The notes: generated by a model from the sequence alone, not told the origin. Shown: positions 1 through 64,000, numbered from the stretch's first letter. The stretch is DNA of 64,000 nt from Balneola sp. (GCA_003712055.1 RHLJ01000001.1:248001-312000), one strand, 5' to 3'. Made by a program: numbers and translations.

Positions 1-1
1 C

Positions 2-706
2 TTCTTTGCCACAGTACAAATTGCAGAGCAATTCAATACAGAGATATGTAATAGAATTAAAGAAACTGAAGAGAAATTAAACCTTTCTCAAAATGCTGTA
101 AAACTGGGATTACTATCGAATCGAAAGCTAAGATCTTCTTCTTTTTTTAACACTTTATTTAACGAGATTAGAATTTCTAGTTTTTCCTTATCACTTCCAG
201 AACAAAATGAGACAAGAATTACTTCTCAACTTCTTTTGGATATTACAACTGCATTAATTCGACTTTCAAATATGTCTGGTGCAGTATCAAAACAAGCCGA
301 ACAATGGTGGGTTAAAAATGAAGATGTACTGATCATAAATGATTTATATGACCCAAGAAAGATCAATAAAACTCATTTAAAAAAATTAGTTGAAGAATAT
401 AAACAAAGCATTGTAAGTATATCTAGCACACTTCCTGGGGCTTCTTCAGAAGTTTTAGAAAACGAATTACAAGATGTTATAGACGAGCTGAATAAGAAAA
501 AGACATCTTGGAATAAAGTCTTATCTAAAATATCTCAAACAATCCTAATTATTGCCGCCCTTACTACAATTTCGGCCAATGTTGATAAAGCCTACGAAAA
601 TGGCGTAAAGGTTTTTAACTATATATCAAGTCGGTCAATTGAAATTCTAAAATCGAATGAGAATAAACCTCTACTCCCTAGCGATTTAAAAAATAGTAGC
701 GAATAA
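2..706 (+). CDS. Hypothetical protein, 5'-truncated by window edge
   Basis: The reading frame is open from the first bases of the window to a TAA at 704-706, giving about 234 visible residues, so the gene begins upstream. A TTG at 236 is the first start-like codon in the later part, but the frame upstream has no stop and similar composition, so it is unlikely to be the real start. The visible part is rich in charged, probably helical segments; near the C-terminus there is one hydrophobic stretch (around ILIIAALTTISANV) that could be a membrane segment, followed by a polar tail. I do not recognise a family. The region is AT-rich compared with neighbouring genes. Confidence 0.6.
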   Translation, partial: FFATVQIAEQFNTEICNRIKETEEKLNLSQNAVKLGLLSNRKLRSSSFFNTLFNEIRISSFSLSLPEQNETRITSQLLLDITTALIRLSNMSGAVSKQAEQWWVKNEDVLIINDLYDPRKINKTHLKKLVEEYKQSIVSISSTLPGASSEVLENELQDVIDELNKKKTSWNKVLSKISQTILIIAALTTISANVDKAYENGVKVFNYISSRSIEILKSNENKPLLPSDLKNSSE

Positions 707-815
707 AGAAGTTTATCGGATTGATACTAAGTCGCTTTACTAGATATTAAATTCACACCATTTTCACACTTCTTTGTTAACTCATAGATGTCCTTTAACC
801 AATAAGGAGGTACCT

Positions 816-1061
816 ATGAATATCGAAATGCTCTATGAATTCTTTAAATGGTGCAGCATTTTCAATATTACCATTCTAGCCTGGTGGGCAGTTTGGATTA
901 TGGCTTTCCCCGGCTTTGTATACAAAATGCATAGCCAATGGTTCGAAATGCCCCGTGAGCAATTCAATCTAATCCACTACAAAGCCATTACCTTTTATAA
1001 ACTGTCTATTATTCTGTTCAATGTTATTCCTTGGCTGGTACTTATGAAAATGCAATTATAG
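816..1061 (+). CDS. DUF6868 family small membrane protein
   Basis: An 81-residue protein with an N-terminal MNIEMLYEFFKW segment, a hydrophobic helix around residues 12-34, a conserved-looking FVYKMHSQWFEMP region and a second hydrophobic C-terminal helix. This arrangement and length fit the DUF6868 family, whose function is unknown. The frame is open from 774, but the start is placed at ATG 816 because a strong ribosome-binding site (aaggagg, 804-810) precedes it by five bases. It appears to be a single gene; about 170 bp with repeats follow it. Confidence 0.75.
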   Translation: MNIEMLYEFFKWCSIFNITILAWWAVWIMAFPGFVYKMHSQWFEMPREQFNLIHYKAITFYKLSIILFNVIPWLVLMKMQL

Positions 1062-1093
1062 CTTTTAGTCTTCACTTCTTAGCACAAAAAAAA

Positions 1094-1154
1094 GAACGTG
1101 ATCACCTGATGTTCACCATTTTACTAGTACGTTGATCACCTAAAGTTCACGTTC
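1094..1154. repeat. Imperfect direct/inverted repeat, possible operator
   Basis: Two direct copies of a TGATCACCT-NA-NGTTCAC unit lie at about 1099-1116 and 1133-1150, roughly 34 bp apart. The outer ends (gaacgtga at 1094-1101 and tcacgttc at 1147-1154) form an inverted repeat, and GTGATCAC within the first copy is itself palindromic. The block lies 80-140 bp upstream of the lipoprotein gene that starts at 1234. It could be an operator or a hairpin at the end of the preceding gene; there is no T-run after it on the plus strand. Confidence 0.4.
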
Positions 1155-1233
1155 AAAGCTCAATAAGCTTCGTAACCTTGTTCGTTCTAAAAACGCCTGT
1201 TATAGGCTTTAAATCAATAAACAAGGAGAAAAC

Positions 1234-1947
1234 ATGAAGTTTAAACTATTCATTATCTGCAGCGCATTCGCACTCTTAATCAACGCGTGTGATAGCACCT
1301 CAGGGAATAAGTATGAAGAACCAGAATTAGAGATCAACAACCCTGCTAGCGGGAGTTTTATTTATGGTTCAACTACTATTGAAGTTGAATTACTTAATCC
1401 GGAGTCATCCAATGTTTCTGAGATCGCGATTATCATCAATGATAGCCAGATTGGAGCCCTATCAGAAGCTCCCTATGAGTTTGAATTCGATAGCGAAGAC
1501 TTTCCAAACGGAGAAACCAGCATTACAGTAATAGCAACAAGTGATGGTGAAGAATACGAAACAGTAACCTCTGTAGTCATAAACAACGCATTAGGCGAGA
1601 TTTATGGAGACTGGATGTATACAACCTCTACTACCCGGTTCTATGAAAACGATGTATTGGTAAACACCGAATCAGTTGATATGAGTATCCTGGACACTGT
1701 ATATGGATTCGAAAGACAAGGTGATCTCAAGATAAGTGTTGGATTTTCTGATACCGTAGTTGTTACTCAGTATGAAATTATTGACGGGATGCTTCAACTA
1801 TTCACCGATCCTGAAAGTGATCCAATACAAATCGAATGGAAAGCCGCTGATCAGTTTAACCTGATTACTGACAATGGAGAGTATATAGAAGACGGTATTC
1901 TCAAGAGAGAAGAAATGGTATCTGAGCTTTACAGAGACTTGGATTAA
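1234..1947 (+). CDS. Lipoprotein with bacterial Ig-like domain
   Basis: A 237-residue predicted lipoprotein. The signal peptide ends in a lipobox (LINAC, Cys19), so it should be lipid-anchored in the envelope. Residues about 33-118 look like a bacterial Ig-like domain (NPASGSFIYGSTTIEVEL onset, alternating strands, SITVIATSDGEEY). The C-terminal ~110 residues (GDWMYTTSTTRFY onward) resemble a lipocalin-like beta-barrel, common in Bacteroidota lipoproteins. The start is supported by aaggag shortly upstream. It is followed by a terminator and seems monocistronic. Function unknown; the Ig and lipocalin-like assignments rest on strand pattern and local motifs. Confidence 0.75.
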   Translation: MKFKLFIICSAFALLINACDSTSGNKYEEPELEINNPASGSFIYGSTTIEVELLNPESSNVSEIAIIINDSQIGALSEAPYEFEFDSEDFPNGETSITVIATSDGEEYETVTSVVINNALGEIYGDWMYTTSTTRFYENDVLVNTESVDMSILDTVYGFERQGDLKISVGFSDTVVVTQYEIIDGMLQLFTDPESDPIQIEWKAADQFNLITDNGEYIEDGILKREEMVSELYRDLD

Positions 1948-1954
1948 GCATTAT

Positions 1955-1983
1955 AAGCGAGGGCTCATAGCCTTCGCTTTTTT
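1955..1983 (+). terminator. Rho-independent terminator
   Basis: The stem gcgagggct / agccttcgc (one mismatch, 3-nt loop) is followed directly by a run of T. It lies 8 bp after the stop codon of the Ig-like lipoprotein gene. Confidence 0.8.
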
Positions 1984-2012
1984 CATTTCACTAATTCCAA
2001 TCAAAGCCTGAT

Positions 2013-2696
2013 ATGAACACTCAAATTCAAAAAGCGGCATTAATCGCAGGAATCGGGATTTTCATTATGGTGCTTACAGCCCCTATAGCTGAATTCGCTG
2101 TTTTCCCTAAACTAATCGACTACAGAAACGCTGAGGTTACTTTTAGCAACATTCAGGAAAATCGAGGTCTATTCACTATTGGAATATTCCTTCATTTAAT
2201 CACCTTGATCTGTGATGTAGTTGTTGCTTGGGCATTGTACTTGTTCCTTAAGCCCGTCAATAAAAACTTTTCTTTACTAACAGCACTCTTCCGATTAGTG
2301 TTTGCTGTAATTACACTCTCTGCCCTGCTTAACCTGGTAGGTGTGCTCAATCTAACGCAAGCTGCCAGTTACCTGACCGTATTTGAGAACTCGATTCATT
2401 CCGAGGTTCTTCTTTCGATAAGAAACTTCAATCTCCAATGGAGCTTTGCCTTTTCTTTTTTCAGTCTTTACCTGATTCTGCTAGGAGTCCTGGTCTATAA
2501 GGCTCACTATGTTCCAAAGATTTTCGGAATTCTACTGATCATAGCCGGAGCAGGCTATTTGGTAGATACGTTAAGAACCTTCTTCTTTCCCGCAGTACAA
2601 ATGGACTATGTAATGATCACCTATTTTGGAGAAGTAATCTTCATGCTTTGGCTTCTAATTAAGGGCTGGAGGGTTCAGATCGAATGCGAAAATTAG
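2013..2696 (+). CDS. DUF4386 family integral membrane protein
   Basis: A 227-residue protein with about six hydrophobic helices. The first (KAALIAGIGIFIMVLTAPIAEF) is followed by a loop with a NIQENRGLFTIGIF segment, then CDVVVAWALYLFLKPVNKNFS and a FRLVFAVI helix, and a C-terminal half with PKIFGILLIIAGAGYLVDT. This order of motifs is typical of DUF4386, a family of unknown function in the inner membrane. It starts about 30 bp after a terminator and ends near the convergent korB gene. No signal for regulation was found. Confidence 0.8.
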   Translation: MNTQIQKAALIAGIGIFIMVLTAPIAEFAVFPKLIDYRNAEVTFSNIQENRGLFTIGIFLHLITLICDVVVAWALYLFLKPVNKNFSLLTALFRLVFAVITLSALLNLVGVLNLTQAASYLTVFENSIHSEVLLSIRNFNLQWSFAFSFFSLYLILLGVLVYKAHYVPKIFGILLIIAGAGYLVDTLRTFFFPAVQMDYVMITYFGEVIFMLWLLIKGWRVQIECEN

Positions 2697-2753
2697 AACA
2701 AGAAGCACTATCAAAACTTTATCACAGCTAAAATATAACCTGTGTCTGTGTAA

Positions 2754-3833
2754 TTACTTCACTTGCCAGGTTTCACCGCCTCTTAGCAAAGCATCTAGAT
2801 CAGCTTCACCCTGAGTATCTTTGGCATGCTGTACCTGCTCTACCACTCCTTCATCGTAGCAAGGGCGATCAACTGCATAGAGAACCCCAAAAGGCCGTGG
2901 GAATTGAACCCCTTCTCCATTTGGAGGATGCTCAAAGAAACGTGAAAGTAAGTGAGCTTTAGTAGCATCCTGCTCATCATGTACCCATATATCATCTTTT
3001 GAGAAAGAATCTCCAAGTTCTACAACTTCAGGAACCAAGCCATTTAGCCTCACTCCTTTATCGTTTTCCTTACCAAACACCATAGGTTGGCCATGCTCCA
3101 GGTAAATCGCTTCCTGCGGACGGGTTTTCTTATCAGTAAACAACTCAAAAGCCCCATCATTAAACACAATGCAATTCTGGTAGATTTCCAGCATGGATGT
3201 CCCCTTATGCTTGTGACTCCGAAGGATCATTTCCTTTAAGTGCTTAGGATCTCTGTCCATAGCTCTGGCAACAAAACTACCATCTGCTCCAAGGCTGAGC
3301 GCCAATGGGTTAAAAGGATTATCTATTGAGCCATATGGGGTAGATTTTGTCACCAATCCTTTAGGAGAAGCTGGTGAATATTGACCCTTGGTTAAGCCAT
3401 AAATTTCATTGTTGAATAACAAAAGATTCACATTCACATTACGGCGTAAAAGCTGAGTAAAGTGATTGGCTCCAATAGAAAGAGAATCTCCATCACCCGT
3501 GATAATCCAAACCGTTAAGTCGGGACGACTTGTTTTTAGTCCCGTGGCAATAGCTGGTGCTCGTCCGTGAATAGAATGCATGCCAAAGGTATCCATGTAA
3601 TAAGGAAACCTTGACGAACAGCCAATTCCGGAAATGAATACAATATCTTTTTTGGCAATACCCAATTCAGGCATTGCATTTTGTACCTGCTTCAGAATGG
3701 TGTAATCCCCACAACCGGGGCACCAACGCACATCCTGGTCGGAAGCAAAATCTTTGGATGAATAAGCGGGTAAGTTGGTTAAATCGGCTTCATGAAGCTG
3801 TACAAATTTATCGATAAGTGTTTCTACTGCCAT
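2754..3833 (-). CDS. korB: 2-oxoacid:ferredoxin oxidoreductase, beta subunit
   Basis: The 359-residue thiamine-pyrophosphate-binding subunit of a 2-oxoacid:ferredoxin oxidoreductase, most likely 2-oxoglutarate-specific, which oxidatively decarboxylates the oxoacid to its acyl-CoA and reduces ferredoxin in the cytoplasm. Visible motifs are WCPGCGDYTIL near residue 37, GIGCSSRFPYY, HGRAPAIATGLK and the TPP/Mg motif GDGDSLSIGANH, with NNEIYGLTKGQ completing the site. Length is normal for KorB. It lies 15 bp downstream of korA on the same strand, forming a two-gene operon. Substrate choice between oxoglutarate and pyruvate cannot be fixed from the sequence alone; the gamma-alpha/beta two-subunit form favours Kor. 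Confidence 0.93.
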   Translation of the reverse strand: MAVETLIDKFVQLHEADLTNLPAYSSKDFASDQDVRWCPGCGDYTILKQVQNAMPELGIAKKDIVFISGIGCSSRFPYYMDTFGMHSIHGRAPAIATGLKTSRPDLTVWIITGDGDSLSIGANHFTQLLRRNVNVNLLLFNNEIYGLTKGQYSPASPKGLVTKSTPYGSIDNPFNPLALSLGADGSFVARAMDRDPKHLKEMILRSHKHKGTSMLEIYQNCIVFNDGAFELFTDKKTRPQEAIYLEHGQPMVFGKENDKGVRLNGLVPEVVELGDSFSKDDIWVHDEQDATKAHLLSRFFEHPPNGEGVQFPRPFGVLYAVDRPCYDEGVVEQVQHAKDTQGEADLDALLRGGETWQVK

Positions 3834-3848
3834 AATTCCTGGATTAGG

Positions 3849-5711
3849 TTATGCGGGTTGTTTTTCAACGAGCTGAAGAATTTCTTGTTTTAATTCAGAA
3901 ACCCCGAAAGGCCTCCCCTTCACTTTATTGATAGGTACTGCCGGAATAAGAAACTCCGATCTAATCAACCGTACTAACTGCCCATCGTTGATTTCCGGTA
4001 CGATGATCTTTTTGAAGCTCTTGAGTAACGACTCCATATTCTTAGGAAAAGGATTGATATATCGAAGATGGGCATGAGAAATATCCATGCCTTCTTTTCT
4101 TAACTGATGAACCACGGTTCGAATAGCACCATAAGTTCCACCCCATCCTAATACTAGAATATCACCAGACTCATTACCCTGATCGATATCCTGCTCAGGA
4201 ATATTCTGCGCTACCAAATCTCGTTTATCCCTTCGTATATCTGTCATTTTCTGATGATTGTCCGGATCATAAGAAACATTACCGGTCACATCTTCTTTCT
4301 CAAGGCCTCCCACACGATGTTCGATGCCCTGGGTACCAGGGATCGCCCATTTTCTAACAAGACGTGCATCACGCTTATAAGGCATAAATGCTCCATCTTC
4401 TTCTGAATGACGAGGGCCTTCGAATTCCACCTTGATGTCTTTCAGGTCTTCTGAATTAGGAAATTTCCATGGCTCAGAGCCATTGGCTATATATCCATCC
4501 GAAAGAAAGATCACCGGAGTCATATGCTCTAAAGAAATTCGTACAGCTTCAAAAGCCATCTCAAAACAATCAGCTGGAGATTTTGGAGCCACAACCAGCA
4601 AAGGGCTTTCCCCGTTACGGCCGTATACAGCCTGCATTAAATCGGCTTGTTCCGTTTTGGTAGGCATCCCTGTAGAAGGTCCTGCCCTCTGAATATTCAA
4701 TACTACCAAAGGAAGCTCAAGCATAACTGCTAATCCAATAGCCTCACCTTTAAGAGCAATACCAGGTCCTGAAGAACTGGTAACACCAATGCTTCCTCCG
4801 AACGAAGCGCCTATTGCAGAGGCACATGCTGCAATTTCATCCTCTGCTTGAAAGGTTGTAATCCCAAATTTCTTGTGTTTAGCCAGGCCATGAAGTACAT
4901 CAGATGCTGGAGTAATCGGATAGGTACCCAAAAATAAAGGAAGATTACTTTTCCTTGCCGCAGCTACCAGGCCAAGCACCAGCGCTTCATTTCCAGTAAT
5001 ATTTCGATAGGTACCTGGTTCTAGGTCTGCTTGTTTGACGGTAACCCTGGAATTGAAAATCTCTGCTGTTTCTCCATAATAGTACCCGGCTTTAAGCACT
5101 TTGATATTTGCTTCAGCAATTTCAGGTTTTTTCCCAAATTTCTGGTTCAGGAAATCAATGGTTGAATCCATGGGACGGTTATACATCCAGTAAAGCATCC
5201 CCAAAACAAACATATTCTTTGAACGCTCCTGGTCTTTATAAGGAAGGTTCATATCAGCTAAAGCTTCCTTAACCAGTTTGGTTACATCAATTTCGATGAC
5301 CTCATATTTATCCAGGGAACCATCTTCAAGCGGATTTACTCCTTCGGGATACTTAGCAAGGTTTAAATTCTTTTTATCGAAGCCTGCAGTATTGGCTATG
5401 ATGGTACCGCCTTTTTTAAGGAGGCTTAAATTTGCTTTCAACGCAGCTGAATTCATGACTACCAGGGCGTCACATTCATCCCCGGGAGTTAAAATTTGTC
5501 GGCTCCCAAATTGAAGTTGAAAAGAAGAAACTCCGGGTACCGTACCTTGAGGAGCTCTGATTTCAGCGGGAAATTCCGGGAGGGTTCTTAAGTCGTTTCC
5601 AAGAAGCGCGGTAGTATTGGTGAATAGCGACCCCGTAAGCTGCATTCCATCGCCGGAGTCACCTGCAAAGCGAATGGTGACATCCTCACGAACCTGATCC
5701 TGTGTGCTCAT
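3849..5711 (-). CDS. korA: 2-oxoacid:ferredoxin oxidoreductase, alpha (gamma-alpha fusion) subunit
   Basis: The 620-residue partner of KorB. The N-terminal ~200 residues are the gamma domain (RFAGDSGDGMQLTG near residue 14), and the remainder is the pyrimidine-binding alpha domain with TYPITPASDVLH near residue 264, FQAEDEIAACASAIGAS, and TSSSGPGIALKGEAIGLAVM. The gamma-alpha fusion is the usual form in aerobic Bacteroidota. With KorB it forms the heterotetramer that links 2-oxoglutarate oxidation to ferredoxin reduction. The start at 5711 is the first ATG; the divergent gap of 388 bp to the antiporter gene carries a palindromic repeat and presumably both promoters. Confidence 0.93.
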   Translation of the reverse strand: MSTQDQVREDVTIRFAGDSGDGMQLTGSLFTNTTALLGNDLRTLPEFPAEIRAPQGTVPGVSSFQLQFGSRQILTPGDECDALVVMNSAALKANLSLLKKGGTIIANTAGFDKKNLNLAKYPEGVNPLEDGSLDKYEVIEIDVTKLVKEALADMNLPYKDQERSKNMFVLGMLYWMYNRPMDSTIDFLNQKFGKKPEIAEANIKVLKAGYYYGETAEIFNSRVTVKQADLEPGTYRNITGNEALVLGLVAAARKSNLPLFLGTYPITPASDVLHGLAKHKKFGITTFQAEDEIAACASAIGASFGGSIGVTSSSGPGIALKGEAIGLAVMLELPLVVLNIQRAGPSTGMPTKTEQADLMQAVYGRNGESPLLVVAPKSPADCFEMAFEAVRISLEHMTPVIFLSDGYIANGSEPWKFPNSEDLKDIKVEFEGPRHSEEDGAFMPYKRDARLVRKWAIPGTQGIEHRVGGLEKEDVTGNVSYDPDNHQKMTDIRRDKRDLVAQNIPEQDIDQGNESGDILVLGWGGTYGAIRTVVHQLRKEGMDISHAHLRYINPFPKNMESLLKSFKKIIVPEINDGQLVRLIRSEFLIPAVPINKVKGRPFGVSELKQEILQLVEKQPA

Positions 5712-5886
5712 TATGTGTGATTGGTGGCTGTAAATCGTTCAGCTTGAAATTGTAGCTTTTTCTCTACAAATAAAACTGAAAGTTATGTTTTTGTTATCAA
5801 TTTTAGTGGAAGCGTTTTCTTTTTGATTTTGCTTTTTTAGCATCAGTTTTATGTGAGTTGAGATTAAACTCTCAGGAAAGTCCTAA

Positions 5887-5965
5887 GTCATTCCTGCGAA
5901 GGCAGGAATCTAGATTTCGCTTTTTTAATGTAAATTTAGATTCCGGCTTTCGCCGCGGAATGACA
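5887..5965. repeat. Palindromic intergenic repeat, family B (copy 1)
   Basis: A 79-bp element begins GTCATTCCTGCG and ends GCGGAATGAC. It contains two short hairpins (cctgcgaaggcagg and a ggcttt-cgcc arm) around a central gaatctaga / tagattcc pair. A close copy lies at 51547-51642. It lies in the 388-bp divergent gap between korA and the antiporter gene (5712-6099); I see no other clear feature in that gap apart from a small gagtt/aactc hairpin at about 5858. Confidence 0.8.
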
Positions 5966-6099
5966 TTCATATTGTATTTATAAGATGCTCTTATCTTAAA
6001 GAGCGTTACTTTTTGCCCATTATTATTTTATTTAAGTAGAACTTATTTGCCTCAAGTCTCTATTTTTAAAAATCATCTTTAGACGCTCAATACTCCCCT

Positions 6100-8133
6100 A
6101 TGTTTTTTGCTGTAAGCTTGCCCTTTTTAAATGAAATCGTTGCTCTCTTCCTTGTAAGTGTGCTGATTGCTTTCATTTGCTACAAATTAAAACTGGTTCC
6201 AATTGTTGGTTTTCTAATCGCAGGAGTTGTTATTGGCCCTAATGCTCTTGGACTGGTTCAGGATCAGGAGCTGGTTGATATGCTTGCTGAGATAGGAATT
6301 ATTTTGCTTCTGTTCACTATTGGTATAGAGTTTAGCCTTGAAAAACTAGCGCGCATAAAGTCGGCTATTTTCATAGGTGGCGGAGTCCAGGTTTTGCTAA
6401 CGGTGGCTTCAGTAGTAGGCATATTTTTATTACTTAACATTAACTGGAAGATTGGTATTTATACAGGCTTCCTGGTTGCATTAAGCTCTACTGCCATTAT
6501 TCTTGGATTGCTTAGTGAACAGAAAAAAACTGATAGCCCAGTAGGCCGACTTTCTTTAGCTGTACTCATTTTCCAGGATTTTGCCATCATTGCTATGGTG
6601 TTGCTGGTTCCCCTACTATCTGGAGAAAGTGGATCTACTGCAGACATTTTACTGGTTCTAGGGAAAGCAGTATTACTCATTGTGGGAATTGTACTTTTGG
6701 CCAGGAAAATTGTCCCCTGGATTTTAGACAAAGTTGCTCAAACACGTCGCCAGGAACTTTTTTTACTAACCGTAATGGCAATCTGTTTTGGAACAGCAGC
6801 GTTAACAAATCTCGCTAATGTAAGTCTTGCTCTTGGAGCTTTTCTAGCCGGTTTAGTAGTAAGTGAAAGTCATTACAGCGACCACGCCCTTAGTGAAATT
6901 ATACCCCTCAAGACCATTTTTAACGCCGTTTTCTTTGTTTCGGTGGGAATGTTGCTGGATGTTAAATTCGTGCTTGAATACCCACTCCTTCTTCTGGGTA
7001 TTGCCTCGGGAGTATTGGTTCTAAAGTTTATCCTTAGCTCGGTCAGCCTTTTGATACTAGGCTACCCCATTCGAGTAGCAGCGGCTTCGGGGATTGTATT
7101 ATCTCAAATTGGTGAGTTCTCTTTTGTACTGGAACGCGAAGGCCGCAAGGCAGGCCTGGACCCGGGTGGATTTGGAGAGCTAGGCTCACAGATGTTCATC
7201 GCCGTTTCTGTTATTCTTATGCTCTTAACTCCCTTCTTTTTATCTATTAGCCCAAAAGTGGGAGAAATCCTTTCTAAGACTCCCCTCAAGAAACTGGGAG
7301 AGAAAAGAAAAAAGGATAAGGATGCCAAGCTAAACGTTAAACTGGAAGATCATGTCATCCTGGTTGGATATGGGCCTGCTGGCCGTAATTTGGCACGAAT
7401 ATTTGCGGATACAAATATTCCGTTCATTGTAATTGAAATGAACCCTAAATCAGTGAATGAGATGCACAAAAATGGCATCAATGCTATTTATGGGGATGCA
7501 ACCCGAAGCCATATCCTGGAACATGCCCAAATTGAAAAGGCCAAGCTGTGTGTAATTGCCATTAATGACCTGGATGCCAATCCAAGGATTATAAAACTCG
7601 CCAAATATTTAAATCCAACTTTACAGGTCATTGTAAGGACCCGGTACCTGGCTCAGGCGGAAGCGATGGAAATCGCCGGGGCTGATACTGTTGTACCCGA
7701 AGAAATGGAAACCACTGTGCGACTTTTCTCAAATGTGATGAGTGCCTATATGATTTCTGAGGAAGAGATCCAGCAACACATTAGGGAGCTCCGCGCCGAA
7801 GATTACCAGATTATGAGAGGGAGCATACAGGAAGCTCATCTTATGGTACTGCAAGGACTTGATGAAGAAGGCCTCCATACCAGAGCGGTAGTAGTTCGAG
7901 AAGGAAGTTATGCTTCAGGTAAAACATTGGCCGAATTGAAACTTCGTAATGAATACGAAATCACCGTACTCACCGTTCATCGTGGAGAACGAAACATTGG
8001 GAATCCAGCAGGTTCCTTTAAACTCGAAACTGGTGACCGGTTAGTCATGGTTGGATTAGCCACCCGCTTTGCCGATGCAGCAGTGATCTTTAGGGAAGAA
8101 AAACCTCCCATTGAACTTGAAGAGGATGTTTAG
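6100..8133 (+). CDS. CPA2 cation:proton antiporter with RCK domains (KefB/YbaL-like)
   Basis: A 677-residue inner-membrane monovalent cation/proton antiporter. Residues about 8-385 form some 12-13 membrane segments with the family-typical GFLIAGVVIGPNALGL, FTIGIEFSLEKL and LSSTAIILGLL motifs. A Rossmann TrkA-N/RCK domain follows (HVILVGYGPAGRNLARIF near residue 417), and a TrkA-C domain occupies about residues 585-668 (GKTLAELKLRNEYEI, GDRLVMVG). Domain order and size match KefB/YbaL-type transporters, which are gated by cytosolic ligands. The ion (K+ or Na+) is not determinable. It stands alone between korA (divergent) and a small secreted protein 45 bp downstream. Confidence 0.9.
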   Translation: MFFAVSLPFLNEIVALFLVSVLIAFICYKLKLVPIVGFLIAGVVIGPNALGLVQDQELVDMLAEIGIILLLFTIGIEFSLEKLARIKSAIFIGGGVQVLLTVASVVGIFLLLNINWKIGIYTGFLVALSSTAIILGLLSEQKKTDSPVGRLSLAVLIFQDFAIIAMVLLVPLLSGESGSTADILLVLGKAVLLIVGIVLLARKIVPWILDKVAQTRRQELFLLTVMAICFGTAALTNLANVSLALGAFLAGLVVSESHYSDHALSEIIPLKTIFNAVFFVSVGMLLDVKFVLEYPLLLLGIASGVLVLKFILSSVSLLILGYPIRVAAASGIVLSQIGEFSFVLEREGRKAGLDPGGFGELGSQMFIAVSVILMLLTPFFLSISPKVGEILSKTPLKKLGEKRKKDKDAKLNVKLEDHVILVGYGPAGRNLARIFADTNIPFIVIEMNPKSVNEMHKNGINAIYGDATRSHILEHAQIEKAKLCVIAINDLDANPRIIKLAKYLNPTLQVIVRTRYLAQAEAMEIAGADTVVPEEMETTVRLFSNVMSAYMISEEEIQQHIRELRAEDYQIMRGSIQEAHLMVLQGLDEEGLHTRAVVVREGSYASGKTLAELKLRNEYEITVLTVHRGERNIGNPAGSFKLETGDRLVMVGLATRFADAAVIFREEKPPIELEEDV

Positions 8134-8178
8134 GTATAACCGATACTCATGTTTCCAAATCAAATTATTTAAAACCAG

Positions 8179-8718
8179 ATGAAAACAGCGTTAATTGCTT
8201 CCTTATTCCTATTCATTATTTCTCCGTTATATGCTCAATATTCTATTTCAGGATATGTAATAGACTTTGGTGAGGCTGAACCCATAGAAGGAGCTTTAGT
8301 GTTTGTTCATAATGAATACAATATCTCCTTTGATCCTCCAATAAACACCACCACAGATAAAAGCGGGTATTATGAATTTGATCTTCCTGAAGGGCGTTAC
8401 AGTGTAAATGTTTCCGTTTTCTATGAAGTCGATGCTGATAGCTTCGCTTTTGTGTATCAACCGGGTGTAGCCACTCTTGAAGGCGAATATTTCATGAAAC
8501 AAGGCTACGATCTCAATTTTGGCTTTTCCATGAAATACATCCTGAGCAATCATCAATTAAAGAATCAGACTCAAGGAGCAATGTCTGTCGGGATGCATAC
8601 AAGAGAGTTTTTTGTTCTTCCCTTAGGAGTGTACAACTTTGTAAGGCCAAAAGTACATGCGCCTGGTTTCGCATTTAAAAGATCCGAGACCAGCTTTATT
8701 CAAGAAAAGACCTGGTGA
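8179..8718 (+). CDS. Small secreted protein with carboxypeptidase-regulatory-like/SdrB-type fold
   Basis: A 179-residue protein with a signal peptide (MKTALIASLFLFIISPLYAQ, cleavage likely after Ala19). Residues about 22-110 resemble a transthyretin-like carboxypeptidase-regulatory or SdrB repeat: ISGYVIDFGEAEPIEGALVFV, then TTTDKSGYYEFDLPEGRYSV. The C-terminus (about 125-179) has no recognised domain. It is followed with a 1-bp overlap by a paralogue, so the pair is probably translationally coupled. It is presumably periplasmic or surface-exposed; function unknown. Confidence 0.7.
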   Translation: MKTALIASLFLFIISPLYAQYSISGYVIDFGEAEPIEGALVFVHNEYNISFDPPINTTTDKSGYYEFDLPEGRYSVNVSVFYEVDADSFAFVYQPGVATLEGEYFMKQGYDLNFGFSMKYILSNHQLKNQTQGAMSVGMHTREFFVLPLGVYNFVRPKVHAPGFAFKRSETSFIQEKTW

Positions 8719-9299
8719 TGGCAACTAAAACTAATAGCAAGATTTCAGTATTACCACTATTAGTTATCATGGGTTTTTCTGGTAGTCTGGTTGGTCAGCC
8801 TAATATTTGTGGGTTTGTAACTGACAGAAGTGATAGTTCAGCGGTTGAAGGAGCTACTATATACCTATATGATGAATACAATCTTCCCCTTTTTAATGAG
8901 TTACGAACTACTACAGATGACACGGGATACTTCGAGTTCACCAACATAGAACCTCTTAAATACAGTATTAACACTTGGACTTATTTCACTTTTCAAGAGG
9001 ACACCTTTGCCTTTGTACTACAACCAGGAATTTTTGACGTAGATACATCTAAATCAATGTTTGAGCATCCTTGCTTTTATGTGAACTTCGAATTTAATCT
9101 AGAGGTAACTGATTCAAGTTTTAATGAATTAAAAGAAAGCTTTATCAATTCCTATCTTAGCTATTTCAAAGATTTTGATTTTGGAGAAAAAGATTGGCCC
9201 ACAGATCTACTTCCTCTGTTAATTCAATGGGAGATTACAACTATTGATTCTTTATTCACTAGATATCCCGATATGTTTGTTAGAAGAAAGGATTGGTAG
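8718..9299 (+). CDS. Small secreted protein, tandem paralogue of the upstream gene
   Basis: A 193-residue protein that shares the plan of its upstream neighbour: signal peptide ending at LVGQ, ICGFVTDRSDSSAVEGATIYL, a DEYNLPLF segment matching NEYNISF, TTDDTGYFEF, and FAFVLQPGIF matching FAFVYQPGVA. The start is placed at ATG 8718, which overlaps the upstream TGA as TGATG; a GTG at 8715 is also possible. The C-terminal 60 residues differ from the neighbour. The two genes look like an old tandem duplication. The stop abuts the convergent GT2 gene with one intervening base and no terminator is visible. Confidence 0.7.
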   Translation: MATKTNSKISVLPLLVIMGFSGSLVGQPNICGFVTDRSDSSAVEGATIYLYDEYNLPLFNELRTTTDDTGYFEFTNIEPLKYSINTWTYFTFQEDTFAFVLQPGIFDVDTSKSMFEHPCFYVNFEFNLEVTDSSFNELKESFINSYLSYFKDFDFGEKDWPTDLLPLLIQWEITTIDSLFTRYPDMFVRRKDW

Positions 9300-9300
9300 A

Positions 9301-10611
9301 CTACAGCCCATACTTCTTAGCCATGGAGGATGACTTCACTGGATTCCAGGGATCTTCATACGAACGCTTAAAGAAGAATTCCTGGTAATAAGCGGTAGTC
9401 CGGACCAATCGCAGGAAAACACCTGTATAAAGCGTCATAAGAGGAACAAATTTTAGAAGCTTGGTTTCTTCCTTTTTTCGTTCAGTGAATAACAATATGC
9501 TACCCATTTGCACATAGCTCATTGCTACATATAGTGTAAAATTCATTGGAATGATGAAGTGAAGTGAAGAACTGTAATTGAAAATGATATCAATCATATA
9601 TAACAACCACATGATATCCAGGATTACGTTATAGAATACGTTTTCAAAAAGAGCGAAGAAATTACTCCAACTAAAATTGGCATGTGGGAAATACACATCT
9701 CTGTGCTTTCGTACTCTAAATCGAATGATGGATTTATCCCATCGGAGCCGTTGCTTTTTTAGCACTTTAAATTTCGAGGGAGCATTGGTCAGACAAATCG
9801 CTTTTGGAGCAAATACTGTCTTATACCCGCACTTCCTGATTTTAACGGTAATATCTCCATCTAACCCAGGGCCAATATCCCAGCCTCCTATTTTATCCAG
9901 GATCTCAGGCCGAAAGGCGCCAAAGGCACCAGAAATGATCTTATAGATACCCAAATAGGAAGTGATAATTCGGCCAACTGATACCGTCTTTAGATACTCA
10001 ATCGCCTGAAGCGAGGCACAGAGGCTATCTTTATAATTTCTCACTTTAACATTTCCTCCAACTGCCCCGATCTTTTCATCATAGTAAAAAGGAATCACTA
10101 CTTGCTCGATAGCATCGCGATCAAAAGAGCAATCAGCATCAAGGTGAACGATGAATTTTCCTTTTGCATAGCGCAAGGCCAGGTTAGCTGCTGAGGCTTT
10201 CCCTCCCCTCATTTCATTCCGGATGAACATATCGATCAAACCAAGCCTCTCAAGGTTTTTCCCAATAATTGGGGTATCGTCATCAGAGCCGTCGTCAACA
10301 ATGATGAGTTCGAAGTTTTGATAAGTCTGTTCTGCAAGGGATTTAGTTAGTTTAAAAAGATGAGCCCCCTCGTTTTTCCCTGGGATAATTATGGAGATCA
10401 ATGGGTTTTCGAGGAAGAGCTCATGTCTTGCTTTTTGAAATTTCTCATCATCGCTTTTCTTAGTCAGGTTTTGAAAGAAGAGAACGATGTAATCAATGAT
10501 GATATACCGGGTAAATTCAAAGATGCAGAAGTACCAGAATACCCTTAAGAATTTGTTGAAGCCTACGGCAAACCAGTACTGGATATATTCGGGTGTTAGC
10601 TGCTCAAACAT
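9301..10611 (-). CDS. Processive GT2 glycosyltransferase (exopolysaccharide synthase-like)
   Basis: A 436-residue inner-membrane glycosyltransferase of the cellulose/hyaluronan/PNAG synthase type. One membrane helix lies around residues 20-46, then a cytosolic GT-A domain with IIIPGKNEG at 73, VDDGSDD (Asp106/107), the metal-binding DAD at 158-160, GGWD...DGD at 251-253 in place of the catalytic TED, and the acceptor/translocation motif QRLRW at 287-291; at least three C-terminal helices follow. These motifs mark a processive enzyme that can polymerise and extrude a chain. No PilZ domain is present. It is the last gene of an operon with a TackOD1 protein (abutting) and a nucleotide-sugar dehydrogenase, which suggests a uronic-acid-containing polymer. 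Confidence 0.85.
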   Translation of the reverse strand: MFEQLTPEYIQYWFAVGFNKFLRVFWYFCIFEFTRYIIIDYIVLFFQNLTKKSDDEKFQKARHELFLENPLISIIIPGKNEGAHLFKLTKSLAEQTYQNFELIIVDDGSDDDTPIIGKNLERLGLIDMFIRNEMRGGKASAANLALRYAKGKFIVHLDADCSFDRDAIEQVVIPFYYDEKIGAVGGNVKVRNYKDSLCASLQAIEYLKTVSVGRIITSYLGIYKIISGAFGAFRPEILDKIGGWDIGPGLDGDITVKIRKCGYKTVFAPKAICLTNAPSKFKVLKKQRLRWDKSIIRFRVRKHRDVYFPHANFSWSNFFALFENVFYNVILDIMWLLYMIDIIFNYSSSLHFIIPMNFTLYVAMSYVQMGSILLFTERKKEETKLLKFVPLMTLYTGVFLRLVRTTAYYQEFFFKRSYEDPWNPVKSSSMAKKYGL

Positions 10612-11985
10612 CTATCCTTCCTCTCCTAGCGATGTAATTAGTGTTTCCACCACTGATTGATCTTTTCCGGGACCATCAGCAAGCAATTTCTCGATATTTC
10701 TTTGGATTATTTCTCCAATTTCAGCTGCTCGCTCTTTCGAATAGTCCACCAGCATAAATCTAAACCAGGAAGTGGTTGGGCTTGAAAGTACATCTACACT
10801 ATCGAGGTAATTAGAGATTATACCGCAAATTTCAGATTGGATGAGTTCTTGTTGTTCAGGGTGAAAGGCAGTCATAAAGTCTAGGTTCACTCGTAATGAC
10901 CCTTCCCAACTTTGATGCCCGCTTTTTGCAATTCGTTGAATCTCCTGGCTCTTGAACAGCTCAAATATTTGTTCACTAACAGTTTTTGAGCCTTTCTTTT
11001 CAGCTTTCTTTGATTTCACATGCATGCCGTTAATAGCCGCGTACTCACCCATTGGAGTAATGGCATATTCCGAAATCTCAATATTTCCGAGTTGCTTTAG
11101 TTGGTTATCACACCCGCAATCGATGCATAAAGCCTTTATTTCAGGTTGCTGAAATTGGTGACTGCAGTTGTTGCAAGTATGCATAGAAGAGGGCTTATCA
11201 TAATCGATACCAATATGTCTCAGTTCTTTACTACACTTTGGACATTCCATGGTATCGTTGTCAGTTTTGAAATCGCTTTCTGGCGCAATATGGGCACACA
11301 CAAAGTGATGAATCAAATCATCGGTTTGGAGATCAGAAGAACCACATTTAGGGCAGCATTCCCTGTAGTTCAAATACCCCCCAGAACACTTTTTGCAGGT
11401 GTGTACTTTATCAAGGGATTTTTTTGCGAAGTACCCCTCCTTGATAGATTGCTCCATCAATTCTACTACTTTTTGGCTTTCATCATCTCGTATGATTGAG
11501 CCTAAGAATGGATATGAATACCCAATCTTTGAATTTCTTTCTCTCATTGGCTTCAATGTGCAGCCTCTTGAGTGCGAATATTGAAGTGCTGCCTGAAGTA
11601 ATGAATGGTTATAGTCTAGTTGATGTACATCAAAAGTGAATGAGCGGAGCTGAGCTCGAATATGCTTGATCTTTTGAAGCATTAAGCTCTCTGTATCGGT
11701 TGAATAAGTGCCATCAAATAAGAATTCGATCTTTCGGCATCCAGGAACACTTGAGCTTATGAATACAGGAGTAAGTGCAAGTTGTCGGTTTTTTTGGATT
11801 CTGATGGACCTCAGAATTTCTTTCGCGTTAGATGAGTTAGCCGTCTGAACAAGTACTGCATCAACTCGCTGGATCTCCTGTAATCCGAATCCCTGATCAT
11901 CAACTGCTAGCAATACCTGAATTGAGCCATTCTCAAATTCAAGTATGCTAGGTTGATGTTGTGGGTGTTGTACTAGTTCAAACAT
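10612..11985 (-). CDS. TackOD1 zinc-ribbon protein with receiver-like N-terminus
   Basis: About 457 residues. Residues 1-120 look like a degenerate receiver fold (ILEFENGSIQVLLAVDDQGFG). The middle carries many CxxC pairs (CKKCSGGYLNYRECCPKCG, CPKCSKEL, CNNCSHQF, CIDCGC) and matches the zinc-binding TackOD1 output domain as I know it. The last ~110 residues (SLRVNLDFMTAF ... SWFRFMLVDYSKERAAEIGEII) have the rhythm of a GGDEF domain without the GGDEF signature, an inference only. The gene lies between the dehydrogenase and the GT2 synthase, so it is probably a cytosolic regulator of synthesis. A GTG at 11994 is an alternative start; ATG 11985 is preferred because ggtg precedes it at suitable distance. 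Confidence 0.7.
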   Translation of the reverse strand: MFELVQHPQHQPSILEFENGSIQVLLAVDDQGFGLQEIQRVDAVLVQTANSSNAKEILRSIRIQKNRQLALTPVFISSSVPGCRKIEFLFDGTYSTDTESLMLQKIKHIRAQLRSFTFDVHQLDYNHSLLQAALQYSHSRGCTLKPMRERNSKIGYSYPFLGSIIRDDESQKVVELMEQSIKEGYFAKKSLDKVHTCKKCSGGYLNYRECCPKCGSSDLQTDDLIHHFVCAHIAPESDFKTDNDTMECPKCSKELRHIGIDYDKPSSMHTCNNCSHQFQQPEIKALCIDCGCDNQLKQLGNIEISEYAITPMGEYAAINGMHVKSKKAEKKGSKTVSEQIFELFKSQEIQRIAKSGHQSWEGSLRVNLDFMTAFHPEQQELIQSEICGIISNYLDSVDVLSSPTTSWFRFMLVDYSKERAAEIGEIIQRNIEKLLADGPGKDQSVVETLITSLGEEG

Positions 11986-12014
11986 GATAGTCACCAGCTT
12001 TTAATAGCCTGGGA

Positions 12015-13388
12015 TTAAAGTGACATGTAATGTTGTTCTTCAGAAGTTCTGCCTTTGATCATACCTCTTACATCGTAAAAGATCGTGTCAGGCTTAGAAA
12101 CAGAAGCTAGTTCTTCTTCGCTGATGTCTTTGTATTCATCATGAGCTACAGCCATGATTACCACATCGAAGTTACCTTTATGCTCTTCTTTCGAGCAGTG
12201 GAAACCATATTCCTCACGTACTTCTTCAGGATCGGCATGGGGGTCTTCTACCCAGCACTTGATACCAAATAAGGCAAGCTTTTTAACCACATCGGCAACT
12301 TTCGAGTTACGGATATCACTCACGTTCTCTTTAAAGGTGATTCCTTTAACTAAAACAGTAGATGACTTTGGGTTTTTGCCTAGTTCTTCAAGCTTCTGAG
12401 AAATTTTGAACGCGATGTTATATGGCATTCCATCATTCCTGAAGCGTGAGCTGGCAATTACTTTAGGATCAACTTTTACCTCTTTCGCTTTATAAGCGAG
12501 ATAGTATGGATCAACACCTATACAGTGACCACCTACAAGGCCAGGGAAGAATTTTAAGAAGTTCCACTTTGTCCCTGCTGCTTCTAATACATCGTTAGTA
12601 TTAATTCCAAGCTTGTCGAAGATCATAGAAAGCTCATTCATCAATGCGATATTTACATCACGTTGAGTGTTTTCAATGATTTTAGAAGCCTCTGCAACTT
12701 TAATGGTACTTGCTTTGTGAATTCCGGCAGTTATAATGCTTTCATACACTTTAGCAATTTCTGTTAATGCTTCTTCATCACTTCCTGAGACCACTTTGGT
12801 GATGTTGGTCACAGTATGAACTTTGTCACCTGGATTAATGCGCTCAGGAGAATAACCGATCTTGAAATCTTCGTTTAATGTTAATCCTGAAATTCGTTCA
12901 AGGATAGGAACACACACTTCTTCCGTACATCCAGGGTACACGGTAGATTCAAAAACCACGTAATCTCCTTTTTTAAGTACTTCCGCTACCGAAGCAGTTG
13001 CCTTTTTAAGTGGAGTTAAATTTGGTTCTCTTCTATGATCGATTGGAGTAGGTACTGCCACCACATAGAATTCTGCTTCTGCAATTTGATCTAACTTATG
13101 AGTGAACTTGATGTTCTTCTCTTCAAATGCTTCTGCATCTAATTCTTTAGAAGGATCGATTCCCTCCCTCATCATTTCTACACGAGCTTCGTTTATGTCG
13201 AAGCCGATTACATTAAAGTTTCTTGCGAATTCTAATGCGATTGGTAATCCAACATATCCAAGACCAACCATGGCTAGTTTTGATTCGCCTAATGCAAGTC
13301 TTGAGTAAATGTTGTCATCATGTTTTATCAGTCTTAAAGCTGGTGCTGAGGACTGATTGAAGTCGATTTTTTTAGCTGAATTGTTCAT
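12015..13388 (-). CDS. Nucleotide sugar dehydrogenase (WbpO/TviB-like)
   Basis: A 457-residue cytosolic UDP-sugar 6-dehydrogenase that makes a UDP-uronic acid with 2 NAD+. The N-terminal Rossmann motif is GLGYVGLPIA near residue 42; the substrate part has VPTPID, STVYPG, SPERINPGD and the catalytic cysteine in GGHCIGVDPYYLAYKA. The spacing and FFPGLVGGHC sequence are most like WbpO/TviB/CapL enzymes acting on UDP-GlcNAc or UDP-GalNAc rather than UDP-glucose dehydrogenases, though substrate is not certain. It is the first gene of an operon with the TackOD1 protein and GT2 synthase. A direct-repeat site and a TAnnTTTG box lie upstream, so it is probably under LytTR control. Confidence 0.9.
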   Translation of the reverse strand: MNNSAKKIDFNQSSAPALRLIKHDDNIYSRLALGESKLAMVGLGYVGLPIALEFARNFNVIGFDINEARVEMMREGIDPSKELDAEAFEEKNIKFTHKLDQIAEAEFYVVAVPTPIDHRREPNLTPLKKATASVAEVLKKGDYVVFESTVYPGCTEEVCVPILERISGLTLNEDFKIGYSPERINPGDKVHTVTNITKVVSGSDEEALTEIAKVYESIITAGIHKASTIKVAEASKIIENTQRDVNIALMNELSMIFDKLGINTNDVLEAAGTKWNFLKFFPGLVGGHCIGVDPYYLAYKAKEVKVDPKVIASSRFRNDGMPYNIAFKISQKLEELGKNPKSSTVLVKGITFKENVSDIRNSKVADVVKKLALFGIKCWVEDPHADPEEVREEYGFHCSKEEHKGNFDVVIMAVAHDEYKDISEEELASVSKPDTIFYDVRGMIKGRTSEEQHYMSL

Positions 13389-13425
13389 TGTTCTGTTGAT
13401 TTAGTTGTGTTTTTAATTTCTGATG

Positions 13426-13494
13426 CAAATCTACCTACTAAATCAGGCTTTCTGTGAGATTATCGATGAATGGCAGATATCTATCGATGATTGG
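13426..13494 (-). promoter_or_regulatory. Predicted LytTR-type site and promoter of the dehydrogenase-GT2 operon
   Basis: Two direct repeats (minus strand CCAATCATCGATA at 13482-13494 and CCATTCATCGATA at 13461-13473) have 21-bp periodicity. A Bacteroidota -7 box, TAGATTTG on the minus strand, lies at 13426-13433, with 27 bp between it and the proximal repeat. The start codon of the dehydrogenase gene is 37 bp further on. The same arrangement occurs at 15854-15920 and 18422-18490. Confidence 0.75.
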
Positions 13495-13631
13495 TATGGG
13501 ATTGGGGTTGGCCTATTGAAGTAAGAATATTATATGAAGAACAAGGAGTTAAGAATAGAGTTGGACTTTACTCTTAGTTCTTAGTTCCCTGATGAATATT
13601 CTTACTTCCCCTTTACGTAATCCTGATACAT

Positions 13632-13690
13632 AAGGAGAAGCAATCTCTAAGCAATTGCTCTACACTGAGACCGCTTCGTTCCTCGCGGAT
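13632..13690. repeat. Decayed palindromic repeat, family E
   Basis: The segment gagaagcaatctctaa ... gagaccgcttcg resembles the fuller family E element at 18560-18692 but its arms match poorly. It lies within the 483-bp gap between the dehydrogenase and the downstream lipoprotein gene. Confidence 0.4.
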
Positions 13691-13707
13691 ATTCTCTTCC
13701 CAAACAG

Positions 13708-13787
13708 GTCATTCTGAGGCTATCGCCGAAGAATCTAAACGGGTGGGTTTACCCGACTAGATCCTTCGCAAGTATGCTCAGGATGAC
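13708..13787. repeat. Palindromic intergenic repeat, family A (copy 1)
   Basis: An 80-bp imperfect palindrome: outer arms gtcattctgag / ctcaggatgac, middle arms gaagaatcta / tagatccttc, and inner stem cgggtgggtttacccg. Near-identical copies lie at 15945-16022 (opposite orientation), 22854-22960 and 31524-31603. On the minus strand it lies downstream of the lipoprotein gene's terminator. Confidence 0.85.
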
Positions 13788-13817
13788 TTTATTGGAGTTC
13801 TAAGTCATCACACACAC

Positions 13818-13849
13818 AAAAGCCGGTCCCTTTCCAGAAACCGGCTTTT
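13818..13849 (-). terminator. Terminator of the propeller lipoprotein gene
   Basis: A perfect 10-bp stem aaaagccggt / accggctttt with a 12-nt loop. It gives a T-run in either direction and lies about 20 bp past the stop codon of the minus-strand gene ending at 13872. Confidence 0.85.
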
Positions 13850-13871
13850 AGTATTACGTCATTAACCTTCT

Positions 13872-15824
13872 CTATTTCTGAATAAACTGAGTTGTATTAA
13901 TCGAAGCCGGATCATCGGTCGAGACCATAAAAATGGCATCATTATAATCCTTATCGCCCTGGGGAAGTGCGATATCTTCGAATGCAAGTACAATACTTTG
14001 ACAACCCTGATCAAAAAAAATGATGCTTTGTTGTTTCTCACTTACATTGAACTCAGGTATGGTGTACTGGGTGTAGATCCCGTCTGTTATTTTACTCCCT
14101 TTCCATCCATTAGAGATCACATAGAAACCTATTACGGTCCCCTCTTCAAATTCACCTAATAGCTTCATGGTGTTACCCTGTATAAGCTCGCCACCTGAAT
14201 ACTTTGCAGAAGCATTTGGGAAGATCACTACTTTATTCAAGTCCTCAGCTGTTTGTGGAGGGTCATCTTTATGATAGTAATAATAGCCTAAGGTGTTTCT
14301 GTACCCCGCCCCTTCACTAATAAAGGTCACATATACTTTATCATCTTTAAGCAATTCGATTTCCCTGTTAGGATTGTCGAAATACTCTGGATGTGCAACA
14401 AGTACATTGCTCCGTTCCGGAAGTACATTCCGGAAAAGATTAGGAAGTAGCTCACTACATACTTCCACGTCTTCAGGCTCCATTCCGTGGGGTACCCCAC
14501 TATTATCATGTCCAAACATGGTTTGGTGCTCTCCCAGGGTTCCTTTCCTAAGAATTTTGAGCCCTTCTCCACCTTTAGCTACGAAGATCCATTCCCCATC
14601 AGTTGTCATATAGTTAGCCGATGCGGGAGCTTCATTCAAATCCCAGTGGAAAATCGGATTCATTTCACCAGGACTTTCCGGCATATCCAATACAGAAATA
14701 CCATCAGCACCATTGGCGATGTAGATATAGTCATCATCGCTGGTTACCCCATTGGTATTTCCTTTGGTTAGGATATTAGAAGGAGTTGAATACAATTCTT
14801 CATCTGTATAGATGTCGAATCCTTTCAATCCATCATAGCCCATAGTAACAAATACCACTTCCGGATACCTCTGCGCAAAGTGAAGAGTGGATTTCCCCCG
14901 ATAGGATCGTTCAACATTTTGGTGTGTAGCTGTCCCAATATTTACACTTTTGGATTCCTCAGAACTACCAACCTGTTTGATTTTAAGCTCTGCATCATCC
15001 CCGGTAACTAATGTTACCACAGAAGAAGCGTAAGGAACACTACCGTTAGTGGCTACATATTTTGCATCGGAATATTGCTCAGAGTGATTAAAACTGAGGT
15101 TATTGACATCAAATGAGTAGGTTCCGCCATGAGTTTTCCCTGCGGTTACATAGAGTTCGTTACCTGAACGAACAATCCCATTTGCGGATGCTGATATACC
15201 GGAATCGGTAAACCTGGAAAGGGAAACGTTTTTTATGTCTTCTGATATTAATCCGTCTTTTAATTGAATTTGGCGAACTACTGCTCCCTTATTCTTATGA
15301 GACAGGGCCAGCCAGATTCTCCGGCTGAATTCATCACCTTCGTAATCAACAGTAATGGCGTTAACATCAGATTTATCGAATAGAGCCTGGCTTACAAGTT
15401 CCGGATAAGCTCGGTTTGATAAATCAAACACCTCCAATCCTCCAAGGTGAATATCACCTTGTTTGTTGTAAGAAACATAGGCTTTATCGTCTACTACCTG
15501 CACATGGGTAGCACTAAGCTTATGCCCCTGAAAAATCGGAGACTCCACTTCGGCTACAAAGTACCAGGTATGTTCTAACTCTTCTGAATCCTCAAGAGAA
15601 AGTGCTCCCTTAAGTTTTGATTCAGGATCAAAGATGGTGGCCTGCCCGGAGCTATTCACCTGTAAAGGTTTATTGATATAATTAACCCGGGTATTCAGCA
15701 CCTCTTTGTTATGTTCAAAGGAAACTTCTTCCTCTGATATCTCCTCAGTGTCCACATCAAAGGATGGGCTACAACCGTAAAGCAGTAGCACTCCGACAGT
15801 GAGAATGAGTAGTTTTGTTTTCAT
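13872..15824 (-). CDS. Lipoprotein with LVIVD-type beta-propeller and DUF4114 domain
   Basis: A 650-residue predicted lipoprotein; the signal peptide ends in a lipobox (LLYGC, Cys18). Residues about 80-460 contain repeated propeller-like blades (GLEVFDLSNRAYPELVSQ, GLKGFDIYTDEELYS, GISVLDMPESPG, GLKILRKG) like LVIVD repeats. The C-terminal ~170 residues match DUF4114 as I know it, with FISEGAGYRNTLGYYYY near the start and DYNDAIFMVS at the end. It is probably surface-exposed or periplasmic. It is a single-gene unit with its own direct-repeat site matching those of the adjacent polysaccharide operons, so it may bind or organise the polymer; this role is inferred. Confidence 0.8.
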   Translation of the reverse strand: MKTKLLILTVGVLLLYGCSPSFDVDTEEISEEEVSFEHNKEVLNTRVNYINKPLQVNSSGQATIFDPESKLKGALSLEDSEELEHTWYFVAEVESPIFQGHKLSATHVQVVDDKAYVSYNKQGDIHLGGLEVFDLSNRAYPELVSQALFDKSDVNAITVDYEGDEFSRRIWLALSHKNKGAVVRQIQLKDGLISEDIKNVSLSRFTDSGISASANGIVRSGNELYVTAGKTHGGTYSFDVNNLSFNHSEQYSDAKYVATNGSVPYASSVVTLVTGDDAELKIKQVGSSEESKSVNIGTATHQNVERSYRGKSTLHFAQRYPEVVFVTMGYDGLKGFDIYTDEELYSTPSNILTKGNTNGVTSDDDYIYIANGADGISVLDMPESPGEMNPIFHWDLNEAPASANYMTTDGEWIFVAKGGEGLKILRKGTLGEHQTMFGHDNSGVPHGMEPEDVEVCSELLPNLFRNVLPERSNVLVAHPEYFDNPNREIELLKDDKVYVTFISEGAGYRNTLGYYYYHKDDPPQTAEDLNKVVIFPNASAKYSGGELIQGNTMKLLGEFEEGTVIGFYVISNGWKGSKITDGIYTQYTIPEFNVSEKQQSIIFFDQGCQSIVLAFEDIALPQGDKDYNDAIFMVSTDDPASINTTQFIQK

Positions 15825-15853
15825 TGTTTTTTATTTGGTTAATGTGCAATCCG

Positions 15854-15920
15854 AAAATCTATATTTATAGGGCTGCATCCGGGCTTTTTCGGCGAATGGC
15901 AGGTTTGTGCCGATGAGTGG
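15854..15920 (-). promoter_or_regulatory. Predicted LytTR-type site and promoter of the propeller lipoprotein gene
   Basis: Direct repeats on the minus strand, CCACTCATCGGCA (15908-15920) and CCATTCGCCGAAA (15887-15899), have 21-bp periodicity. A TAGATTTT box, one base off TAnnTTTG, is at 15854-15861, 25 bp from the proximal repeat counted from its 13-bp edge. The start codon lies about 30 bp downstream of the box. Confidence 0.7.
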
Positions 15921-15944
15921 GGCTCTGCTTGTCTTTTTTAAGAA

Positions 15945-16022
15945 GTCATCCTGAGCATACTTGCGAAGGATCTAGTCGGGTAAACCCACCCGTTTAGATT
16001 CTTCGCTCTCGCTCAGAATGAC
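15945..16022. repeat. Palindromic intergenic repeat, family A (copy 2, inverted orientation)
   Basis: The element starts gtcatcctgagcatac and ends gctcagaatgac, the reverse complement arrangement of the copy at 13708-13787. It lies between the TolC/HlyD operon terminator and the regulatory site of the next gene. Confidence 0.85.
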
Positions 16023-16029
16023 CTAAAAC

Positions 16030-16064
16030 AAAAAAAAAGCTGGAACGCTACCAACGTGCCAGCC
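16030..16064 (-). terminator. Terminator of the TolC/HlyD operon
   Basis: On the minus strand the stem GCTGGcACG / CGTtCCAGC is followed by a run of nine or more T. It lies about 20 bp after the stop of the HlyD-like gene. Confidence 0.85.
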
Positions 16065-16080
16065 CTGTGTAGTCGTTTTC

Positions 16081-17118
16081 TCAATTGAACCTTCCAAGGG
16101 ATACTTTTACCGACATCTTGTAGAACTGCTTCCAGCCTTCCAGGTCCTCCTTATTAACCGGGACGATGTCTGCTAAGATTGAGCGTTCTGTAGGCTCATA
16201 TTTTTTCTGAAATTCAGGCGGTAGTTCGTAAGTGGATACATAAAACTTGTCGATAATCCCCTTCTGCTTGGTACCATCCGGGAATTCAAGGGTAACTATC
16301 CTTCCTACTTCCACTTTATCCGATTCCTCCTGGGTGAAGTACGCCTGGATTCGAACTTTTTCAGGTTGGTGAATAGCCATTACCTGGTCTCCTTCATAAC
16401 ATACTTCATTCTCATTCACAGCTATGCGACCTATGATTCCATCTGTTGGAGCTATGTACAATCGCTTTTGAACAGAATTCCCACCAAATGAAGCCGAAAT
16501 ACTATACTCCCTTTTCAACCGGGTAAGCTGATCAATATGACGGATTAGAAATCTGATTTCCTCTTTCACCAGATCAAGGTCATCCTGGGTATTTACCATA
16601 ATCCGTTGCTGATCATCAAACGAGCCTTTGGTTAAGGCAGCAAGTGCTACCAGTTCCCTGGTCTTTTCTAGTTCTTTCTGCTCTTCTGCCAGTCGATTTT
16701 GAAGAATCTGTCGCTCAGTTCGCTTCTCGTTTAACTGACGGGTAAGCCCAAGAATCTCGCGATTAATTCGCTCTTTATTAGATACGATATTAGAGTAACT
16801 AGCCCCATCATTTTCAAAATACTGGTTTAGATATCTGAATAAGGTATCTCCTTTTTGGATAGTAGCACCTTCTTCTACATACATGGAGTTTATCCTGATA
16901 TCATCCGTAAAATGGACTTCCAGCTTCTCCATGGTCACCATTCCATCGATTTCGATGATGGCGATGCCTTTATAAAGCTTAAATGCTCCATACAATCCTA
17001 CGATAAATAGTAGCGCTAAAAAGAGTACACGGTCTGTGTTTAGTTTATTCTTTTTCTTCGGTGGTTCCTTCAGGGTTCTGATAGTTGCATTGCCCTGGTT
17101 AAAGCTAAATTGTTCCAT
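16081..17118 (-). CDS. HlyD-family periplasmic adaptor (membrane fusion) protein
   Basis: A 345-residue membrane fusion protein. After a basic N-terminal tail there is a membrane helix at about residues 29-48 (VLFLALLFIVGLYGAFKLY). Then comes the first half of the biotinyl/lipoyl-like domain (VHFTDDIRINSMYVEEGATIQKGDTLF), a coiled-coil hairpin at about 110-205 (NREILGLTRQLNEKRTERQILQNRLAEEQKELEKTRELVAL is charged and heptad-like), the second half (YIAPTDGIIGRIAVNENE) and a beta-barrel domain (VRIQAYFTQEESDKVEVGRIVTLEF). Its gene overlaps the TolC-like gene by one base (TAATG), so the two are partners. No ABC or RND pump gene is adjacent; the nearby GT2 synthase may supply the substrate, as with Alg44-type adaptors. 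Confidence 0.85.
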   Translation of the reverse strand: MEQFSFNQGNATIRTLKEPPKKKNKLNTDRVLFLALLFIVGLYGAFKLYKGIAIIEIDGMVTMEKLEVHFTDDIRINSMYVEEGATIQKGDTLFRYLNQYFENDGASYSNIVSNKERINREILGLTRQLNEKRTERQILQNRLAEEQKELEKTRELVALAALTKGSFDDQQRIMVNTQDDLDLVKEEIRFLIRHIDQLTRLKREYSISASFGGNSVQKRLYIAPTDGIIGRIAVNENEVCYEGDQVMAIHQPEKVRIQAYFTQEESDKVEVGRIVTLEFPDGTKQKGIIDKFYVSTYELPPEFQKKYEPTERSILADIVPVNKEDLEGWKQFYKMSVKVSLGRFN

Positions 17119-18407
17119 TATTCTACCTCCGCATTTTTGACAATGAGGTTTTCAGTTTTATAGACCAGATACTTTTCGATGCTACTATCTACTAAAAGCA
17201 GATTGATCTTCAAGAGTAGCTGAGTCATTTGTTTGGTAAGACCAGCTGTTTCGATTTGGACAGCCAGGTATTCGTCCTGCAGCAAAGATGCATCGATGGC
17301 AGGAATGGTTGTATTCACACTCTTTTTCTGTAAGTCTAATACCCGAAGCTTTTCAGCGAGCTTCTTTTCCAAAGCTATGGTATTCAAACGCTGTTTTTGC
17401 TTATAGGTGTACTCCTGATAGAGCATCAGGATCTCTTTCTTCCTGTTCGAAAGTTCATATTCATAAACTTCATCCAGGTATTTTACTTCAGAGTTATATT
17501 TTTGTCGGATCTCCTTTTTTGAATTAGACAAGGGAACCGCAAGAGATACTCCTACTGATACATAATCTCTTCTATCATCACTAAAACTAACCTGATGGTT
17601 ATAGTATAAGTGTGCATTTAAACGAACATTATTTGACCAGAAATTTGGTTCCTCGATAAGTGCTTTATTCAGCTCCTTCTTTTTTGCCAGATTTGGACTG
17701 AATTCAAGATCAAACACCAATTCTTCAAGGTTAATATGAGGTAATTCCTCGAAGCCATAGATCCCTGAGGCTGTTACATAAGGTAGCTGTACCGAAAAGA
17801 TGGCTTCAAATGACTGAGTGGACGAAATGAGTACATCCTTTTGAAATTGAGCTTCCTCCATCCTGGCTTCTAAATCCATCAGTTCTCTGTTGGTGAAGTA
17901 CCCTTCTTCTCTTAAAGAACTAAACAATGGAGCCTTACTTCTGAGGAGACTAATCCTGGAATCATAATAATCGATTAATTTTTTCTCGAAGTAATAGGAA
18001 GCATAGGCGTACTGAAAGTAATAGCCTTCCCTTTTAGATTGATCGAGTGCATTTAGTTCTTCAAACTCTGCTTTTAGCAATGATTGATTTGCTTTCAGCC
18101 TTCGATCATAAAATCCTTCTGAAAGGATATTCCAGTTTACACCGGCTTTATAAAATGTTTGAAGATTTGAGAGCCCAAGGTCATCTTCAATAAAACCTTC
18201 TCCAAATTTGTGGTTTACTGATGATCTAAATTCAAGTCCAAAGTCTCTGTTATACAGACTTGCTTCACTGTAGTATTTATCAACCAGAGCACTGGAAATA
18301 TTTCCTGAGGAGAACCGGAGCAAATCGTTGATAAAGACATTGTATTCCTGTGCCTGTGCCTGCACGCTCAACAATGCTATGATGTAATATGTTTTGAGAG
18401 ATTTCAC
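17118..18407 (-). CDS. TolC-family outer-membrane efflux/export protein
   Basis: A 429-residue outer-membrane factor. It has a signal peptide ending at QAQAQ near residue 19 and long alpha-helical stretches typical of the TolC periplasmic tunnel, in two similar halves (SLLKAEFEELNALDQSKREGY... and KKELNKALIEEPNFW...VSVGVSLAVPLSNSKKEIRQKYNSEVKYLDEVYEYE). The VSVGVSLAVPLSNSKK strand-turn is characteristic of the second half. It is the first gene of an operon with the HlyD-like adaptor and carries a direct-repeat regulatory site upstream. Inferred role: outer-membrane channel for export, perhaps of the polysaccharide made by the GT2 synthase. Confidence 0.85.
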   Translation of the reverse strand: MKSLKTYYIIALLSVQAQAQEYNVFINDLLRFSSGNISSALVDKYYSEASLYNRDFGLEFRSSVNHKFGEGFIEDDLGLSNLQTFYKAGVNWNILSEGFYDRRLKANQSLLKAEFEELNALDQSKREGYYFQYAYASYYFEKKLIDYYDSRISLLRSKAPLFSSLREEGYFTNRELMDLEARMEEAQFQKDVLISSTQSFEAIFSVQLPYVTASGIYGFEELPHINLEELVFDLEFSPNLAKKKELNKALIEEPNFWSNNVRLNAHLYYNHQVSFSDDRRDYVSVGVSLAVPLSNSKKEIRQKYNSEVKYLDEVYEYELSNRKKEILMLYQEYTYKQKQRLNTIALEKKLAEKLRVLDLQKKSVNTTIPAIDASLLQDEYLAVQIETAGLTKQMTQLLLKINLLLVDSSIEKYLVYKTENLIVKNAEVE

Positions 18408-18421
18408 GACTACTTTTTTTC

Positions 18422-18490
18422 CAAAGCTAGTCGCTTAGAGCTTCCTAGATGAGATTCTTCGACGAATGGAAGCTATCTGTCGGTGAATGG
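18422..18490 (-). promoter_or_regulatory. Predicted LytTR-type site and promoter of the TolC/HlyD operon
   Basis: Direct repeats on the minus strand, CCATTCACCGACA (18478-18490) and CCATTCGTCGAAG (18457-18469), have 21-bp periodicity. TAGCTTTG, a perfect TAnnTTTG box, lies at 18422-18429, 27 bp from the proximal repeat. The start codon follows 14 bp after the box. Confidence 0.75.
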
Positions 18491-18559
18491 AACCGTGGGG
18501 ACATTGAACAGTTGAACATTGAACTTCGAACACCCAACGTTGAACGTTCAGCCTAACCA

Positions 18560-18692
18560 CCTTTGCGATCCCGACGAATGTCGGGAGAAGCAATCTCAAC
18601 TATATGGGTAAATATCCTGAGATTGCTTCAGTCGTGCCTGCCCACCATAGAAAACTTTGGAAGGCGGGCTATGCTGACTCCTTCGCAATGAC
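18560..18692. repeat. Palindromic intergenic repeat, family E
   Basis: A ~130-bp palindrome-like block: tttgcgatcccgac at the left, agcaatctca / tgagattgct in the middle, a cctgccca...ggcggg arm, and ccttcgcaatgac at the right. It ends on the last base of the LytTR gene's stop codon. To its left (18500-18540) is a string of TTGAACATTGAAC-like words. Confidence 0.65.
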
Positions 18693-19375
18693 TACAACAT
18701 ATTTAATCTGTTAAGCAACACTTCCCGGTTTGCTCTGCTTACCGGAATAATCTCTTCTGCGATTAGGATACTGTTATCCTCTATATCCACAATTTTATCC
18801 AGGTTTATGATATACGAACGATGCACTTTTAAGAACTTCGAAACAGGAAGCTTTTCCTCAATCTTTTTGAGCGTATTGTGGACCGTGTATTTCTTATCCT
18901 CTGTTTTGATCTGCACATAGTCTCCTTTCGCCTCAATAATCTGCACTTCATCAAAATTGAGTTTTACTAGTCTCGAATTGATGTTAACAAAAATGGAGGT
19001 CTCCTCTTCGGATTTTGGCGCCTCAGTCTTCTTAGCTTTTACCTTTTCCATGGTTTTTAAGAATCTACCCAGAGAAATAGGCTTAACCAGATAATCAACT
19101 ACGTTGTACTGGAAAGCTTCAAGGGCAAAGCTGGGATCAGTAGTAGTCATTACTACATCGGGAAGCTCTGAAACTGACTTCACAAATTCAGAACCTTTTA
19201 GTTCCGGCATATGAATATCGAGAAATAGCAGATCGATCTGGTTTTCAGCAAGAAAAGTCAGAGCGTCTGCCGGGTTTTCGAATTCAGCCAGTACTTCGAT
19301 ATCTCCTACGCGTTCACACAACTTTGAAAGCGTTAGCCTAGCCGTTTTTTCATCATCAATAATTACACATTTCAT
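18692..19375 (-). CDS. LytTR-family response regulator
   Basis: A 227-residue DNA-binding response regulator. Residues 1-115 are a receiver domain (CVIIDDEKTARLTL at the start, phosphoacceptor in LLFLDIHMPELKG, then VVDYLVKPISLGRFL). Residues about 128-227 are a LytTR domain (IFVNINSRLVKLNFDEVQIIEAKGDYVQI, then FLKVHRSYIINLDKI). LytTR domains bind two direct repeats about 21-22 bp apart; three such pairs lie within 6 kb. It is the last gene of a four-gene signalling operon, overlapping the receiver-Hpt gene by 4 bp. The kinase that phosphorylates it is probably the one at 20424-22790, through the Hpt protein. Confidence 0.92.
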   Translation of the reverse strand: MKCVIIDDEKTARLTLSKLCERVGDIEVLAEFENPADALTFLAENQIDLLFLDIHMPELKGSEFVKSVSELPDVVMTTTDPSFALEAFQYNVVDYLVKPISLGRFLKTMEKVKAKKTEAPKSEEETSIFVNINSRLVKLNFDEVQIIEAKGDYVQIKTEDKKYTVHNTLKKIEEKLPVSKFLKVHRSYIINLDKIVDIEDNSILIAEEIIPVSRANREVLLNRLNML

Positions 19376-20046
19376 AATAACTCTTTCATTTTTACTACCA
19401 CCGATTCTAAATCCCGAACGATACTCTCAATATCTTTACCGGCACTCTCCCAATCGGTTATGGCGTTCTCTTTAGTTTTATATTCAATTTCTTCTGCGAT
19501 AAGATCTACATTTTCAATCCCAAATGTGCGAATCTTAGTACGTAAAGCATGAAGTACCTCAGCCACCGTATTCTGATCTTCTCCACTTAACGCCTCTTCA
19601 AGCTGGGAACATTGCTTTGGGACTTCTTCAATGAATATGTTAATTAGTTCCTTTTCGAAGTCTTCGTCTCCTCCTGATAGTTCCTTGATGAAATCAAGCT
19701 CGAATAGTTCTTCTGTTTGAGGATTAGAATATATAACTCTGTTAATGTGGTCTTCATTTAGAGGTTTTAAGAAGAAATGGTCATCAGAAATTCCCAATGC
19801 TGATCTCATTGATTCCGTAGGGCGGCTACCACTTACAAAATAGGTTGCAGAAAAATCCAGAGAATTGATTCTTTCTCCTGGTAAATGGCAATCTCGAATC
19901 AGTATTGCACTTTCATCTTTGGAATACTTTTCATCCAGCTCTTTAAAGCTTTCTACTACTTCGAAAGTCAAGCCTTCAAAAGATCGCATTAACCTCGTAA
20001 AAGCCATTCGATCAAATTTGCTATCGTCCAGGTAGTAGAATTTCAT
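19372..20046 (-). CDS. Receiver-like plus Hpt phosphotransfer protein
   Basis: About 224 residues. The N-terminal ~115 residues look like a divergent receiver (KFYYLDDSKFDR start, ILIRDCHLPG around the expected phosphoacceptor). The C-terminal part is a histidine phosphotransfer helical bundle with VLHALRTKIRTFG, matching the AHxLKGxxxxxG pattern with the phosphorylatable histidine. ATG 20046 is preferred as start, just after the stop of the upstream CheY-like gene; a GTG at 20058 would overlap it. Inferred to relay phosphate between the kinase, the CheY-like protein and the LytTR regulator. Confidence 0.75.
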   Translation of the reverse strand: MKFYYLDDSKFDRMAFTRLMRSFEGLTFEVVESFKELDEKYSKDESAILIRDCHLPGERINSLDFSATYFVSGSRPTESMRSALGISDDHFFLKPLNEDHINRVIYSNPQTEELFELDFIKELSGGDEDFEKELINIFIEEVPKQCSQLEEALSGEDQNTVAEVLHALRTKIRTFGIENVDLIAEEIEYKTKENAITDWESAGKDIESIVRDLESVVVKMKELL

Positions 20047-20047
20047 A

Positions 20048-20461
20048 TTAATAAGCACTTTCGCTGGTAGACCAATAGTGCTTCAATGTAGAGAGCATAT
20101 CCACAAAATCACTATATCGTACTGGTTTAACCATATAACCGGCCGCTTGTCTCTCAAAACCTTTGAGTTTATCAGAAGGATGTTTGGACGTTGTCATTAT
20201 TACCACAGGGATCTTTTTAAACTCATCATCCTTTTTTATTTCCTCAAGGAACTCAAAACCATCCATTACGGGCATATTTAGATCAAGAAGAATCAACCCG
20301 GGAAGGTTAGTGCTATTTTCTGAAAGCCACTTTAAACCTTCTTTTCCATTTTGCTTCGAAATCAACGCATTCGTGATCCCAAGCTTTGAAAAAGCACGCT
20401 CTACTTTCTTTATTTCCAGCTCGTTATCCTCGAGCAGTAATACTGATTTCTGATCTTTCAT
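20048..20461 (-). CDS. CheY-like (Rcp1-type) single-domain response regulator
   Basis: A 137-residue receiver domain with no output domain. It has VLLLEDNELEIKKVERAF at the N-terminus, LILLDLNMPVMDGFEFL around the phosphoacceptor Asp, VVIMTTSKHPSD at the Thr switch and GYMVKPVRYSDF with the conserved Lys. The length and wording are typical of Rcp1-like regulators paired with PAS/GAF kinases. Its start overlaps the kinase gene by 38 bp, implying translational coupling. Confidence 0.9.
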   Translation of the reverse strand: MKDQKSVLLLEDNELEIKKVERAFSKLGITNALISKQNGKEGLKWLSENSTNLPGLILLDLNMPVMDGFEFLEEIKKDDEFKKIPVVIMTTSKHPSDKLKGFERQAAGYMVKPVRYSDFVDMLSTLKHYWSTSESAY

Positions 20462-22790
20462 TGTTGTTAAATTTCCCTATGGTAAAATAAAAGGTGGTAC
20501 CCTGCCCTGTGGTACTTTCGAACCAAACATCTTCATGATGGTTCTCCATAATCTTCTTAATAATAGAAAGCCCAATACCCGTGGAACCTTCCTTGCTATC
20601 ATGGAAGGTAGAAAAAAGGTTGAAGACATCGTTGCCGATTTCCTGATCAATACCAGGACCATTATCAGATACAAAACACAACCATTTCTCTTTCTGTTCC
20701 TCAAATCCAATTCGAATCGATCCCTCTTTTTTGTCCATGAACTTGATGGCATTACTTACCAGGTTTTGAATTACCTGACCTAACTGCACCCTGCTGAACT
20801 GTACTTCCGGGAATTCTTTTTGAACCTCCAGTTTTATATGCTCTGGAACATGTAATCGGCTCACTACCTCACTAAGCAGTTCGTTTAAATCAATGGTCTC
20901 AAGCTCTTCCTTTTTGGATGTAGATGTGGAATAGGTAAGAATGCCCTCAATAAGTGCATCCATTTTCTCCACGTTTTCAATAATCATTTCCAATGTCTGC
21001 TTCCCTTCTTCATCTAATGAATCTCTATAATCTTCAACTACCCATTCACTTAATGAACTGATGGCACGTAGTGGAGCTTTAAGATCATGAGAAACCACAT
21101 GGGCAAACTCATTGAGCTTATCATTAGCTACTTTCAGATCGGCTAACAGTTTTTCTTTGCGCTCTTCCGCTTCTTTCTTTTCTGTGATGTCCCGTGCAAT
21201 GGTTTGTATGGCCCATTTACCATTATAGGTAACCGGCGAAGAAGTAGCCTCAATAATTTTGGTATTACCCTTATAAGTATTGATCTCAAATTCTATAGGG
21301 GGAACTTTTTCTCCTTTTCTGAGCTGTTCAAGTCGTTTCTCAAACATAGAGCGCAGAGTATTTCCAGCAAGCTCTAGGAGGTTTTCTCCCATTACCTGCT
21401 CCATAGAAGTTGCTTCATAGAGCTCTATACCAGCTTGATTAAGATACACTACCTTCCCTTCTTCTGTGATTTGAATCGCTTCCGGTTGGTTTTCAACCAG
21501 CTTCTGCCAGCGCTCTTCACTCTCCCTTAACGACTGTTCCGCCTTAAGTTTTTGGTTATTGACTATAGCCGTATTCAACTGAGCTGATACCAAATTAGCC
21601 ACCGTAGTAAGCGTCTGAAGATGCTCTTCGGTATAGAATCCTTTTTCTTCATGCTCAGAATCAATCACACCTATTACTTTATCTCCTTCAATAATGGGTA
21701 CGGTAAGCTCTGAATACCGGGTCTCATCATCTACAATATAATCGGGTTCTTTTGAGGTGTCATCTATTATGATAGGAGCACCTATCTTAGCCACTCGCCC
21801 AACGATACCTTTTCCCACTGGAATGGTAATGGGATTCAGGATTTTTCCATCTTCAGATTTACTGTCACCATAAGCTGCTAACTGATATAGTTCCTGCTTG
21901 TCTTCATCCAGGATATAAACTACACAATCATCAAAGCCTAATTGTTCGGTAGTATTTTTGGTGATTTCCCAGGCAATTTCATCAAGACTGGTTTTGCCCA
22001 ACAATGATATGGCAAGGTTATTAATAGCCTTTAGTAGTCGCTCCGATTTCTTTGCCTCGGTAATATCCCTTACAAAAGAACTAAAGAAATAGACTCCATC
22101 AATCTGGTTAGGGATAATGGTCAACTCTACAGGAAATACTCTTCCTGATGCATGCATCGCTGTAATCTCTATCCTTTGATTTAGTACAGGACCCTCACCG
22201 GTTTTAAGGAAATGCTTCATTCCACGTTCATGAGCTTCCCGGTATTCAGGAGGAATGATGGTTTCGGAAAGGCGCATTCCCTGGGCTCGTTCCTTACTCC
22301 ATCCAAAGGTGTGTTCTGCCTGTTTATTCCACTCAGTAATAATTCCGTTTTCATTAATCACAATTACAGCATCCAAGGCAGAATCAATAATAGAGCGCAC
22401 TTTGGCTTCACTTTCTGACAAAGAATGCTGAACGGATTTCAACTTGGTGATAGGTCGTGCAATGGCAAAAAAGCCGATGGGTTGCCCATTAGAGTCTAAC
22501 CGCAAATTGGTTGACTGTCCAACCCATAGTACATTGCCTGTACTGGTTATGACAGGGAACTCATAGTAATCGTTTTCGAAGCGGGTACTCAACAACCCGA
22601 TATAGTGTTTGGCTACTTCCTCTTTGGCTTCTTCAGCCACAAAGTCGGTAAAATGCCGGCCTACAATCTCTTTTTTGGACATGCCAATTAGACGCTCAGT
22701 AAAAGCATTAACAAAGGTGCAATTACCTTCCATGTCACAAAAGAAGATGATATCCCCTGCCTGATCTACTATTTCCTCGAAGAACTTCAT
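20424..22790 (-). CDS. Cytosolic PAS-PAS-GAF-PAS sensor histidine kinase
   Basis: A 788-residue hybrid-free histidine kinase without membrane segments. Domains in order: PAS (about 1-115), PAS (about 128-248, with VRDITEAKK end), GAF (about 255-410), PAS (about 420-537), then HisKA with the phosphorylated His568 in FAHVVSHDLKAPLRAI, and a HATPase with NAIKFMDKK (N box), DNGPGI (G1) and STGIGLSI (G2). It heads a four-gene operon with a CheY-like protein, a receiver-Hpt protein and a LytTR regulator. The input signal is unknown; cytosolic PAS and GAF domains point to small ligands, redox or light. No direct-repeat site is seen upstream of it. Confidence 0.93.
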   Translation of the reverse strand: MKFFEEIVDQAGDIIFFCDMEGNCTFVNAFTERLIGMSKKEIVGRHFTDFVAEEAKEEVAKHYIGLLSTRFENDYYEFPVITSTGNVLWVGQSTNLRLDSNGQPIGFFAIARPITKLKSVQHSLSESEAKVRSIIDSALDAVIVINENGIITEWNKQAEHTFGWSKERAQGMRLSETIIPPEYREAHERGMKHFLKTGEGPVLNQRIEITAMHASGRVFPVELTIIPNQIDGVYFFSSFVRDITEAKKSERLLKAINNLAISLLGKTSLDEIAWEITKNTTEQLGFDDCVVYILDEDKQELYQLAAYGDSKSEDGKILNPITIPVGKGIVGRVAKIGAPIIIDDTSKEPDYIVDDETRYSELTVPIIEGDKVIGVIDSEHEEKGFYTEEHLQTLTTVANLVSAQLNTAIVNNQKLKAEQSLRESEERWQKLVENQPEAIQITEEGKVVYLNQAGIELYEATSMEQVMGENLLELAGNTLRSMFEKRLEQLRKGEKVPPIEFEINTYKGNTKIIEATSSPVTYNGKWAIQTIARDITEKKEAEERKEKLLADLKVANDKLNEFAHVVSHDLKAPLRAISSLSEWVVEDYRDSLDEEGKQTLEMIIENVEKMDALIEGILTYSTSTSKKEELETIDLNELLSEVVSRLHVPEHIKLEVQKEFPEVQFSRVQLGQVIQNLVSNAIKFMDKKEGSIRIGFEEQKEKWLCFVSDNGPGIDQEIGNDVFNLFSTFHDSKEGSTGIGLSIIKKIMENHHEDVWFESTTGQGTTFYFTIGKFNNNERSEISITARG

Positions 22791-22853
22791 GGCCGTTAAT
22801 GTACCATCTAAGCCCTTAAGTTATGTATAGATATTTTTAAGGGAGTATTTAGA

Positions 22854-22960
22854 GTCATTCTGAGGCCTGTCCGCCGTAAACTCTAGAAGGCGGACTACAG
22901 CCGAAGAATCTAAACGGATGGGTTTACCCAGTTAGATCCTGCAGGTATGCTCAGGATGAC
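22854..22960. repeat. Palindromic intergenic repeat, family A (copy 3, with internal insertion)
   Basis: Matches the 80-bp family A element but carries an extra arm (ctgtccgccgtaaac...ggcggactacag) that itself forms a hairpin. It lies in the 258-bp gap between the divergent kinase and PD40 genes. Its right flank (22947-22976) is identical over 30 bp to 26406-26435. Confidence 0.8.
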
Positions 22961-23048
22961 GAATGAGAATTATCATTGATAAAAACCAACAGCTAGCCTT
23001 TCTTTTTTGTTTGTTATTTAGTACTGTAAACCTAACCACTTAGATGTC

Positions 23049-23954
23049 ATGAAGAGAAATAAAACTTACCTATCCTACTCGGTTGCTGCATTCCTTTTTT
23101 TGCTTTCTGGCTGTGATATATTTAAAAACTCACCAGAAGATGATATTAGCCCAGGAATAATTAACTATAAAATAGTAGATGCCGAAGCTGATTGGGCACC
23201 AGAAGATGAACGAATTGCTTATACCCATTTTGACAGTGGAGGGGTATGGAATCTATACATAATAAATTCGGACGGTACAGAAAACAGATTTTTCCATACT
23301 GGAAATGCCTATAAACCTGTTTGGAGTCCGGATGGAAACTGGATCGCCTTTAAACAATTCGGGCAGATATTAAAAAAAAATGTACAGTCTGATTCCCTGG
23401 TACAGGTCACCAATTCCCCTGGTAATAATCATTCCCACAGCTGGAGCCCGGATGGCAGATACATTGCCTTTACAAAATCTGTAGCTTCGGAAAATATGCG
23501 TTCAGGAGTTTGGATTACCGATGAAGAAGGGGAAGAAACATTTATTGTTCATGGTGTAGATCCACAATGGATAAGCAATGAAGACATACTATACAGAACT
23601 TCTTTACGGGATGAAGGTGGAAACTTATTGGCAAGTGTCTTAACAAGCATTAATATCTATAGCCTCACCCGAACTGAAATTGCTTTTTTTGAAAACTATA
23701 ATCTTGGCAGCTACTTACAACATTGCCGTGCAACCAATCAATTCTTGTTTAACGGGGTATCTGAGAATGCCATTTTAAGCAGCTTCATTCTCAACCTGGA
23801 TACTAAAAACATTGAAGTACTTAAAGAATACTCAGAAGATGCTAACTGGTCTGCCGATTGCAAATCCATTGTATACACTAATAATGATCCAGAGAATGGC
23901 TTCCTTTGGATTGTCGATGGTCAGGGAAAAACTACCCAGCTAACCAATAATTAA
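23049..23954 (+). CDS. PD40/TolB-like beta-propeller lipoprotein
   Basis: A 301-residue lipoprotein; lipobox LLSGC (Cys22). The body contains PD40-type propeller motifs, notably PVWSPDGNWIAFKQF, SHSWSPDGRYIAFTKS and ANWSADCKSIVYTNN, each an S-P-D-G-x-x-I-A/V-F/Y strand. Such propellers are ligand or protein-binding modules (TolB, DPP). It is followed after 5 bp by a secreted subtilase, so the two are likely cotranscribed; it might bind or assist the protease, but nothing in the sequence proves it. Envelope location, outer face undetermined. Confidence 0.8.
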   Translation: MKRNKTYLSYSVAAFLFLLSGCDIFKNSPEDDISPGIINYKIVDAEADWAPEDERIAYTHFDSGGVWNLYIINSDGTENRFFHTGNAYKPVWSPDGNWIAFKQFGQILKKNVQSDSLVQVTNSPGNNHSHSWSPDGRYIAFTKSVASENMRSGVWITDEEGEETFIVHGVDPQWISNEDILYRTSLRDEGGNLLASVLTSINIYSLTRTEIAFFENYNLGSYLQHCRATNQFLFNGVSENAILSSFILNLDTKNIEVLKEYSEDANWSADCKSIVYTNNDPENGFLWIVDGQGKTTQLTNN

Positions 23955-23959
23955 ACGTC

Positions 23960-26326
23960 ATGAAAAAACTATCCCTACTTTTAGGTGTATTTATGCTCTT
24001 CTCACACCTAATTTATGCACAAAACACTAAATATAATGTAGTAGTATATGTTCAACCTGATTCTTTGGAACTTCCGAATGATAGGAATGAGATAAGCAAT
24101 GTTTCAGACTTAGCAAGGTCTTCAAAAGGCTTGTACACCCGGCTTTCAGCTTTAAACATGAATAAAATCTCAAAAACTTTTTCCGAATTTTCTTCTAGGG
24201 ATACTGTGGAGATTACTCCCGATGGTAGGAAGATCAAAAGAATGGATTTATCGAGAGTATTTACCTTGTCCTTTAATTCTGAAAAGAAAGCATTAGAAGC
24301 AATAGAAGCTCTCTCAGGTGCTAAGGGGGTTCTTTTCGCTGAACCAGACTGGGGAATTACTCCGAGTACAATAATTGAGATGCCAAATGATGATGAAGTT
24401 CCTGATCAATGGCATTTAAATAATACTGGCCAAAATGGTGGTACAGTAGATGCTGACATTGACGCATTTGAAGCATGGCAAGAATATGACGGAGATGGAA
24501 CAGTTAAAGTCGCCATCATTGATACGGGTATTGATGATAATCAAATTGACTTGTCGGGCAAGACAACAGGAGATGATCCTCCGAATAGTGCTTTTAGTAA
24601 CTGTAGGCTGATATATTCACATGGAACACATATAGGGGGGTTAGTTGGTGCAAAAATTGGAGCAGGAGCCGTACGAGGGGTAAACAGTAATGCCCAACTG
24701 ATTTCAAAGAATATTTACAATGAATCATGCAACCCGGTTAGTTCTATCGGAGCCAGCGGAATTTTTAACAAGATTATCCAGGCAAAAAATGAAGGTGCAA
24801 GTGTCATTAATTTTAGCTCAAACTCTAGTGGCCCCATCACATTATTGAATGAAGCATTTGCCTATTCATATAAGTATGGGTTAATCAATGTGAATTCAAT
24901 GGGCAATATAGGCCCTGGAGAAAACCAAAATTCTTCAAGCCCGGAGTACCCGGCAGCCTCTTTTGGTCATGCGTTAATACAGGTGGGTTCAACGGATAGA
25001 TCTGATATAATATCAAATTTCTCAAGGACTGGAGCTCATATTGATTTGGTTGCTCCGGGTGAAGACATTTTGTCTACTTGGACCTTTTCAAACCTGGATG
25101 ATCCTGTTATACAATCCGGAACCTCACAGGCAGCGCGCATTGTTTCTGGTGCCGCAGCCCTCCTTTTTGAATATGGGTACCAGGAAATCCCAAAGTACTT
25201 ATTTAACGATGATATTCAACAACTTCTAAAAATAAGTGCCGATAAAGTTGAGGGGATGGATGGAAGTAATTTTACTCCTGAATATGGATACGGCAGGTTG
25301 AATATCAAAAATGCCATTGATCAACTACAATCGCCTTATATATTAAATCATCATACAGCTACAGGTGGGACTACTTATTCCTCCACAGGTTATTACTCAC
25401 ATGTTTTCTACGGTGTACCTGGACTAGCAGACGGCCCCTACTTAGTTAGACGTTATGAAGTACGGAAAAATATTTCTTTTTCATATATGAGTGAAGCTCA
25501 TGTTTGGGGAAGAGGAGTTGCCTCAAATGGTTGGACACTCTCTAATCCTAATTACGGAATTGGATATACTGATGTAATAAATGTTACAAATACTTCAGCT
25601 ACACTTAGATCATATGTTTATTTCGTAAAATCAATTGATGGAATTTCGACAATAGGTTGGGTTCCGCAACATCCTTCTAATGTATCATTTGGTTACACCG
25701 TGCATGGAATTCAAGGAACTCCCCCTGCTCCGGCACCTAGTGTTACTGTTAACGGACCAACTAATCTATTTCAGGGAACTACCGGAACATTTACTGCAAA
25801 TATTGCTTCTGGTACTGGAACACCTCCCTTTAGCTATACTTGGTACCATAAAAATGATAATTCAACCTATTGGTCTCAAGTGTTTGGAGTTACGGGTAAT
25901 ACCTATGTTCATACTGCAGGTGCTCCAAATGGAGGACGAGTAAAAGTAGTTGTAAATGATGCTGCTTCTAAATCAGATGAGGACGAACATTATTTCACAA
26001 TTATAGGAGGTTTTGGAGGAGAAATCGTAGATAAGAAATCACTTCCTGAAGAATTTGACTTACTCAATAATTACCCTAACCCATTTAATCCTAGTACTGA
26101 AATAACCTATGCACTCCCTGAACAATCAGAGATTGAAATATCAGTTTATAATGTAATGGGCCAAAAAATATCTACTTTAATTAACGCACAACAGAACGCC
26201 GGTTTCCATACTGTTACTTTTGATGGAAATAATTTAGCCAATGGTTTGTACATAGCAAGATTGACTGTTCAATCAAGGGGTAATAGAGCGATTGTTAAAG
26301 AAATTAAGATGCAATTAATTAAATGA
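23960..26326 (+). CDS. Secreted S8 subtilisin-like protease with C-terminal sorting domain
   Basis: A 788-residue protease. A signal peptide (cleavage after IYA20) is followed by a fervidolysin-like prodomain (FTLSFNSEKKALEAIEALSG, FAEPDWG). The S8 domain has Asp188 (VAIIDTGI), His221 (HGTHIGGLVG), oxyanion Asn316 (SMGNIG) and Ser389 (SGTSQAARIVSG); the usual Pro after the Ala pair is Arg here. An Ig-like segment follows (about 600-690, SVTVNGPTNLFQGTTGTFTA), then a FlgD/T9SS-type sorting domain (NYPNPFNPSTEITYALPEQ, GLYIARL). It is expected to be exported by a type IX-like route and to degrade extracellular protein. Confidence 0.9.
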   Translation: MKKLSLLLGVFMLFSHLIYAQNTKYNVVVYVQPDSLELPNDRNEISNVSDLARSSKGLYTRLSALNMNKISKTFSEFSSRDTVEITPDGRKIKRMDLSRVFTLSFNSEKKALEAIEALSGAKGVLFAEPDWGITPSTIIEMPNDDEVPDQWHLNNTGQNGGTVDADIDAFEAWQEYDGDGTVKVAIIDTGIDDNQIDLSGKTTGDDPPNSAFSNCRLIYSHGTHIGGLVGAKIGAGAVRGVNSNAQLISKNIYNESCNPVSSIGASGIFNKIIQAKNEGASVINFSSNSSGPITLLNEAFAYSYKYGLINVNSMGNIGPGENQNSSSPEYPAASFGHALIQVGSTDRSDIISNFSRTGAHIDLVAPGEDILSTWTFSNLDDPVIQSGTSQAARIVSGAAALLFEYGYQEIPKYLFNDDIQQLLKISADKVEGMDGSNFTPEYGYGRLNIKNAIDQLQSPYILNHHTATGGTTYSSTGYYSHVFYGVPGLADGPYLVRRYEVRKNISFSYMSEAHVWGRGVASNGWTLSNPNYGIGYTDVINVTNTSATLRSYVYFVKSIDGISTIGWVPQHPSNVSFGYTVHGIQGTPPAPAPSVTVNGPTNLFQGTTGTFTANIASGTGTPPFSYTWYHKNDNSTYWSQVFGVTGNTYVHTAGAPNGGRVKVVVNDAASKSDEDEHYFTIIGGFGGEIVDKKSLPEEFDLLNNYPNPFNPSTEITYALPEQSEIEISVYNVMGQKISTLINAQQNAGFHTVTFDGNNLANGLYIARLTVQSRGNRAIVKEIKMQLIK

Positions 26327-26375
26327 CAGCACAGTAGCATTAATGCTAAAATGTTTATCAGCACTATCCAACGAT

Positions 26376-26405
26376 AAGGCTGTCTCGATGAGACGGCCTT
26401 TTTTG
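26376..26405 (+). terminator. Rho-independent terminator after the subtilase gene
   Basis: The stem aaggctgtctc / gagacggcctt (one mismatch, 3-nt loop) ends in a run of T. It lies about 50 bp after the protease stop codon. Confidence 0.85.
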
Positions 26406-26435
26406 ATGCTCAGGATGACGAATGAGAATTATCAT
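26406..26435. repeat. Truncated family A repeat tail
   Basis: These 30 bases are identical to 22947-22976, comprising the end of a family A element (ctcaggatgac) plus 16 bp of its flank. Only this end is present, so it is a partial copy. Confidence 0.7.
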
Positions 26436-26469
26436 CAAAGCTAAGCTCGCTTAACCATCTATATCTCCT

Positions 26470-26477
26470 TATCTTTG
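26470..26477 (+). promoter_or_regulatory. Bacteroidota -7 box, possible leaderless start for mtaB
   Basis: TATCTTTG matches TAnnTTTG exactly and ends 4 bp before the mtaB ATG (26482). No Shine-Dalgarno sequence is visible, so transcription could begin at or next to the start codon. No convincing -33 element was found. Confidence 0.45.
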
Positions 26478-26481
26478 CCCG

Positions 26482-27816
26482 ATGAAAAAAGTAGCATTTG
26501 AAACATTAGGGTGTAAGCTCAACTTCTCTGAAACTTCTTCTATGCGGAGGGATTTTGAGAATGATGGGTACGAGCTTGGGAATTTCCAGGATAAGGCCGA
26601 TATCTATGTGATAAATACCTGCTCGGTTACTATGGATGCAAATAGCGCCTGCCGGAAAACCGTACGCCAGGCCCTTAAGCGAAATCCAAATGCCTTTGTG
26701 GCGGTTGTTGGATGCTATGCCCAGTTAGAACCTGATGAAATCGCCGAGATTGACGGTGTGGATGTGGTATTAGGTGCCAAAGATAAGTTCCACTTACTTG
26801 ATCTCTTCGATGAGTTCGTGAAGCAGGAGAAGACACTCATTTATAAATCGGATGTGAACGAGGCAGTAGACTTCCACCATGCTTTCTCCTCCGATGATCG
26901 TACCAGGGCCTTCCTTAAAGTTCAGGATGGCTGCAATTATAAATGTTCTTTCTGCACCATTCCCCTGGCTCGAGGAGCAAGCAGAAGCCCAAAAATATCT
27001 ACAGTAGTGCGGAATGCTCAATTACTGGTTGAGGAAGGCTTCAAAGAAATTATCATAACTGGTGTAAACTCTGGGGATTTCGGATACGATACTGATGAAG
27101 ACTTCTTCCAATTGCTCCAAGCATTGGATAAGATAGACGGCATCGAACGCCTAAGGGTCTCCTCTATTGAGCCCAATCTTCTGCACGAAGAAATTATCCA
27201 CTTCGCTTCAGAATCAACCAAATTACAGCCCCACTTCCATATTCCATTACAAAGTGGCTCGGATGAGATGCTGAAAACCATGCGGCGAAGATACCGCACC
27301 GATCTATACAGAGGCCGAGTGGAGTTGATTAAAAAGCTAATGCCTGATGCCTGTATTGGTGTGGATGTGATTACGGGTCACCCAGGAGAAACCGAGGCTT
27401 TGTTCCAGGAATCCTTCGATTTCATTGATTCCCTGGATGTTTCCTACCTGCATGTATTCACATATTCTGAGCGACCAAACACCTATGCCCTTTCACTTTC
27501 ACCAGTAACCCCAAAACAGGAACGAAAAAAGAGAACGCATCTTCTCAGAAGGCTTTCAGCTAAAAAGAGATTTCACTTCGATGCTAACTTTGAAGGGCAA
27601 ACTCGTCCGGTTCTTTTTGAAGAAGCTGAGAAAGAGGGTCTGATCTTTGGATGGAGTGATAATTATGTTCGAATTGCTCTCCCCTTTAATCCTCGTTTAG
27701 TAAATACTATCCAGGACATCACTTTTGATAGCTACGCTCATGATGGATACTATTTGGGACAGCTAAATGAAGCTGTTCTCGAAGAAGAAAAAGCAATTGC
27801 TGAGATTATTGGTTAA
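26482..27816 (+). CDS. mtaB: tRNA t6A37 methylthiotransferase MtaB
   Basis: A 444-residue radical-SAM methylthiotransferase that converts t6A to ms2t6A at position 37 of ANN-decoding tRNAs. The N-terminal UPF0004 domain has ETLGCKLNFSET, INTCSVT and VVGCYAQ cysteines for one 4Fe-4S cluster; the radical-SAM motif is CNYKCSFCTIP near residue 152, followed by PLQSGSDEML and ITGHPGETEALF; a TRAM-like C-terminus ends the protein. MtaB rather than MiaB or RimO is chosen from KVAFETLGCKLN and the LKVQDGCNYKCSFC wording. It overlaps the UDG gene by one base. Confidence 0.92.
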   Translation: MKKVAFETLGCKLNFSETSSMRRDFENDGYELGNFQDKADIYVINTCSVTMDANSACRKTVRQALKRNPNAFVAVVGCYAQLEPDEIAEIDGVDVVLGAKDKFHLLDLFDEFVKQEKTLIYKSDVNEAVDFHHAFSSDDRTRAFLKVQDGCNYKCSFCTIPLARGASRSPKISTVVRNAQLLVEEGFKEIIITGVNSGDFGYDTDEDFFQLLQALDKIDGIERLRVSSIEPNLLHEEIIHFASESTKLQPHFHIPLQSGSDEMLKTMRRRYRTDLYRGRVELIKKLMPDACIGVDVITGHPGETEALFQESFDFIDSLDVSYLHVFTYSERPNTYALSLSPVTPKQERKKRTHLLRRLSAKKRFHFDANFEGQTRPVLFEEAEKEGLIFGWSDNYVRIALPFNPRLVNTIQDITFDSYAHDGYYLGQLNEAVLEEEKAIAEIIG

Positions 27817-28625
27817 TGGCTGATCATAATCCCAAAGATATCATTGAACGAACCCAGCGTTTCCTGAAACAGCAGCGGGAAATTTTTGGCGATTTCAATG
27901 TGGATAGCTCTTTGATAACTCCAGAAAACTCAAATACTGATTTTGAGAACAACAAAGAACAACAGTCAGAAACTTTAGCCAATGAAGAACAAGTACTTAC
28001 TGACCTCAGCCCTCCTGTAGCCCTCGACACAAGCCTGAGCCAGCAGGACTTAATTGCTAATTGTTCCACTTTAGAAGAATTAAGAGCCTTATGTGAAACA
28101 GCAGAAGAACTTCGAACAGATTTAGAAAATACCAACTTGGTTTTTGGAGTTGGAAACCCTGATGCCGATCTCATGATTGTTGGTGAAGCTCCCGGAATGA
28201 ATGAAGACCTACAAGGGGAACCATTTGTTGGAAAAGCCGGTCAACTCCTTGATAAGATCATGGGAGCCATAGACTTTAAGCGCTCCGATATCTATATCGC
28301 TAATATTTTAAAGCACCGGCCTCCGAATAATAGGGATCCCAAACCTGAAGAAAGACAGCGCAGTCTCCCCTATTTACTCCGACAAATTGAGATCGTAAAT
28401 CCTAAGCTCATTTTATGTGTCGGAAGAATATCAGCTACCACACTTTTAGGAAAAGATCTTTCACTAAAACAGATGAGACAAAAGTATCACGCCTTTCTTG
28501 AACGAGAATTGATGGTAACCTATCACCCGGCTGCGCTTCTTAGAAATCCTCAATGGAAGCGACCGACCTGGGAAGACGTGCAAATGCTTCGTGCCAGATA
28601 TACTGAGCTGGGCGGCAAATCTTGA
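27816..28625 (+). CDS. Family-4-like uracil-DNA glycosylase lacking Fe-S ligands
   Basis: A 269-residue protein. Residues 1-95 are a low-complexity N-terminal extension; the UDG fold follows with motif [32 protein letters not shown] and the motif B-like [17 protein letters not shown]. It should remove uracil from DNA. Family 4 enzymes ligate a 4Fe-4S cluster through four Cys (CxxC near the start, KCRPP, and a Cys before the PYLLRQ helix); here the KCRPP Cys is His, the Cys before PYLLRQ is Ser, and only one of the CxxC pair aligns, so the cluster is probably absent. Its start overlaps mtaB (TAATG). Confidence 0.85.
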
Positions 28626-28717
28626 GTATGTTAATAACTTGTGGAAACCTTGTTGAAAAGAAAGCCTCTTTTCATGTTCATTTATGCATACTTTCAACTG
28701 ATTTTAAGAGGTAATTA

Positions 28718-30238
28718 GTGGCAAAAAAGAACGGAACATCATTCAAAGATCAACAGAAAGTACTAGAACAGGAAGGCAGAGTCCCACCTCAGGCAGTTGA
28801 AGTTGAAGAAGCAGTATTAGGAGCAATGCTCATTGAACATGGCGCTGCTACTATTGCATTACAAATGCTTAAAGCCGATGACTTCTACAAACCAGCCAAC
28901 CGCCATATCTACGAAACATTATCCCAGCTTTACGAACGGGATAATCCATTAGATTTACTTACTGTTGAAAATGAACTTCGCGATAAGGGATTACTAGATA
29001 CTGTAGGTGGACTTACCTATCTGTCTGATTTAACTCGTTCAGTAAGTTCTGCGGCTAATATTGAGTATCATGCCCAAATAATTACTGAAAAAGCAATTAA
29101 GAGAAACCTGATCCTCGCCTCTACTGATGTGATCAAAGAGTCTTATGATTCTACTACCGATGCCTATGATGTATTAGATGAAGCGGAACAAAAGATCTTC
29201 GATCTGGCCAACCAAAAAAGCCGAAGTACTGCTAAACCTGTAGCGGATATTCTTAAAGATACCCTAGCCTATCTCGAAGATATGCGAGGCAAAAAATATG
29301 GGATTACAGGTGTTCCTTCTGGTTTATCGGTAGATCAAATGACAGCTGGATGGCAAAACGGAGATTTGATAATCATTGCTGCCCGACCATCTATGGGTAA
29401 AACGGCTTTTGTACTTACTGCAGCCAGAAATGCAGCAATGCATCCCGATGAGAATCTCCGCGCCCCTGTGGCCATTTTTTCTCTTGAGATGTCCAATCAG
29501 TCGCTTGTACAACGTTTGCTAACCATGGAAGCTCGTGTACGTGCTGATGAAGCGCGTAAAGGAACCTTAAACGACGATAGTTTTAAAAGCCTTATTGAGG
29601 CTGCCGGACGCCTTTTTACCGCTGACTTATTCATTGACGATACTCCCGCAATTACTCTGATGGAACTTCGCACCAAATGCCGAAGACTTAAAACAGAGCA
29701 TGACATTGGGTTGGTTGTTGTCGATTACCTTCAATTGATGCAAGGCTCTGCAAAGGATAGCGGAAGCCGTGAACAAGAAATTGCCTCCATCTCTCGAGGT
29801 CTTAAGTCACTCGCAAAAGAACTGGATGTACCTGTGATCGCTCTTTCCCAGCTAAGTCGTGCTGTGGAGCAACGCGGGGGTGATAAACGACCACAGCTTA
29901 GTGATTTACGGGAATCAGGTTCAATCGAGCAAGATGCAGATGTGGTCATGTTTTTATATCGTCCTGAATACTATGGGATCACCACCACAGCTGAAGGACA
30001 ATCAACAGCAGGTTTGGCTGAGGTAATTATCGGAAAGCAAAGAAATGGTCCGGTTGGAAGTAAGATGCAATACTTTGTGAAGGATTATGCCCGTTTTGAG
30101 AATCTATCCTCAGCCGCAGACAATCCAAGTTTACCTGGCGGCGTTTCACAGGATATGCTTGAAGCAAACTTCACTCCTACTGATGCTCCTATCTTACCAC
30201 ATAACCCAGCTCCTGATGACGAAGACGCTCCTTTTTAG
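28718..30238 (+). CDS. dnaB: Replicative DNA helicase DnaB
   Basis: The 506-residue hexameric replicative helicase. The N-terminal primase-interacting domain starts at VPPQAVEVEEAVLGAML. The RecA-like domain carries Walker A ARPSMGKTAF near residue 225, Walker B VVVDYLQLM, and motif 4 LSQLSRAVEQR with SDLRESGSIEQDADVV. Start is a GTG at 28718 preceded by aagagg; the MAKKNG N-terminus supports it. No intein is present. A 23-bp overlap with the following peptidase gene suggests coupling, though the two are functionally unrelated. Confidence 0.97.
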   Translation: MAKKNGTSFKDQQKVLEQEGRVPPQAVEVEEAVLGAMLIEHGAATIALQMLKADDFYKPANRHIYETLSQLYERDNPLDLLTVENELRDKGLLDTVGGLTYLSDLTRSVSSAANIEYHAQIITEKAIKRNLILASTDVIKESYDSTTDAYDVLDEAEQKIFDLANQKSRSTAKPVADILKDTLAYLEDMRGKKYGITGVPSGLSVDQMTAGWQNGDLIIIAARPSMGKTAFVLTAARNAAMHPDENLRAPVAIFSLEMSNQSLVQRLLTMEARVRADEARKGTLNDDSFKSLIEAAGRLFTADLFIDDTPAITLMELRTKCRRLKTEHDIGLVVVDYLQLMQGSAKDSGSREQEIASISRGLKSLAKELDVPVIALSQLSRAVEQRGGDKRPQLSDLRESGSIEQDADVVMFLYRPEYYGITTTAEGQSTAGLAEVIIGKQRNGPVGSKMQYFVKDYARFENLSSAADNPSLPGGVSQDMLEANFTPTDAPILPHNPAPDDEDAPF

Positions 30239-31502
30239 TCTTTTAGTCCTTTTTGCTTCTATTGATTTAAGAGCTCAGGTTCTGCCCTATGCCAAGGAAG
30301 TTGTCAAAAGTCTCAGTTCCGAAGATTTTCATGGACGGGGTTATGTTCATGATGGAGATAAAATAGCCGCAGATTTCATTAGAAATGAATTCCGGCGGTT
30401 TGGGCTAAAGTCTTTTACGAATGACTATTACCAAACATTCTCTATTCCGATTAACACCTTTCCGGGAGCCATTGAGCTAATTGTAGATGGTGATACTCTT
30501 TCACCAGGAGTGGATTTCCTTGTAAACTATTGGTCCCCCTCTATTCAGGGTGAATTTCATGCGTTTCATGCTTCCAACTTTGATCTTAGTTCCTTAGGCT
30601 CGTTGAGAGGAGTTCTCAGAGATTCAAGAGGGAAAGTTTTGGTATTAAATCAAGATGATGAAGAAAGAAAAAGAGAGATTTCGGAAGAATCTGAATCATT
30701 AATTAAAGAAGCGAAAGACTTTTTAAGATTTCACCCACAAAACTCTGTTTCTGCTACCCTTTTTATTGAGAATGAGTTGTCTGGATGGAACAACTCTACC
30801 AGGCAGTTGGGCAAACCTTCAATTGTTGTAGTTGATAGTATCCTCAAAAAAATGATTGAAAGAGTCGAATTTAATATTGAAGCAGAGTTTATCGAAAATT
30901 ATACCACCCAAAATGTAATCGGGTACCTTGATGGAGAGAACAATGATTCGACAATTGTAATCATCGCTCATTACGATCATTTCGGAAGAATGGGTACTGC
31001 TTTATTTCCTGGAGCAAACGATAATGCAAGTGGTACAGCCATGATGTTAAGTCTTGCTCGTCACTTTTCCGAGAATACCCCAAAATATCGGACAGTCTTT
31101 ATCGCTTTCGGTGCGGAAGAAATTGGTCTTATTGGCTCCAAATACTTCGTTCAGAACCCATTATTTGATCTTACTTCTATTAAGTTTCTGATGAATTTTG
31201 ATTTGGCGGGTACAGGAGATGAGGGTATTCAGGTAGTAAACGGATCTGTTTATCGAAAGCAATTCGATCGTTTAAGAAACATCAACAATGAATTTGAATT
31301 ACTTCCTCAGGTTAAAATAAGAGGTGCCGCCTGCAATAGTGATCATTGTGCATTTGATGAGGTAAATGTTCCCGGATTTTATATTTATACCCTTGGAGGT
31401 ATCAGAGCTTATCATGATGTATTTGATCGATATGAAACCCTACCCTTCACTGAGTTTGAGGATTATCACCAGCTAATGGTGAGGTTTTTGGAAGGAATGT
31501 GA
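30216..31502 (+). CDS. Secreted M28-family zinc aminopeptidase
   Basis: A 428-residue exported peptidase. The frame is open from 30087, but ATG 30216 gives a clean signal peptide (MTKTLLFSLLVLFASIDLRAQ), so it is chosen; it overlaps dnaB by 23 bp. The M28 metal site is visible: IIAHYDHFGR, PGANDNASGTAMML, FGAEEIGLIGSKYF with the catalytic Glu pair, FDLAGTGDEG and NSDHCAFDEVNVPGFYI with the last zinc His. It should cleave N-terminal residues from peptides in the periplasm or outside. The segment between the signal peptide and the catalytic domain (about 60-220) has no clear PA domain. Confidence 0.88.
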   Translation: MTKTLLFSLLVLFASIDLRAQVLPYAKEVVKSLSSEDFHGRGYVHDGDKIAADFIRNEFRRFGLKSFTNDYYQTFSIPINTFPGAIELIVDGDTLSPGVDFLVNYWSPSIQGEFHAFHASNFDLSSLGSLRGVLRDSRGKVLVLNQDDEERKREISEESESLIKEAKDFLRFHPQNSVSATLFIENELSGWNNSTRQLGKPSIVVVDSILKKMIERVEFNIEAEFIENYTTQNVIGYLDGENNDSTIVIIAHYDHFGRMGTALFPGANDNASGTAMMLSLARHFSENTPKYRTVFIAFGAEEIGLIGSKYFVQNPLFDLTSIKFLMNFDLAGTGDEGIQVVNGSVYRKQFDRLRNINNEFELLPQVKIRGAACNSDHCAFDEVNVPGFYIYTLGGIRAYHDVFDRYETLPFTEFEDYHQLMVRFLEGM

Positions 31503-31523
31503 TACCTAACCACCAACCTCTCT

Positions 31524-31603
31524 GTCATTCTGAGGCTACTGCCGAAGAATCTAAACGGGTGGGTTTACCCGACTAGATCCTTCGCAGGTATGCTCAGGAT
31601 GAC
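31524..31603. repeat. Palindromic intergenic repeat, family A (copy 4)
   Basis: 80 bp nearly identical to the copy at 13708-13787 (gtcattctgaggct ... cgggtgggtttacccg ... gctcaggatgac). It lies between the M28 peptidase and metG and starts 22 bp after the peptidase stop codon. Confidence 0.85.
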
Positions 31604-31687
31604 TAGGAACAAAAAAACCCTTAACACTGCGATAATTCTCTTTGCCTTTGTTTATCTTGGCCGATTATCAAGCTTCTAACTATTCGG

Positions 31688-33721
31688 ATGGCAGAGAAGA
31701 AAAGAATTTTAGTTACATCAGCACTTCCTTACGCGAACGGGCCTTTACACCTTGGACATATTGCAGGGGCTTATTTAACCGCTGACTTATATGTGCGCTT
31801 TAAGCGCCTGGTTGGCGATGATATCGTGTTTATTTGCGGCTCTGATGAACATGGAGTACCTATCACCATTGCTGCAGAAAAAGAGGGCATCTCGCCCCAG
31901 GATATTGTTGACAGATACCATGAAGCTAATAAGAAGGTATTTGAAGAATTTGGGATCTCCTTCGATTACTATGGTCGAACCAGTTCGAAAGTGCATCATC
32001 AAACTTCTCAGGAGATCTTTTCACATTTACATGAGAAGGGGTTTTTCAAGAAGAAAACTGAGCAACAACTTTATGATCCTAAATCGGATATGTTTCTCCC
32101 CGATCGCTATGTAAAAGGAACGTGCCCGAATTGCGGATTTGAAGAAGCTTATGGAGACCAGTGCGAGAATTGTGGGACTTCCCTATCTCCTACTGAATTA
32201 AAGAACCCGATAAGTGCGCTTAGCGGAGAAGTACCTGAACTGAAAGAAACTGAACATTGGTATATGCCTCTTGGTGATATCCAGCCTAAGTTCGAAAAAT
32301 GGCTGGATACTCGAGAGAACTGGAAGTCTAATGTTATGGGGCAGGTAAAAAGCTGGCTAGCCGATGGATTAGCTGACCGTGCCGCTACCAGAGATTTGAG
32401 TTGGGGAGTTCCGGTTCCACTTAAAGAAGCAGATGGCAAGGTGCTTTATGTGTGGTTTGATGCTCCTATTGGCTATATATCAGCTACAAAGGAATGGGCT
32501 GAACAAGAAGGAAAACCGGAAGCATGGAAAGACTACTGGCAAAACCAGGATTGTGAGCTCTACCATTTTATCGGTAAAGATAACATTGTGTTCCACTGCA
32601 TCATGTTTCCTATCGTACTCATGGAACATGGAGACTACGTACTTCCAAAAAATGTACCTGCCAATGAGTTCTTAAACCTGGAAGGGAAAAAACTCTCTAC
32701 TTCTCGTGGATGGGCAGTTTGGGTGCATGAGTATATGGAAGATTTTAGCCCTGATTTATTAAGATATGCACTTGGCACTACCCTGCCAGAGAGCAAAGAT
32801 TCCGATTTTTCGTGGAAAGATTTTCAGGCAAGAGTAAATAATGAGCTGGCAGCCATTTTGGGGAACTTCGTAAATCGGTCTCTTACTTTTACTTCGAAAT
32901 ATGCCGAAAACAACGTGCCAGAATTAGTCTCTCCTACCGAAACGGATCAAAAAGCTCTAGCTGCAATCTTAGAACAAAAGGAGAAGGTTACTTCTGCCTA
33001 TGAGGCATTCCGATTTAAAGAGGCCATCTTAGAAAGCATGAACTTGGCAAGGATTGGTAATAAGTACTTTACAGAAACAGAACCCTGGAAAACCAGGAAC
33101 GATAATCCACAGGCATGTGCTAACACTCTGTATGTAAGTCTTCAAATTTGTACCGCATTATCAATTTTAATGGAACCAGTTCTTCCTACCGCAATGAAAA
33201 AACTTAGAGATCAACTTGGTTTTAAGGGTGAGGCATCATGGGATTCTATATCTGGTGAGATGTTATCTTCTGGTACAACTATTGAAGTAGGTGAAGTACT
33301 ATTCACTAAAGTAGAAGACGTTGAAATTGATGCTCAAGTAAAGAAACTGGAAGATAGAGCTGCTGCTAATGACCCTAATCCCAAATTTCCCGTATTAAAG
33401 GAGAACATTGAATTTGGCGACTTTATGAAGCTTGATCTAAGAGCCGGCAGAATTCTTAAGGCTGCACCAATTAAAAAGTCAGATAAGCTATTACAGCTAG
33501 AGGTTGATCTAGGCCTGGAGAAAAGAACTATAGTTTCTGGTATTGCCAAACATGTTGATTTGGATAATCTGGTAGGCCAAACAGTTTGTGTAGTAGCTAA
33601 TCTTGCTCCCAAAAAACTCATGGGAGTTGAAAGTCAGGGCATGATTTTAATGGCAGAAGACAGTGAAGGTAATCTCAAGTTTGCGGAAACTGAAGCTGAA
33701 CCTGGAAGCACTATAACCTGA
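31688..33721 (+). CDS. metG: Methionyl-tRNA synthetase
   Basis: A 677-residue class I synthetase that charges tRNA-Met. The HIGH motif appears as HLGH in SALPYANGPLHLGHIAGAYL, a zinc knuckle is CPNCGFEEAYGDQCENCG near residue 145, and the KMSKS loop is KLSTS in EGKKLSTSRGWAVW. The C-terminal ~110 residues form an EMAP-like tRNA-binding domain (DFMKLDLRAGRILKAAPIKKS, GMILMAED), as in E. coli-type dimeric MetG. Two bases separate it from the GH13 gene. Confidence 0.97.
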   Translation: MAEKKRILVTSALPYANGPLHLGHIAGAYLTADLYVRFKRLVGDDIVFICGSDEHGVPITIAAEKEGISPQDIVDRYHEANKKVFEEFGISFDYYGRTSSKVHHQTSQEIFSHLHEKGFFKKKTEQQLYDPKSDMFLPDRYVKGTCPNCGFEEAYGDQCENCGTSLSPTELKNPISALSGEVPELKETEHWYMPLGDIQPKFEKWLDTRENWKSNVMGQVKSWLADGLADRAATRDLSWGVPVPLKEADGKVLYVWFDAPIGYISATKEWAEQEGKPEAWKDYWQNQDCELYHFIGKDNIVFHCIMFPIVLMEHGDYVLPKNVPANEFLNLEGKKLSTSRGWAVWVHEYMEDFSPDLLRYALGTTLPESKDSDFSWKDFQARVNNELAAILGNFVNRSLTFTSKYAENNVPELVSPTETDQKALAAILEQKEKVTSAYEAFRFKEAILESMNLARIGNKYFTETEPWKTRNDNPQACANTLYVSLQICTALSILMEPVLPTAMKKLRDQLGFKGEASWDSISGEMLSSGTTIEVGEVLFTKVEDVEIDAQVKKLEDRAAANDPNPKFPVLKENIEFGDFMKLDLRAGRILKAAPIKKSDKLLQLEVDLGLEKRTIVSGIAKHVDLDNLVGQTVCVVANLAPKKLMGVESQGMILMAEDSEGNLKFAETEAEPGSTIT

Positions 33722-33723
33722 TA

Positions 33724-35754
33724 ATGTCATTAGCCTCTCCTTCATTGCTTACTAAAGAAATAGCTTTTAGTGAATTGCTTCCGGGTTATACAATTCTAGA
33801 TGAGGGAATTGCATTCAAGGTTTTTGCACCACTGGCTGATGAGGTAAGTATAGAGTTTTTTAACCACTATGAGCAAACCTCAGGTGAAAAGCACCAAATG
33901 AATAAGGATGAAACTGGATTTTGGAACTATTTCCATCCAGAGTTCTCAATCATTAACAAGTGGTATGGATATCACCTCCTCTCTAATCAAAGTTCTCCCT
34001 ATTTCGAAAGAACAGATCAAACCATTGCTGATCCATGGAGTAAACTTGTTACATCCCGGAACCATTATCTGGGATTCTCCAAAACAAAGATAATCCCGGA
34101 GCAACACTTTGACTGGGAAGGTGATAATTATATATCTCCTGAGGATCCACGAGACCTCATTATTTACGAAACCCACATAAAAGACCTTGTAGCACATCCA
34201 TCAGCTAAAACCTATGCTCAGGGCATTTATAATGATTTCCGTGAAGCTAATGTAGGCGGAATTGCACATTTAAAACGAATAGGAGTAAATGCGGTAGAGT
34301 TTTTACCACTTCAGAAGTTTGCATACTTCGAACCCCCTTTTAATCAACAGATTGAAGGAGGAATCACCAACTCCTGGAACGCATTCTCAAAAAACTATTG
34401 GGGGTATATGACCTCCTTCTTCTTCTCTCCTGAAACGATCTATGCTTCTGATGGCACCTTAGAAGAAAAGGAAGTAATCGGGCGCTATGAAAATGCCATT
34501 ACTGAGTTGAAAGAGTTAGTTAAAGCTCTTCACAAAGAAGGCATCTCCGTTATAATGGACGTTGTTTATAATCATGCTTCACAATACGACTTAAACCCAC
34601 TTAGATATACCGCTAAGAATCACTACTTCAGAATTGATGAAGCAGGAAATTACTTAAATGACAGCTGGACGGGGAATGATATAAATACTGCTAATCCCCA
34701 AACCCGACAACTCATAATTGAATCTGTTAAGTATTGGATGAAGGAATTCCATATTGATGGCTTCCGATTCGACCTAGCTGGAATTATCGATTGGGAAACC
34801 ATCGACTTAATCAAAAAAGAAGCAGAACAGATAAACCCAAATGTACTTCTAATTGCAGAACCTTGGGGTGGTGAATATAAGCCCGCTGGCTTTTCTGAAC
34901 ATGGTTGGATAGCATGGAACGACCGAATTAGAAATGGAATAAAAGGATACGATCCGCTTCATCATCGGGGAATTCTTTTTGGGGATTGGAACCATGGTAA
35001 TTCTCGTTTCGCCGTAGAAAATTTTATCCGTGGTACCCTGGTAAATGGAGAACAAGGTCTGTTTCAACATTCCGGACATTCGCTAAACTATCTTGAAAGC
35101 CATGATGGCTACACACTCGGAGATTTTATCCGGATTGCACTTAATCCTGAGAATGCAACCAGGGTGTACCATAAGAAGGCAGCTGCTACACGTTTAACTG
35201 ATCAGGAATTAGAAGTATCCAAACTAGCGGCTCTTATGCTTTTCACAAGCCAGGGAATTACTATGATGCACGCAGGACAGGAATGGGCGCGTGCAAAAGT
35301 AATCTCAGATACTTCAGGAAAAGAAAAGAATACAGGTCTTCTTGATCGTGATAGCTACAACAAAGACAACGAAACGAACTGGCTTAATTTCAACGAAATA
35401 AATCTTAATAGCGAACTGTTTGAATACTACCTGGGCTTGATAGAGTTTAGAAAACTCGCTCCAGCCTTAAGAAAAGCATTACCCGAAGAAGTCATTTTCA
35501 AGGTGTATGAAGACCCTTTACATTTCACTTTTTCAGTATCTGGTGAATCCACGGATGATCCATTTGATTACTTTATTTCATTGAATACCAATCCTCACAA
35601 AAAGCATAGAATTAAGCTTCCGAAAGGTAATTGGCAGCTAATTGTCAATTCAAAAAAAGTTGATTTAGCCACCCCAAAAAGCATACACGATGCATATGTT
35701 GTTCCTGCTGCATCGGGTTGTGTACTAAGAAAGTTGCGTGTGAACAACGCTTAA
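33724..35754 (+). CDS. GH13 pullulanase/isoamylase-like debranching enzyme
   Basis: A 676-residue glycoside hydrolase without signal peptide, so cytosolic. An N-terminal beta-sandwich (CBM48-like, IAFKVFAPLADEVSIEFF) precedes the catalytic barrel, which shows the four GH13 regions: DVVYNHA, GFRFDLAGI with the nucleophile Asp, LLIAEPWGGE with the acid Glu, and NYLESHDGYTL. This set is typical of type I pullulanase or glycogen-debranching enzymes that hydrolyse alpha-1,6 branches. It follows metG with two bases in between, with no obvious functional relation. Maltodextrin or glycogen turnover is the likely role. Confidence 0.87.
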   Translation: MSLASPSLLTKEIAFSELLPGYTILDEGIAFKVFAPLADEVSIEFFNHYEQTSGEKHQMNKDETGFWNYFHPEFSIINKWYGYHLLSNQSSPYFERTDQTIADPWSKLVTSRNHYLGFSKTKIIPEQHFDWEGDNYISPEDPRDLIIYETHIKDLVAHPSAKTYAQGIYNDFREANVGGIAHLKRIGVNAVEFLPLQKFAYFEPPFNQQIEGGITNSWNAFSKNYWGYMTSFFFSPETIYASDGTLEEKEVIGRYENAITELKELVKALHKEGISVIMDVVYNHASQYDLNPLRYTAKNHYFRIDEAGNYLNDSWTGNDINTANPQTRQLIIESVKYWMKEFHIDGFRFDLAGIIDWETIDLIKKEAEQINPNVLLIAEPWGGEYKPAGFSEHGWIAWNDRIRNGIKGYDPLHHRGILFGDWNHGNSRFAVENFIRGTLVNGEQGLFQHSGHSLNYLESHDGYTLGDFIRIALNPENATRVYHKKAAATRLTDQELEVSKLAALMLFTSQGITMMHAGQEWARAKVISDTSGKEKNTGLLDRDSYNKDNETNWLNFNEINLNSELFEYYLGLIEFRKLAPALRKALPEEVIFKVYEDPLHFTFSVSGESTDDPFDYFISLNTNPHKKHRIKLPKGNWQLIVNSKKVDLATPKSIHDAYVVPAASGCVLRKLRVNNA

Positions 35755-35800
35755 AATATTTTACCCCGATTAACCAACCACAAATTTAGGAGGAAATCTC

Positions 35801-37210
35801 TTGGCAGCACCATCATCTACAGAACGCGGATCCTGGAATTCGAAACTAGGATTTATTTTAGCAGCAGCGGGTTCTGCCGTTGGACTAGGTAACATCTGGG
35901 GGTTTCCTTACGAAGTTGGCGAAGGCGGAGGGGCTGCTTTCGTTGTTATTTATCTATTCTTTTGTTTTGTGCTATGCTACCCTGTTATGGTTACAGAGAT
36001 AGCTATAGGTCGAAAAACACAGAAAAATCCTGTAGGAGCATTTAACGCTTTAGGGTTTAAAAAATGGAATATCGCTGGTAAGCTGGGCATTCTCAGTGGA
36101 GTATTAATCCTCTCCTTCTATAATGTAATCGCTGGCTGGGCTTTCGGATACATCTTTGAGATGATCGCAGGGAATTTTGGAATTGCCGATCAATTTGGGT
36201 CATATATCACACAAGTATTTAAAGTCGGAGCTTACGGCCTCATGTTTATGGTAGCCACTTCTTTTATTGTTTCCAGGGGTGTATCAGGAGGTATTGAACG
36301 TGTCGCAAAAATGCTGATGCCTACATTGGTTTTAATGATTGCTGGCCTGGCGATTTATTCGCTTACTCTTCCAAATGCAATGGCCGGGTTAAAGTTTTAC
36401 CTCGTTCCTGACTTCAGTAAGCTCACTCCTTCCGTTATCTATAATGCTATGGGGCAGGCATTCTTTTCTCTTTCGCTAGGTATGGGAGCGTTAATTACCT
36501 ATGGTAGCTATGTAAAAAAATCAGAGAATATTGTGAGTTCAGCAGCACTTATTACTCTTGCTGATGTTGGAATTGCTCTCCTGGCAGGTTTGATGATCTT
36601 CCCTCTTATTGGTTTTATGAGTGACGGAACCATGGAAGGTGCTGGCCGTGGCCCTGCCCTTATTTTCGTTACTCTTCCTCAGATTTTTGGAAGTATTGGA
36701 GGAACCCTTGGTATCATCACAGGAACCGGATTTTTTGTTCTTCTTTGTTTCGCTGCTCTTACCTCTACTGTTTCGCTACTCGAAGTACCCGTCTCATATG
36801 TTGTGGATGAAATGAAAGTAAAACGAACTAAAGCAGTTTGGTTGGTAGCTCTACTTATTTTCATCATTGGTATTCCTTCACTTGTTGGAAATGGATATTC
36901 GGAATTTTTCAGCTCGGCATTCACTACTTACAAAGCCGGAGGAACTGATACCGATTTCCTCTCCTTTGTGGCTGCATTAGCCAACGATACTTTCCTACCT
37001 CTTGGAGGCTGTTTGATTGCATTCTTTGCTGCACATGTATGGAAAAAGCATAATCTGGATGAAGAACTCGCTCAGGGTGCACCCAATTACAAAGGATCTT
37101 TTGTTCAAAAATTCCTCAACTTCGCCATTGGATATTTTGCTCCAATTGTATTGGCGGTAGTATTTATACTTACTGTATTGTTCAAATTTTTCGGAGTACA
37201 GATTCTATAA
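35801..37210 (+). CDS. Sodium:neurotransmitter symporter (NSS/SNF family)
   Basis: A 469-residue Na+-dependent amino-acid or amine transporter with about 11-12 membrane helices. The diagnostic first helix is SKLGFILAAAGSAVGLGNIWGFPY, which binds Na+ and substrate in LeuT-like proteins; TM6 region FFSLSLGMGALITYGSY also fits. The start is TTG 35801, supported by a strong taggagg 8-14 bp upstream. The substrate is unknown. A hairpin follows the gene before efp. Confidence 0.92.
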   Translation: MAAPSSTERGSWNSKLGFILAAAGSAVGLGNIWGFPYEVGEGGGAAFVVIYLFFCFVLCYPVMVTEIAIGRKTQKNPVGAFNALGFKKWNIAGKLGILSGVLILSFYNVIAGWAFGYIFEMIAGNFGIADQFGSYITQVFKVGAYGLMFMVATSFIVSRGVSGGIERVAKMLMPTLVLMIAGLAIYSLTLPNAMAGLKFYLVPDFSKLTPSVIYNAMGQAFFSLSLGMGALITYGSYVKKSENIVSSAALITLADVGIALLAGLMIFPLIGFMSDGTMEGAGRGPALIFVTLPQIFGSIGGTLGIITGTGFFVLLCFAALTSTVSLLEVPVSYVVDEMKVKRTKAVWLVALLIFIIGIPSLVGNGYSEFFSSAFTTYKAGGTDTDFLSFVAALANDTFLPLGGCLIAFFAAHVWKKHNLDEELAQGAPNYKGSFVQKFLNFAIGYFAPIVLAVVFILTVLFKFFGVQIL

Positions 37211-37241
37211 TCTCAGGAAATATCTTACTTGTTATCGAAAC

Positions 37242-37266
37242 AGTTGAGCAGTATTTTTGCTCAACT
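37242..37266. other. Perfect 9-bp hairpin upstream of efp
   Basis: agttgagca (37242-37250) pairs with tgctcaact (37258-37266) around a 7-nt T-rich loop. There is no T-run after it on the plus strand. It lies 20 bp upstream of the efp start, so it could be an attenuator, an mRNA-stability element or an imperfect terminator for the symporter gene. Confidence 0.5.
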
Positions 37267-37286
37267 AAAAACGGAGACATTACTTA

Positions 37287-37856
37287 ATGGCAAAAGTTTC
37301 TACATCAGATTTCAGAAATGGTCTGGTTCTGAATATGGACGGTGAATTATATTCAATTACTGAATTTCAACATGTTAAGCCGGGTAAAGGTCCCGCTTTC
37401 GTTCGTACCAAGTTAAAAGGCATTGTAAACGGAAAGAATATCGATAAAACCTGGCGATCAGGAGAAAATACAGAAGCTGTTCGGGTCGAGAACAGAAGCT
37501 ATCAGTATCTATATAATGATGGTACTATGTATTATTTCATGAATAATGAAACCTATGAACAAATCCCTATCGCTCCAAATCAGGTAGAACGAAAAGACTT
37601 TTTAATAGAAGGACAAACCTGTAGCGTGCTATTTAATGCAGATGACGAACAGGTACTATTTGCTGAACCGCCTGATCACCTTATCCTTACTGTAGCGCAA
37701 ACCGATCCGGGCGTAAAAGGTGATACTGCACAGGGAGGCTCAAAGCCAGCTACTCTTGACTCAGGTGCAGTTGTAAATGTCCCTTTATTTATATCAGAAG
37801 GTGAAAAAATTAAAGTAGATACCCGAATAGGAACCTACATTGAACGAGCTAAATAA
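37287..37856 (+). CDS. efp: Translation elongation factor P
   Basis: A 189-residue EF-P that relieves ribosome stalling at polyproline. It starts with a KOW-like domain (STSDFRNGLVLNMDGELYSITEFQHVKPGKGPAFVRTKLK), where Lys in PGKGPAF is the modified residue in other bacteria; the central and C-terminal OB domains follow (VLFADD-like QVLFAEPPDHLIL, IKVDTRIGTYIERAK). No EpmA/EpmB gene is adjacent. It heads the efp-accB-accC group, a very common order; accB begins 6 bp downstream. Confidence 0.96.
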   Translation: MAKVSTSDFRNGLVLNMDGELYSITEFQHVKPGKGPAFVRTKLKGIVNGKNIDKTWRSGENTEAVRVENRSYQYLYNDGTMYYFMNNETYEQIPIAPNQVERKDFLIEGQTCSVLFNADDEQVLFAEPPDHLILTVAQTDPGVKGDTAQGGSKPATLDSGAVVNVPLFISEGEKIKVDTRIGTYIERAK

Positions 37857-37862
37857 TAGATT

Positions 37863-38336
37863 ATGGACTTAAAACAGATTAAAAAAATTCTGGACTTAAT
37901 TGCTGAAAGTGAAGTAGATGAGGTTTCCATCGAAGAAGGCGATTTTAAGATTAAAGTGAAAAAGAAAGGTGCGGTTGAACATGTTACTTACACTCAAGCT
38001 GCGCCTGCTCAAATAGCCGCTCCTGCTACTCCAGCAGCACCAGCTCAACAAGCTCCTGCTACTGAATCTAGTCCGGCACCGGCACCAGCAGCTTCAGGAG
38101 AAACAGTAAAGTCACCTATCGTAGGTACCTACTATCAATCTCCTTCTCCTGATGCAGACCCATTTATTCAAGTTGGTGATAAAGTGGCTAAAGGTCAGAC
38201 ACTGTGTATCATTGAAGCGATGAAGATTATGAATGAAATTGAAGCAGAGTTTGGTGGTACCATTAAAGAGATTTTGGTATCCGACGCTACTCCGGTGGAA
38301 TTTGATCAACCATTATTTATCATCGAAAAAAACTAA
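37863..38336 (+). CDS. accB: Biotin carboxyl carrier protein of acetyl-CoA carboxylase
   Basis: A 157-residue BCCP that carries carboxybiotin in the first step of fatty-acid synthesis. The N-terminus ([32 protein letters not shown] region) is the conserved dimerisation part, the middle is an Ala/Pro-rich linker (about 45-80), and the C-terminal biotinyl domain holds the biotinylated Lys in EAMKIMNE. It lies between efp and accC, with 9 bp to accC. Confidence 0.96.
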
Positions 38337-38345
38337 TCGGCTTTC

Positions 38346-39698
38346 ATGTTTAACAAGATCCTGATTGCCAACAGAGGTGAAATCGCCTTACGTATTATTC
38401 GAACATGCAAAGAGCTGGGTATAAAAACCGTTGCAGTTTATTCTACAGCCGATGCAGATAGTTTGCACGTAAAATTTGCTGACGAAGCGGTATGTATTGG
38501 CCCTCCTGCTGGTAAAGAGAGTTATCTCAAAATACCAAGTATTCTTGCAGCTGCTGAAATCACTAATGCCGAAGCTATCCATCCTGGCTACGGTTTTCTA
38601 GCTGAAAATGCAGAGTTTTCCCGCATTTGTGGAGAGCACGATATTAAATTTATCGGGCCATCACCTCATGCCATTAATTCAATGGGAGACAAAGCTGTAG
38701 CAAAAGCTACCATGATCAAAAATAAGGTTCCTGTTGTTCCCGGAAGCGATGGTACCGTAGATAGCTATGAGGATGCTGAAAAAGTATGTGCTGAAATTGG
38801 TTTCCCAGTGATCATCAAAGCCTCTGCAGGTGGTGGTGGCCGGGGTATGCGTGTAGTTATGGAAGCCTCTGAATTAAAAAAGAACTACGAAATGTGTCGT
38901 AGTGAAGCAGAGACGGCTTTCAATAACCCCGAAGTATATATCGAACGATTTGTATTGAATCCTCATCACGTTGAGATTCAAATTCTGGCTGATCAACATG
39001 GCAATGCCATTCATCTTGGTGAAAGGGATTGCTCATTGCAGAGACGTCACCAAAAGATTCTGGAAGAAGCTCCTTCCCCACTTGTTACCCTTGAACTAAG
39101 AGAAAGAATGGGGCTTGCAGCTGTTAACGCAGCTAAATCAGTGAATTATGAAGGTGCTGGTACTGTAGAATTTCTTGTAGATGACAACTTGAACTTCTAT
39201 TTCATGGAGATGAATACCCGAATTCAGGTCGAGCATCCGGTTACTGAAGAAATTACAGGCTACGATCTAATCGAAGAGCAAATCCGAGTAGCTCTTGGCG
39301 AAAGCATCGCTGATTATAAAGTTGAATTAGAAGGACATTCTATTGAATGTAGAATCAATGCCGAAGACCCTGCGCATGGATTCCGTCCTTCTGCTGGTGA
39401 AATTACTGTATTCCATCCTCCAGGTGGACATGGAGTACGATTAGATACTCATGCTTATTCAGGATACCGTATCCCTCCTTTCTATGATTCAATGATCGCG
39501 AAATTGATTGTTACTGCTCCTACCAGAGAGTTGGCCATCAAAAAGATGAAGCGCGCACTTGAGGAATTCATTATAGAAGGCGTTAAAACAACTATCCCTT
39601 ATCATATCCAGTTAATGGATGACCCAAATTTTAATAGCGGATCGGTAACCACTAAGTATTTAGAAACATCATTCAATTTTAAACCAGAGGAAAACTAA
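38346..39698 (+). CDS. accC: Biotin carboxylase subunit of acetyl-CoA carboxylase
   Basis: A 450-residue ATP-grasp enzyme that carboxylates the biotin on AccB. Visible are [20 protein letters not shown] at the N-terminus, [13 protein letters not shown], the glycine-rich ATP lid [13 protein letters not shown], the catalytic [14 protein letters not shown] and RINAEDP. Length is standard. Its stop overlaps the gcvH start by one base (TAATG), an uncommon pairing. Confidence 0.97.
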
Positions 39699-40078
39699 TG
39701 AGCACACCATCTGATCTTAAATACACTAAAGAACACGAATGGGTAAAAGATAATGGTGACGGAACAGCAACAATAGGTATCACTGATTTCGCACAAGGTG
39801 AATTGGGAGATATCGTTTTCGTCGAGCTTGAAGAAGCTGGTTTTGAATTCTCTCAGGACGACACTTTCGGCACAGTAGAAGCTGTTAAAACTGTTTCTGA
39901 TTTATATGCTCCGGTTGATGGTGAAGTATTGGAATTGAATGAAGCTTTGGAAGACAACCCAGAAATTGTAAACGATGATCCATATGGTGATGGATGGATG
40001 ATCAAAATAAAAGTGACAGATCCTTCCCAACTTGAAGGACTACTTTCTGCTGACGAATACCAAGAAATAACTGCCTAA
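39698..40078 (+). CDS. gcvH: Glycine cleavage system H protein
   Basis: A 126-residue lipoyl carrier of the glycine cleavage system, shuttling the aminomethyl group between GcvP, GcvT and Lpd. The N-terminus is [29 protein letters not shown] and the lipoylated Lys lies in [21 protein letters not shown], both typical. It overlaps accC by one base, so lipoyl- and biotin-carrier genes are cotranscribed here. No gcvT or gcvP is in the window. Confidence 0.96.
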
Positions 40079-40095
40079 TATTCTTATACATTTAA

Positions 40096-41643
40096 ATGAG
40101 TCGACATAGCGAATGGATTTTAATCCTTGATTACGGTTCCCAATTTACCCAACTCATCGCTCGCCGGCTCCGTGAGTTTAATATTTACTGTGAAATTCAC
40201 CCCTTCAATGTAGACTTAGAGCAAGTTTTAACTCCTAAACCCAAAGGAGTTGTCTTATCGGGAGGCCCAATGAGTGTGAACGATGAAGGCGCTCCTCATC
40301 TCCAAAGAGAAATTCTTGACTGGAATGTACCAATCCTTGGTGTTTGCTATGGTCTTCAACTTCTGGCACATACTGAAATTCCGGGCAGCGTAGATAAGGC
40401 TGACAAACGAGAATTTGGTAGAGCTCACCTTCAGATAGATGATCATTCTGACTTATTTAAAGATGTTCCGAATGATTCTGTGGTTTGGATGAGCCATGGA
40501 GATCATATTCATGAAATGCCTTCTTCATATGAAATCATCGGGCATACAGCGAATGCAAAGGTTGCCGCTGTGAGACATCTCAAAAACCATATATATGGGG
40601 TTCAATTTCATCCTGAAGTAGCTCATTCTGATTACGGAAAGCAGATCCTCAAAAACTTTGCCCTTGATATTTGTGGACTTAGTGGAGACTGGACAGCTGC
40701 GTCCTTTATTGATGAACAGATTGAAGCAATCCGGGAAAAAGTAGGTAACGACAAGGTATTATGTGCACTTTCCGGTGGCGTTGATTCAACCGTTGTCGCT
40801 ACGCTAATTCACAAAGCTATCGGAGATCAGCTTCAATGTGTTTTTGTAGATAATGGTCTTCTTAGAAAGGATGAATTCGAAGAAGTGCTTCATCTTTATA
40901 CCAGAGATTTACACTTACCTGTTAAGGGTGTGGATGCTTCCGATCTGTTTTTGAAGCGATTAGATGGTGTGTCTGATCCGGAGAAGAAAAGGAAAATCAT
41001 TGGAAATACATTCATTGATGTCTTTGAGGAAGAAATCGGAGAAAATTCAGGCTTCAAATACCTTGCTCAGGGAACACTTTATCCGGATGTGATTGAGAGT
41101 GTTTCATTCAAAGGCCCTTCAGCCACCATCAAATCGCACCATAACGTGGGCGGGCTTCCTGAGCACATGAAGCTGGATTTAATAGAACCTGTACGCGAGT
41201 TATTCAAAGACGAAGTAAGGGTTGTAGGAAGAGAGCTTGGAATCCCTGATCACTTTATCAGCCGACACCCTTTCCCTGGTCCCGGACTAGGGATAAGAGT
41301 TCTTGGAGAATTAAATAAAGAAAAACTTGATCTGCTTCGGGAAGCTGACAAGATTTTTATCGAAGAACTCAAGGCAAAGAATTTATACAACGAAACCTGG
41401 CAAGCTTTGGTAGTGTTGCTACCCGTGCAAAGCGTGGGAGTTATGGGCGATGAACGAACTTATGAATTTACCGTAGCGTTACGAGCTGTAACAAGCCTTG
41501 ATGGAATGACTGCGGATTGGGCACATCTGCCTTACGACTTCCTTGCCCATGTTTCGAATCGAATCATAAATGAAATTAAGGGTATTAACCGGGTAGTTTA
41601 CGATATCAGCTCCAAACCTCCCGCCACCATTGAATGGGAATAG
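40096..41643 (+). CDS. guaA: GMP synthase (glutamine-hydrolysing)
   Basis: A 515-residue two-domain enzyme converting XMP to GMP. The class I glutamine amidotransferase domain has the nucleophile Cys in [12 protein letters not shown] and HFHPEVAHS with the catalytic His-Glu. The ATP-pyrophosphatase domain has the PP-loop [11 protein letters not shown] near residue 224, and the C-terminal dimerisation domain ends with the typical KPPATIEWE. It begins 17 bp after gcvH and is probably cotranscribed with it. Confidence 0.97.
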
Positions 41644-41688
41644 TGAGAACTTTTTCTATTTGGTAAAGTTAGAGAAGCTGTAATTCTT

Positions 41689-41696
41689 TATTTTTG
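41689..41696 (+). promoter_or_regulatory. Bacteroidota -7 box, possible leaderless start
   Basis: TATTTTTG matches TAnnTTTG and ends 3 bp before the ATG at 41700. There is no Shine-Dalgarno sequence. A TTTG at 41659-41662 lies 26 bp upstream, further than the usual spacing for a -33 element. Confidence 0.4.
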
Positions 41697-41699
41697 TAC

Positions 41700-43415
41700 A
41701 TGAGAAAAATCCTCGCACCTATTTTTTTTGCTCTTCTTTTCGTTGGAAGCCTGTCCAGTCAGACTTTGGAAAACGGACTTAACCTGTACGAACAGGGCGA
41801 TTACGAAAGGGCTATTCGAATCCTTTCCCAATCAGATGATCCGGAAGCCAGCCTTTTTATTGGTAAAAGCTATTTTGCTCTTAATAACTACATCAAAGCC
41901 ATACAGAACCTGAATCAAGTCCCCCCTGGTAATATCGATGTGTTTCTAGAAGCCAACTACACAAAAGCTCTAGCTCATTTTAAGTTGGATGATTTTGCCA
42001 ATGCACTGGACCTATTAAAGTTTCTTTCCGATAATCGACCCTCGACTTCTACAACAAGGGCTTCGCTAGTACTTTATGACCAAATTCTTGGCTATTTAAC
42101 TGTGAAACAACGGAGAGAAGTATTCACAAGAAGTACAGATGATCGTGTGCGGATGGATGTACTTGAAAGCATGATAAATAAGGTACCCTATAACTCTGCA
42201 GTTGCTTTTCTGAGACTTTTCGAGAGATCGGCTAGTGACATTGACCCTCTTCGTTTAAGCAGGATACAAACCATGCTTAGTGATTCGGTAAGCTATACAC
42301 AGCGATATAATCCAAATCAGGTTATTCAGTCTCCTAATGGAATCTCGTATAATATCGGTGTTGCTCTTCCTGAATTTGAATTCGAAGCTAATGAATATGA
42401 AATTCCTCAACATCTATATTTTGGAATCCAGCTTGCAGTAGAAGAATTTAACAGCACAAATGTCGATCAAAAGGCATTTATCAATTACAGAAATACTAAT
42501 ACTTCCAGCCCGGAAGATATCATCAATGACCTTGTTTGGAATGAAGATGTAGATGTTATAATAGGCCCTCTATTCTCGAATGTTGCTAAAGATTTTTCAA
42601 ATCTGGCAGAAGAATATGAGGTTCCACTTCTGCTCCCATTAGCCAATGCGGACAGTCTTGATCTGTATAACAATTTTGTTTTTCAACTTAATCCTGCATT
42701 CTCTACTCAAGGTAAGGTGATGGCTGAATACGCCGTAAATCAATTAGGATATGATACCCTGGGAGTAATTGCTGAAAAGGGATCGCTTGGAGCACCTGCA
42801 GCCCGGTCATTTATGAGGCATGCAGAACGAAACGGAGGCTTTGTCCAATATTATTTTGTAGAGGACCTCGAAGAATTTGGATATGACATTCGGGATTATA
42901 CCCAGTTCTTTACCACTGATACTCTAGACAGTGTAGATATGGTTAAAGCAGTTTATGCACCTTTTACAGGAACTATAGCTTCTACTCTTATCGAGAGTAT
43001 GCTTACTGATTTAGAAGCAATGAGGAGTACAATTGCAATTCTGGGCTCAGAAGAATGGGCTACAGTTAATCTTGAGGATAGACGCTTACCTGATACAGAG
43101 CTTTACTTCACAGAGTCATTCAATGTGGATACTTCAGGTACCGCGTCTAGTTTATTCGCTTCAAATTTTAGATTACGCTTTAATACACAGCCCAATCAAT
43201 TCGCCTATATAGGTTATGATGCAGCTAATGTTATCCTTGAAACATTGCTAAGGGTCAAAAATCCTGCATATCTAAGAGACGCCTTAAAGGACGTAAATGG
43301 GTATGAAGGACTTAGTACACGGGTTAGCTTTAAAAAGACCCATGTGAATCATGAGATTAGGGTCAAAAGAATGCCCAGGGACTCAGACTTGATTGAAGAA
43401 GATGAAGAGTTTTAA
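41700..43415 (+). CDS. Periplasmic binding protein-like (LpoA/ABC-type) with N-terminal TPR region
   Basis: A 571-residue exported protein. ATG 41700 gives a signal peptide (MRKILAPIFFALLFVGSLSSQ); a TTG six bases earlier is less likely. Residues about 22-170 are TPR-like (LNLYEQGDYERAIRILSQSDDPEASLFIGKSYFALNNYIKAI). From about 215 on, a type I periplasmic-binding fold begins (NIGVALPEFEFEANEYEIPQHLYFGIQLAVEEFNS, DVDVIIGPLFSNVAKDFSNLAEEYEVPLLLPLANA). TPR plus this fold recalls LpoA, an activator of penicillin-binding proteins, but amino-acid ABC receptors also fit. No transporter gene is nearby, so an LpoA-like role is slightly favoured. Confidence 0.75.
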   Translation: MRKILAPIFFALLFVGSLSSQTLENGLNLYEQGDYERAIRILSQSDDPEASLFIGKSYFALNNYIKAIQNLNQVPPGNIDVFLEANYTKALAHFKLDDFANALDLLKFLSDNRPSTSTTRASLVLYDQILGYLTVKQRREVFTRSTDDRVRMDVLESMINKVPYNSAVAFLRLFERSASDIDPLRLSRIQTMLSDSVSYTQRYNPNQVIQSPNGISYNIGVALPEFEFEANEYEIPQHLYFGIQLAVEEFNSTNVDQKAFINYRNTNTSSPEDIINDLVWNEDVDVIIGPLFSNVAKDFSNLAEEYEVPLLLPLANADSLDLYNNFVFQLNPAFSTQGKVMAEYAVNQLGYDTLGVIAEKGSLGAPAARSFMRHAERNGGFVQYYFVEDLEEFGYDIRDYTQFFTTDTLDSVDMVKAVYAPFTGTIASTLIESMLTDLEAMRSTIAILGSEEWATVNLEDRRLPDTELYFTESFNVDTSGTASSLFASNFRLRFNTQPNQFAYIGYDAANVILETLLRVKNPAYLRDALKDVNGYEGLSTRVSFKKTHVNHEIRVKRMPRDSDLIEEDEEF

Positions 43416-43431
43416 AAATTAGTCTGAGTTA

Positions 43432-43670
43432 GGTCATCCCGAACTCGTTTCGGGATCTTTGTGAGGATTGATTACTTGAAATGTGCCAAGAACTATGGAG
43501 AAGAAGGTTTTTCATGAATGCCTTCGCAAATCATTGTTACGCCAAAGGATAACTATCTTTAAAGGTTAATATAGATTTAGTTCAAATAATATTACCCATG
43601 ATTAAAGGATTCGTGGGAAACGTAATAGGTTAGCCATTCCGTAAGACCCCGAAACAAGTTCGGGATGACT
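43432..43670. repeat. 239-bp element with ~27-bp terminal inverted repeats
   Basis: The left end ggtcatcccgaactcg...tttcgggatctt (43432-43460) and right end aagaccccgaaac...ttcgggatgact (43643-43670) are inverted copies with about two mismatches. Each end is also partly self-complementary (cccgaa / ttcggg). The ~180 bp inside encodes nothing. It fills the gap between two convergent genes (43416-43712) and is MITE-like in form; it shares the GTCAT/ATGAC ends of the other repeat families (family C). Confidence 0.65.
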
Positions 43671-43712
43671 TCTTTATTACTAAAAACTACTTACCGCATC
43701 CTAATCAAATAT

Positions 43713-44789
43713 TTATCGCTCAGAACTAGAATTTTCAGCATCTCTTGCCCTTTTAATCCGGTACTGTTCTCTTAGCCATCTTCTCCACTTCGCACTCTCT
43801 ACCTGATGCTCTTCAAAGGTTTCGGTAAAAATATGGCCACCCTCCGGATTAGCAACCATATAGATATAGTTATGTTCTTCAGGAAATAGCGTCGCTTTTA
43901 TTGTTGAAAGACTAGGGTTTGTTACCGGCCCCGGAGGAAGCCCTCTATTGAGATAAGTATTGAAAGGGTGTTCGAATTCGTAATCCTCAAAGAGTAGCCT
44001 CCTTCGCTCTCCAATTGCAAAATTCACAGTTGGATCGGCTTGTAAACGCATCCTTTGATTCAAACGGTTCCAGTATAACCCACTAATTACAGCCTTCTCC
44101 TCTTCCAGATTAGCCTCCCATTCCACAATAGATGCCATAGTTAAAACATCCTGAATAGAATACCCTAATGCATCGGTTGAATCCGAATATACATCAATAA
44201 CTGTGGACTCAAATTCTCTCAAAACTCTTCGTACTAGCTCCTTAGGTGTACTTGTCCAATAGATTCGATATGTCTCCGGAAGCATCCTTCCAAATAGTTC
44301 TTCAGTGGTTAGTCCGAGTTCATCCAAAAAAAGAGAGTCTTGAAATATGTCCAGCATGTCTTCTTCATTTATCGATACCTGATTAGAAACTGACAAGGCA
44401 AAACGTTCTTTCGTGATACCGGGCAGAATTACAACCGGTACCGGATCCTGGATTCCACGAGACAGCTTTGAGAGAAATACCTCATAAGAGTAGTATCCGT
44501 TGATTTCATAATTACCGCGCTGGAATGTACGCCATCCAAGAATGCGGGAAGCCCATCTCAATTCCTGCTGATCGTAATCTACATTTAAGGAGTCTAACGA
44601 TTCAATGAGTCCTTCAAGGTTCGTTCGTTGATCGACTTTCAGATAGGTAGTATCCTCAAAAAGTAAGGCGTTTTCCGATGTCAATCGAAGCTGTCGTGAA
44701 GCAATGGTTGCCAATACAACGATTAGGAAAAAGCTAATCGTAACGAGTAGGTCATTTTTTTGTAATGAAAATGTAGCACTGAAATTCAT
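43713..44789 (-). CDS. mltG: Endolytic murein transglycosylase MltG
   Basis: A 358-residue inner-membrane lytic transglycosylase that cleaves nascent glycan strands. It has an N-terminal membrane anchor at about residues 13-31 (LLVTISFFLIVVLATIASR), a LysM-like region, and the YceG catalytic domain with ASIVEWEANLEEEKAVISGLYWNRL (catalytic Glu), MRLQADPTVNFAIG, PFNTYLNRGLPPGPVTNPS and a C-terminal YMVANPEGGHIFTETFEEH. Length and motif order are normal. It is a single gene. Confidence 0.94.
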   Translation of the reverse strand: MNFSATFSLQKNDLLVTISFFLIVVLATIASRQLRLTSENALLFEDTTYLKVDQRTNLEGLIESLDSLNVDYDQQELRWASRILGWRTFQRGNYEINGYYSYEVFLSKLSRGIQDPVPVVILPGITKERFALSVSNQVSINEEDMLDIFQDSLFLDELGLTTEELFGRMLPETYRIYWTSTPKELVRRVLREFESTVIDVYSDSTDALGYSIQDVLTMASIVEWEANLEEEKAVISGLYWNRLNQRMRLQADPTVNFAIGERRRLLFEDYEFEHPFNTYLNRGLPPGPVTNPSLSTIKATLFPEEHNYIYMVANPEGGHIFTETFEEHQVESAKWRRWLREQYRIKRARDAENSSSER

Positions 44790-44949
44790 TTTTTAAGATA
44801 TCAATTATCTAAAAAAATGAATAATCGTCATAATAGCCAGATTTGTAAAAAAGAATAAGACGTGCGAAACAAAGAAAGTATGAAAGCGTAACCCGCCTCC
44901 GAAGAGCAAACGAGCTTTTGGATGCTGCGAAGCACCAAATGCCCTAAAG

Positions 44950-44988
44950 AAAAAACCCGAACTTTGACCGGTTCGGGTTTCTTTTTTT
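44950..44988. terminator. Rho-independent terminator-like hairpin
   Basis: The stem aacccgaac / gttcgggtt with an 8-nt loop is flanked by A-run on the left and T-run on the right, so it could act in either direction. It lies in the 380-bp gap 44790-45169. The segment 44857-44945 just left of it is unusually GC-rich for the region but I recognise no gene in it. Confidence 0.7.
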
Positions 44989-45032
44989 AAGACAAAAAAG
45001 ACTTTGACAAGAGTTTGATATAAGTTTAATTG

Positions 45033-45126
45033 TCATTTCGCATCCTCCAACTGGGGGTGAGAAATCTAAAAATTACTGTAAAAGCTATTCTTAGATTTCT
45101 AAGTCGCTCGCTCCTTCGAAATAACA
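45033..45126. repeat. Palindromic intergenic repeat, family D
   Basis: Ends gtcatttcg / cgaaataac, with inner arms gaaatctaa / ttagatttc and a small tcctccaactgggggtga hairpin. It has the same plan as the other GTCAT families. It lies about 45 bp after the end of the outer-membrane protein gene. Confidence 0.6.
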
Positions 45127-45169
45127 AGCAAAAATTTAGGCTCAGTATTTATTTTCTCGAATCACTTTT

Positions 45170-46546
45170 TTAGAAAGTAGGATTCAATCGAATCCAAACT
45201 GCGGTAAGACCGCCTGAATCAGACAGAGGTTTTGCAAATTCAAGCCTAAACATATCTCCTCCTACTCCAAAACCTACATTGTGAGTAAACTCCGAAACTG
45301 CAAAATTTTCGAAGCCAATGGTTGGATCTGATTCAGTTATGAGTCGATTATTAAATTCAGCCCATCCTGAATCCATAAAGAGAGAGACATAAAAACCATC
45401 TAGCTCAAAGAATCCAAAATCAAGATCAGAAGTGCGGCCAAAAACCAGTTCTGCATTACTAAGTACCATCGTATTGCCCTGAATATCTTTATAATCAGTT
45501 GCTCTCATTGTTCCTATCCCCCCCAGAGCGAATTGTTTGAAAGCAGGAGCTTCGCCGGTAATTGCTCCTCCCATCAATCTCCATTTCAAAAAAGTAGATC
45601 TGTCTAAACGAAATATGGTATTAGATTGGGCTATGAATTTATTGAATTCAAAGTCGTTATTATTTCCGTCGTAGTTACCGATCTCTCCACGAAAAACTAA
45701 GCTGGTTGTGAAGTTTCTCGAATATTGATAAAGCCTGGGATTAATATTTAAGCTTAATCCTATACTTTGGTGAAATATCTCATCCGCACTTGGATCAATA
45801 GCCGGATTAAGTCGTTCAATATTTCCATCTCCATAAATGTTATAACCCGTAATTGCATCTACTGAATTAAATGTATCTGTGTTGTAACTCACACCTAGAT
45901 AGGTAAAATCGAAGGCACGGATAGAACCATAAAAACTATATCCCTCAGCTTTATAATAGTCATGAAAATCATATCCCAAGACTAAACTTGAAATAGTATT
46001 TTCTGTAAGCCCGGTTCTCCAACTATCTTCAGTAGTTACGATATTATGGATGTCAGCTCCAAGCACGACCTTACGACCAATTGGCTTTTCTAATCCTAAT
46101 TGATATTGCCATTCTTCTCTACCAATTGAATAACCACCAAGAGCCTGAACTTCGAAACCATAAATGTCAGTAAAATTGTGGGTGAAATCTTCAAACTCGG
46201 TATCTACTCCAATAAAAAGGCTGTTAACTCGATTATAGTGAATAGCCTGAACCGAAGGTGAAAAGCCATAGATTGCTGGATTCGGGCCTATATTAGAAAA
46301 GAAATCAAATTCGTTGTCCACACCTTCATCATGGTAATAACGGTAACGTGTGTGATAACTTCTTCTGTTTTGATTTCTCTTCTTCTTGTAATCATATGTT
46401 AACCGGCAATTGCAATGCCAGTCCCAATCCCAATCACTAGAGTAAATAAGTTTCATCCCTTCTTTATTTGCCCTCCTTTCCTGGGCTGAAGAAATAGTGA
46501 TTAAAAAAATACTTAGAAGAGCCGGAAGTAAAATTTTTTTCATCAT
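45170..46546 (-). CDS. Outer-membrane beta-barrel protein (surface-antigen D15-like)
   Basis: About 458 residues with a signal peptide (MMKKILLPALLSIFLITISSAQ). The start is set at ATG 46546; the frame is open to 46576, and ATG 46543 is equally possible. The rest is beta-rich with aromatic-ended strands, the ALGGIGTMRATDYKDIQGNTMVLSNAELVFG segment seen in Omp85-type C-terminal barrels, and a final Phe (WIRLNPTF). No POTRA domain is visible. It is probably a ShlB/D15-like barrel or a surface-antigen relative of unknown function. A short basic-tyrosine stretch (YDYKKKRNQNRRSYHTRYRYY) follows the signal. Confidence 0.7.
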   Translation of the reverse strand: MMKKILLPALLSIFLITISSAQERRANKEGMKLIYSSDWDWDWHCNCRLTYDYKKKRNQNRRSYHTRYRYYHDEGVDNEFDFFSNIGPNPAIYGFSPSVQAIHYNRVNSLFIGVDTEFEDFTHNFTDIYGFEVQALGGYSIGREEWQYQLGLEKPIGRKVVLGADIHNIVTTEDSWRTGLTENTISSLVLGYDFHDYYKAEGYSFYGSIRAFDFTYLGVSYNTDTFNSVDAITGYNIYGDGNIERLNPAIDPSADEIFHQSIGLSLNINPRLYQYSRNFTTSLVFRGEIGNYDGNNNDFEFNKFIAQSNTIFRLDRSTFLKWRLMGGAITGEAPAFKQFALGGIGTMRATDYKDIQGNTMVLSNAELVFGRTSDLDFGFFELDGFYVSLFMDSGWAEFNNRLITESDPTIGFENFAVSEFTHNVGFGVGGDMFRLEFAKPLSDSGGLTAVWIRLNPTF

Positions 46547-46603
46547 GATGGTAGCTATAAAGTTGAGTCTCAACAACGCTTACACTGATAAAAAAAGGAA
46601 AGG

Positions 46604-46906
46604 TTACAAAGTTTTATTTCTGGCAAAAAGGCGTTCAAAACCATGATATGGCTTTAGTGGAATTAACTCAAAACTTATCAATCCTTTTTCAACTAGTGGC
46701 AATGTTGCCAAATATTTTTCTGCATCAGCAAGATCCTTGCATTCAAGAATTAAAACTGCTTCCGGCTTATCATCCCGAAAGTACATTTCACGAATAATCC
46801 CCTCTCTATACAATTTCCAGCCCTGTAAAGCTTCTGCTCTCAAATGAGGCACAAAATCTCTTTTATCAAGACCTGGTGTTTCTCTTTCAATGGCAATGAT
46901 CCGCAT
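46604..46906 (-). CDS. Dimeric alpha-beta barrel (muconolactone isomerase-like) small protein
   Basis: A 100-residue cytosolic protein with the layout of muconolactone isomerase/YCII-type dimeric barrels: RIIAIERETPG strand, a helix (DFVPHLRAEALQGWKLYREGII), REMYFRDDKPEAVLILEC, then the typical DLADAEKYLATLPLVEKGLISFELIPLKPY ending. In this superfamily such proteins are small isomerases, monooxygenases or binding proteins; no catalytic residues are assigned. The start is one base after the stop of the SpoIIE phosphatase, so the two are coupled. Confidence 0.7.
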   Translation of the reverse strand: MRIIAIERETPGLDKRDFVPHLRAEALQGWKLYREGIIREMYFRDDKPEAVLILECKDLADAEKYLATLPLVEKGLISFELIPLKPYHGFERLFARNKTL

Positions 46907-46907
46907 T

Positions 46908-48962
46908 TCACTTGGCTTTTAAAATGACAATGGTAACATCATCTTCCTGATTCACTTTTCCTTTCCAATGGTCCCTCAAAGCAATTAGCTCTTTAAGAAT
47001 AGATTCAGAAGATTGTGACGAAATCTCTGATAGCCTTTGCTTAATCCTATCCATCCCTAACTGTTCTCTTTTGCGATTGAATAACTCCATTAATCCATCG
47101 CTAAACAGAACAAAAACATCTCCAGTCTCCAGTTCTACATCCAACGATTTGTAAGGAAAATCAATACTACTTCCCAATGGCATGGCTTTTAAAAGTACTT
47201 CCGAGATAGAATTATTCTGCTTTGAGTATAACAAAGCAGGTGGCATACCAGCAGATGTAAATTCAATACTTCTTTCTCTGCACCGAAGTAACGTCATCCC
47301 CATATACATCATCCTTACATTCATGTTTTTAATACCGGATGACATCTTCCTGATCAAATCAATATTACCATTTTCATTTACTAATGAATGAAAATAGCTT
47401 TTAGCTGTAGCTACCATAATGCCAGCTTTCATTCCATGCCCAGTGGCATCACCTAAAGCTATGGTAAGCTCTCCACTTTTTGATAAACTGAAATCATAAT
47501 AATCTCCTCCTACTTCCTGGGAAGGCTCCATAAAAGCTGTTATTTCCCAAAACTCCGTCTCAGGAATTTCGGTTGGGAGCATAGATACCTGAAGCGCCCT
47601 AGCCTCCTCTAACTCAGCAGTTTTACGTTCATTCTCCCTCTCTAAAAACTTCTGCTCTATCTCTTTTGCTTTACTTCTTCGTTCCTGTTCTACTGACCTT
47701 TCTGAAAGGTGCTTTACTTCAAGATATTTGTATTCCAATCGGATTTGAGCCTTTGCAAAATCGCGAACCAAATATGTAGATAGGGAAATCATGAAAAATA
47801 CAGAAGGAAACAGGTGCTGGATTAAGTAGAACTTTTCAGTGATTAAATCATTCATGGAAACCAGGCTGATTAGAACCCAAGCAAAGAAAAGGATGGTGCC
47901 CCACAATGGAATACTCACCTGCTCTTTTTTACCCATTTGAACCTTAATAAGACTTCGCAAAAACTCAATTAATACAAGTGTGGAAAATCCTGAGTATAAG
48001 ATTGGAAATTCATATTCAGTAAATAACTTACCGGCAATAAGTAAAATCCCAAGTAGCAGAAAGATGATTAGCTGCTTTGGAGTTGTATTTTTGTGAAAGG
48101 AATATCCGAACTTCAACAAGCCTATATGAGCGATTAGCCAGCTTAGATACAACCCTTTTTGAAGTGAAAGAATAAAGTCTGGAGAAGTTGAAAAAGAGCC
48201 TGCATTCCAAATCACTGAAAATACCGCTACAGAAGATACAGTGATTACGAAGTAGAGGTTTTTCTCTCCGGCAGGATAAAAAATCAAGAATAAAAAATGG
48301 ACTAGAGTGATTGCAATGAGAACCCCAATCAGAGACACAGTTACCCAATAGTGATTACCTGCCAACTCAGTTATTTCGTTTACATCATACCTACTAATCG
48401 ATAATAAAAAGCCTGGCTTGAGCCCATATTTTAAATAGTTAGCAGCTTCATGATTGCTATATCTTACAGATAAGAAATGAACGCCAGCTGTATCAAACTC
48501 AAAAACTACGTAAGGAGTCTTACTTGAGGCAACATGATCTTCTTTTTGCCTTGAAAAACTTCCTTCCTGAATAAGAAGTTTTTCATTTAAGTATATCTGA
48601 GAGGCACCATTATGAGTTTTAAGAGAGAGTTTAAGTTGCTGCCCTATTAAGGTTGAGTCAACTTCTATTTGTACTTTGAACCACCCATATCCATTCCAGT
48701 CCAATGCATCTACATGTTGTTCATCCAATAACGTAGATACTTCTTCCCAACCCGAGAAATCAAAATTAGTATCAATCCAGCTGAAATTATCATCTGATAT
48801 AGCCTTCCATCCTCTTATTAATTCTAATTCCCCAATTTGATTGAGTGTAAGATTTGTAAGTCGGGTCTGGGCTTGGGTAGCTCCTGTATGACTAGCTGTA
48901 ATTGCTACCAACACAGATAGAGCTAATAAAGATGATATTTTTAAAAAAACCTTTTTCAACAC
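46908..48962 (-). CDS. 7TMR-DISM-type membrane sensor with SpoIIE/PP2C phosphatase
   Basis: About 684 residues. A signal peptide (KKVFLKISSLLALSVLVAITASHTGATQAQ) is followed by a galactose-binding-like sensor region (about 30-200: WKAISDDNFSWIDTNFDFSGWEEVST, WFKVQIEVDS), some seven membrane helices (about 215-400), a coiled coil, and a SpoIIE domain with EVGGDYYDFSLSKSGELTIALGDATGHGMKAGIMVATAKSYF binding Mn/Mg. It likely dephosphorylates an anti-anti-sigma factor or similar partner in response to an external signal. No ATG fits; GTG 48962, TTG 48959 and TTG 48989 are candidates. It is coupled to the small dimeric-barrel gene. Confidence 0.87.
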   Translation of the reverse strand: MLKKVFLKISSLLALSVLVAITASHTGATQAQTRLTNLTLNQIGELELIRGWKAISDDNFSWIDTNFDFSGWEEVSTLLDEQHVDALDWNGYGWFKVQIEVDSTLIGQQLKLSLKTHNGASQIYLNEKLLIQEGSFSRQKEDHVASSKTPYVVFEFDTAGVHFLSVRYSNHEAANYLKYGLKPGFLLSISRYDVNEITELAGNHYWVTVSLIGVLIAITLVHFLFLIFYPAGEKNLYFVITVSSVAVFSVIWNAGSFSTSPDFILSLQKGLYLSWLIAHIGLLKFGYSFHKNTTPKQLIIFLLLGILLIAGKLFTEYEFPILYSGFSTLVLIEFLRSLIKVQMGKKEQVSIPLWGTILFFAWVLISLVSMNDLITEKFYLIQHLFPSVFFMISLSTYLVRDFAKAQIRLEYKYLEVKHLSERSVEQERRSKAKEIEQKFLERENERKTAELEEARALQVSMLPTEIPETEFWEITAFMEPSQEVGGDYYDFSLSKSGELTIALGDATGHGMKAGIMVATAKSYFHSLVNENGNIDLIRKMSSGIKNMNVRMMYMGMTLLRCRERSIEFTSAGMPPALLYSKQNNSISEVLLKAMPLGSSIDFPYKSLDVELETGDVFVLFSDGLMELFNRKREQLGMDRIKQRLSEISSQSSESILKELIALRDHWKGKVNQEDDVTIVILKAK

Positions 48963-49000
48963 TTGAATATAAAGCACCAATAATACCAACCAAATATCAT

Positions 49001-49552
49001 TTAGTTACTATTAGCTTTAGAAAATATCTGAATTAAAAACTGAATATGTTCATTCAGTTCCTTTCCAATCAACTTAGCACCTTTTGTAATATCCTCGCGG
49101 GGTACATTAGCAGCAAAATTCAAGGTTTTTAATTTTTTGGTCACCGATTTTACTTTCATTCCATCGAAGCTGGTTGGTCTCATTAATGAGACGGCGTGCA
49201 TGAAACCGGAAAGCTCATCACATGCAAATAAATATCGCTCTATCTCACTTTCAGGTTGCTTACCAGTTCTTTCTGGTGCATGAGCTTTTATTGCCTCAAG
49301 AACAGCTTGAGGATATTCAAATTCCGGAAGAATCTCATTAATCGCTTTGTTGGGGTGTTCATCAGGAAATTTTTCCCAGTCGAGATCATGAAGTAAACCG
49401 GCTGCCCACCATTCTTCTACTTCTTTAGGGTCTTTTTGAAGACTTAATGCATAAGCTTCCATTGCCTGAGCTACCATCTTCGAATGATGTCTTAGACTTT
49501 CCCCGTCAATGTATTTTTCAAGTAATTCTGAACTGAATTGTCTTGATCTCAT
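49001..49552 (-). CDS. HD-domain hydrolase
   Basis: A 183-residue cytosolic protein with an HD phosphohydrolase fold: SLRHHSKMVAQAMEAYA (first His), WWAAGLLHDLDWEKFP (HD pair) and LEAIKAHAPERTGKQPESEIERYLFACDELSGF (later His and Asp ligands). Proteins of this HDIG-like subfamily are metal-dependent phosphohydrolases with uncertain substrates. It lies 11 bp upstream of the open frame of the SpoIIE gene on the same strand and may be cotranscribed with it. Confidence 0.82.
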   Translation of the reverse strand: MRSRQFSSELLEKYIDGESLRHHSKMVAQAMEAYALSLQKDPKEVEEWWAAGLLHDLDWEKFPDEHPNKAINEILPEFEYPQAVLEAIKAHAPERTGKQPESEIERYLFACDELSGFMHAVSLMRPTSFDGMKVKSVTKKLKTLNFAANVPREDITKGAKLIGKELNEHIQFLIQIFSKANSN

Positions 49553-49681
49553 ATAAAATTTTTGTTGGTTACTTTTTGATTAGTTAAAATAAAGTATTGC
49601 TTAAAGGGCGTTAGAATTAGTATAAAAAAACACTCTTATATTTTTTTGGAGAATAATAAATAGACAAATGAAGTATCAACT

Positions 49682-50065
49682 ATGAAAAAAGTATTTTTAC
49701 CTCTTCTCTTTTTGTTTTTTGGGCTCACAAATTGCATAAATAATGTAGAAGATAATACAGGAGAAGAACAATCAGGTATTAGTTATGCGCAGGATGTACA
49801 ACCAATCTTTAATGATAGATGTGTAGTTTGCCACGGAGCCAGCGGAGGAGTAAATCTTTCTACCTATGCAGCTTTAGATAACAGCGTAGGCAATTTATAT
49901 GGAACAGATGTACTTGTTCCGGGAAATGCTGAAGCAAGTGGCTTATATGATAAGCTACTACCTACCCCTCGACTTGGAACAAGAATGCCTCAAGGTGGAG
50001 CTTTGTCAGGAGATGAAATCGAAACTATCCGCGCCTGGATTAATGAAGGCGCCCTAAATAATTAA
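49682..50065 (+). CDS. Lipoprotein c-type cytochrome (planctomycete-type Cyt c)
   Basis: A 127-residue lipoprotein; lipobox LTNC at Cys19. The domain begins ISYAQDVQPIFNDRCVVCHGASGGVNL, with one CxxCH heme site (CVVCH) and the QPIF..RC context of planctomycete-type cytochrome c domains; the distal Met ligand is likely in GTRMPQGG. It is probably an electron carrier on the periplasmic side. It leads an operon with a YceI-like and a DUF5777 protein (gaps of 3 bp and overlap of 4 bp). Confidence 0.87.
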   Translation: MKKVFLPLLFLFFGLTNCINNVEDNTGEEQSGISYAQDVQPIFNDRCVVCHGASGGVNLSTYAALDNSVGNLYGTDVLVPGNAEASGLYDKLLPTPRLGTRMPQGGALSGDEIETIRAWINEGALNN

Positions 50066-50068
50066 GTC

Positions 50069-50614
50069 ATGAAAAGAGTCATAATTACGTTCTTAGCAGG
50101 AATTCTGATTTCGCTGAATATCAGTGCTCAATCTTATTATACAGAAGAAGGAAAAGCTGTTTTCAAATCCAAAGTGCCCCTTCATAATTTTACTGGTACT
50201 TCTGAAAATTTAGTCGGTATGATTAAGATGGAAGATATGTCTGTTGATTTTTACCTGGACTTGGAAACACTCGATACTGGAAATGGAAAGAGAGATAAGG
50301 ATATGAAACTTACCCTGGAAACAGATAAGCATCCTTTTGGTGAATTCTTTGGAAACATTACTACTGATTTTGATCCTGAGTCATCTGAGGAACAAGATGT
50401 AAGTGTAGTCGGGAATTTTACTATCCATGGAATTACCCAGGAGGTTGAAATTGATGGCTCTTTGACGGTCACAGATGATGGATTACTTGTAAAAGCGGCG
50501 TGGATCCTTAACCTTGAGGATTACGAAATCAAGCCTCCAAAACTACTCTTTGTTAAAGTAGATGAAAATCAGGAAATAGAAATTGAAGCATTACTTAAAC
50601 CAACTGACGAATGA
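50069..50614 (+). CDS. YceI-family periplasmic lipid-binding protein
   Basis: A 181-residue exported protein with signal peptide (MKRVIITFLAGILISLNISAQ). The lipocalin-like YceI fold shows as AVFKSKVPLHNFTGTSENLVGMIKM, FYLDLETLDTGNGKRDKDMK, FGEFFGNIT and NFTIHGITQEVEIDGSLTV. YceI proteins bind polyisoprenoids or similar amphiphiles in the periplasm and are often linked to respiratory or cytochrome functions. It is cotranscribed with the upstream cytochrome and overlaps the following DUF5777 gene by four bases (ATGA). Confidence 0.9.
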   Translation: MKRVIITFLAGILISLNISAQSYYTEEGKAVFKSKVPLHNFTGTSENLVGMIKMEDMSVDFYLDLETLDTGNGKRDKDMKLTLETDKHPFGEFFGNITTDFDPESSEEQDVSVVGNFTIHGITQEVEIDGSLTVTDDGLLVKAAWILNLEDYEIKPPKLLFVKVDENQEIEIEALLKPTDE

Positions 50615-51492
50615 TTGTAAAAAAAGTAAGTCTATCACTCCTACTAATACTATTCGTTGGCATTGAGTTAACGAACGCTCAAATGCAACGTACCCGAGCC
50701 GTTAAAGATGGGCCTGTAGATGAACTCTTTTTGATTGGGTCAGTAGCGGGCACAAGTACAGTAACTAATTTGGAGGCCAATAATCTCAATAGCCTGATCA
50801 TGCACAATTTCGGGCTTATAAGTAGTGGAATTGAAGACTTTTATGGACTAGACCAGGGCGCTGCTGTTCGTTTGGGAATAGATTACGGTATCACTGATAA
50901 ACTATCTGTGGGTATTGGAAGAACAAGTATTGAGGACAATGTTGACTTACGTTTTAAGTACACCCTGATGCGGCAGCTTAAGTCGGACAAAGTTCCTGTT
51001 GAAGTAGCTATCAAAGGAGATGTGGGAATTAACACTCAAAAGAACAGAATCTTTGATGATTTCACACTCCAGGAACGACTGAACTATTTCGCATCGGTTA
51101 TGGTAGCCCGACAATTCAATGATACATTCACCTTACAGATTGCTCCTATGGTTTCTCATTTTAATACCGTTGTAATTGAAACGGTAGGTCAGCCTCAACC
51201 AGAACATACTCATTATGCCCTGGGATTTGCGGGTAGGCTGAAGCTTGGGGTAAGAAACTCCCTAACTTTTGAGTATATCCCTGTTCTTGGAGATCGGACT
51301 GAAGGAACTGAAAATCATATGGCCATTGGCTATGAAATTGAAACCGGAGGGCACGTATTCCAAATGTTCCTAATGTCGGGACAATGGTTTACTGAGCAAC
51401 ACTTGATAGCCAGAAATACCACCGACTTTTTTGCTGGTGATTTTCGGCTTGGATTCAATGTGAACAGGGTGTTCAGTCTCGGAAAAAAATAA
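50611..51492 (+). CDS. DUF5777 family beta-barrel protein
   Basis: A 293-residue exported protein with signal peptide (MIVKKVSLSLLLILFVGIELTNAQ). The body is beta-rich with LFLIGSVAGTSTVTNLEANNLNSLIMHNFGLI, QGAAVRLGIDYGITDKLSVGIGR and later barrel-like strands, matching DUF5777, an uncharacterised Bacteroidota family. It likely forms an outer-membrane barrel. In other genomes I associate DUF5777 with YceI and cytochrome genes, consistent with the operon here, though function is unknown. Its stop codon touches the start of an inverted-repeat element. Confidence 0.85.
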   Translation: MIVKKVSLSLLLILFVGIELTNAQMQRTRAVKDGPVDELFLIGSVAGTSTVTNLEANNLNSLIMHNFGLISSGIEDFYGLDQGAAVRLGIDYGITDKLSVGIGRTSIEDNVDLRFKYTLMRQLKSDKVPVEVAIKGDVGINTQKNRIFDDFTLQERLNYFASVMVARQFNDTFTLQIAPMVSHFNTVVIETVGQPQPEHTHYALGFAGRLKLGVRNSLTFEYIPVLGDRTEGTENHMAIGYEIETGGHVFQMFLMSGQWFTEQHLIARNTTDFFAGDFRLGFNVNRVFSLGKK

Positions 51493-51688
51493 TTAACGCG
51501 AATTCGGGATAGGAAACTTTATAAAAGTACTTAAGTAGCTTTTTAAGTCATTCCTGCGCATGCAGGAATCTAAATCTAGCTTTTAAAAGTAGAACCTTGG
51601 TTCTAATCTAATTCCAGATTCCGGTTTTTGCAGCGGAATGACCCTCTTTAATATTTAACTCTCATTCCTATCCCGAATTCACGTTAAT
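51492..51688. repeat. Nested inverted-repeat element containing a family B repeat
   Basis: 24-bp terminal inverted repeats (attaacgcgaattcggg... at 51492-51515 and ...cccgaattcacgttaat at 51665-51688, one mismatch) enclose a family B palindrome (51547-51642). The whole 197 bp could fold as one long hairpin. It fills the gap between convergent genes, starts on the DUF5777 stop codon, and may terminate both. Confidence 0.75.
51547..51642. repeat. Palindromic intergenic repeat, family B (copy 2)
   Basis: Begins gtcattcctgcgcatgcagg and ends gcagcggaatgac. It resembles 5887-5965 but has about 17 bp of extra centre. Confidence 0.8.
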
Positions 51689-51698
51689 CAGATAATCC

Positions 51699-52040
51699 TT
51701 ATAGCAAGGATTTGATTTCCTGAGCTACTCCACGGTTATGTTGGAATGCTAGATCTTTGTGATTTACTAAATCAACAATAGTTCCAATCATACATAGCCC
51801 TGCGGTGAGAAAATAGAGAATGCCCATACCAATCTGATTAGTCAAAAATCGGTGTATACCAGCAAAACCTAATAAGCCAAGCAGACAAGTAATAAGTATC
51901 ATTTGAGGATCTTTCCGGCGAGCTCGATATGCGTTCACAAATTTTCTTATTTCATCTTCCTTCATGTCGCTAAAAAGCTTGTTAAGGTAAAGCCCCTCAT
52001 CTCCTTGAGCTTCAGGCATATAAAGCATTACTTCAGACAT
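51699..52040 (-). CDS. TM2-domain membrane protein
   Basis: A 113-residue inner-membrane protein. After a soluble N-terminus it carries the TM2 domain: MILITCLLGLLGFAGIHRFL, then IGMGILYFLTAGLCMIGTIVDLV, two helices with the G-x-H-R-F and DLV signatures. TM2 proteins are small membrane proteins of unclear function. It overlaps the DUF2752 gene by eight bases, and together they are the distal end of the Pel-like operon. Confidence 0.87.
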   Translation of the reverse strand: MSEVMLYMPEAQGDEGLYLNKLFSDMKEDEIRKFVNAYRARRKDPQMILITCLLGLLGFAGIHRFLTNQIGMGILYFLTAGLCMIGTIVDLVNHKDLAFQHNRGVAQEIKSLL

Positions 52041-52344
52041 AGTTTTTCTCCTTTAAATCCATTGTAGTTTGTTGATATAAGTTCTTCCAAATAAACAAAA
52101 TTCTGCAGATGAGCCCAACTACGACAAAAGGTCCTACAAGATGCGCTTCAAAAGATTTAATCAATTCACCTCTTGCAAAAAATGCTATCGAATGCCCTAA
52201 CCCTTCTCCCGGGCAAAAAGGCAATCCTATATGTTCTAGTAAACACCAGGTCGTGCCTTGTTCATAAGGGTTCATACTTGCCATCAATATCAAGCCAATA
52301 AGGAAAACCATCCATTCGCTATGTTTATTGACAAGCCTCATCAT
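52033..52344 (-). CDS. DUF2752 membrane protein
   Basis: A 103-residue protein with two or three hydrophobic helices. The conserved middle (LEHIGLPFCPGEGLGHSIAFFARGEL) has the CP-G-x-G motif of DUF2752. The family is often next to TM2 genes, as here. Its start overlaps the stop of the DUF2194-barrel gene by four bases (ATGA), so it is translationally coupled to the polysaccharide genes; whether it takes part in export is unknown. Confidence 0.85.
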   Translation of the reverse strand: MMRLVNKHSEWMVFLIGLILMASMNPYEQGTTWCLLEHIGLPFCPGEGLGHSIAFFARGELIKSFEAHLVGPFVVVGLICRILFIWKNLYQQTTMDLKEKNYV

Positions 52345-55300
52345 TGTGCTGATTTTTTATTTAAATAATAAGAGAGAGTAAAAAATAATCGATTTGAACG
52401 ATAAATTTTACTCGAAGATATTTCAGATCCGATCGTTAATTTCCAAAAACTATTAAACTTTTGATCGTATTGGATTCTTCCTGATCCAAAAACCCCTTCT
52501 TTAATTTCATGTTTCGCCATGAGTTCTAATTCCAGTCTTTTGAGAAAGTCGAATGTATCCGGATCTCGATATCGTAAATCAAAACCTAAACCTTGTTCAA
52601 AATATCGATCGGGGGTGAAGTACGGAACCCCGGTAACAAAGTTATCACTTGCATCAGCCCAGTATAATAAGGCAATAGGTCTGATTCTTATTTGGTTTAT
52701 AGACGACTGAAAATGAACTCTACCAGTAGTCTCATATTCGAACACTGAATTCGTATAGTAATAGGTAACAGCTGATAAAGAGGTAGCCCACTTTTGATCA
52801 GCTCCCCATGTATCTTCTCTATACCCTTGCAAGCCAAATCGGTTATAGTTATTTGCGATGGATGCCTCAGTTAACTCCGGAACAAAACTAAGTGTTAGTG
52901 AAGTAAAAGCATTGTTTTTGAATGTACTTATTGTGGAACTGGATTCGAATAACACGTTCTCTGAACCAAAAAATAATCCTCCTCCAATCTTGAATTCTCC
53001 GGATCCATCCATAATACTTTTAGAGAACTCATATCCGGGACCTACAAAGTTTAACGGAACAGTATTTAACACACTCTCAATGAATAAATCTTCAATCTTA
53101 ACGGTATGTGTTGAAGTGAGTCTATTACCTAATTGAGTTGATAGCCCGAACCTGCCAAAGTTATTGTCGAAATTATCACTTCTATACTCGCCAAATGCAG
53201 AAACTTTAGGGCCTTCATTCCATCTTAGCTCAGTCTTAAGTCTTTGATGTTCATGCTTATTAAAGAAAGCAGGATACTCATCATATAGCTGCTTCCTCTG
53301 TTCATAACTTAAAAATGAGATCTCATTACTCATGAGTGTATGTGCCTCTGTCGAACCATTTGGATCCTTCTCAAATACAGGATACATCACATCTTTGCCC
53401 TCATCTGTAAACCCAGCGTAATAGAGTTGAGTCCCAATTTTCACACGAAGACTGTCATCCTCAGGATTATCATCCAGGAGTAACATCGCCTTTTCAGTAT
53501 AGGCAGAGTAAAGCTTTTGTTGTAAAAGCAAATCCAATTTCTCCTCCTCATTGAAGTTGTCTGCTTTATCAGCCCAGTACATGGCCATTGGATAATTACC
53601 GAGGTCATAAGCATATATGAGTGCAAAATTTCTCGCAAATTGCTCCAACTGAGGATGTTTAGAACTAGGAAAGCTTTCCAGTAATTGTATGGTACTGTCG
53701 GAAGATTCAAAGTAAAAAGACCGCTGAAGAGTAAAAGCATACAAAGAATCACTTTCAGGGTATAAACCAATCAAGCGTTTAAGCTCTTGTTTTTGGATGG
53801 GCCAATTTTCCTGGCTTTCAATAAAGCGAACATACCTCATGGACAATACTTCATCATTGGGGTTAAGCTCCCTTTCTCGAAGCAGCCAGCGCAGATTAAA
53901 TGTCTGGTTATAGATACCTAATTCTTCAACAGCAAAATTTTTAACGTCAATAACCTCCTGAGATTCATACCTCAACCATAATCGCTCCAGAAAATTTTCA
54001 GCTTCATTATCTAATTCGTCCCAACCATAATATGTAAACAATCTATCAATATCGTTTTGAACCCAGGTAGAAGTCGCAAGCATCCTTCGTTCCAAAATCA
54101 GAATAGCTCTTCGTACATCGCTAAATTCAATACTTAATTTGATAAGTTCTTCCTGATTCTTAAAGTCTTCAGGGTTGTTTTGATAAGCCTTGATAGCATC
54201 GTTCAACCGTGTATCTACCCATGAAACTTCCTCACCTGGTGCGAGGGATATTAAGTTACCAAATTCATCAGTGAACTCGGTTTGATACCTCCTGCTCCTC
54301 ATAATTACATCATTAAGTTGGGCGGATATAAATTGAGGATCGTAGTACTGTTCAGGATCATAATTCGGTACAACCAAAGAATCCAAATAAGATTCAAACT
54401 GATATAAACTACCTTCCCAAAGTGGCGCCCTTTGATATTCAATAGATTGATTTTCCAAACTCTCCTCAAACTCAAAACTATTTTCTTCACTTACATAACT
54501 ATACCAGTAATCACCAGCTTCCAACTCAGATCTCTTTTGATATCCAGGGGTTGTAAATGGAATGAGAACCCTTTCTGATTGAGTAACATCATGAAACACG
54601 AAACTGTTATGCCAGTCTTCTGTAATCGCTCCTGCATCCTTTGCTGATAAGTATCTTAGTCCTTTATAACGCTCATTAGTCCAAAGCATTCGTTCCCTGA
54701 ATACATGATATAAGCCATACTTGTATACAGGATGGGATTTCCAACCTAAGCCTAAAGGGTTACGGCTTATAAACTCATCTTCTTCTCTTTGCTGCACCTG
54801 AAATACATCATCCGGGTGAATGAAATGAGTCCATATACCTGTAAGTAGCTGCATGCTTTGTTGCTGAAAGAGAGAATTTTCCTCCATTGAAAAGCCACTG
54901 GTTATTCTTGGATAATTGAAGATTCTATCATCAGGTGAATAGGGTTCATAATCAAATTCTCGTCCACCTCCTGATTCAATATCTCCTAAATAGAGAGATG
55001 ATAGGTACCTAATAGAAGGCATCCCTTTCATGAGTGCAGAAACACCAACCGAGTCAATGAAATTTGTAGGAGGCACATAGGAAATAGGAAGTGGCCCCAT
55101 CCTATCAATACGCCACCGCTTTCGAGCAGCATTAACAGAAGCGGCCATAAAATTCACATTATCCCAATCTATCAACCAAAGTGAAAAATGATTATAGCCA
55201 TGAAATGCTAACTCATGTCTTGTATTTAGTATATCTCTAGCCACCCGTATACTCGCATCTACTTCTCTACCATCTACAACTGTTTTACCTGAAGTCCACT

Positions 55301-56267
55301 CTTCAAAATCAAAAGGCGGGGTTACATTTGCGTTATAATTGAATGCGGTCATCGCAGAATAGGTCACATTGAAAGTATCTGCCAATGCCTTCATATCCGG
55401 CCACCAGATATTGAGTACAAAATTGGAATGTGTTACATCATATTCTGTATCTATAGGAGGAAGCTTTTCATTATATAATGGTGCTGGAAAATCATCTAAG
55501 AATATGGTACTTACATTTGCAACACTATATGGCACTCCATCCAGACTTCTCAGAATGGTGGAAAATATTAACCCGCGATAAAGCTTTTCCCAAAGTAACG
55601 TACTGTTAATCGTAACTACTTCACCAGCTCCAATTTCATTTAACAAAACCAGAGGATATTCAGGATTATTACCTGCTCCGGCCAAGACTTTTACCCTTTT
55701 AATAAACTGATCTTTTTCTAACCCCCTGTGAGGCAACTCTGCTCTAAAAAAGTACTTTTTCCCGGTATGCACTGGAAAAGCATCTTCAAAAAAATAAACT
55801 CCTTTAGCTAAAGAATCTGTTGAATAATCAGCAAAAGGAACTATTCCTTGAAGGAATGCGAACTTATCGTAAGCTAGTGGCCCAAGAAAAACAAGTTGAT
55901 TGCCCCGAGCTACATATCTGGTTAGATATTCAATTTCCTGGTCCGAAAGTTGGCTAAGCAATTCAGTAGTAACCACAATTGATCTGACTGAAGGCTTTAT
56001 ACTAAATCCCTCTGTTAATAAGCCTAAATCAATAGACTCGACAGGTAACTTCGCATACTGCATCGCAATAGTAACCTGATCGGAAATAACTCCGCTTAGA
56101 GAATCCTGCCTATGTTTTACCACTAGTACAAGAGGATCCTGTTGCAACAATTTAGAAGAATCAACTGGGAATTGTTCTTCAAACTGGCAGCTCACAAACA
56201 AAAAACAAACAATTCCTAAAAAAGCTATGAGGTTAGTCTTCCGAATCACTTCCCTCCTCTTCTTCAA
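52341..56267 (-). CDS. DUF2194 deacetylase-like, TPR and outer-membrane barrel fusion (PelA/PelB-like)
   Basis: A 1308-residue protein. The N-terminus is a signal with a lipobox-like FVSC (Cys27). Residues about 45-250 form a Rossmann-like domain, then a NodB/DUF2194-type deacetylase region with STIFLDDF (Asp258/259), HELAFHGYNH (His351/356/360) and HFIHPDD (His481/484), plausible metal and catalytic residues. From about 620 to 1000 the sequence is helical with TPR-like texture. The last ~290 residues are an outer-membrane barrel (GVPYFTPDRYFEQGLGFDLRY resembles the BcsC/PgaA ending). In Pel systems deacetylase (PelA) and TPR-porin (PelB) are separate proteins; here they are one chain. It overlaps both neighbours. 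Confidence 0.75.
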   Translation of the reverse strand: MKKRREVIRKTNLIAFLGIVCFLFVSCQFEEQFPVDSSKLLQQDPLVLVVKHRQDSLSGVISDQVTIAMQYAKLPVESIDLGLLTEGFSIKPSVRSIVVTTELLSQLSDQEIEYLTRYVARGNQLVFLGPLAYDKFAFLQGIVPFADYSTDSLAKGVYFFEDAFPVHTGKKYFFRAELPHRGLEKDQFIKRVKVLAGAGNNPEYPLVLLNEIGAGEVVTINSTLLWEKLYRGLIFSTILRSLDGVPYSVANVSTIFLDDFPAPLYNEKLPPIDTEYDVTHSNFVLNIWWPDMKALADTFNVTYSAMTAFNYNANVTPPFDFEEWTSGKTVVDGREVDASIRVARDILNTRHELAFHGYNHFSLWLIDWDNVNFMAASVNAARKRWRIDRMGPLPISYVPPTNFIDSVGVSALMKGMPSIRYLSSLYLGDIESGGGREFDYEPYSPDDRIFNYPRITSGFSMEENSLFQQQSMQLLTGIWTHFIHPDDVFQVQQREEDEFISRNPLGLGWKSHPVYKYGLYHVFRERMLWTNERYKGLRYLSAKDAGAITEDWHNSFVFHDVTQSERVLIPFTTPGYQKRSELEAGDYWYSYVSEENSFEFEESLENQSIEYQRAPLWEGSLYQFESYLDSLVVPNYDPEQYYDPQFISAQLNDVIMRSRRYQTEFTDEFGNLISLAPGEEVSWVDTRLNDAIKAYQNNPEDFKNQEELIKLSIEFSDVRRAILILERRMLATSTWVQNDIDRLFTYYGWDELDNEAENFLERLWLRYESQEVIDVKNFAVEELGIYNQTFNLRWLLRERELNPNDEVLSMRYVRFIESQENWPIQKQELKRLIGLYPESDSLYAFTLQRSFYFESSDSTIQLLESFPSSKHPQLEQFARNFALIYAYDLGNYPMAMYWADKADNFNEEEKLDLLLQQKLYSAYTEKAMLLLDDNPEDDSLRVKIGTQLYYAGFTDEGKDVMYPVFEKDPNGSTEAHTLMSNEISFLSYEQRKQLYDEYPAFFNKHEHQRLKTELRWNEGPKVSAFGEYRSDNFDNNFGRFGLSTQLGNRLTSTHTVKIEDLFIESVLNTVPLNFVGPGYEFSKSIMDGSGEFKIGGGLFFGSENVLFESSSTISTFKNNAFTSLTLSFVPELTEASIANNYNRFGLQGYREDTWGADQKWATSLSAVTYYYTNSVFEYETTGRVHFQSSINQIRIRPIALLYWADASDNFVTGVPYFTPDRYFEQGLGFDLRYRDPDTFDFLKRLELELMAKHEIKEGVFGSGRIQYDQKFNSFWKLTIGSEISSSKIYRSNRLFFTLSYYLNKKSAQ

Positions 56268-58299
56268 ATGGTTTTAGAGGCTCGTCTTCAGGGTAAATAT
56301 TTCTCAGAACAGCGCTTATCCTGGATTCCTTTTCACGGTTTATGATTTCATAAATAATTGCATCATCACTTTCATAATACACTTGGATATTCCTTCCTTC
56401 TAAATCTTCAAACACTTCAATCCACTGCTGCATATCACTCATTGTATTTTGAGGATTGAATAAAATACCTTGCTGTATTCCTGTATAAGGAGGTTTCTCT
56501 AGAAATAGAAAAATACTTGCTGGAGGTACATCTCTTTGATCACGCTGTGCTCTTGGTACCGTGAGGTACTGTTGATATAGGGAATCTATTACTCCATAGT
56601 TATCCAAAAAGAACTCATAGTTCATAAAGAAATGACGATTCTGGGCCAACCTCCGATCCAATTCCGGACTTACTGTTGCATAGCTATAGGGTACTCTTTC
56701 ATTAACTATACGGTAATAAGCTTCAAAAAAACCATTTGGGAGTGTTGCAGGTAATGCCCTGCTTATTAGAACACCTTGTTGTAGGACAATCAATGTAATT
56801 ATAAAGGCTATCGAGGATCCTACATTCATTACCCAGTATGCCTTTTGCTTCTCCTTTAATATAAACTTGTATAATCTTGTGATATTCAGAAATACTAAAC
56901 CGAAAAAGATGGAGATGAGTAACGCGTAGAATAAATTCAGTTGATCAGGATCAACCAATACGTAGGAAAAAGGGAAATAAGGAGTGTAGATATAACTAAC
57001 AAGCACGAACAAAATCAGAAAAACCAGTTCTTGTTTCTGTTCTATTGCCTTCAGCCTTAAAAGTACCAGGTTGACTAAAAAAAGAATCAATCCTCCCAAG
57101 AAGTAATACATGCTCAGCTCATCAATATACATTACCAGATTGGGGAAATAACTGAAGATAAGCGTGTCGAAAAGCTCTCGTTGGAAGAAATCCTGTAATG
57201 GAATCCTGTTGATTGTGCTTACTAGTATATATGGAAATAGTGCTAGCATGCTACTTGATATGAGATAAAGCAGAGACCAACCCAATCTTTTTTTCAATGA
57301 TTTTAAGGGCAGGGTAAGTAATCCTAGTAACAGAATCGGGATGAGCACCATAACAAAAACAAATACATTTGTTAAAGCGGTAGCAAAAATACCCATGCAG
57401 ATATAAAACCATATCATATTCTCCCCTTGCCTCATTAGTCGAAGGAAGAAAACTACGGTAGGAATTGCAAAACATAAGGCCAGTGAGATAGAATTGGCTT
57501 CCACTTCCAAATCAAGGATGATGGGTGACAGATACATGGGTACAAAAGCATAGATACTCATGCCTAACAGAGCAGCTACAGGGTTTTCCCTGCTTGTGAT
57601 CACATTAATCATCCAAAAAATAATAAGTGCCAGAAAAAAACTTGTTAGCGCGCCTAAAATATGCAATATCAGTTCTGGAGATACCTGAGTAAGTGTGCTA
57701 AATACATGTACCAGTACATGCATACCTTTTGGTTCCGGTATGACATCAAAATATTGCTGTAGTGAGAGAGCTTTAACCGAGCTGAGTTCAAAATACCATG
57801 TACGACTAAGGGGAGCTGAATTTTGAAGCGCTGGTATTATCCTTACTCCCGCTGCAAAAAATGCAATCAGAAAAGCAGCGAATTGAGGTGCTGATTCTTT
57901 TAGCGAGTAGCTGGGTAGCTTTGCTCGTCCTCGAAATCGATCCCAAATGGATATACTACTTTCAATTAACCGAACATGCTGAGCAATAATTTTGGTTTCA
58001 ATCGAGATGAAAACCTCTGAGGAAGTCATTCCTTTTTGTTTCTCTCGCACGAAATAAACCAATAAGGGAATAACTAACAGGAAAACGAGTAGGCTAATAA
58101 AATCATAAAGGTTTAGAGCTGTTAGAATCAGAACAACAACCAATATCAATCCACCAAGACCAATCCATGAATACATTAGCCGATCAATACCTGTTTTCGA
58201 CTCAACTTTGGGAAGAAAAAGCGGAGCCAGCACTCCAAAGAGTAAATAGAAACATACTATGATTCGAAAAACTGCAAATATGCCTTGAAAGAAATACAT
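56233..58299 (-). CDS. Large polytopic membrane protein of the Pel-like operon (GT-C-like?)
   Basis: A 688-residue protein with about 13-15 membrane helices in residues 5-500 and a soluble C-terminal part of about 170 residues. After the fourth helix there is a periplasmic-looking loop (LQNSAPLSRTWYFELSSVKALSLQQYF) in the manner of GT-C transferases. The C-terminal region is rich in aromatic and acidic residues (YSYATVSPELDRRLAQNR). I do not recognise a named family. It overlaps the downstream gene by 35 bp and the upstream one by one base. It takes the place of PelE or of an added enzyme; a glycan transferase or acyltransferase role is speculative. Confidence 0.7.
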   Translation of the reverse strand: MYFFQGIFAVFRIIVCFYLLFGVLAPLFLPKVESKTGIDRLMYSWIGLGGLILVVVLILTALNLYDFISLLVFLLVIPLLVYFVREKQKGMTSSEVFISIETKIIAQHVRLIESSISIWDRFRGRAKLPSYSLKESAPQFAAFLIAFFAAGVRIIPALQNSAPLSRTWYFELSSVKALSLQQYFDVIPEPKGMHVLVHVFSTLTQVSPELILHILGALTSFFLALIIFWMINVITSRENPVAALLGMSIYAFVPMYLSPIILDLEVEANSISLALCFAIPTVVFFLRLMRQGENMIWFYICMGIFATALTNVFVFVMVLIPILLLGLLTLPLKSLKKRLGWSLLYLISSSMLALFPYILVSTINRIPLQDFFQRELFDTLIFSYFPNLVMYIDELSMYYFLGGLILFLVNLVLLRLKAIEQKQELVFLILFVLVSYIYTPYFPFSYVLVDPDQLNLFYALLISIFFGLVFLNITRLYKFILKEKQKAYWVMNVGSSIAFIITLIVLQQGVLISRALPATLPNGFFEAYYRIVNERVPYSYATVSPELDRRLAQNRHFFMNYEFFLDNYGVIDSLYQQYLTVPRAQRDQRDVPPASIFLFLEKPPYTGIQQGILFNPQNTMSDMQQWIEVFEDLEGRNIQVYYESDDAIIYEIINREKESRISAVLRNIYPEDEPLKPFEEEEGSDSED

Positions 58300-59168
58300 C
58301 AGTTCATACCTGGGTTTAACATAGCTCTACTGGAATACACTGGAAGTGTACTTAGCTCAATATTGCTAATGAAATATGGCATACCTAAGGTATCAAGGCG
58401 CGATTGTACTTTATTTATTGCTGCTGCTTCAATTGCAAAGTCCAGAACCAAAAAAGGTAAATCGAACCTTGTTGAATAAGATCGCAATAGACTTAGTCTC
58501 TCATGATAGCTGATATCATCTTTCACAAAGTACTCTCCTTGTTCAAAATTATACCCTGATGCAATGTCTTCCATCAGTACTCCATCAATATACTCTGATG
58601 TGTCTTCCAACAGAAAAAGCCCTGCATTCTGGACCAATAGTAAATCTGGATTTCGTTTTCTAATCTCACGAATCATTTCCACCATATAAGAAGCCAGACT
58701 TGAACGACTTGTGTAAGGAGATACAGAGTCGATAGTGTCCATAAAAATCCCATCTACTCCTTTTTTTGTCAGTTCGGGTAGAACCTGATCAATTAGAATC
58801 GATCTTGTAAGAGAGTCTTCGAGGTTTAAAAAAGAACTTCCCCAGTTTTTGTTTTTCCCTAAAAACCCACCCTCCATCAGTTTTGGATAATACCAACGAT
58901 TCGTATCTACTTCACCAAGGGAAATATAGGCAAGCACTTTTGTCCCTTTAGATTTCATCTGTGCTATTTCTGCTTTGGAATAAAAATCCGACTCGATTAT
59001 AACCATCGAATAACCTTCAACCTGCTCAGGAGTAATTTTAGCGTAAGAAACTCCAAAGGCAGAAAAAGGACTCCTATTTTCACTATGGGTTACTTCTATC
59101 GAAGATTTGCAGGAAACTAAGGTGACTAAAGAAATCAACATAAGCTTAAACACTAAAATCCAGCTCAT
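58299..59168 (-). CDS. GH114 endo-alpha-1,4-polygalactosaminidase-like lipoprotein
   Basis: A 289-residue lipoprotein (lipobox LVSC, Cys20) consisting of one TIM-barrel GH114/TM1410-like domain: FGVSYAKITPEQVEGYSMVIIES, TKVLAYISLGEVDTNRWYY, KGVDGIFMDTIDS, LLLVQNAG and LMEDI. GH114 forms the N-terminal domain of PelA and cleaves GalN-rich Pel polymer; the acidic residues in YISLGEVD and FMDTID fit the active site. Being a lipoprotein it acts in the periplasm or at the outer membrane. It sits between the HD-GYP-like gene and the large membrane protein gene with small gaps. Confidence 0.87.
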   Translation of the reverse strand: MSWILVFKLMLISLVTLVSCKSSIEVTHSENRSPFSAFGVSYAKITPEQVEGYSMVIIESDFYSKAEIAQMKSKGTKVLAYISLGEVDTNRWYYPKLMEGGFLGKNKNWGSSFLNLEDSLTRSILIDQVLPELTKKGVDGIFMDTIDSVSPYTSRSSLASYMVEMIREIRKRNPDLLLVQNAGLFLLEDTSEYIDGVLMEDIASGYNFEQGEYFVKDDISYHERLSLLRSYSTRFDLPFLVLDFAIEAAAINKVQSRLDTLGMPYFISNIELSTLPVYSSRAMLNPGMN

Positions 59169-59172
59169 AGGA

Positions 59173-60747
59173 TTAGTCTACTCCTAGTTGGATACACATC
59201 TCCCATCCCATCATTTTAACCAACTCAAGTACAGTTGGCACAATAACCATATCAAAGTGTAAATCGGCCCTTTCGATAATATTTTGGGATAGTAGATCAA
59301 TCCACTCTTCAGGCGTTTTAGAAGTATCGTCTTTATTCGATTCAATGAACTCAACGATGTATTCAAATACAGCGATAATTTTACCTGTCCATGATATTTC
59401 TGAAGCTTCCAATCCCTGAGGGCTTCCTTCACCATTTACCCATTCCTGATGAGTGAGAACTCCTTGTTTAACATCATCATGAATTGGAAGCTGATCTATT
59501 AATTTATAGCCCGTTAATGGATGACTAAGTTCTGAACCTATAGAAGCTTCGGATTCAACACTCAGAGAACCTACATATCCAATATCATGCAGCTTGGCAG
59601 TGAGCTTAAGAATTTCTGTTTCTGAATCATCCAGGCCAAAAATCATAGCAAAACGTTCTGCAAAAGCTATAACTCTAGGAGTATGATGCTTTGTTGTTTC
59701 CCTTTGTAACTCAATTGAGCGAAGCATCTGGTAATAAGTATCCAACAAATGATTAGAGAACTCAGCGTTCTCATCTCGATAGTTGAATAATTGAGCTAAT
59801 TGCTTAGCTACTGATGTAAATGATTCTTCATTTTTTTGGGGCTCTTTTAATAAAATTAACCCGGAAGAATCATCCTCTTCGAAATGAATTGAAGTAATAG
59901 CTCCTAATTTATCTAAACTAATACTTGTGATTTTACCGGTCTTTTCTCCCTTTACCGCTAGCTCATTTTCACTCAGTAAGGTACCGATGATATCATCATC
60001 CAGATTCTCTGAATAAATTACATCTATGGTACCCCTTGAAGTTTCTACAACTGCTCCGCCACTGCTTTCACAATAGCTTATGAGATATCTTAATAATAAT
60101 CGAGATAAAGCCTCTGTATTCAGGGCACCGCTTCCTAACTCGGAGATGATTTCTCCCATCTTATTTTTATAGTCATCCTTCTGGCCTTCTTCCTCTTTCT
60201 CAATATTGCTCAACCAAATTGACAGTAACCGACCCACAATTGAAATTCGAGGTACAATAACCTCCGGGCATCTGGTATTTGGACCAATTATATACAAGCC
60301 CCATACATTGCTATCTTCATCATACAGTGGGATGTGCTCACAATTACCTACTGAGTTTGAAGAAATTCCATGTTCGTTAAGTTCAGGATACCACTTTTTC
60401 TTTTGCTGTAAATTCTGTACCTGTTGCTCAAAACTGCTTACTGCTTCTTTCTCGTTTTCATTAAGATCGCTCTTTGATTCTTTACCTATCAGGTTTTCCA
60501 GATTGACAAATCTTTTGAACAGGAATAATTCATCACCTTTCTTCCGGTATACAATATGGACCGGAGCTTTGTAGAGAATATCCATCCATCGAACAATATC
60601 TCTAAAGGATGGTGGCTTAGCCCTGGACATATGCTCTGCTGAATGAGACCAAAACTTTAATTCATCTTCAACACTAAACTCCTGAAGTGAAAATGCCTTT
60701 CCAATTCTACTGCCTACCAGGTTTAAATATGACTTAACATCTTTCAT
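59173..60747 (-). CDS. GAF-like plus degenerate HD-GYP protein in the PelD position
   Basis: A 524-residue soluble protein with no membrane helix. Residues about 55-185 and 200-325 look like GAF-type sensor folds (EHIPLYDEDSNVWGLYIIGP). From 350 on it matches an HD-GYP domain: HHTPRVIAFAERFAMIFGL, LHDIG at 386-390 (His387-Asp388, but Tyr replaces the usual Lys after IG), HPLTG (His409), and HQEWVNGEGSP at 433-443 where HHExxDGxGYP is usual. The final DxxDAL is not evident (VFEYIVEF). It may bind or hydrolyse c-di-GMP; several ligands differ. PelD, the c-di-GMP receptor of Pel systems, has a GAF plus GGDEF-like domain at this place. Confidence 0.8.
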   Translation of the reverse strand: MKDVKSYLNLVGSRIGKAFSLQEFSVEDELKFWSHSAEHMSRAKPPSFRDIVRWMDILYKAPVHIVYRKKGDELFLFKRFVNLENLIGKESKSDLNENEKEAVSSFEQQVQNLQQKKKWYPELNEHGISSNSVGNCEHIPLYDEDSNVWGLYIIGPNTRCPEVIVPRISIVGRLLSIWLSNIEKEEEGQKDDYKNKMGEIISELGSGALNTEALSRLLLRYLISYCESSGGAVVETSRGTIDVIYSENLDDDIIGTLLSENELAVKGEKTGKITSISLDKLGAITSIHFEEDDSSGLILLKEPQKNEESFTSVAKQLAQLFNYRDENAEFSNHLLDTYYQMLRSIELQRETTKHHTPRVIAFAERFAMIFGLDDSETEILKLTAKLHDIGYVGSLSVESEASIGSELSHPLTGYKLIDQLPIHDDVKQGVLTHQEWVNGEGSPQGLEASEISWTGKIIAVFEYIVEFIESNKDDTSKTPEEWIDLLSQNIIERADLHFDMVIVPTVLELVKMMGWEMCIQLGVD

Positions 60748-60755
60748 TGATACCC

Positions 60756-62381
60756 TTAATATGCTGAGTAATAATAATAATCCAAATGCTTAAAAAACCG
60801 TCTCGCTAGTAACAAAGTAATCAACGCGAAAGTTACCGCCCCTGCCAACATTCCAACCGTTGCGTATTCCATACCATACCATCTGCTACAAACAAAGCCA
60901 ACTACAAAATTTATCAAAAGAGCTATAAGGATTGGGTACACTACAAATGACGCCCTATTTAGCGTAAAGAAAAACAGAGAATTGAGTAATCCATATACCA
61001 GGAAAACGTACCCTATACTCCCCATCCAGAATACTTTAAAGGTAATTGGGTTAGCGAAGAAATCCCTGATTTCAGGTATCTGTTGTTCAAATACTCTGAG
61101 ACTGAGAATTCCATAGTAGGTTGCAAATACCGATGCACTGCATATTATGAATAGCAGTAACAGTTGACGCAGGTAAAAACTTCGGAAGTACTTATTGAAT
61201 ATCCTGAAATTATTAAGTGAAATATTTTTTTGAGCGGGTATTAAGTGCTTTGAAAAAGCATGAATGCTGTATTCTAGGGTGGCTATTGTAATAACGAAGC
61301 TTATCAGAGCCCAGTCCATCCCTAATTCATATGGAGTATTGAACCAAATTAGGTAAGGCGGTGGCGGTGGCCCCGCTGACCAGGCCAGAAGCCTATCCAT
61401 AAATAGAAACAAGAAATAACAAAATCCATATACAAAGTAACGGTAGTTGTTATAGTAGCTTACTTCCTGATTAGGTAATGTTTGTTTTAATAATTCCTGT
61501 CGAAGCTCTCTGATTTTAATGCGATAGTATAAAAATGAATACCCACCCATTATGAGGGTAGCAAAAATTATCCCAATCCACTGTGTTACATAAACTCCTA
61601 ATGAAGTTATCTCCATTAACCCAATTACTAAAAAGGTTGAAACCGTTATTGAAAACAAAATCATAAACCTCAATTCTGTTGCAAAAAGTACCGCTGCAGT
61701 CAATAGTAGCATAGAAATCAGAACTAGATAGACTACTGACAGAAGAAGCATGCTTGCCGGGTAAAATGGAAAAGCAGCATTCAGTAATATCAGTATAAGC
61801 GCGCATAGCAAAACAAACGGAACTCCAAATCTTAACACCTTTACAATTGCTTGGGCTGCTAAATAATAGTTTTCCTCTCCTTTATATTTCGAAACAAGTC
61901 GCCCGATTACCTGGATAAAACCGCCGGTAATTATAAATGAAGCAATTGTACCAAAAGCAATCACAGTTGCCTGAGCTTCATTAAACCTAAGCCACGCCCA
62001 TAATGCATATTCAAAGATCAGAATTGCAGCAATCTGGATCAGCATAGGCATCGATAAAACTAAACCTGCTGAATAATGTTTACCAAAAAGCCCAATTGAC
62101 TCAAAAAAACCTACTCTATGCTTTTTCTTTTTGAATTCTTTACCTGAATTAGCAATCTGGTTTTGTATTTGTTCGTACACATACTCTGCCAGCTCAAAAA
62201 CACTTGGATATCCATAATCCGTTTGGGCATCTATATCCCGAATCCCAAGAGACTCAATTGTAGCAGCAACCGCCCAACTACTCATAGGAATGTCTACTAT
62301 TTCACGAACCTGAGAAACAAGTAACTGTTTACTCTCTAAAAAGGGAGCCGGCCCAACTTCTATGTTTACTTGGTCACCCAA
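60756..62381 (-). CDS. pelG: Pel exopolysaccharide membrane transporter PelG
   Basis: A 541-residue inner-membrane protein of the PelG family (MATE/MOP-like polysaccharide transporter) with about 12 helices from residue 107 on. Telling segments are GFFESIGLFGKHYSAGLVLSMPMLIQIAAI and the PYLIWFNTPYELGMDWALISFVITIATLEYS stretch near residue 345. With PelF it is the core of the Pel synthase. It carries an extra N-terminal region of about 90 soluble residues (SWAVAATIESLGIRDIDAQ) before the first helix, absent from the ~456-residue PelG of Pseudomonas as I know it. It overlaps pelF by eight bases. Confidence 0.88.
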   Translation of the reverse strand: MGDQVNIEVGPAPFLESKQLLVSQVREIVDIPMSSWAVAATIESLGIRDIDAQTDYGYPSVFELAEYVYEQIQNQIANSGKEFKKKKHRVGFFESIGLFGKHYSAGLVLSMPMLIQIAAILIFEYALWAWLRFNEAQATVIAFGTIASFIITGGFIQVIGRLVSKYKGEENYYLAAQAIVKVLRFGVPFVLLCALILILLNAAFPFYPASMLLLSVVYLVLISMLLLTAAVLFATELRFMILFSITVSTFLVIGLMEITSLGVYVTQWIGIIFATLIMGGYSFLYYRIKIRELRQELLKQTLPNQEVSYYNNYRYFVYGFCYFLFLFMDRLLAWSAGPPPPPYLIWFNTPYELGMDWALISFVITIATLEYSIHAFSKHLIPAQKNISLNNFRIFNKYFRSFYLRQLLLLFIICSASVFATYYGILSLRVFEQQIPEIRDFFANPITFKVFWMGSIGYVFLVYGLLNSLFFFTLNRASFVVYPILIALLINFVVGFVCSRWYGMEYATVGMLAGAVTFALITLLLARRFFKHLDYYYYSAY

Positions 62382-63954
62382 CTAATTCTGGCTCCTCGGA
62401 TAACGTATTCAGAAAATCAATCACTGACTTTGTTTTTATTGATTCCTTTAAAGGATTTCGTGGCAATACCATAAGTCTTTTGTAGCTCTCCAGGTATGAA
62501 TCGACACTTTTCTTAGTCGTGAAATTAAGTAATACTTTTTCCCTGGATTTTTTTCCTAGCTCCAGCCTGAGATTTGTGTCTTTTAGCAATTTAATAACTC
62601 CATCAGCGATTGCTCTTGGATCCCTAGGTTTGCACAGAACTCCACAACCTTCCAGTGCATCTTTAATTCCCCCAACATCAGTAGCTACAACAGGGCGCTG
62701 ACAACTCATCGATTCAATTACTGTATAAGGGAATCCTTCTGAAATAGAAGTAAGAATTGAAATATCCCCCTCATTAAATACCATACTTGGTTTATCATGA
62801 AAACCTCCGAACCGGAAATGGTCTCCAACATTAAGCTCTTTAATTAGCTCCTCGCATTTAGAAACATAGTCTTTGTCAACATCTAAACTGCCGTAAACAA
62901 TAAACTGAACATCTGTGATTTCCTTCCTTACCAGATCACAGGTCTTAATCATCGTTTCTATATCCTTTAACGGGAAAATATGAGCTACGGCTACTACCGT
63001 TGGCTTATCAGCAGTGTGGGCGGGCTTTAGCGTTGGATTAAAGATATTTGTATCAACCCCATTGTAAATCGGTAATATTTTCTTTTCATCAGCTTCAAAT
63101 TTTTCTTCCCATTTCTGATTAGCAGTAGTAACAGGTGAAATCTGATCTGCGGTATAGTAAACCGCTCTTGTAACCAGCGTTGCCAAATTGAGAAGTAACT
63201 GTTTTGAAAAGAAAGGCATATCGGCTCGTCCAAGGTTAATCAGCCTTTCGCGAATATAAACCCCATGATCGGTGACCATACTCGGCGTGCCATATTCGTA
63301 TTTAGCTACAATTGATGCGAGTGCAGGGAAACCTGCTATTGTTGCATGACAAACATCTATTTCTTTAGGTATACTTACCGCCAGAGGCATCAAAAAATGA
63401 TATAACCACCTCATCCCAAAAGTGACGTCAAAAACCATGGGTTCTTTTGGATCATCTTTGATGTGCTTGAATCTTTCCATCAGATGATCTTTAAAGTTTA
63501 ACCATAGAGAAGATTCTCTCATGGTTTGTTTGTAGTCATATACCTGGAAGTATTTCCACATCCCATAGATAATTTCACTTATCTCGTCTGGATCTCGAAA
63601 CGGATCAAATAGAGTCTCTACAAAATCATAGAATATAGGAGCGAATTGTTCATTGATTACCGCTTTTGTAGTTCTGGACTTCCTCATTATCTGATAAGAA
63701 AAAAGTTCGTCCTTATCGTAGTACTGAACCGGTTCTTCTACCCCCCAAAGCGGAATATGGATAATCTTTTTAACATTCTCAGTAAGCTTATACCTGCTTT
63801 CAACAAAGGGTTGGCCAGTAATGGTATAAATATATAAATCTACGGTATCAACCAACTCAGAGCAAAGAATATGAGCCCAGGTTGATACACCACCCCCACT
63901 GTATGGGTAAGAACCCTCTGTCTCGAACAATACAATGGGTTTCTCATTGCTCAT
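62374..63954 (-). CDS. pelF: Pel exopolysaccharide glycosyltransferase PelF
   Basis: A 526-residue GT4-type transferase of the PelF family, which uses UDP-GalNAc or UDP-GlcNAc to build the Pel backbone in the cytosol. The N-terminus IVLFETEGSYPYSGGGVSTWAHIL is characteristic, GHASFPTLAS-like AGFPALASI follows, and the C-terminal GT-B half has VAVAHIFPLKDIETMI and the EX7E motif EGFPYTVIE with VVATDVGGIKDAL. It precedes pelG with an eight-base overlap, the order seen in other Pel loci. Its ATG overlaps the stop of an upstream gene that runs off the window. Confidence 0.93.
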   Translation of the reverse strand: MSNEKPIVLFETEGSYPYSGGGVSTWAHILCSELVDTVDLYIYTITGQPFVESRYKLTENVKKIIHIPLWGVEEPVQYYDKDELFSYQIMRKSRTTKAVINEQFAPIFYDFVETLFDPFRDPDEISEIIYGMWKYFQVYDYKQTMRESSLWLNFKDHLMERFKHIKDDPKEPMVFDVTFGMRWLYHFLMPLAVSIPKEIDVCHATIAGFPALASIVAKYEYGTPSMVTDHGVYIRERLINLGRADMPFFSKQLLLNLATLVTRAVYYTADQISPVTTANQKWEEKFEADEKKILPIYNGVDTNIFNPTLKPAHTADKPTVVAVAHIFPLKDIETMIKTCDLVRKEITDVQFIVYGSLDVDKDYVSKCEELIKELNVGDHFRFGGFHDKPSMVFNEGDISILTSISEGFPYTVIESMSCQRPVVATDVGGIKDALEGCGVLCKPRDPRAIADGVIKLLKDTNLRLELGKKSREKVLLNFTTKKSVDSYLESYKRLMVLPRNPLKESIKTKSVIDFLNTLSEEPELVG

Positions 63955-64000
63955 CCGGAAACCTCATTTAGAACCACATCCGAAAGCAATGTTTCGTACT
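63951..64000 (-). CDS. 3' end of an upstream gene of the Pel-like operon (partial)
   Basis: On the minus strand one frame is open from the window edge to a TGA that overlaps the pelF ATG as ATGA. It encodes the last 15 residues YETLLSDVVLNEVSG. Such a four-base overlap is typical of an operon. The product is unknown. Confidence 0.45.
   Translation of the reverse strand, partial: YETLLSDVVLNEVSG

What the first reader, a model, noticed from the sequence alone, without database searches (positions are those of the whole stretch)
51699..64000. Divergent Pel-like operon in a Balneolota-type genome
PelF and PelG are clear, and GH114, deacetylase and TPR-barrel parts match PelA and PelB functions. 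However, the genes are rearranged, PelC is not seen, the PelD place is held by a GAF-like/HD-GYP-like protein, and a large unidentified membrane protein and DUF2752/TM2 proteins are coupled to the operon. All eight genes overlap or are separated by at most 8 bp.
Basis: partly seen in the sequence, partly recalled or inferred. Interest (0 to 1): 0.85.

Follow-up and report, generated by a model that had tools for sequence, protein, structure and literature searches.

The report
Pel-type polysaccharide exporter without c-di-GMP
A bacterium of the Balneolaceae carries a rebuilt version of the Pel biofilm-polysaccharide machine, in which the deacetylase and the outer-membrane pore are one protein, an oligosaccharyltransferase-like membrane protein is always present, and the usual c-di-GMP switch is missing; the same five-gene core recurs in many marine and freshwater Bacteroidota.

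Summary
The operon has eleven genes, not eight: it runs upstream past 64000 through a second PelF-like glycosyltransferase, a receiver protein and a receiver-histidine kinase, and no pelC, pelD or pelE turns up there. PelF is certain and PelG is a diverged relative. The GH114 protein is a PelA-type hydrolase. The 1308-aa protein is a fusion: a Gram-positive-type Pel deacetylase (DUF2194, i.e. B. cereus PelADA, CBM114+CE26, all catalytic residues kept) joined to TPRs and a 16-strand BcsC/PgaA/PelB-type export barrel. The 'unidentified' membrane protein (here MemX) has a predicted GT-C fold (STT3/PglB, PMT, ArnT; Z up to 22). PelF-PelG-hydrolase-MemX-fusion is an invariant ordered core in all 73 named Balneolota and Bacteroidota loci whose contigs reach far enough. 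The genome (99.4% complete) shows no GGDEF or EAL protein; nor do eleven other Balneolaceae or six other Bacteroidota with the operon. So this looks like a c-di-GMP-independent Pel-type exopolysaccharide system in which a fusion and a GT-C-fold protein stand where PelA/PelB and PelC/D/E normally do. The polymer, and what MemX does, are inferred. I found no paper describing this system.

The parts
63951..64000 (-). 3' end of the second PelF-type glycosyltransferase gene (whole gene 63951-65135 in extended coordinates; DUF3492 + GT4; E-x7-E kept)
62374..63954 (-). pelF: cytoplasmic GT4 polymerase
   Evidence: NCBIfam NF038011 142.5 bits, cut-off 100; E406/E414 conserved
60756..62381 (-). pelG: diverged inner-membrane polymer exporter with about 100 extra N-terminal residues
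   Evidence: PF16933 29.4 bits, cut-off 29
59173..60747 (-). HD-GYP-like regulator (HD domain at residues 345-489; HD, H409, H433 kept, GYP signature altered)
58299..59168 (-). pelA hydrolase-type lipoprotein (GH114/GH166-like), catalytic E200 = P. aeruginosa PelA E218
56233..58299 (-). MemX: GT-C-fold membrane protein, constant core component
   Evidence: model pLDDT 77.9; Foldseek and VIA hits to STT3/AglB/PMT/ArnT
56332..57921 (-). GT-C module of MemX (residues about 127-656)
   Evidence: model range
52341..56267 (-). PelADA-PelB fusion, 1308 aa, N-terminal lipobox (FLFVSC)
54594..56129 (-). DUF2194 part of the fusion (CBM114 + CE26 deacetylase; D258 D259 H356 H360 R454 H484 D487)
53214..54209 (-). 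TPR region of the fusion (residues about 687-1018)
52365..53207 (-). 16-strand C-terminal beta-barrel of the fusion (residues about 1021-1301)
   Evidence: BcsC Z 24.2, PgaA Z 23.7, PelB Z 22.3
52033..52344 (-). DUF2752 small membrane protein (Balneolaceae only)
51699..52040 (-). TM2-domain small membrane protein (Balneolaceae only)

Best explanation
This is a synthase-dependent exopolysaccharide secretion operon of Pel type that probably makes a partly deacetylated alpha-1,4-GalNAc polymer. PelF (helped or modified by a second PelF-type GT in Balneolota) polymerises UDP-sugar in the cytoplasm; PelG passes the chain across the inner membrane next to MemX, a GT-C-fold protein that holds or modifies the emerging chain; a PelA-type hydrolase lipoprotein trims it; and a single outer-membrane protein binds it (CBM114), deacetylates it (CE26) and exports it through its own TPR-barrel. 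Joining the deacetylase to the TPR-barrel plausibly replaces the PelA-PelB contact and the PelC ring. Control is not by c-di-GMP but, in Balneolota, probably by the encoded receiver/kinase proteins and the GAF/HD-type protein. Shown here: gene content, order and conservation, catalytic residues, predicted folds, no GGDEF or EAL match. Inferred: the polymer, the chain's path, MemX's job and the regulation.
For: PelF over its curated cut-off. Hydrolase profile hits P. aeruginosa PelA best (E 1.5e-29) and its invariant E200 aligns with PelA E218 (PMC9894940). DUF2194 matches B. cereus PelADA 9ZAU (E 3.3e-63) with D262, D263, HxxxH, R458, H488, D491 all matched (PMC13254593). TPR + 16-strand barrel: the three best-fitting solved families are polysaccharide exporters BcsC, PgaA and PelB (Z 22-24), other barrels at most 15.6. 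MemX GT-C fold, Z 16-22 to OST, PMT and ArnT. Invariant core order. Strong PelF hits (22 genomes) all fall in MemX genomes. GGDEF and EAL not found in G000 (controls rang). A DUF4832 gene, a known neighbour of Gram-positive pel operons, flanks 21 Flavobacterium-type loci (PMC7112168).
Against: No chemistry: another hexosamine polymer cannot be excluded. PelG is marginal by profile (5 of 18 family members reach E 1e-3) and a profile comparison with one Fusobacteriota PelG found nothing. PelC/D/E could be present elsewhere in unrecognisable form. The fusion model has pTM 0.44, so domain arrangement is unsure. The MemX fold is a prediction; sequence profiles found no solved relative.
Confidence: 0.74

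Rival explanations
1. The operon is homologous to pel but makes and exports a different polysaccharide, for example a heteropolymer built by the two PelF-type transferases and decorated in the periplasm by MemX using a polyprenyl-linked sugar.
For: Two PelF-type GTs in Balneolota; a GT-C-fold protein, a class that often uses lipid-linked donors; D160 just after the first GT-C helix in 61 of 61 Flavobacteriia/Roseivirga sequences.
Against: Both processing enzymes belong to groups whose studied members act on alpha-1,4-GalNAc (PMC13254593, PMC9894940). Most Bacteroidota loci have only one PelF. Balneolota have N/H/S at position 160. No donor-making GT2 is in the operon.
Confidence: 0.3
2. MemX is not an enzyme but a scaffold with a GT-C fold that takes the place of PelD/PelE (and bridges PelG to the short, outer-membrane-anchored exporter).
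For: No acidic residue of the first extracytoplasmic loop is conserved over the whole family; position 160 is N/H/S in all 35 Balneolota-type sequences yet the gene is retained. PelD/PelE homologues are absent from the operon. The GPI transamidase subunit PIG-U, a GT-C-fold non-catalytic protein (own knowledge), is among the fold hits.
Against: D450 and D452 are conserved in 95 and 90 of 96 and could be catalytic. The equivalence of position 160 with the GT-C catalytic Asp was not shown by a residue-level structural alignment.
Confidence: 0.45
3. The HD-domain protein is a c-di-GMP (or 3',3'-cGAMP) phosphodiesterase that controls the operon as PelD does.
For: Its profile finds HD-GYP phosphodiesterases in the PDB, best a 3'3'-cGAMP-specific phosphodiesterase (E 7e-24); metal-site H/D residues mostly kept.
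Against: No GGDEF or EAL match in the genome; HDxGK lysine and GYP tyrosine lost; H434 is Q in this genus; the gene is absent from the Flavobacteriia loci.
Confidence: 0.12
4. The locus is a decayed or secondary pel copy, with the real one elsewhere.
Against: Single PelF, PelG and DUF2194 in the genome; all frames open; catalytic residues invariant; no canonical genes upstream.
Confidence: 0.03

Closest known systems
Pseudomonas aeruginosa pelABCDEFG
   Same: PelF, PelG-type exporter, PelA-type hydrolase with the same catalytic Glu, deacetylase, TPR + 16-strand barrel exporter
   Different: No PelC, PelD or PelE recognised; deacetylase is CE26 not CE21 and is fused to the barrel instead of the hydrolase; GT-C-fold protein added; no GGDEF protein found in the genome
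Bacillus cereus pelDEADAFG (Gram-positive Pel)
   Same: PelADA (CBM114+CE26) with all catalytic residues; separate hydrolase; DUF4832 neighbours in related loci
   Different: B. cereus PelADA has an N-terminal membrane helix and no barrel; it has PelD (c-di-GMP) and PelE; no GT-C-fold protein is described
Fusobacteriota pel cluster (Cetobacterium somerae plasmid, L164)
   Same: Hydrolase, DUF2194, PelF, PelG in one cluster in a two-membrane bacterium
   Different: DUF2194 is unfused (609 aa), a GAF protein is present, and no protein resembling MemX in size and position is encoded
BcsC and PgaA exporters
   Same: TPR + 16-strand barrel, no PelC-like lipoprotein needed (PMC12141448)
   Different: Here the barrel carries its own deacetylase domain
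STT3/PglB/AglB, PMT, ArnT (GT-C)
   Same: Predicted fold of MemX residues 127-656 (Z 16-22)
   Different: No detectable sequence similarity; no conserved EL1 acid over the family; extra N-terminal helices; found next to pelFG, not with glycan-donor genes

Membership tests
Pel biosynthesis system (Gram-negative, P. aeruginosa type) | PelF glycosyltransferase | tested here: met
   NF038011 142.5 bits, cut-off 100
Pel biosynthesis system (Gram-negative, P. aeruginosa type) | PelG exporter | tested here: inconclusive
   PF16933 29.4 vs 29 bits; 5 of 18 members hit; single-sequence profile comparison negative
Pel biosynthesis system (Gram-negative, P. aeruginosa type) | PelA hydrolase with catalytic Glu | tested here: met
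   5tcb E 1.5e-29; E200 aligns with E218
Pel biosynthesis system (Gram-negative, P. aeruginosa type) | PelB TPR + 16-strand barrel | tested here: met
   Predicted structure; PelB 9h80 Z 22.3, with BcsC and PgaA about equal
Pel biosynthesis system (Gram-negative, P. aeruginosa type) | PelC lipoprotein in the operon | tested here: not met
   No candidate among eleven genes; five-gene core in Bacteroidota has no further gene
Pel biosynthesis system (Gram-negative, P. aeruginosa type) | PelD c-di-GMP receptor and c-di-GMP control | tested here: not met
   No PelD in the operon; no GGDEF or EAL match in genome. PF16963 search negative but its control was uninformative
Pel biosynthesis system (Gram-negative, P. 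aeruginosa type) | Polymer is alpha-1,4 GalNAc/GalN | not testable with these tools
   Needs matrix chemistry or lectin staining
CE26/CBM114 (PelADA) | Sequence homology and DD / HxxxH / R / H...D catalytic set | tested here: met
   9ZAU E 3.3e-63; D258 D259 H356 H360 R454 H484 D487 matched and invariant
CE26/CBM114 (PelADA) | Deacetylase activity on alpha-1,4-GalNAc | not testable with these tools
   Needs purified protein
GT-C glycosyltransferases | GT-C fold | tested here: met
   Predicted model only; Z 22.3 AglB, 21 STT3, 18 PMT4, 16 ArnT, well above unrelated rows
GT-C glycosyltransferases | Conserved catalytic acid in the first extracytoplasmic loop | tested here: inconclusive
   Position 160 D in 61/61 Flavobacteriia/Roseivirga, N/H/S in 35 Balneolota-type sequences; residue-level equivalence not shown
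HD-GYP phosphodiesterases | HD...HDxGK...HHExxDGxGYP signature | tested here: not met
   HD kept, K, D and Y replaced, H434Q in this genus; fold-family match remains

The most novel reading that the evidence does not exclude
MemX is an active GT-C enzyme that acts on the Pel chain as it leaves PelG, either adding a lipid-linked sugar or transferring the whole chain to a lipid or protein anchor; this would be a lipid-linked step inside a synthase-dependent exopolysaccharide pathway, with the catalytic acid kept in Flavobacteriia and relocated or lost in Balneolota.
Probability: 0.3. Interest if true: 0.88.

Novelty: new variant of a known kind. Interest (0 to 1): 0.72.

Why it matters
Pel is a model biofilm polysaccharide, studied in Proteobacteria and Gram-positives, where PelD, PelE and (in Gram-negatives) PelC are required. 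This operon gives a widely conserved natural design without recognisable versions of them. It makes directly testable whether PelC mainly serves the PelA-PelB contact (here a single chain), how Pel-type synthesis can run without c-di-GMP, and what a GT-C-fold protein does beside PelG. It also predicts that many marine and freshwater Flavobacteriaceae and Balneolota make Pel-like matrix, which I found reported nowhere in the literature searched.

Tried and rejected
Canonical pel genes upstream: read about 17 kb beyond the window, none. PelD_GGDEF (PF16963): no match, but no control rang, so not counted as proof of absence. Profile search of MemX against PDB sequences: nothing relevant, so the GT-C call rests on predicted structure alone; one family member touches DUF6541, no literature. 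HD protein versus the Cetobacterium GAF protein: no relation detected. PelG family versus Cetobacterium PelG by hhalign: no signal, probably because one side was a single sequence. MemX against plasmids: no match, so its presence outside Bacteroidota/Balneolota was not tested further. Literature searches for pel in Bacteroidota or Flavobacteria found nothing describing such an operon; DUF2194 appears in two papers only. One protein comparison failed internally.

Full report
What is there. The eight minus-strand genes at 51699-63954 are present as described, tightly packed. So it is an eleven-gene operon: REC-kinase, REC protein, GT4b, pelF, pelG, HD protein, hydrolase, MemX, deacetylase-exporter fusion, DUF2752, TM2. 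The genome holds one PelF over cut-off, one PelG and one DUF2194.

Identity of the parts. PelF passes the NCBIfam equivalog (142.5 bits, cut-off 100) and keeps the EGSYP/GGVSTW start and E406-x7-E414. GT4b carries the PelF-type DUF3492 domain and its own E-x7-E and also hits the PelF model, below that model's cut-off in this genome. PelG is marginal (29.4 vs 29 bits; only 5 of 18 family members, one of them the Cetobacterium PelG, reach E 1e-3) but sits in the invariant position after pelF. The hydrolase profile finds P. aeruginosa PelA best (5tcb, E 1.5e-29) ahead of TM1410 and GH114 enzymes, and the invariant E200 aligns with PelA E218, the catalytic base (PMC9894940); the N-terminus has a lipobox (sequence).

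The fusion. Residues 31-563 match PDB 9ZAU (E 3.3e-63). That entry is B. cereus ATCC 10987 PelADA, founding member of CBM114 and CE26, shown to deacetylate alpha-1,4-GalNAc and to be required for Pel (PMC13254593). Using the alignment, PelADA D262, D263, H350, H354, R458, H488 and D491 correspond to D258, D259, H356, H360, R454, H484 and D487, all invariant in the family. P. aeruginosa PelA belongs to a different family, CE21 (PMC12022489). The rest of the protein was modelled with 32 sequences (residues 239-1308, mean pLDDT 85.6, pTM 0.44): a beta-rich part, TPRs at about 687-1018, and 16 beta strands at about 1021-1301. The best solved matches are BcsC (Z 24.2), PgaA (23.7) and PelB from the PelBC complex (22.3); other barrels reach 15.6 at most; the CE part matches CE4-type deacetylases at Z 17. 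Thus a Gram-positive-type Pel deacetylase is joined to a Gram-negative polysaccharide exporter. Most homologues start with a lipobox.

MemX. The 688-aa protein has no Pfam or NCBIfam family and no sequence relative in the PDB. Its model (mean pLDDT 77.9, pTM 0.73) is a GT-C fold: all 12 Foldseek matches with E <= 1e-3 are oligosaccharyltransferases or C-mannosyltransferase, followed by ArnT, AftA and PMT; VIA Z is 22.3 to AglB, about 21 to yeast STT3, 18 to Pmt4, 16 to ArnT, and the list of GT-C proteins ends before a drop to 5 for unrelated chains. Across 96 homologues D450 and D452 are conserved (95 and 90), while no acidic residue at the start of the first extracytoplasmic loop is kept throughout: position 160 is D in 61 of 61 Flavobacteriia/Roseivirga sequences and N, H or S in 35 Balneolota-type ones, a clean split on the tree (100/99 support). 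That position lies just after the first helix of the GT-C module, where GT-C enzymes carry the catalytic acid (own knowledge); I could not show residue-level equivalence. So an enzyme in Flavobacteriia and a scaffold or altered enzyme in Balneolota are both open.

Conservation. In 296 sampled genomes of the phylum MemX occurs in 23, and all 23 lie in this operon. In a 247-genome sample full-length DUF2194 occurs only in MemX genomes. In a 292-genome sample, strong PelF hits (E <= 1e-80) occur in 22 genomes, all MemX genomes. A scan of named genomes gave 80 loci in Balneolaceae, Flavobacteriaceae and Roseivirga; 73 hold PelF-PelG-hydrolase-MemX-fusion in that order on one strand, and the other seven are cut by contig ends. 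The two receiver proteins, GT4b, HD protein, DUF2752 and TM2 belong to Balneolota and near relatives. One distant genome (G243) has instead a RsbW-like kinase, a GAF-SpoIIE phosphatase, a GAF-HD protein and a STAS-like protein (STAS by eye). In Cetobacterium (Fusobacteriota) a pel cluster has unfused DUF2194, a GAF protein and no MemX-like gene, and F. nucleatum co-regulates DUF2194 with pelF and pelG (PMC9848294), so fusion and MemX look specific to Bacteroidota and Balneolota. A DUF4832-type gene, a known neighbour of Gram-positive pel operons (PMC7112168), flanks 21 of the Flavobacterium-type loci (one member tested by Pfam, the others by the shared NPERGFY motif).

Regulation. GGDEF (PF00990) is not found in G000, in eleven other Balneolaceae, in two f26 genomes or in four Flavobacteriia/Roseivirga genomes with the operon, while controls rang in 8 of 14; two genomes with the operon (G011, G243) do have GGDEF. 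EAL is not found in the 18 genomes searched. The HD protein is related to HD-GYP and cGAMP phosphodiesterases but has lost the HDxGK lysine and the GYP tyrosine, and H434 is Q in this genus. Control by the encoded receiver/kinase proteins is the simplest reading; it is inference.

Mechanism. PelF polymerises; PelG exports beside MemX; the hydrolase trims; the fusion binds, deacetylates and secretes. In P. aeruginosa PelA binds PelB TPR residues 332-436, PelC is essential, and BcsC and PgaA manage without such a lipoprotein (PMC12141448; PMC12022489). A covalent deacetylase-TPR-barrel may therefore make PelC unnecessary. The TPR part here (about 330 residues) is much shorter than that of PelB, so MemX, the hydrolase, or both may bridge to the inner membrane. 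These steps are inferred.

Verdict. Membership in the P. aeruginosa-type Pel system fails on PelC and PelD; 'works like Pel' stays the best reading (0.74). Novelty: new variant of a known kind.

Noticed in passing
window 49682-51492: A c-type-cytochrome-like small lipoprotein, a YceI-like protein and a 293-aa outer-membrane-like protein lie convergent to the operon; the last two are kept at that place in most Balneolaceae loci (L027-L042).
   Followed up: no
L003:5399-5893 (extended window 67399-67893): A 164-aa exported protein of no Pfam family, divergent from the operon, recurs upstream in many Balneolaceae loci.
   Followed up: partly
L096:2882-3910, L098:2887-3846 and similar: Maribacter, Salegentibacter and relatives carry an extra GH114 gene beside the core operon, either upstream or divergent.
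   Followed up: partly
L091:13980-15626 and 20 further Flavobacterium-type loci: A DUF4874-DUF4832 protein, in L091 with a type IX secretion tail, lies convergent to the operon; DUF4832 also accompanies Gram-positive pel operons.
   Followed up: yes
L139: A contig labelled as a Bifidobacterium breve MAG carries the Flavobacterium-type operon and falls among Flavobacterium in the tree: probably a mis-binned contig.
   Followed up: partly
L163 (NZ_CP084075.1): A 2.1-Mb Fusobacterium vincentii 'plasmid' in the plasmid collection looks like a chromosome.
   Followed up: no
control genomes: Thermotoga maritima rings for DUF2194, PelG and PelF, and its TM1410 is a relative of the Pel hydrolase: a Pel-type cluster there is likely.
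   Followed up: no
L047 (G243), 7010-7435, 13848-17784: A distant relative replaces the receiver proteins by a RsbW/SpoIIE/STAS-type partner-switch set inside the operon.
   Followed up: partly
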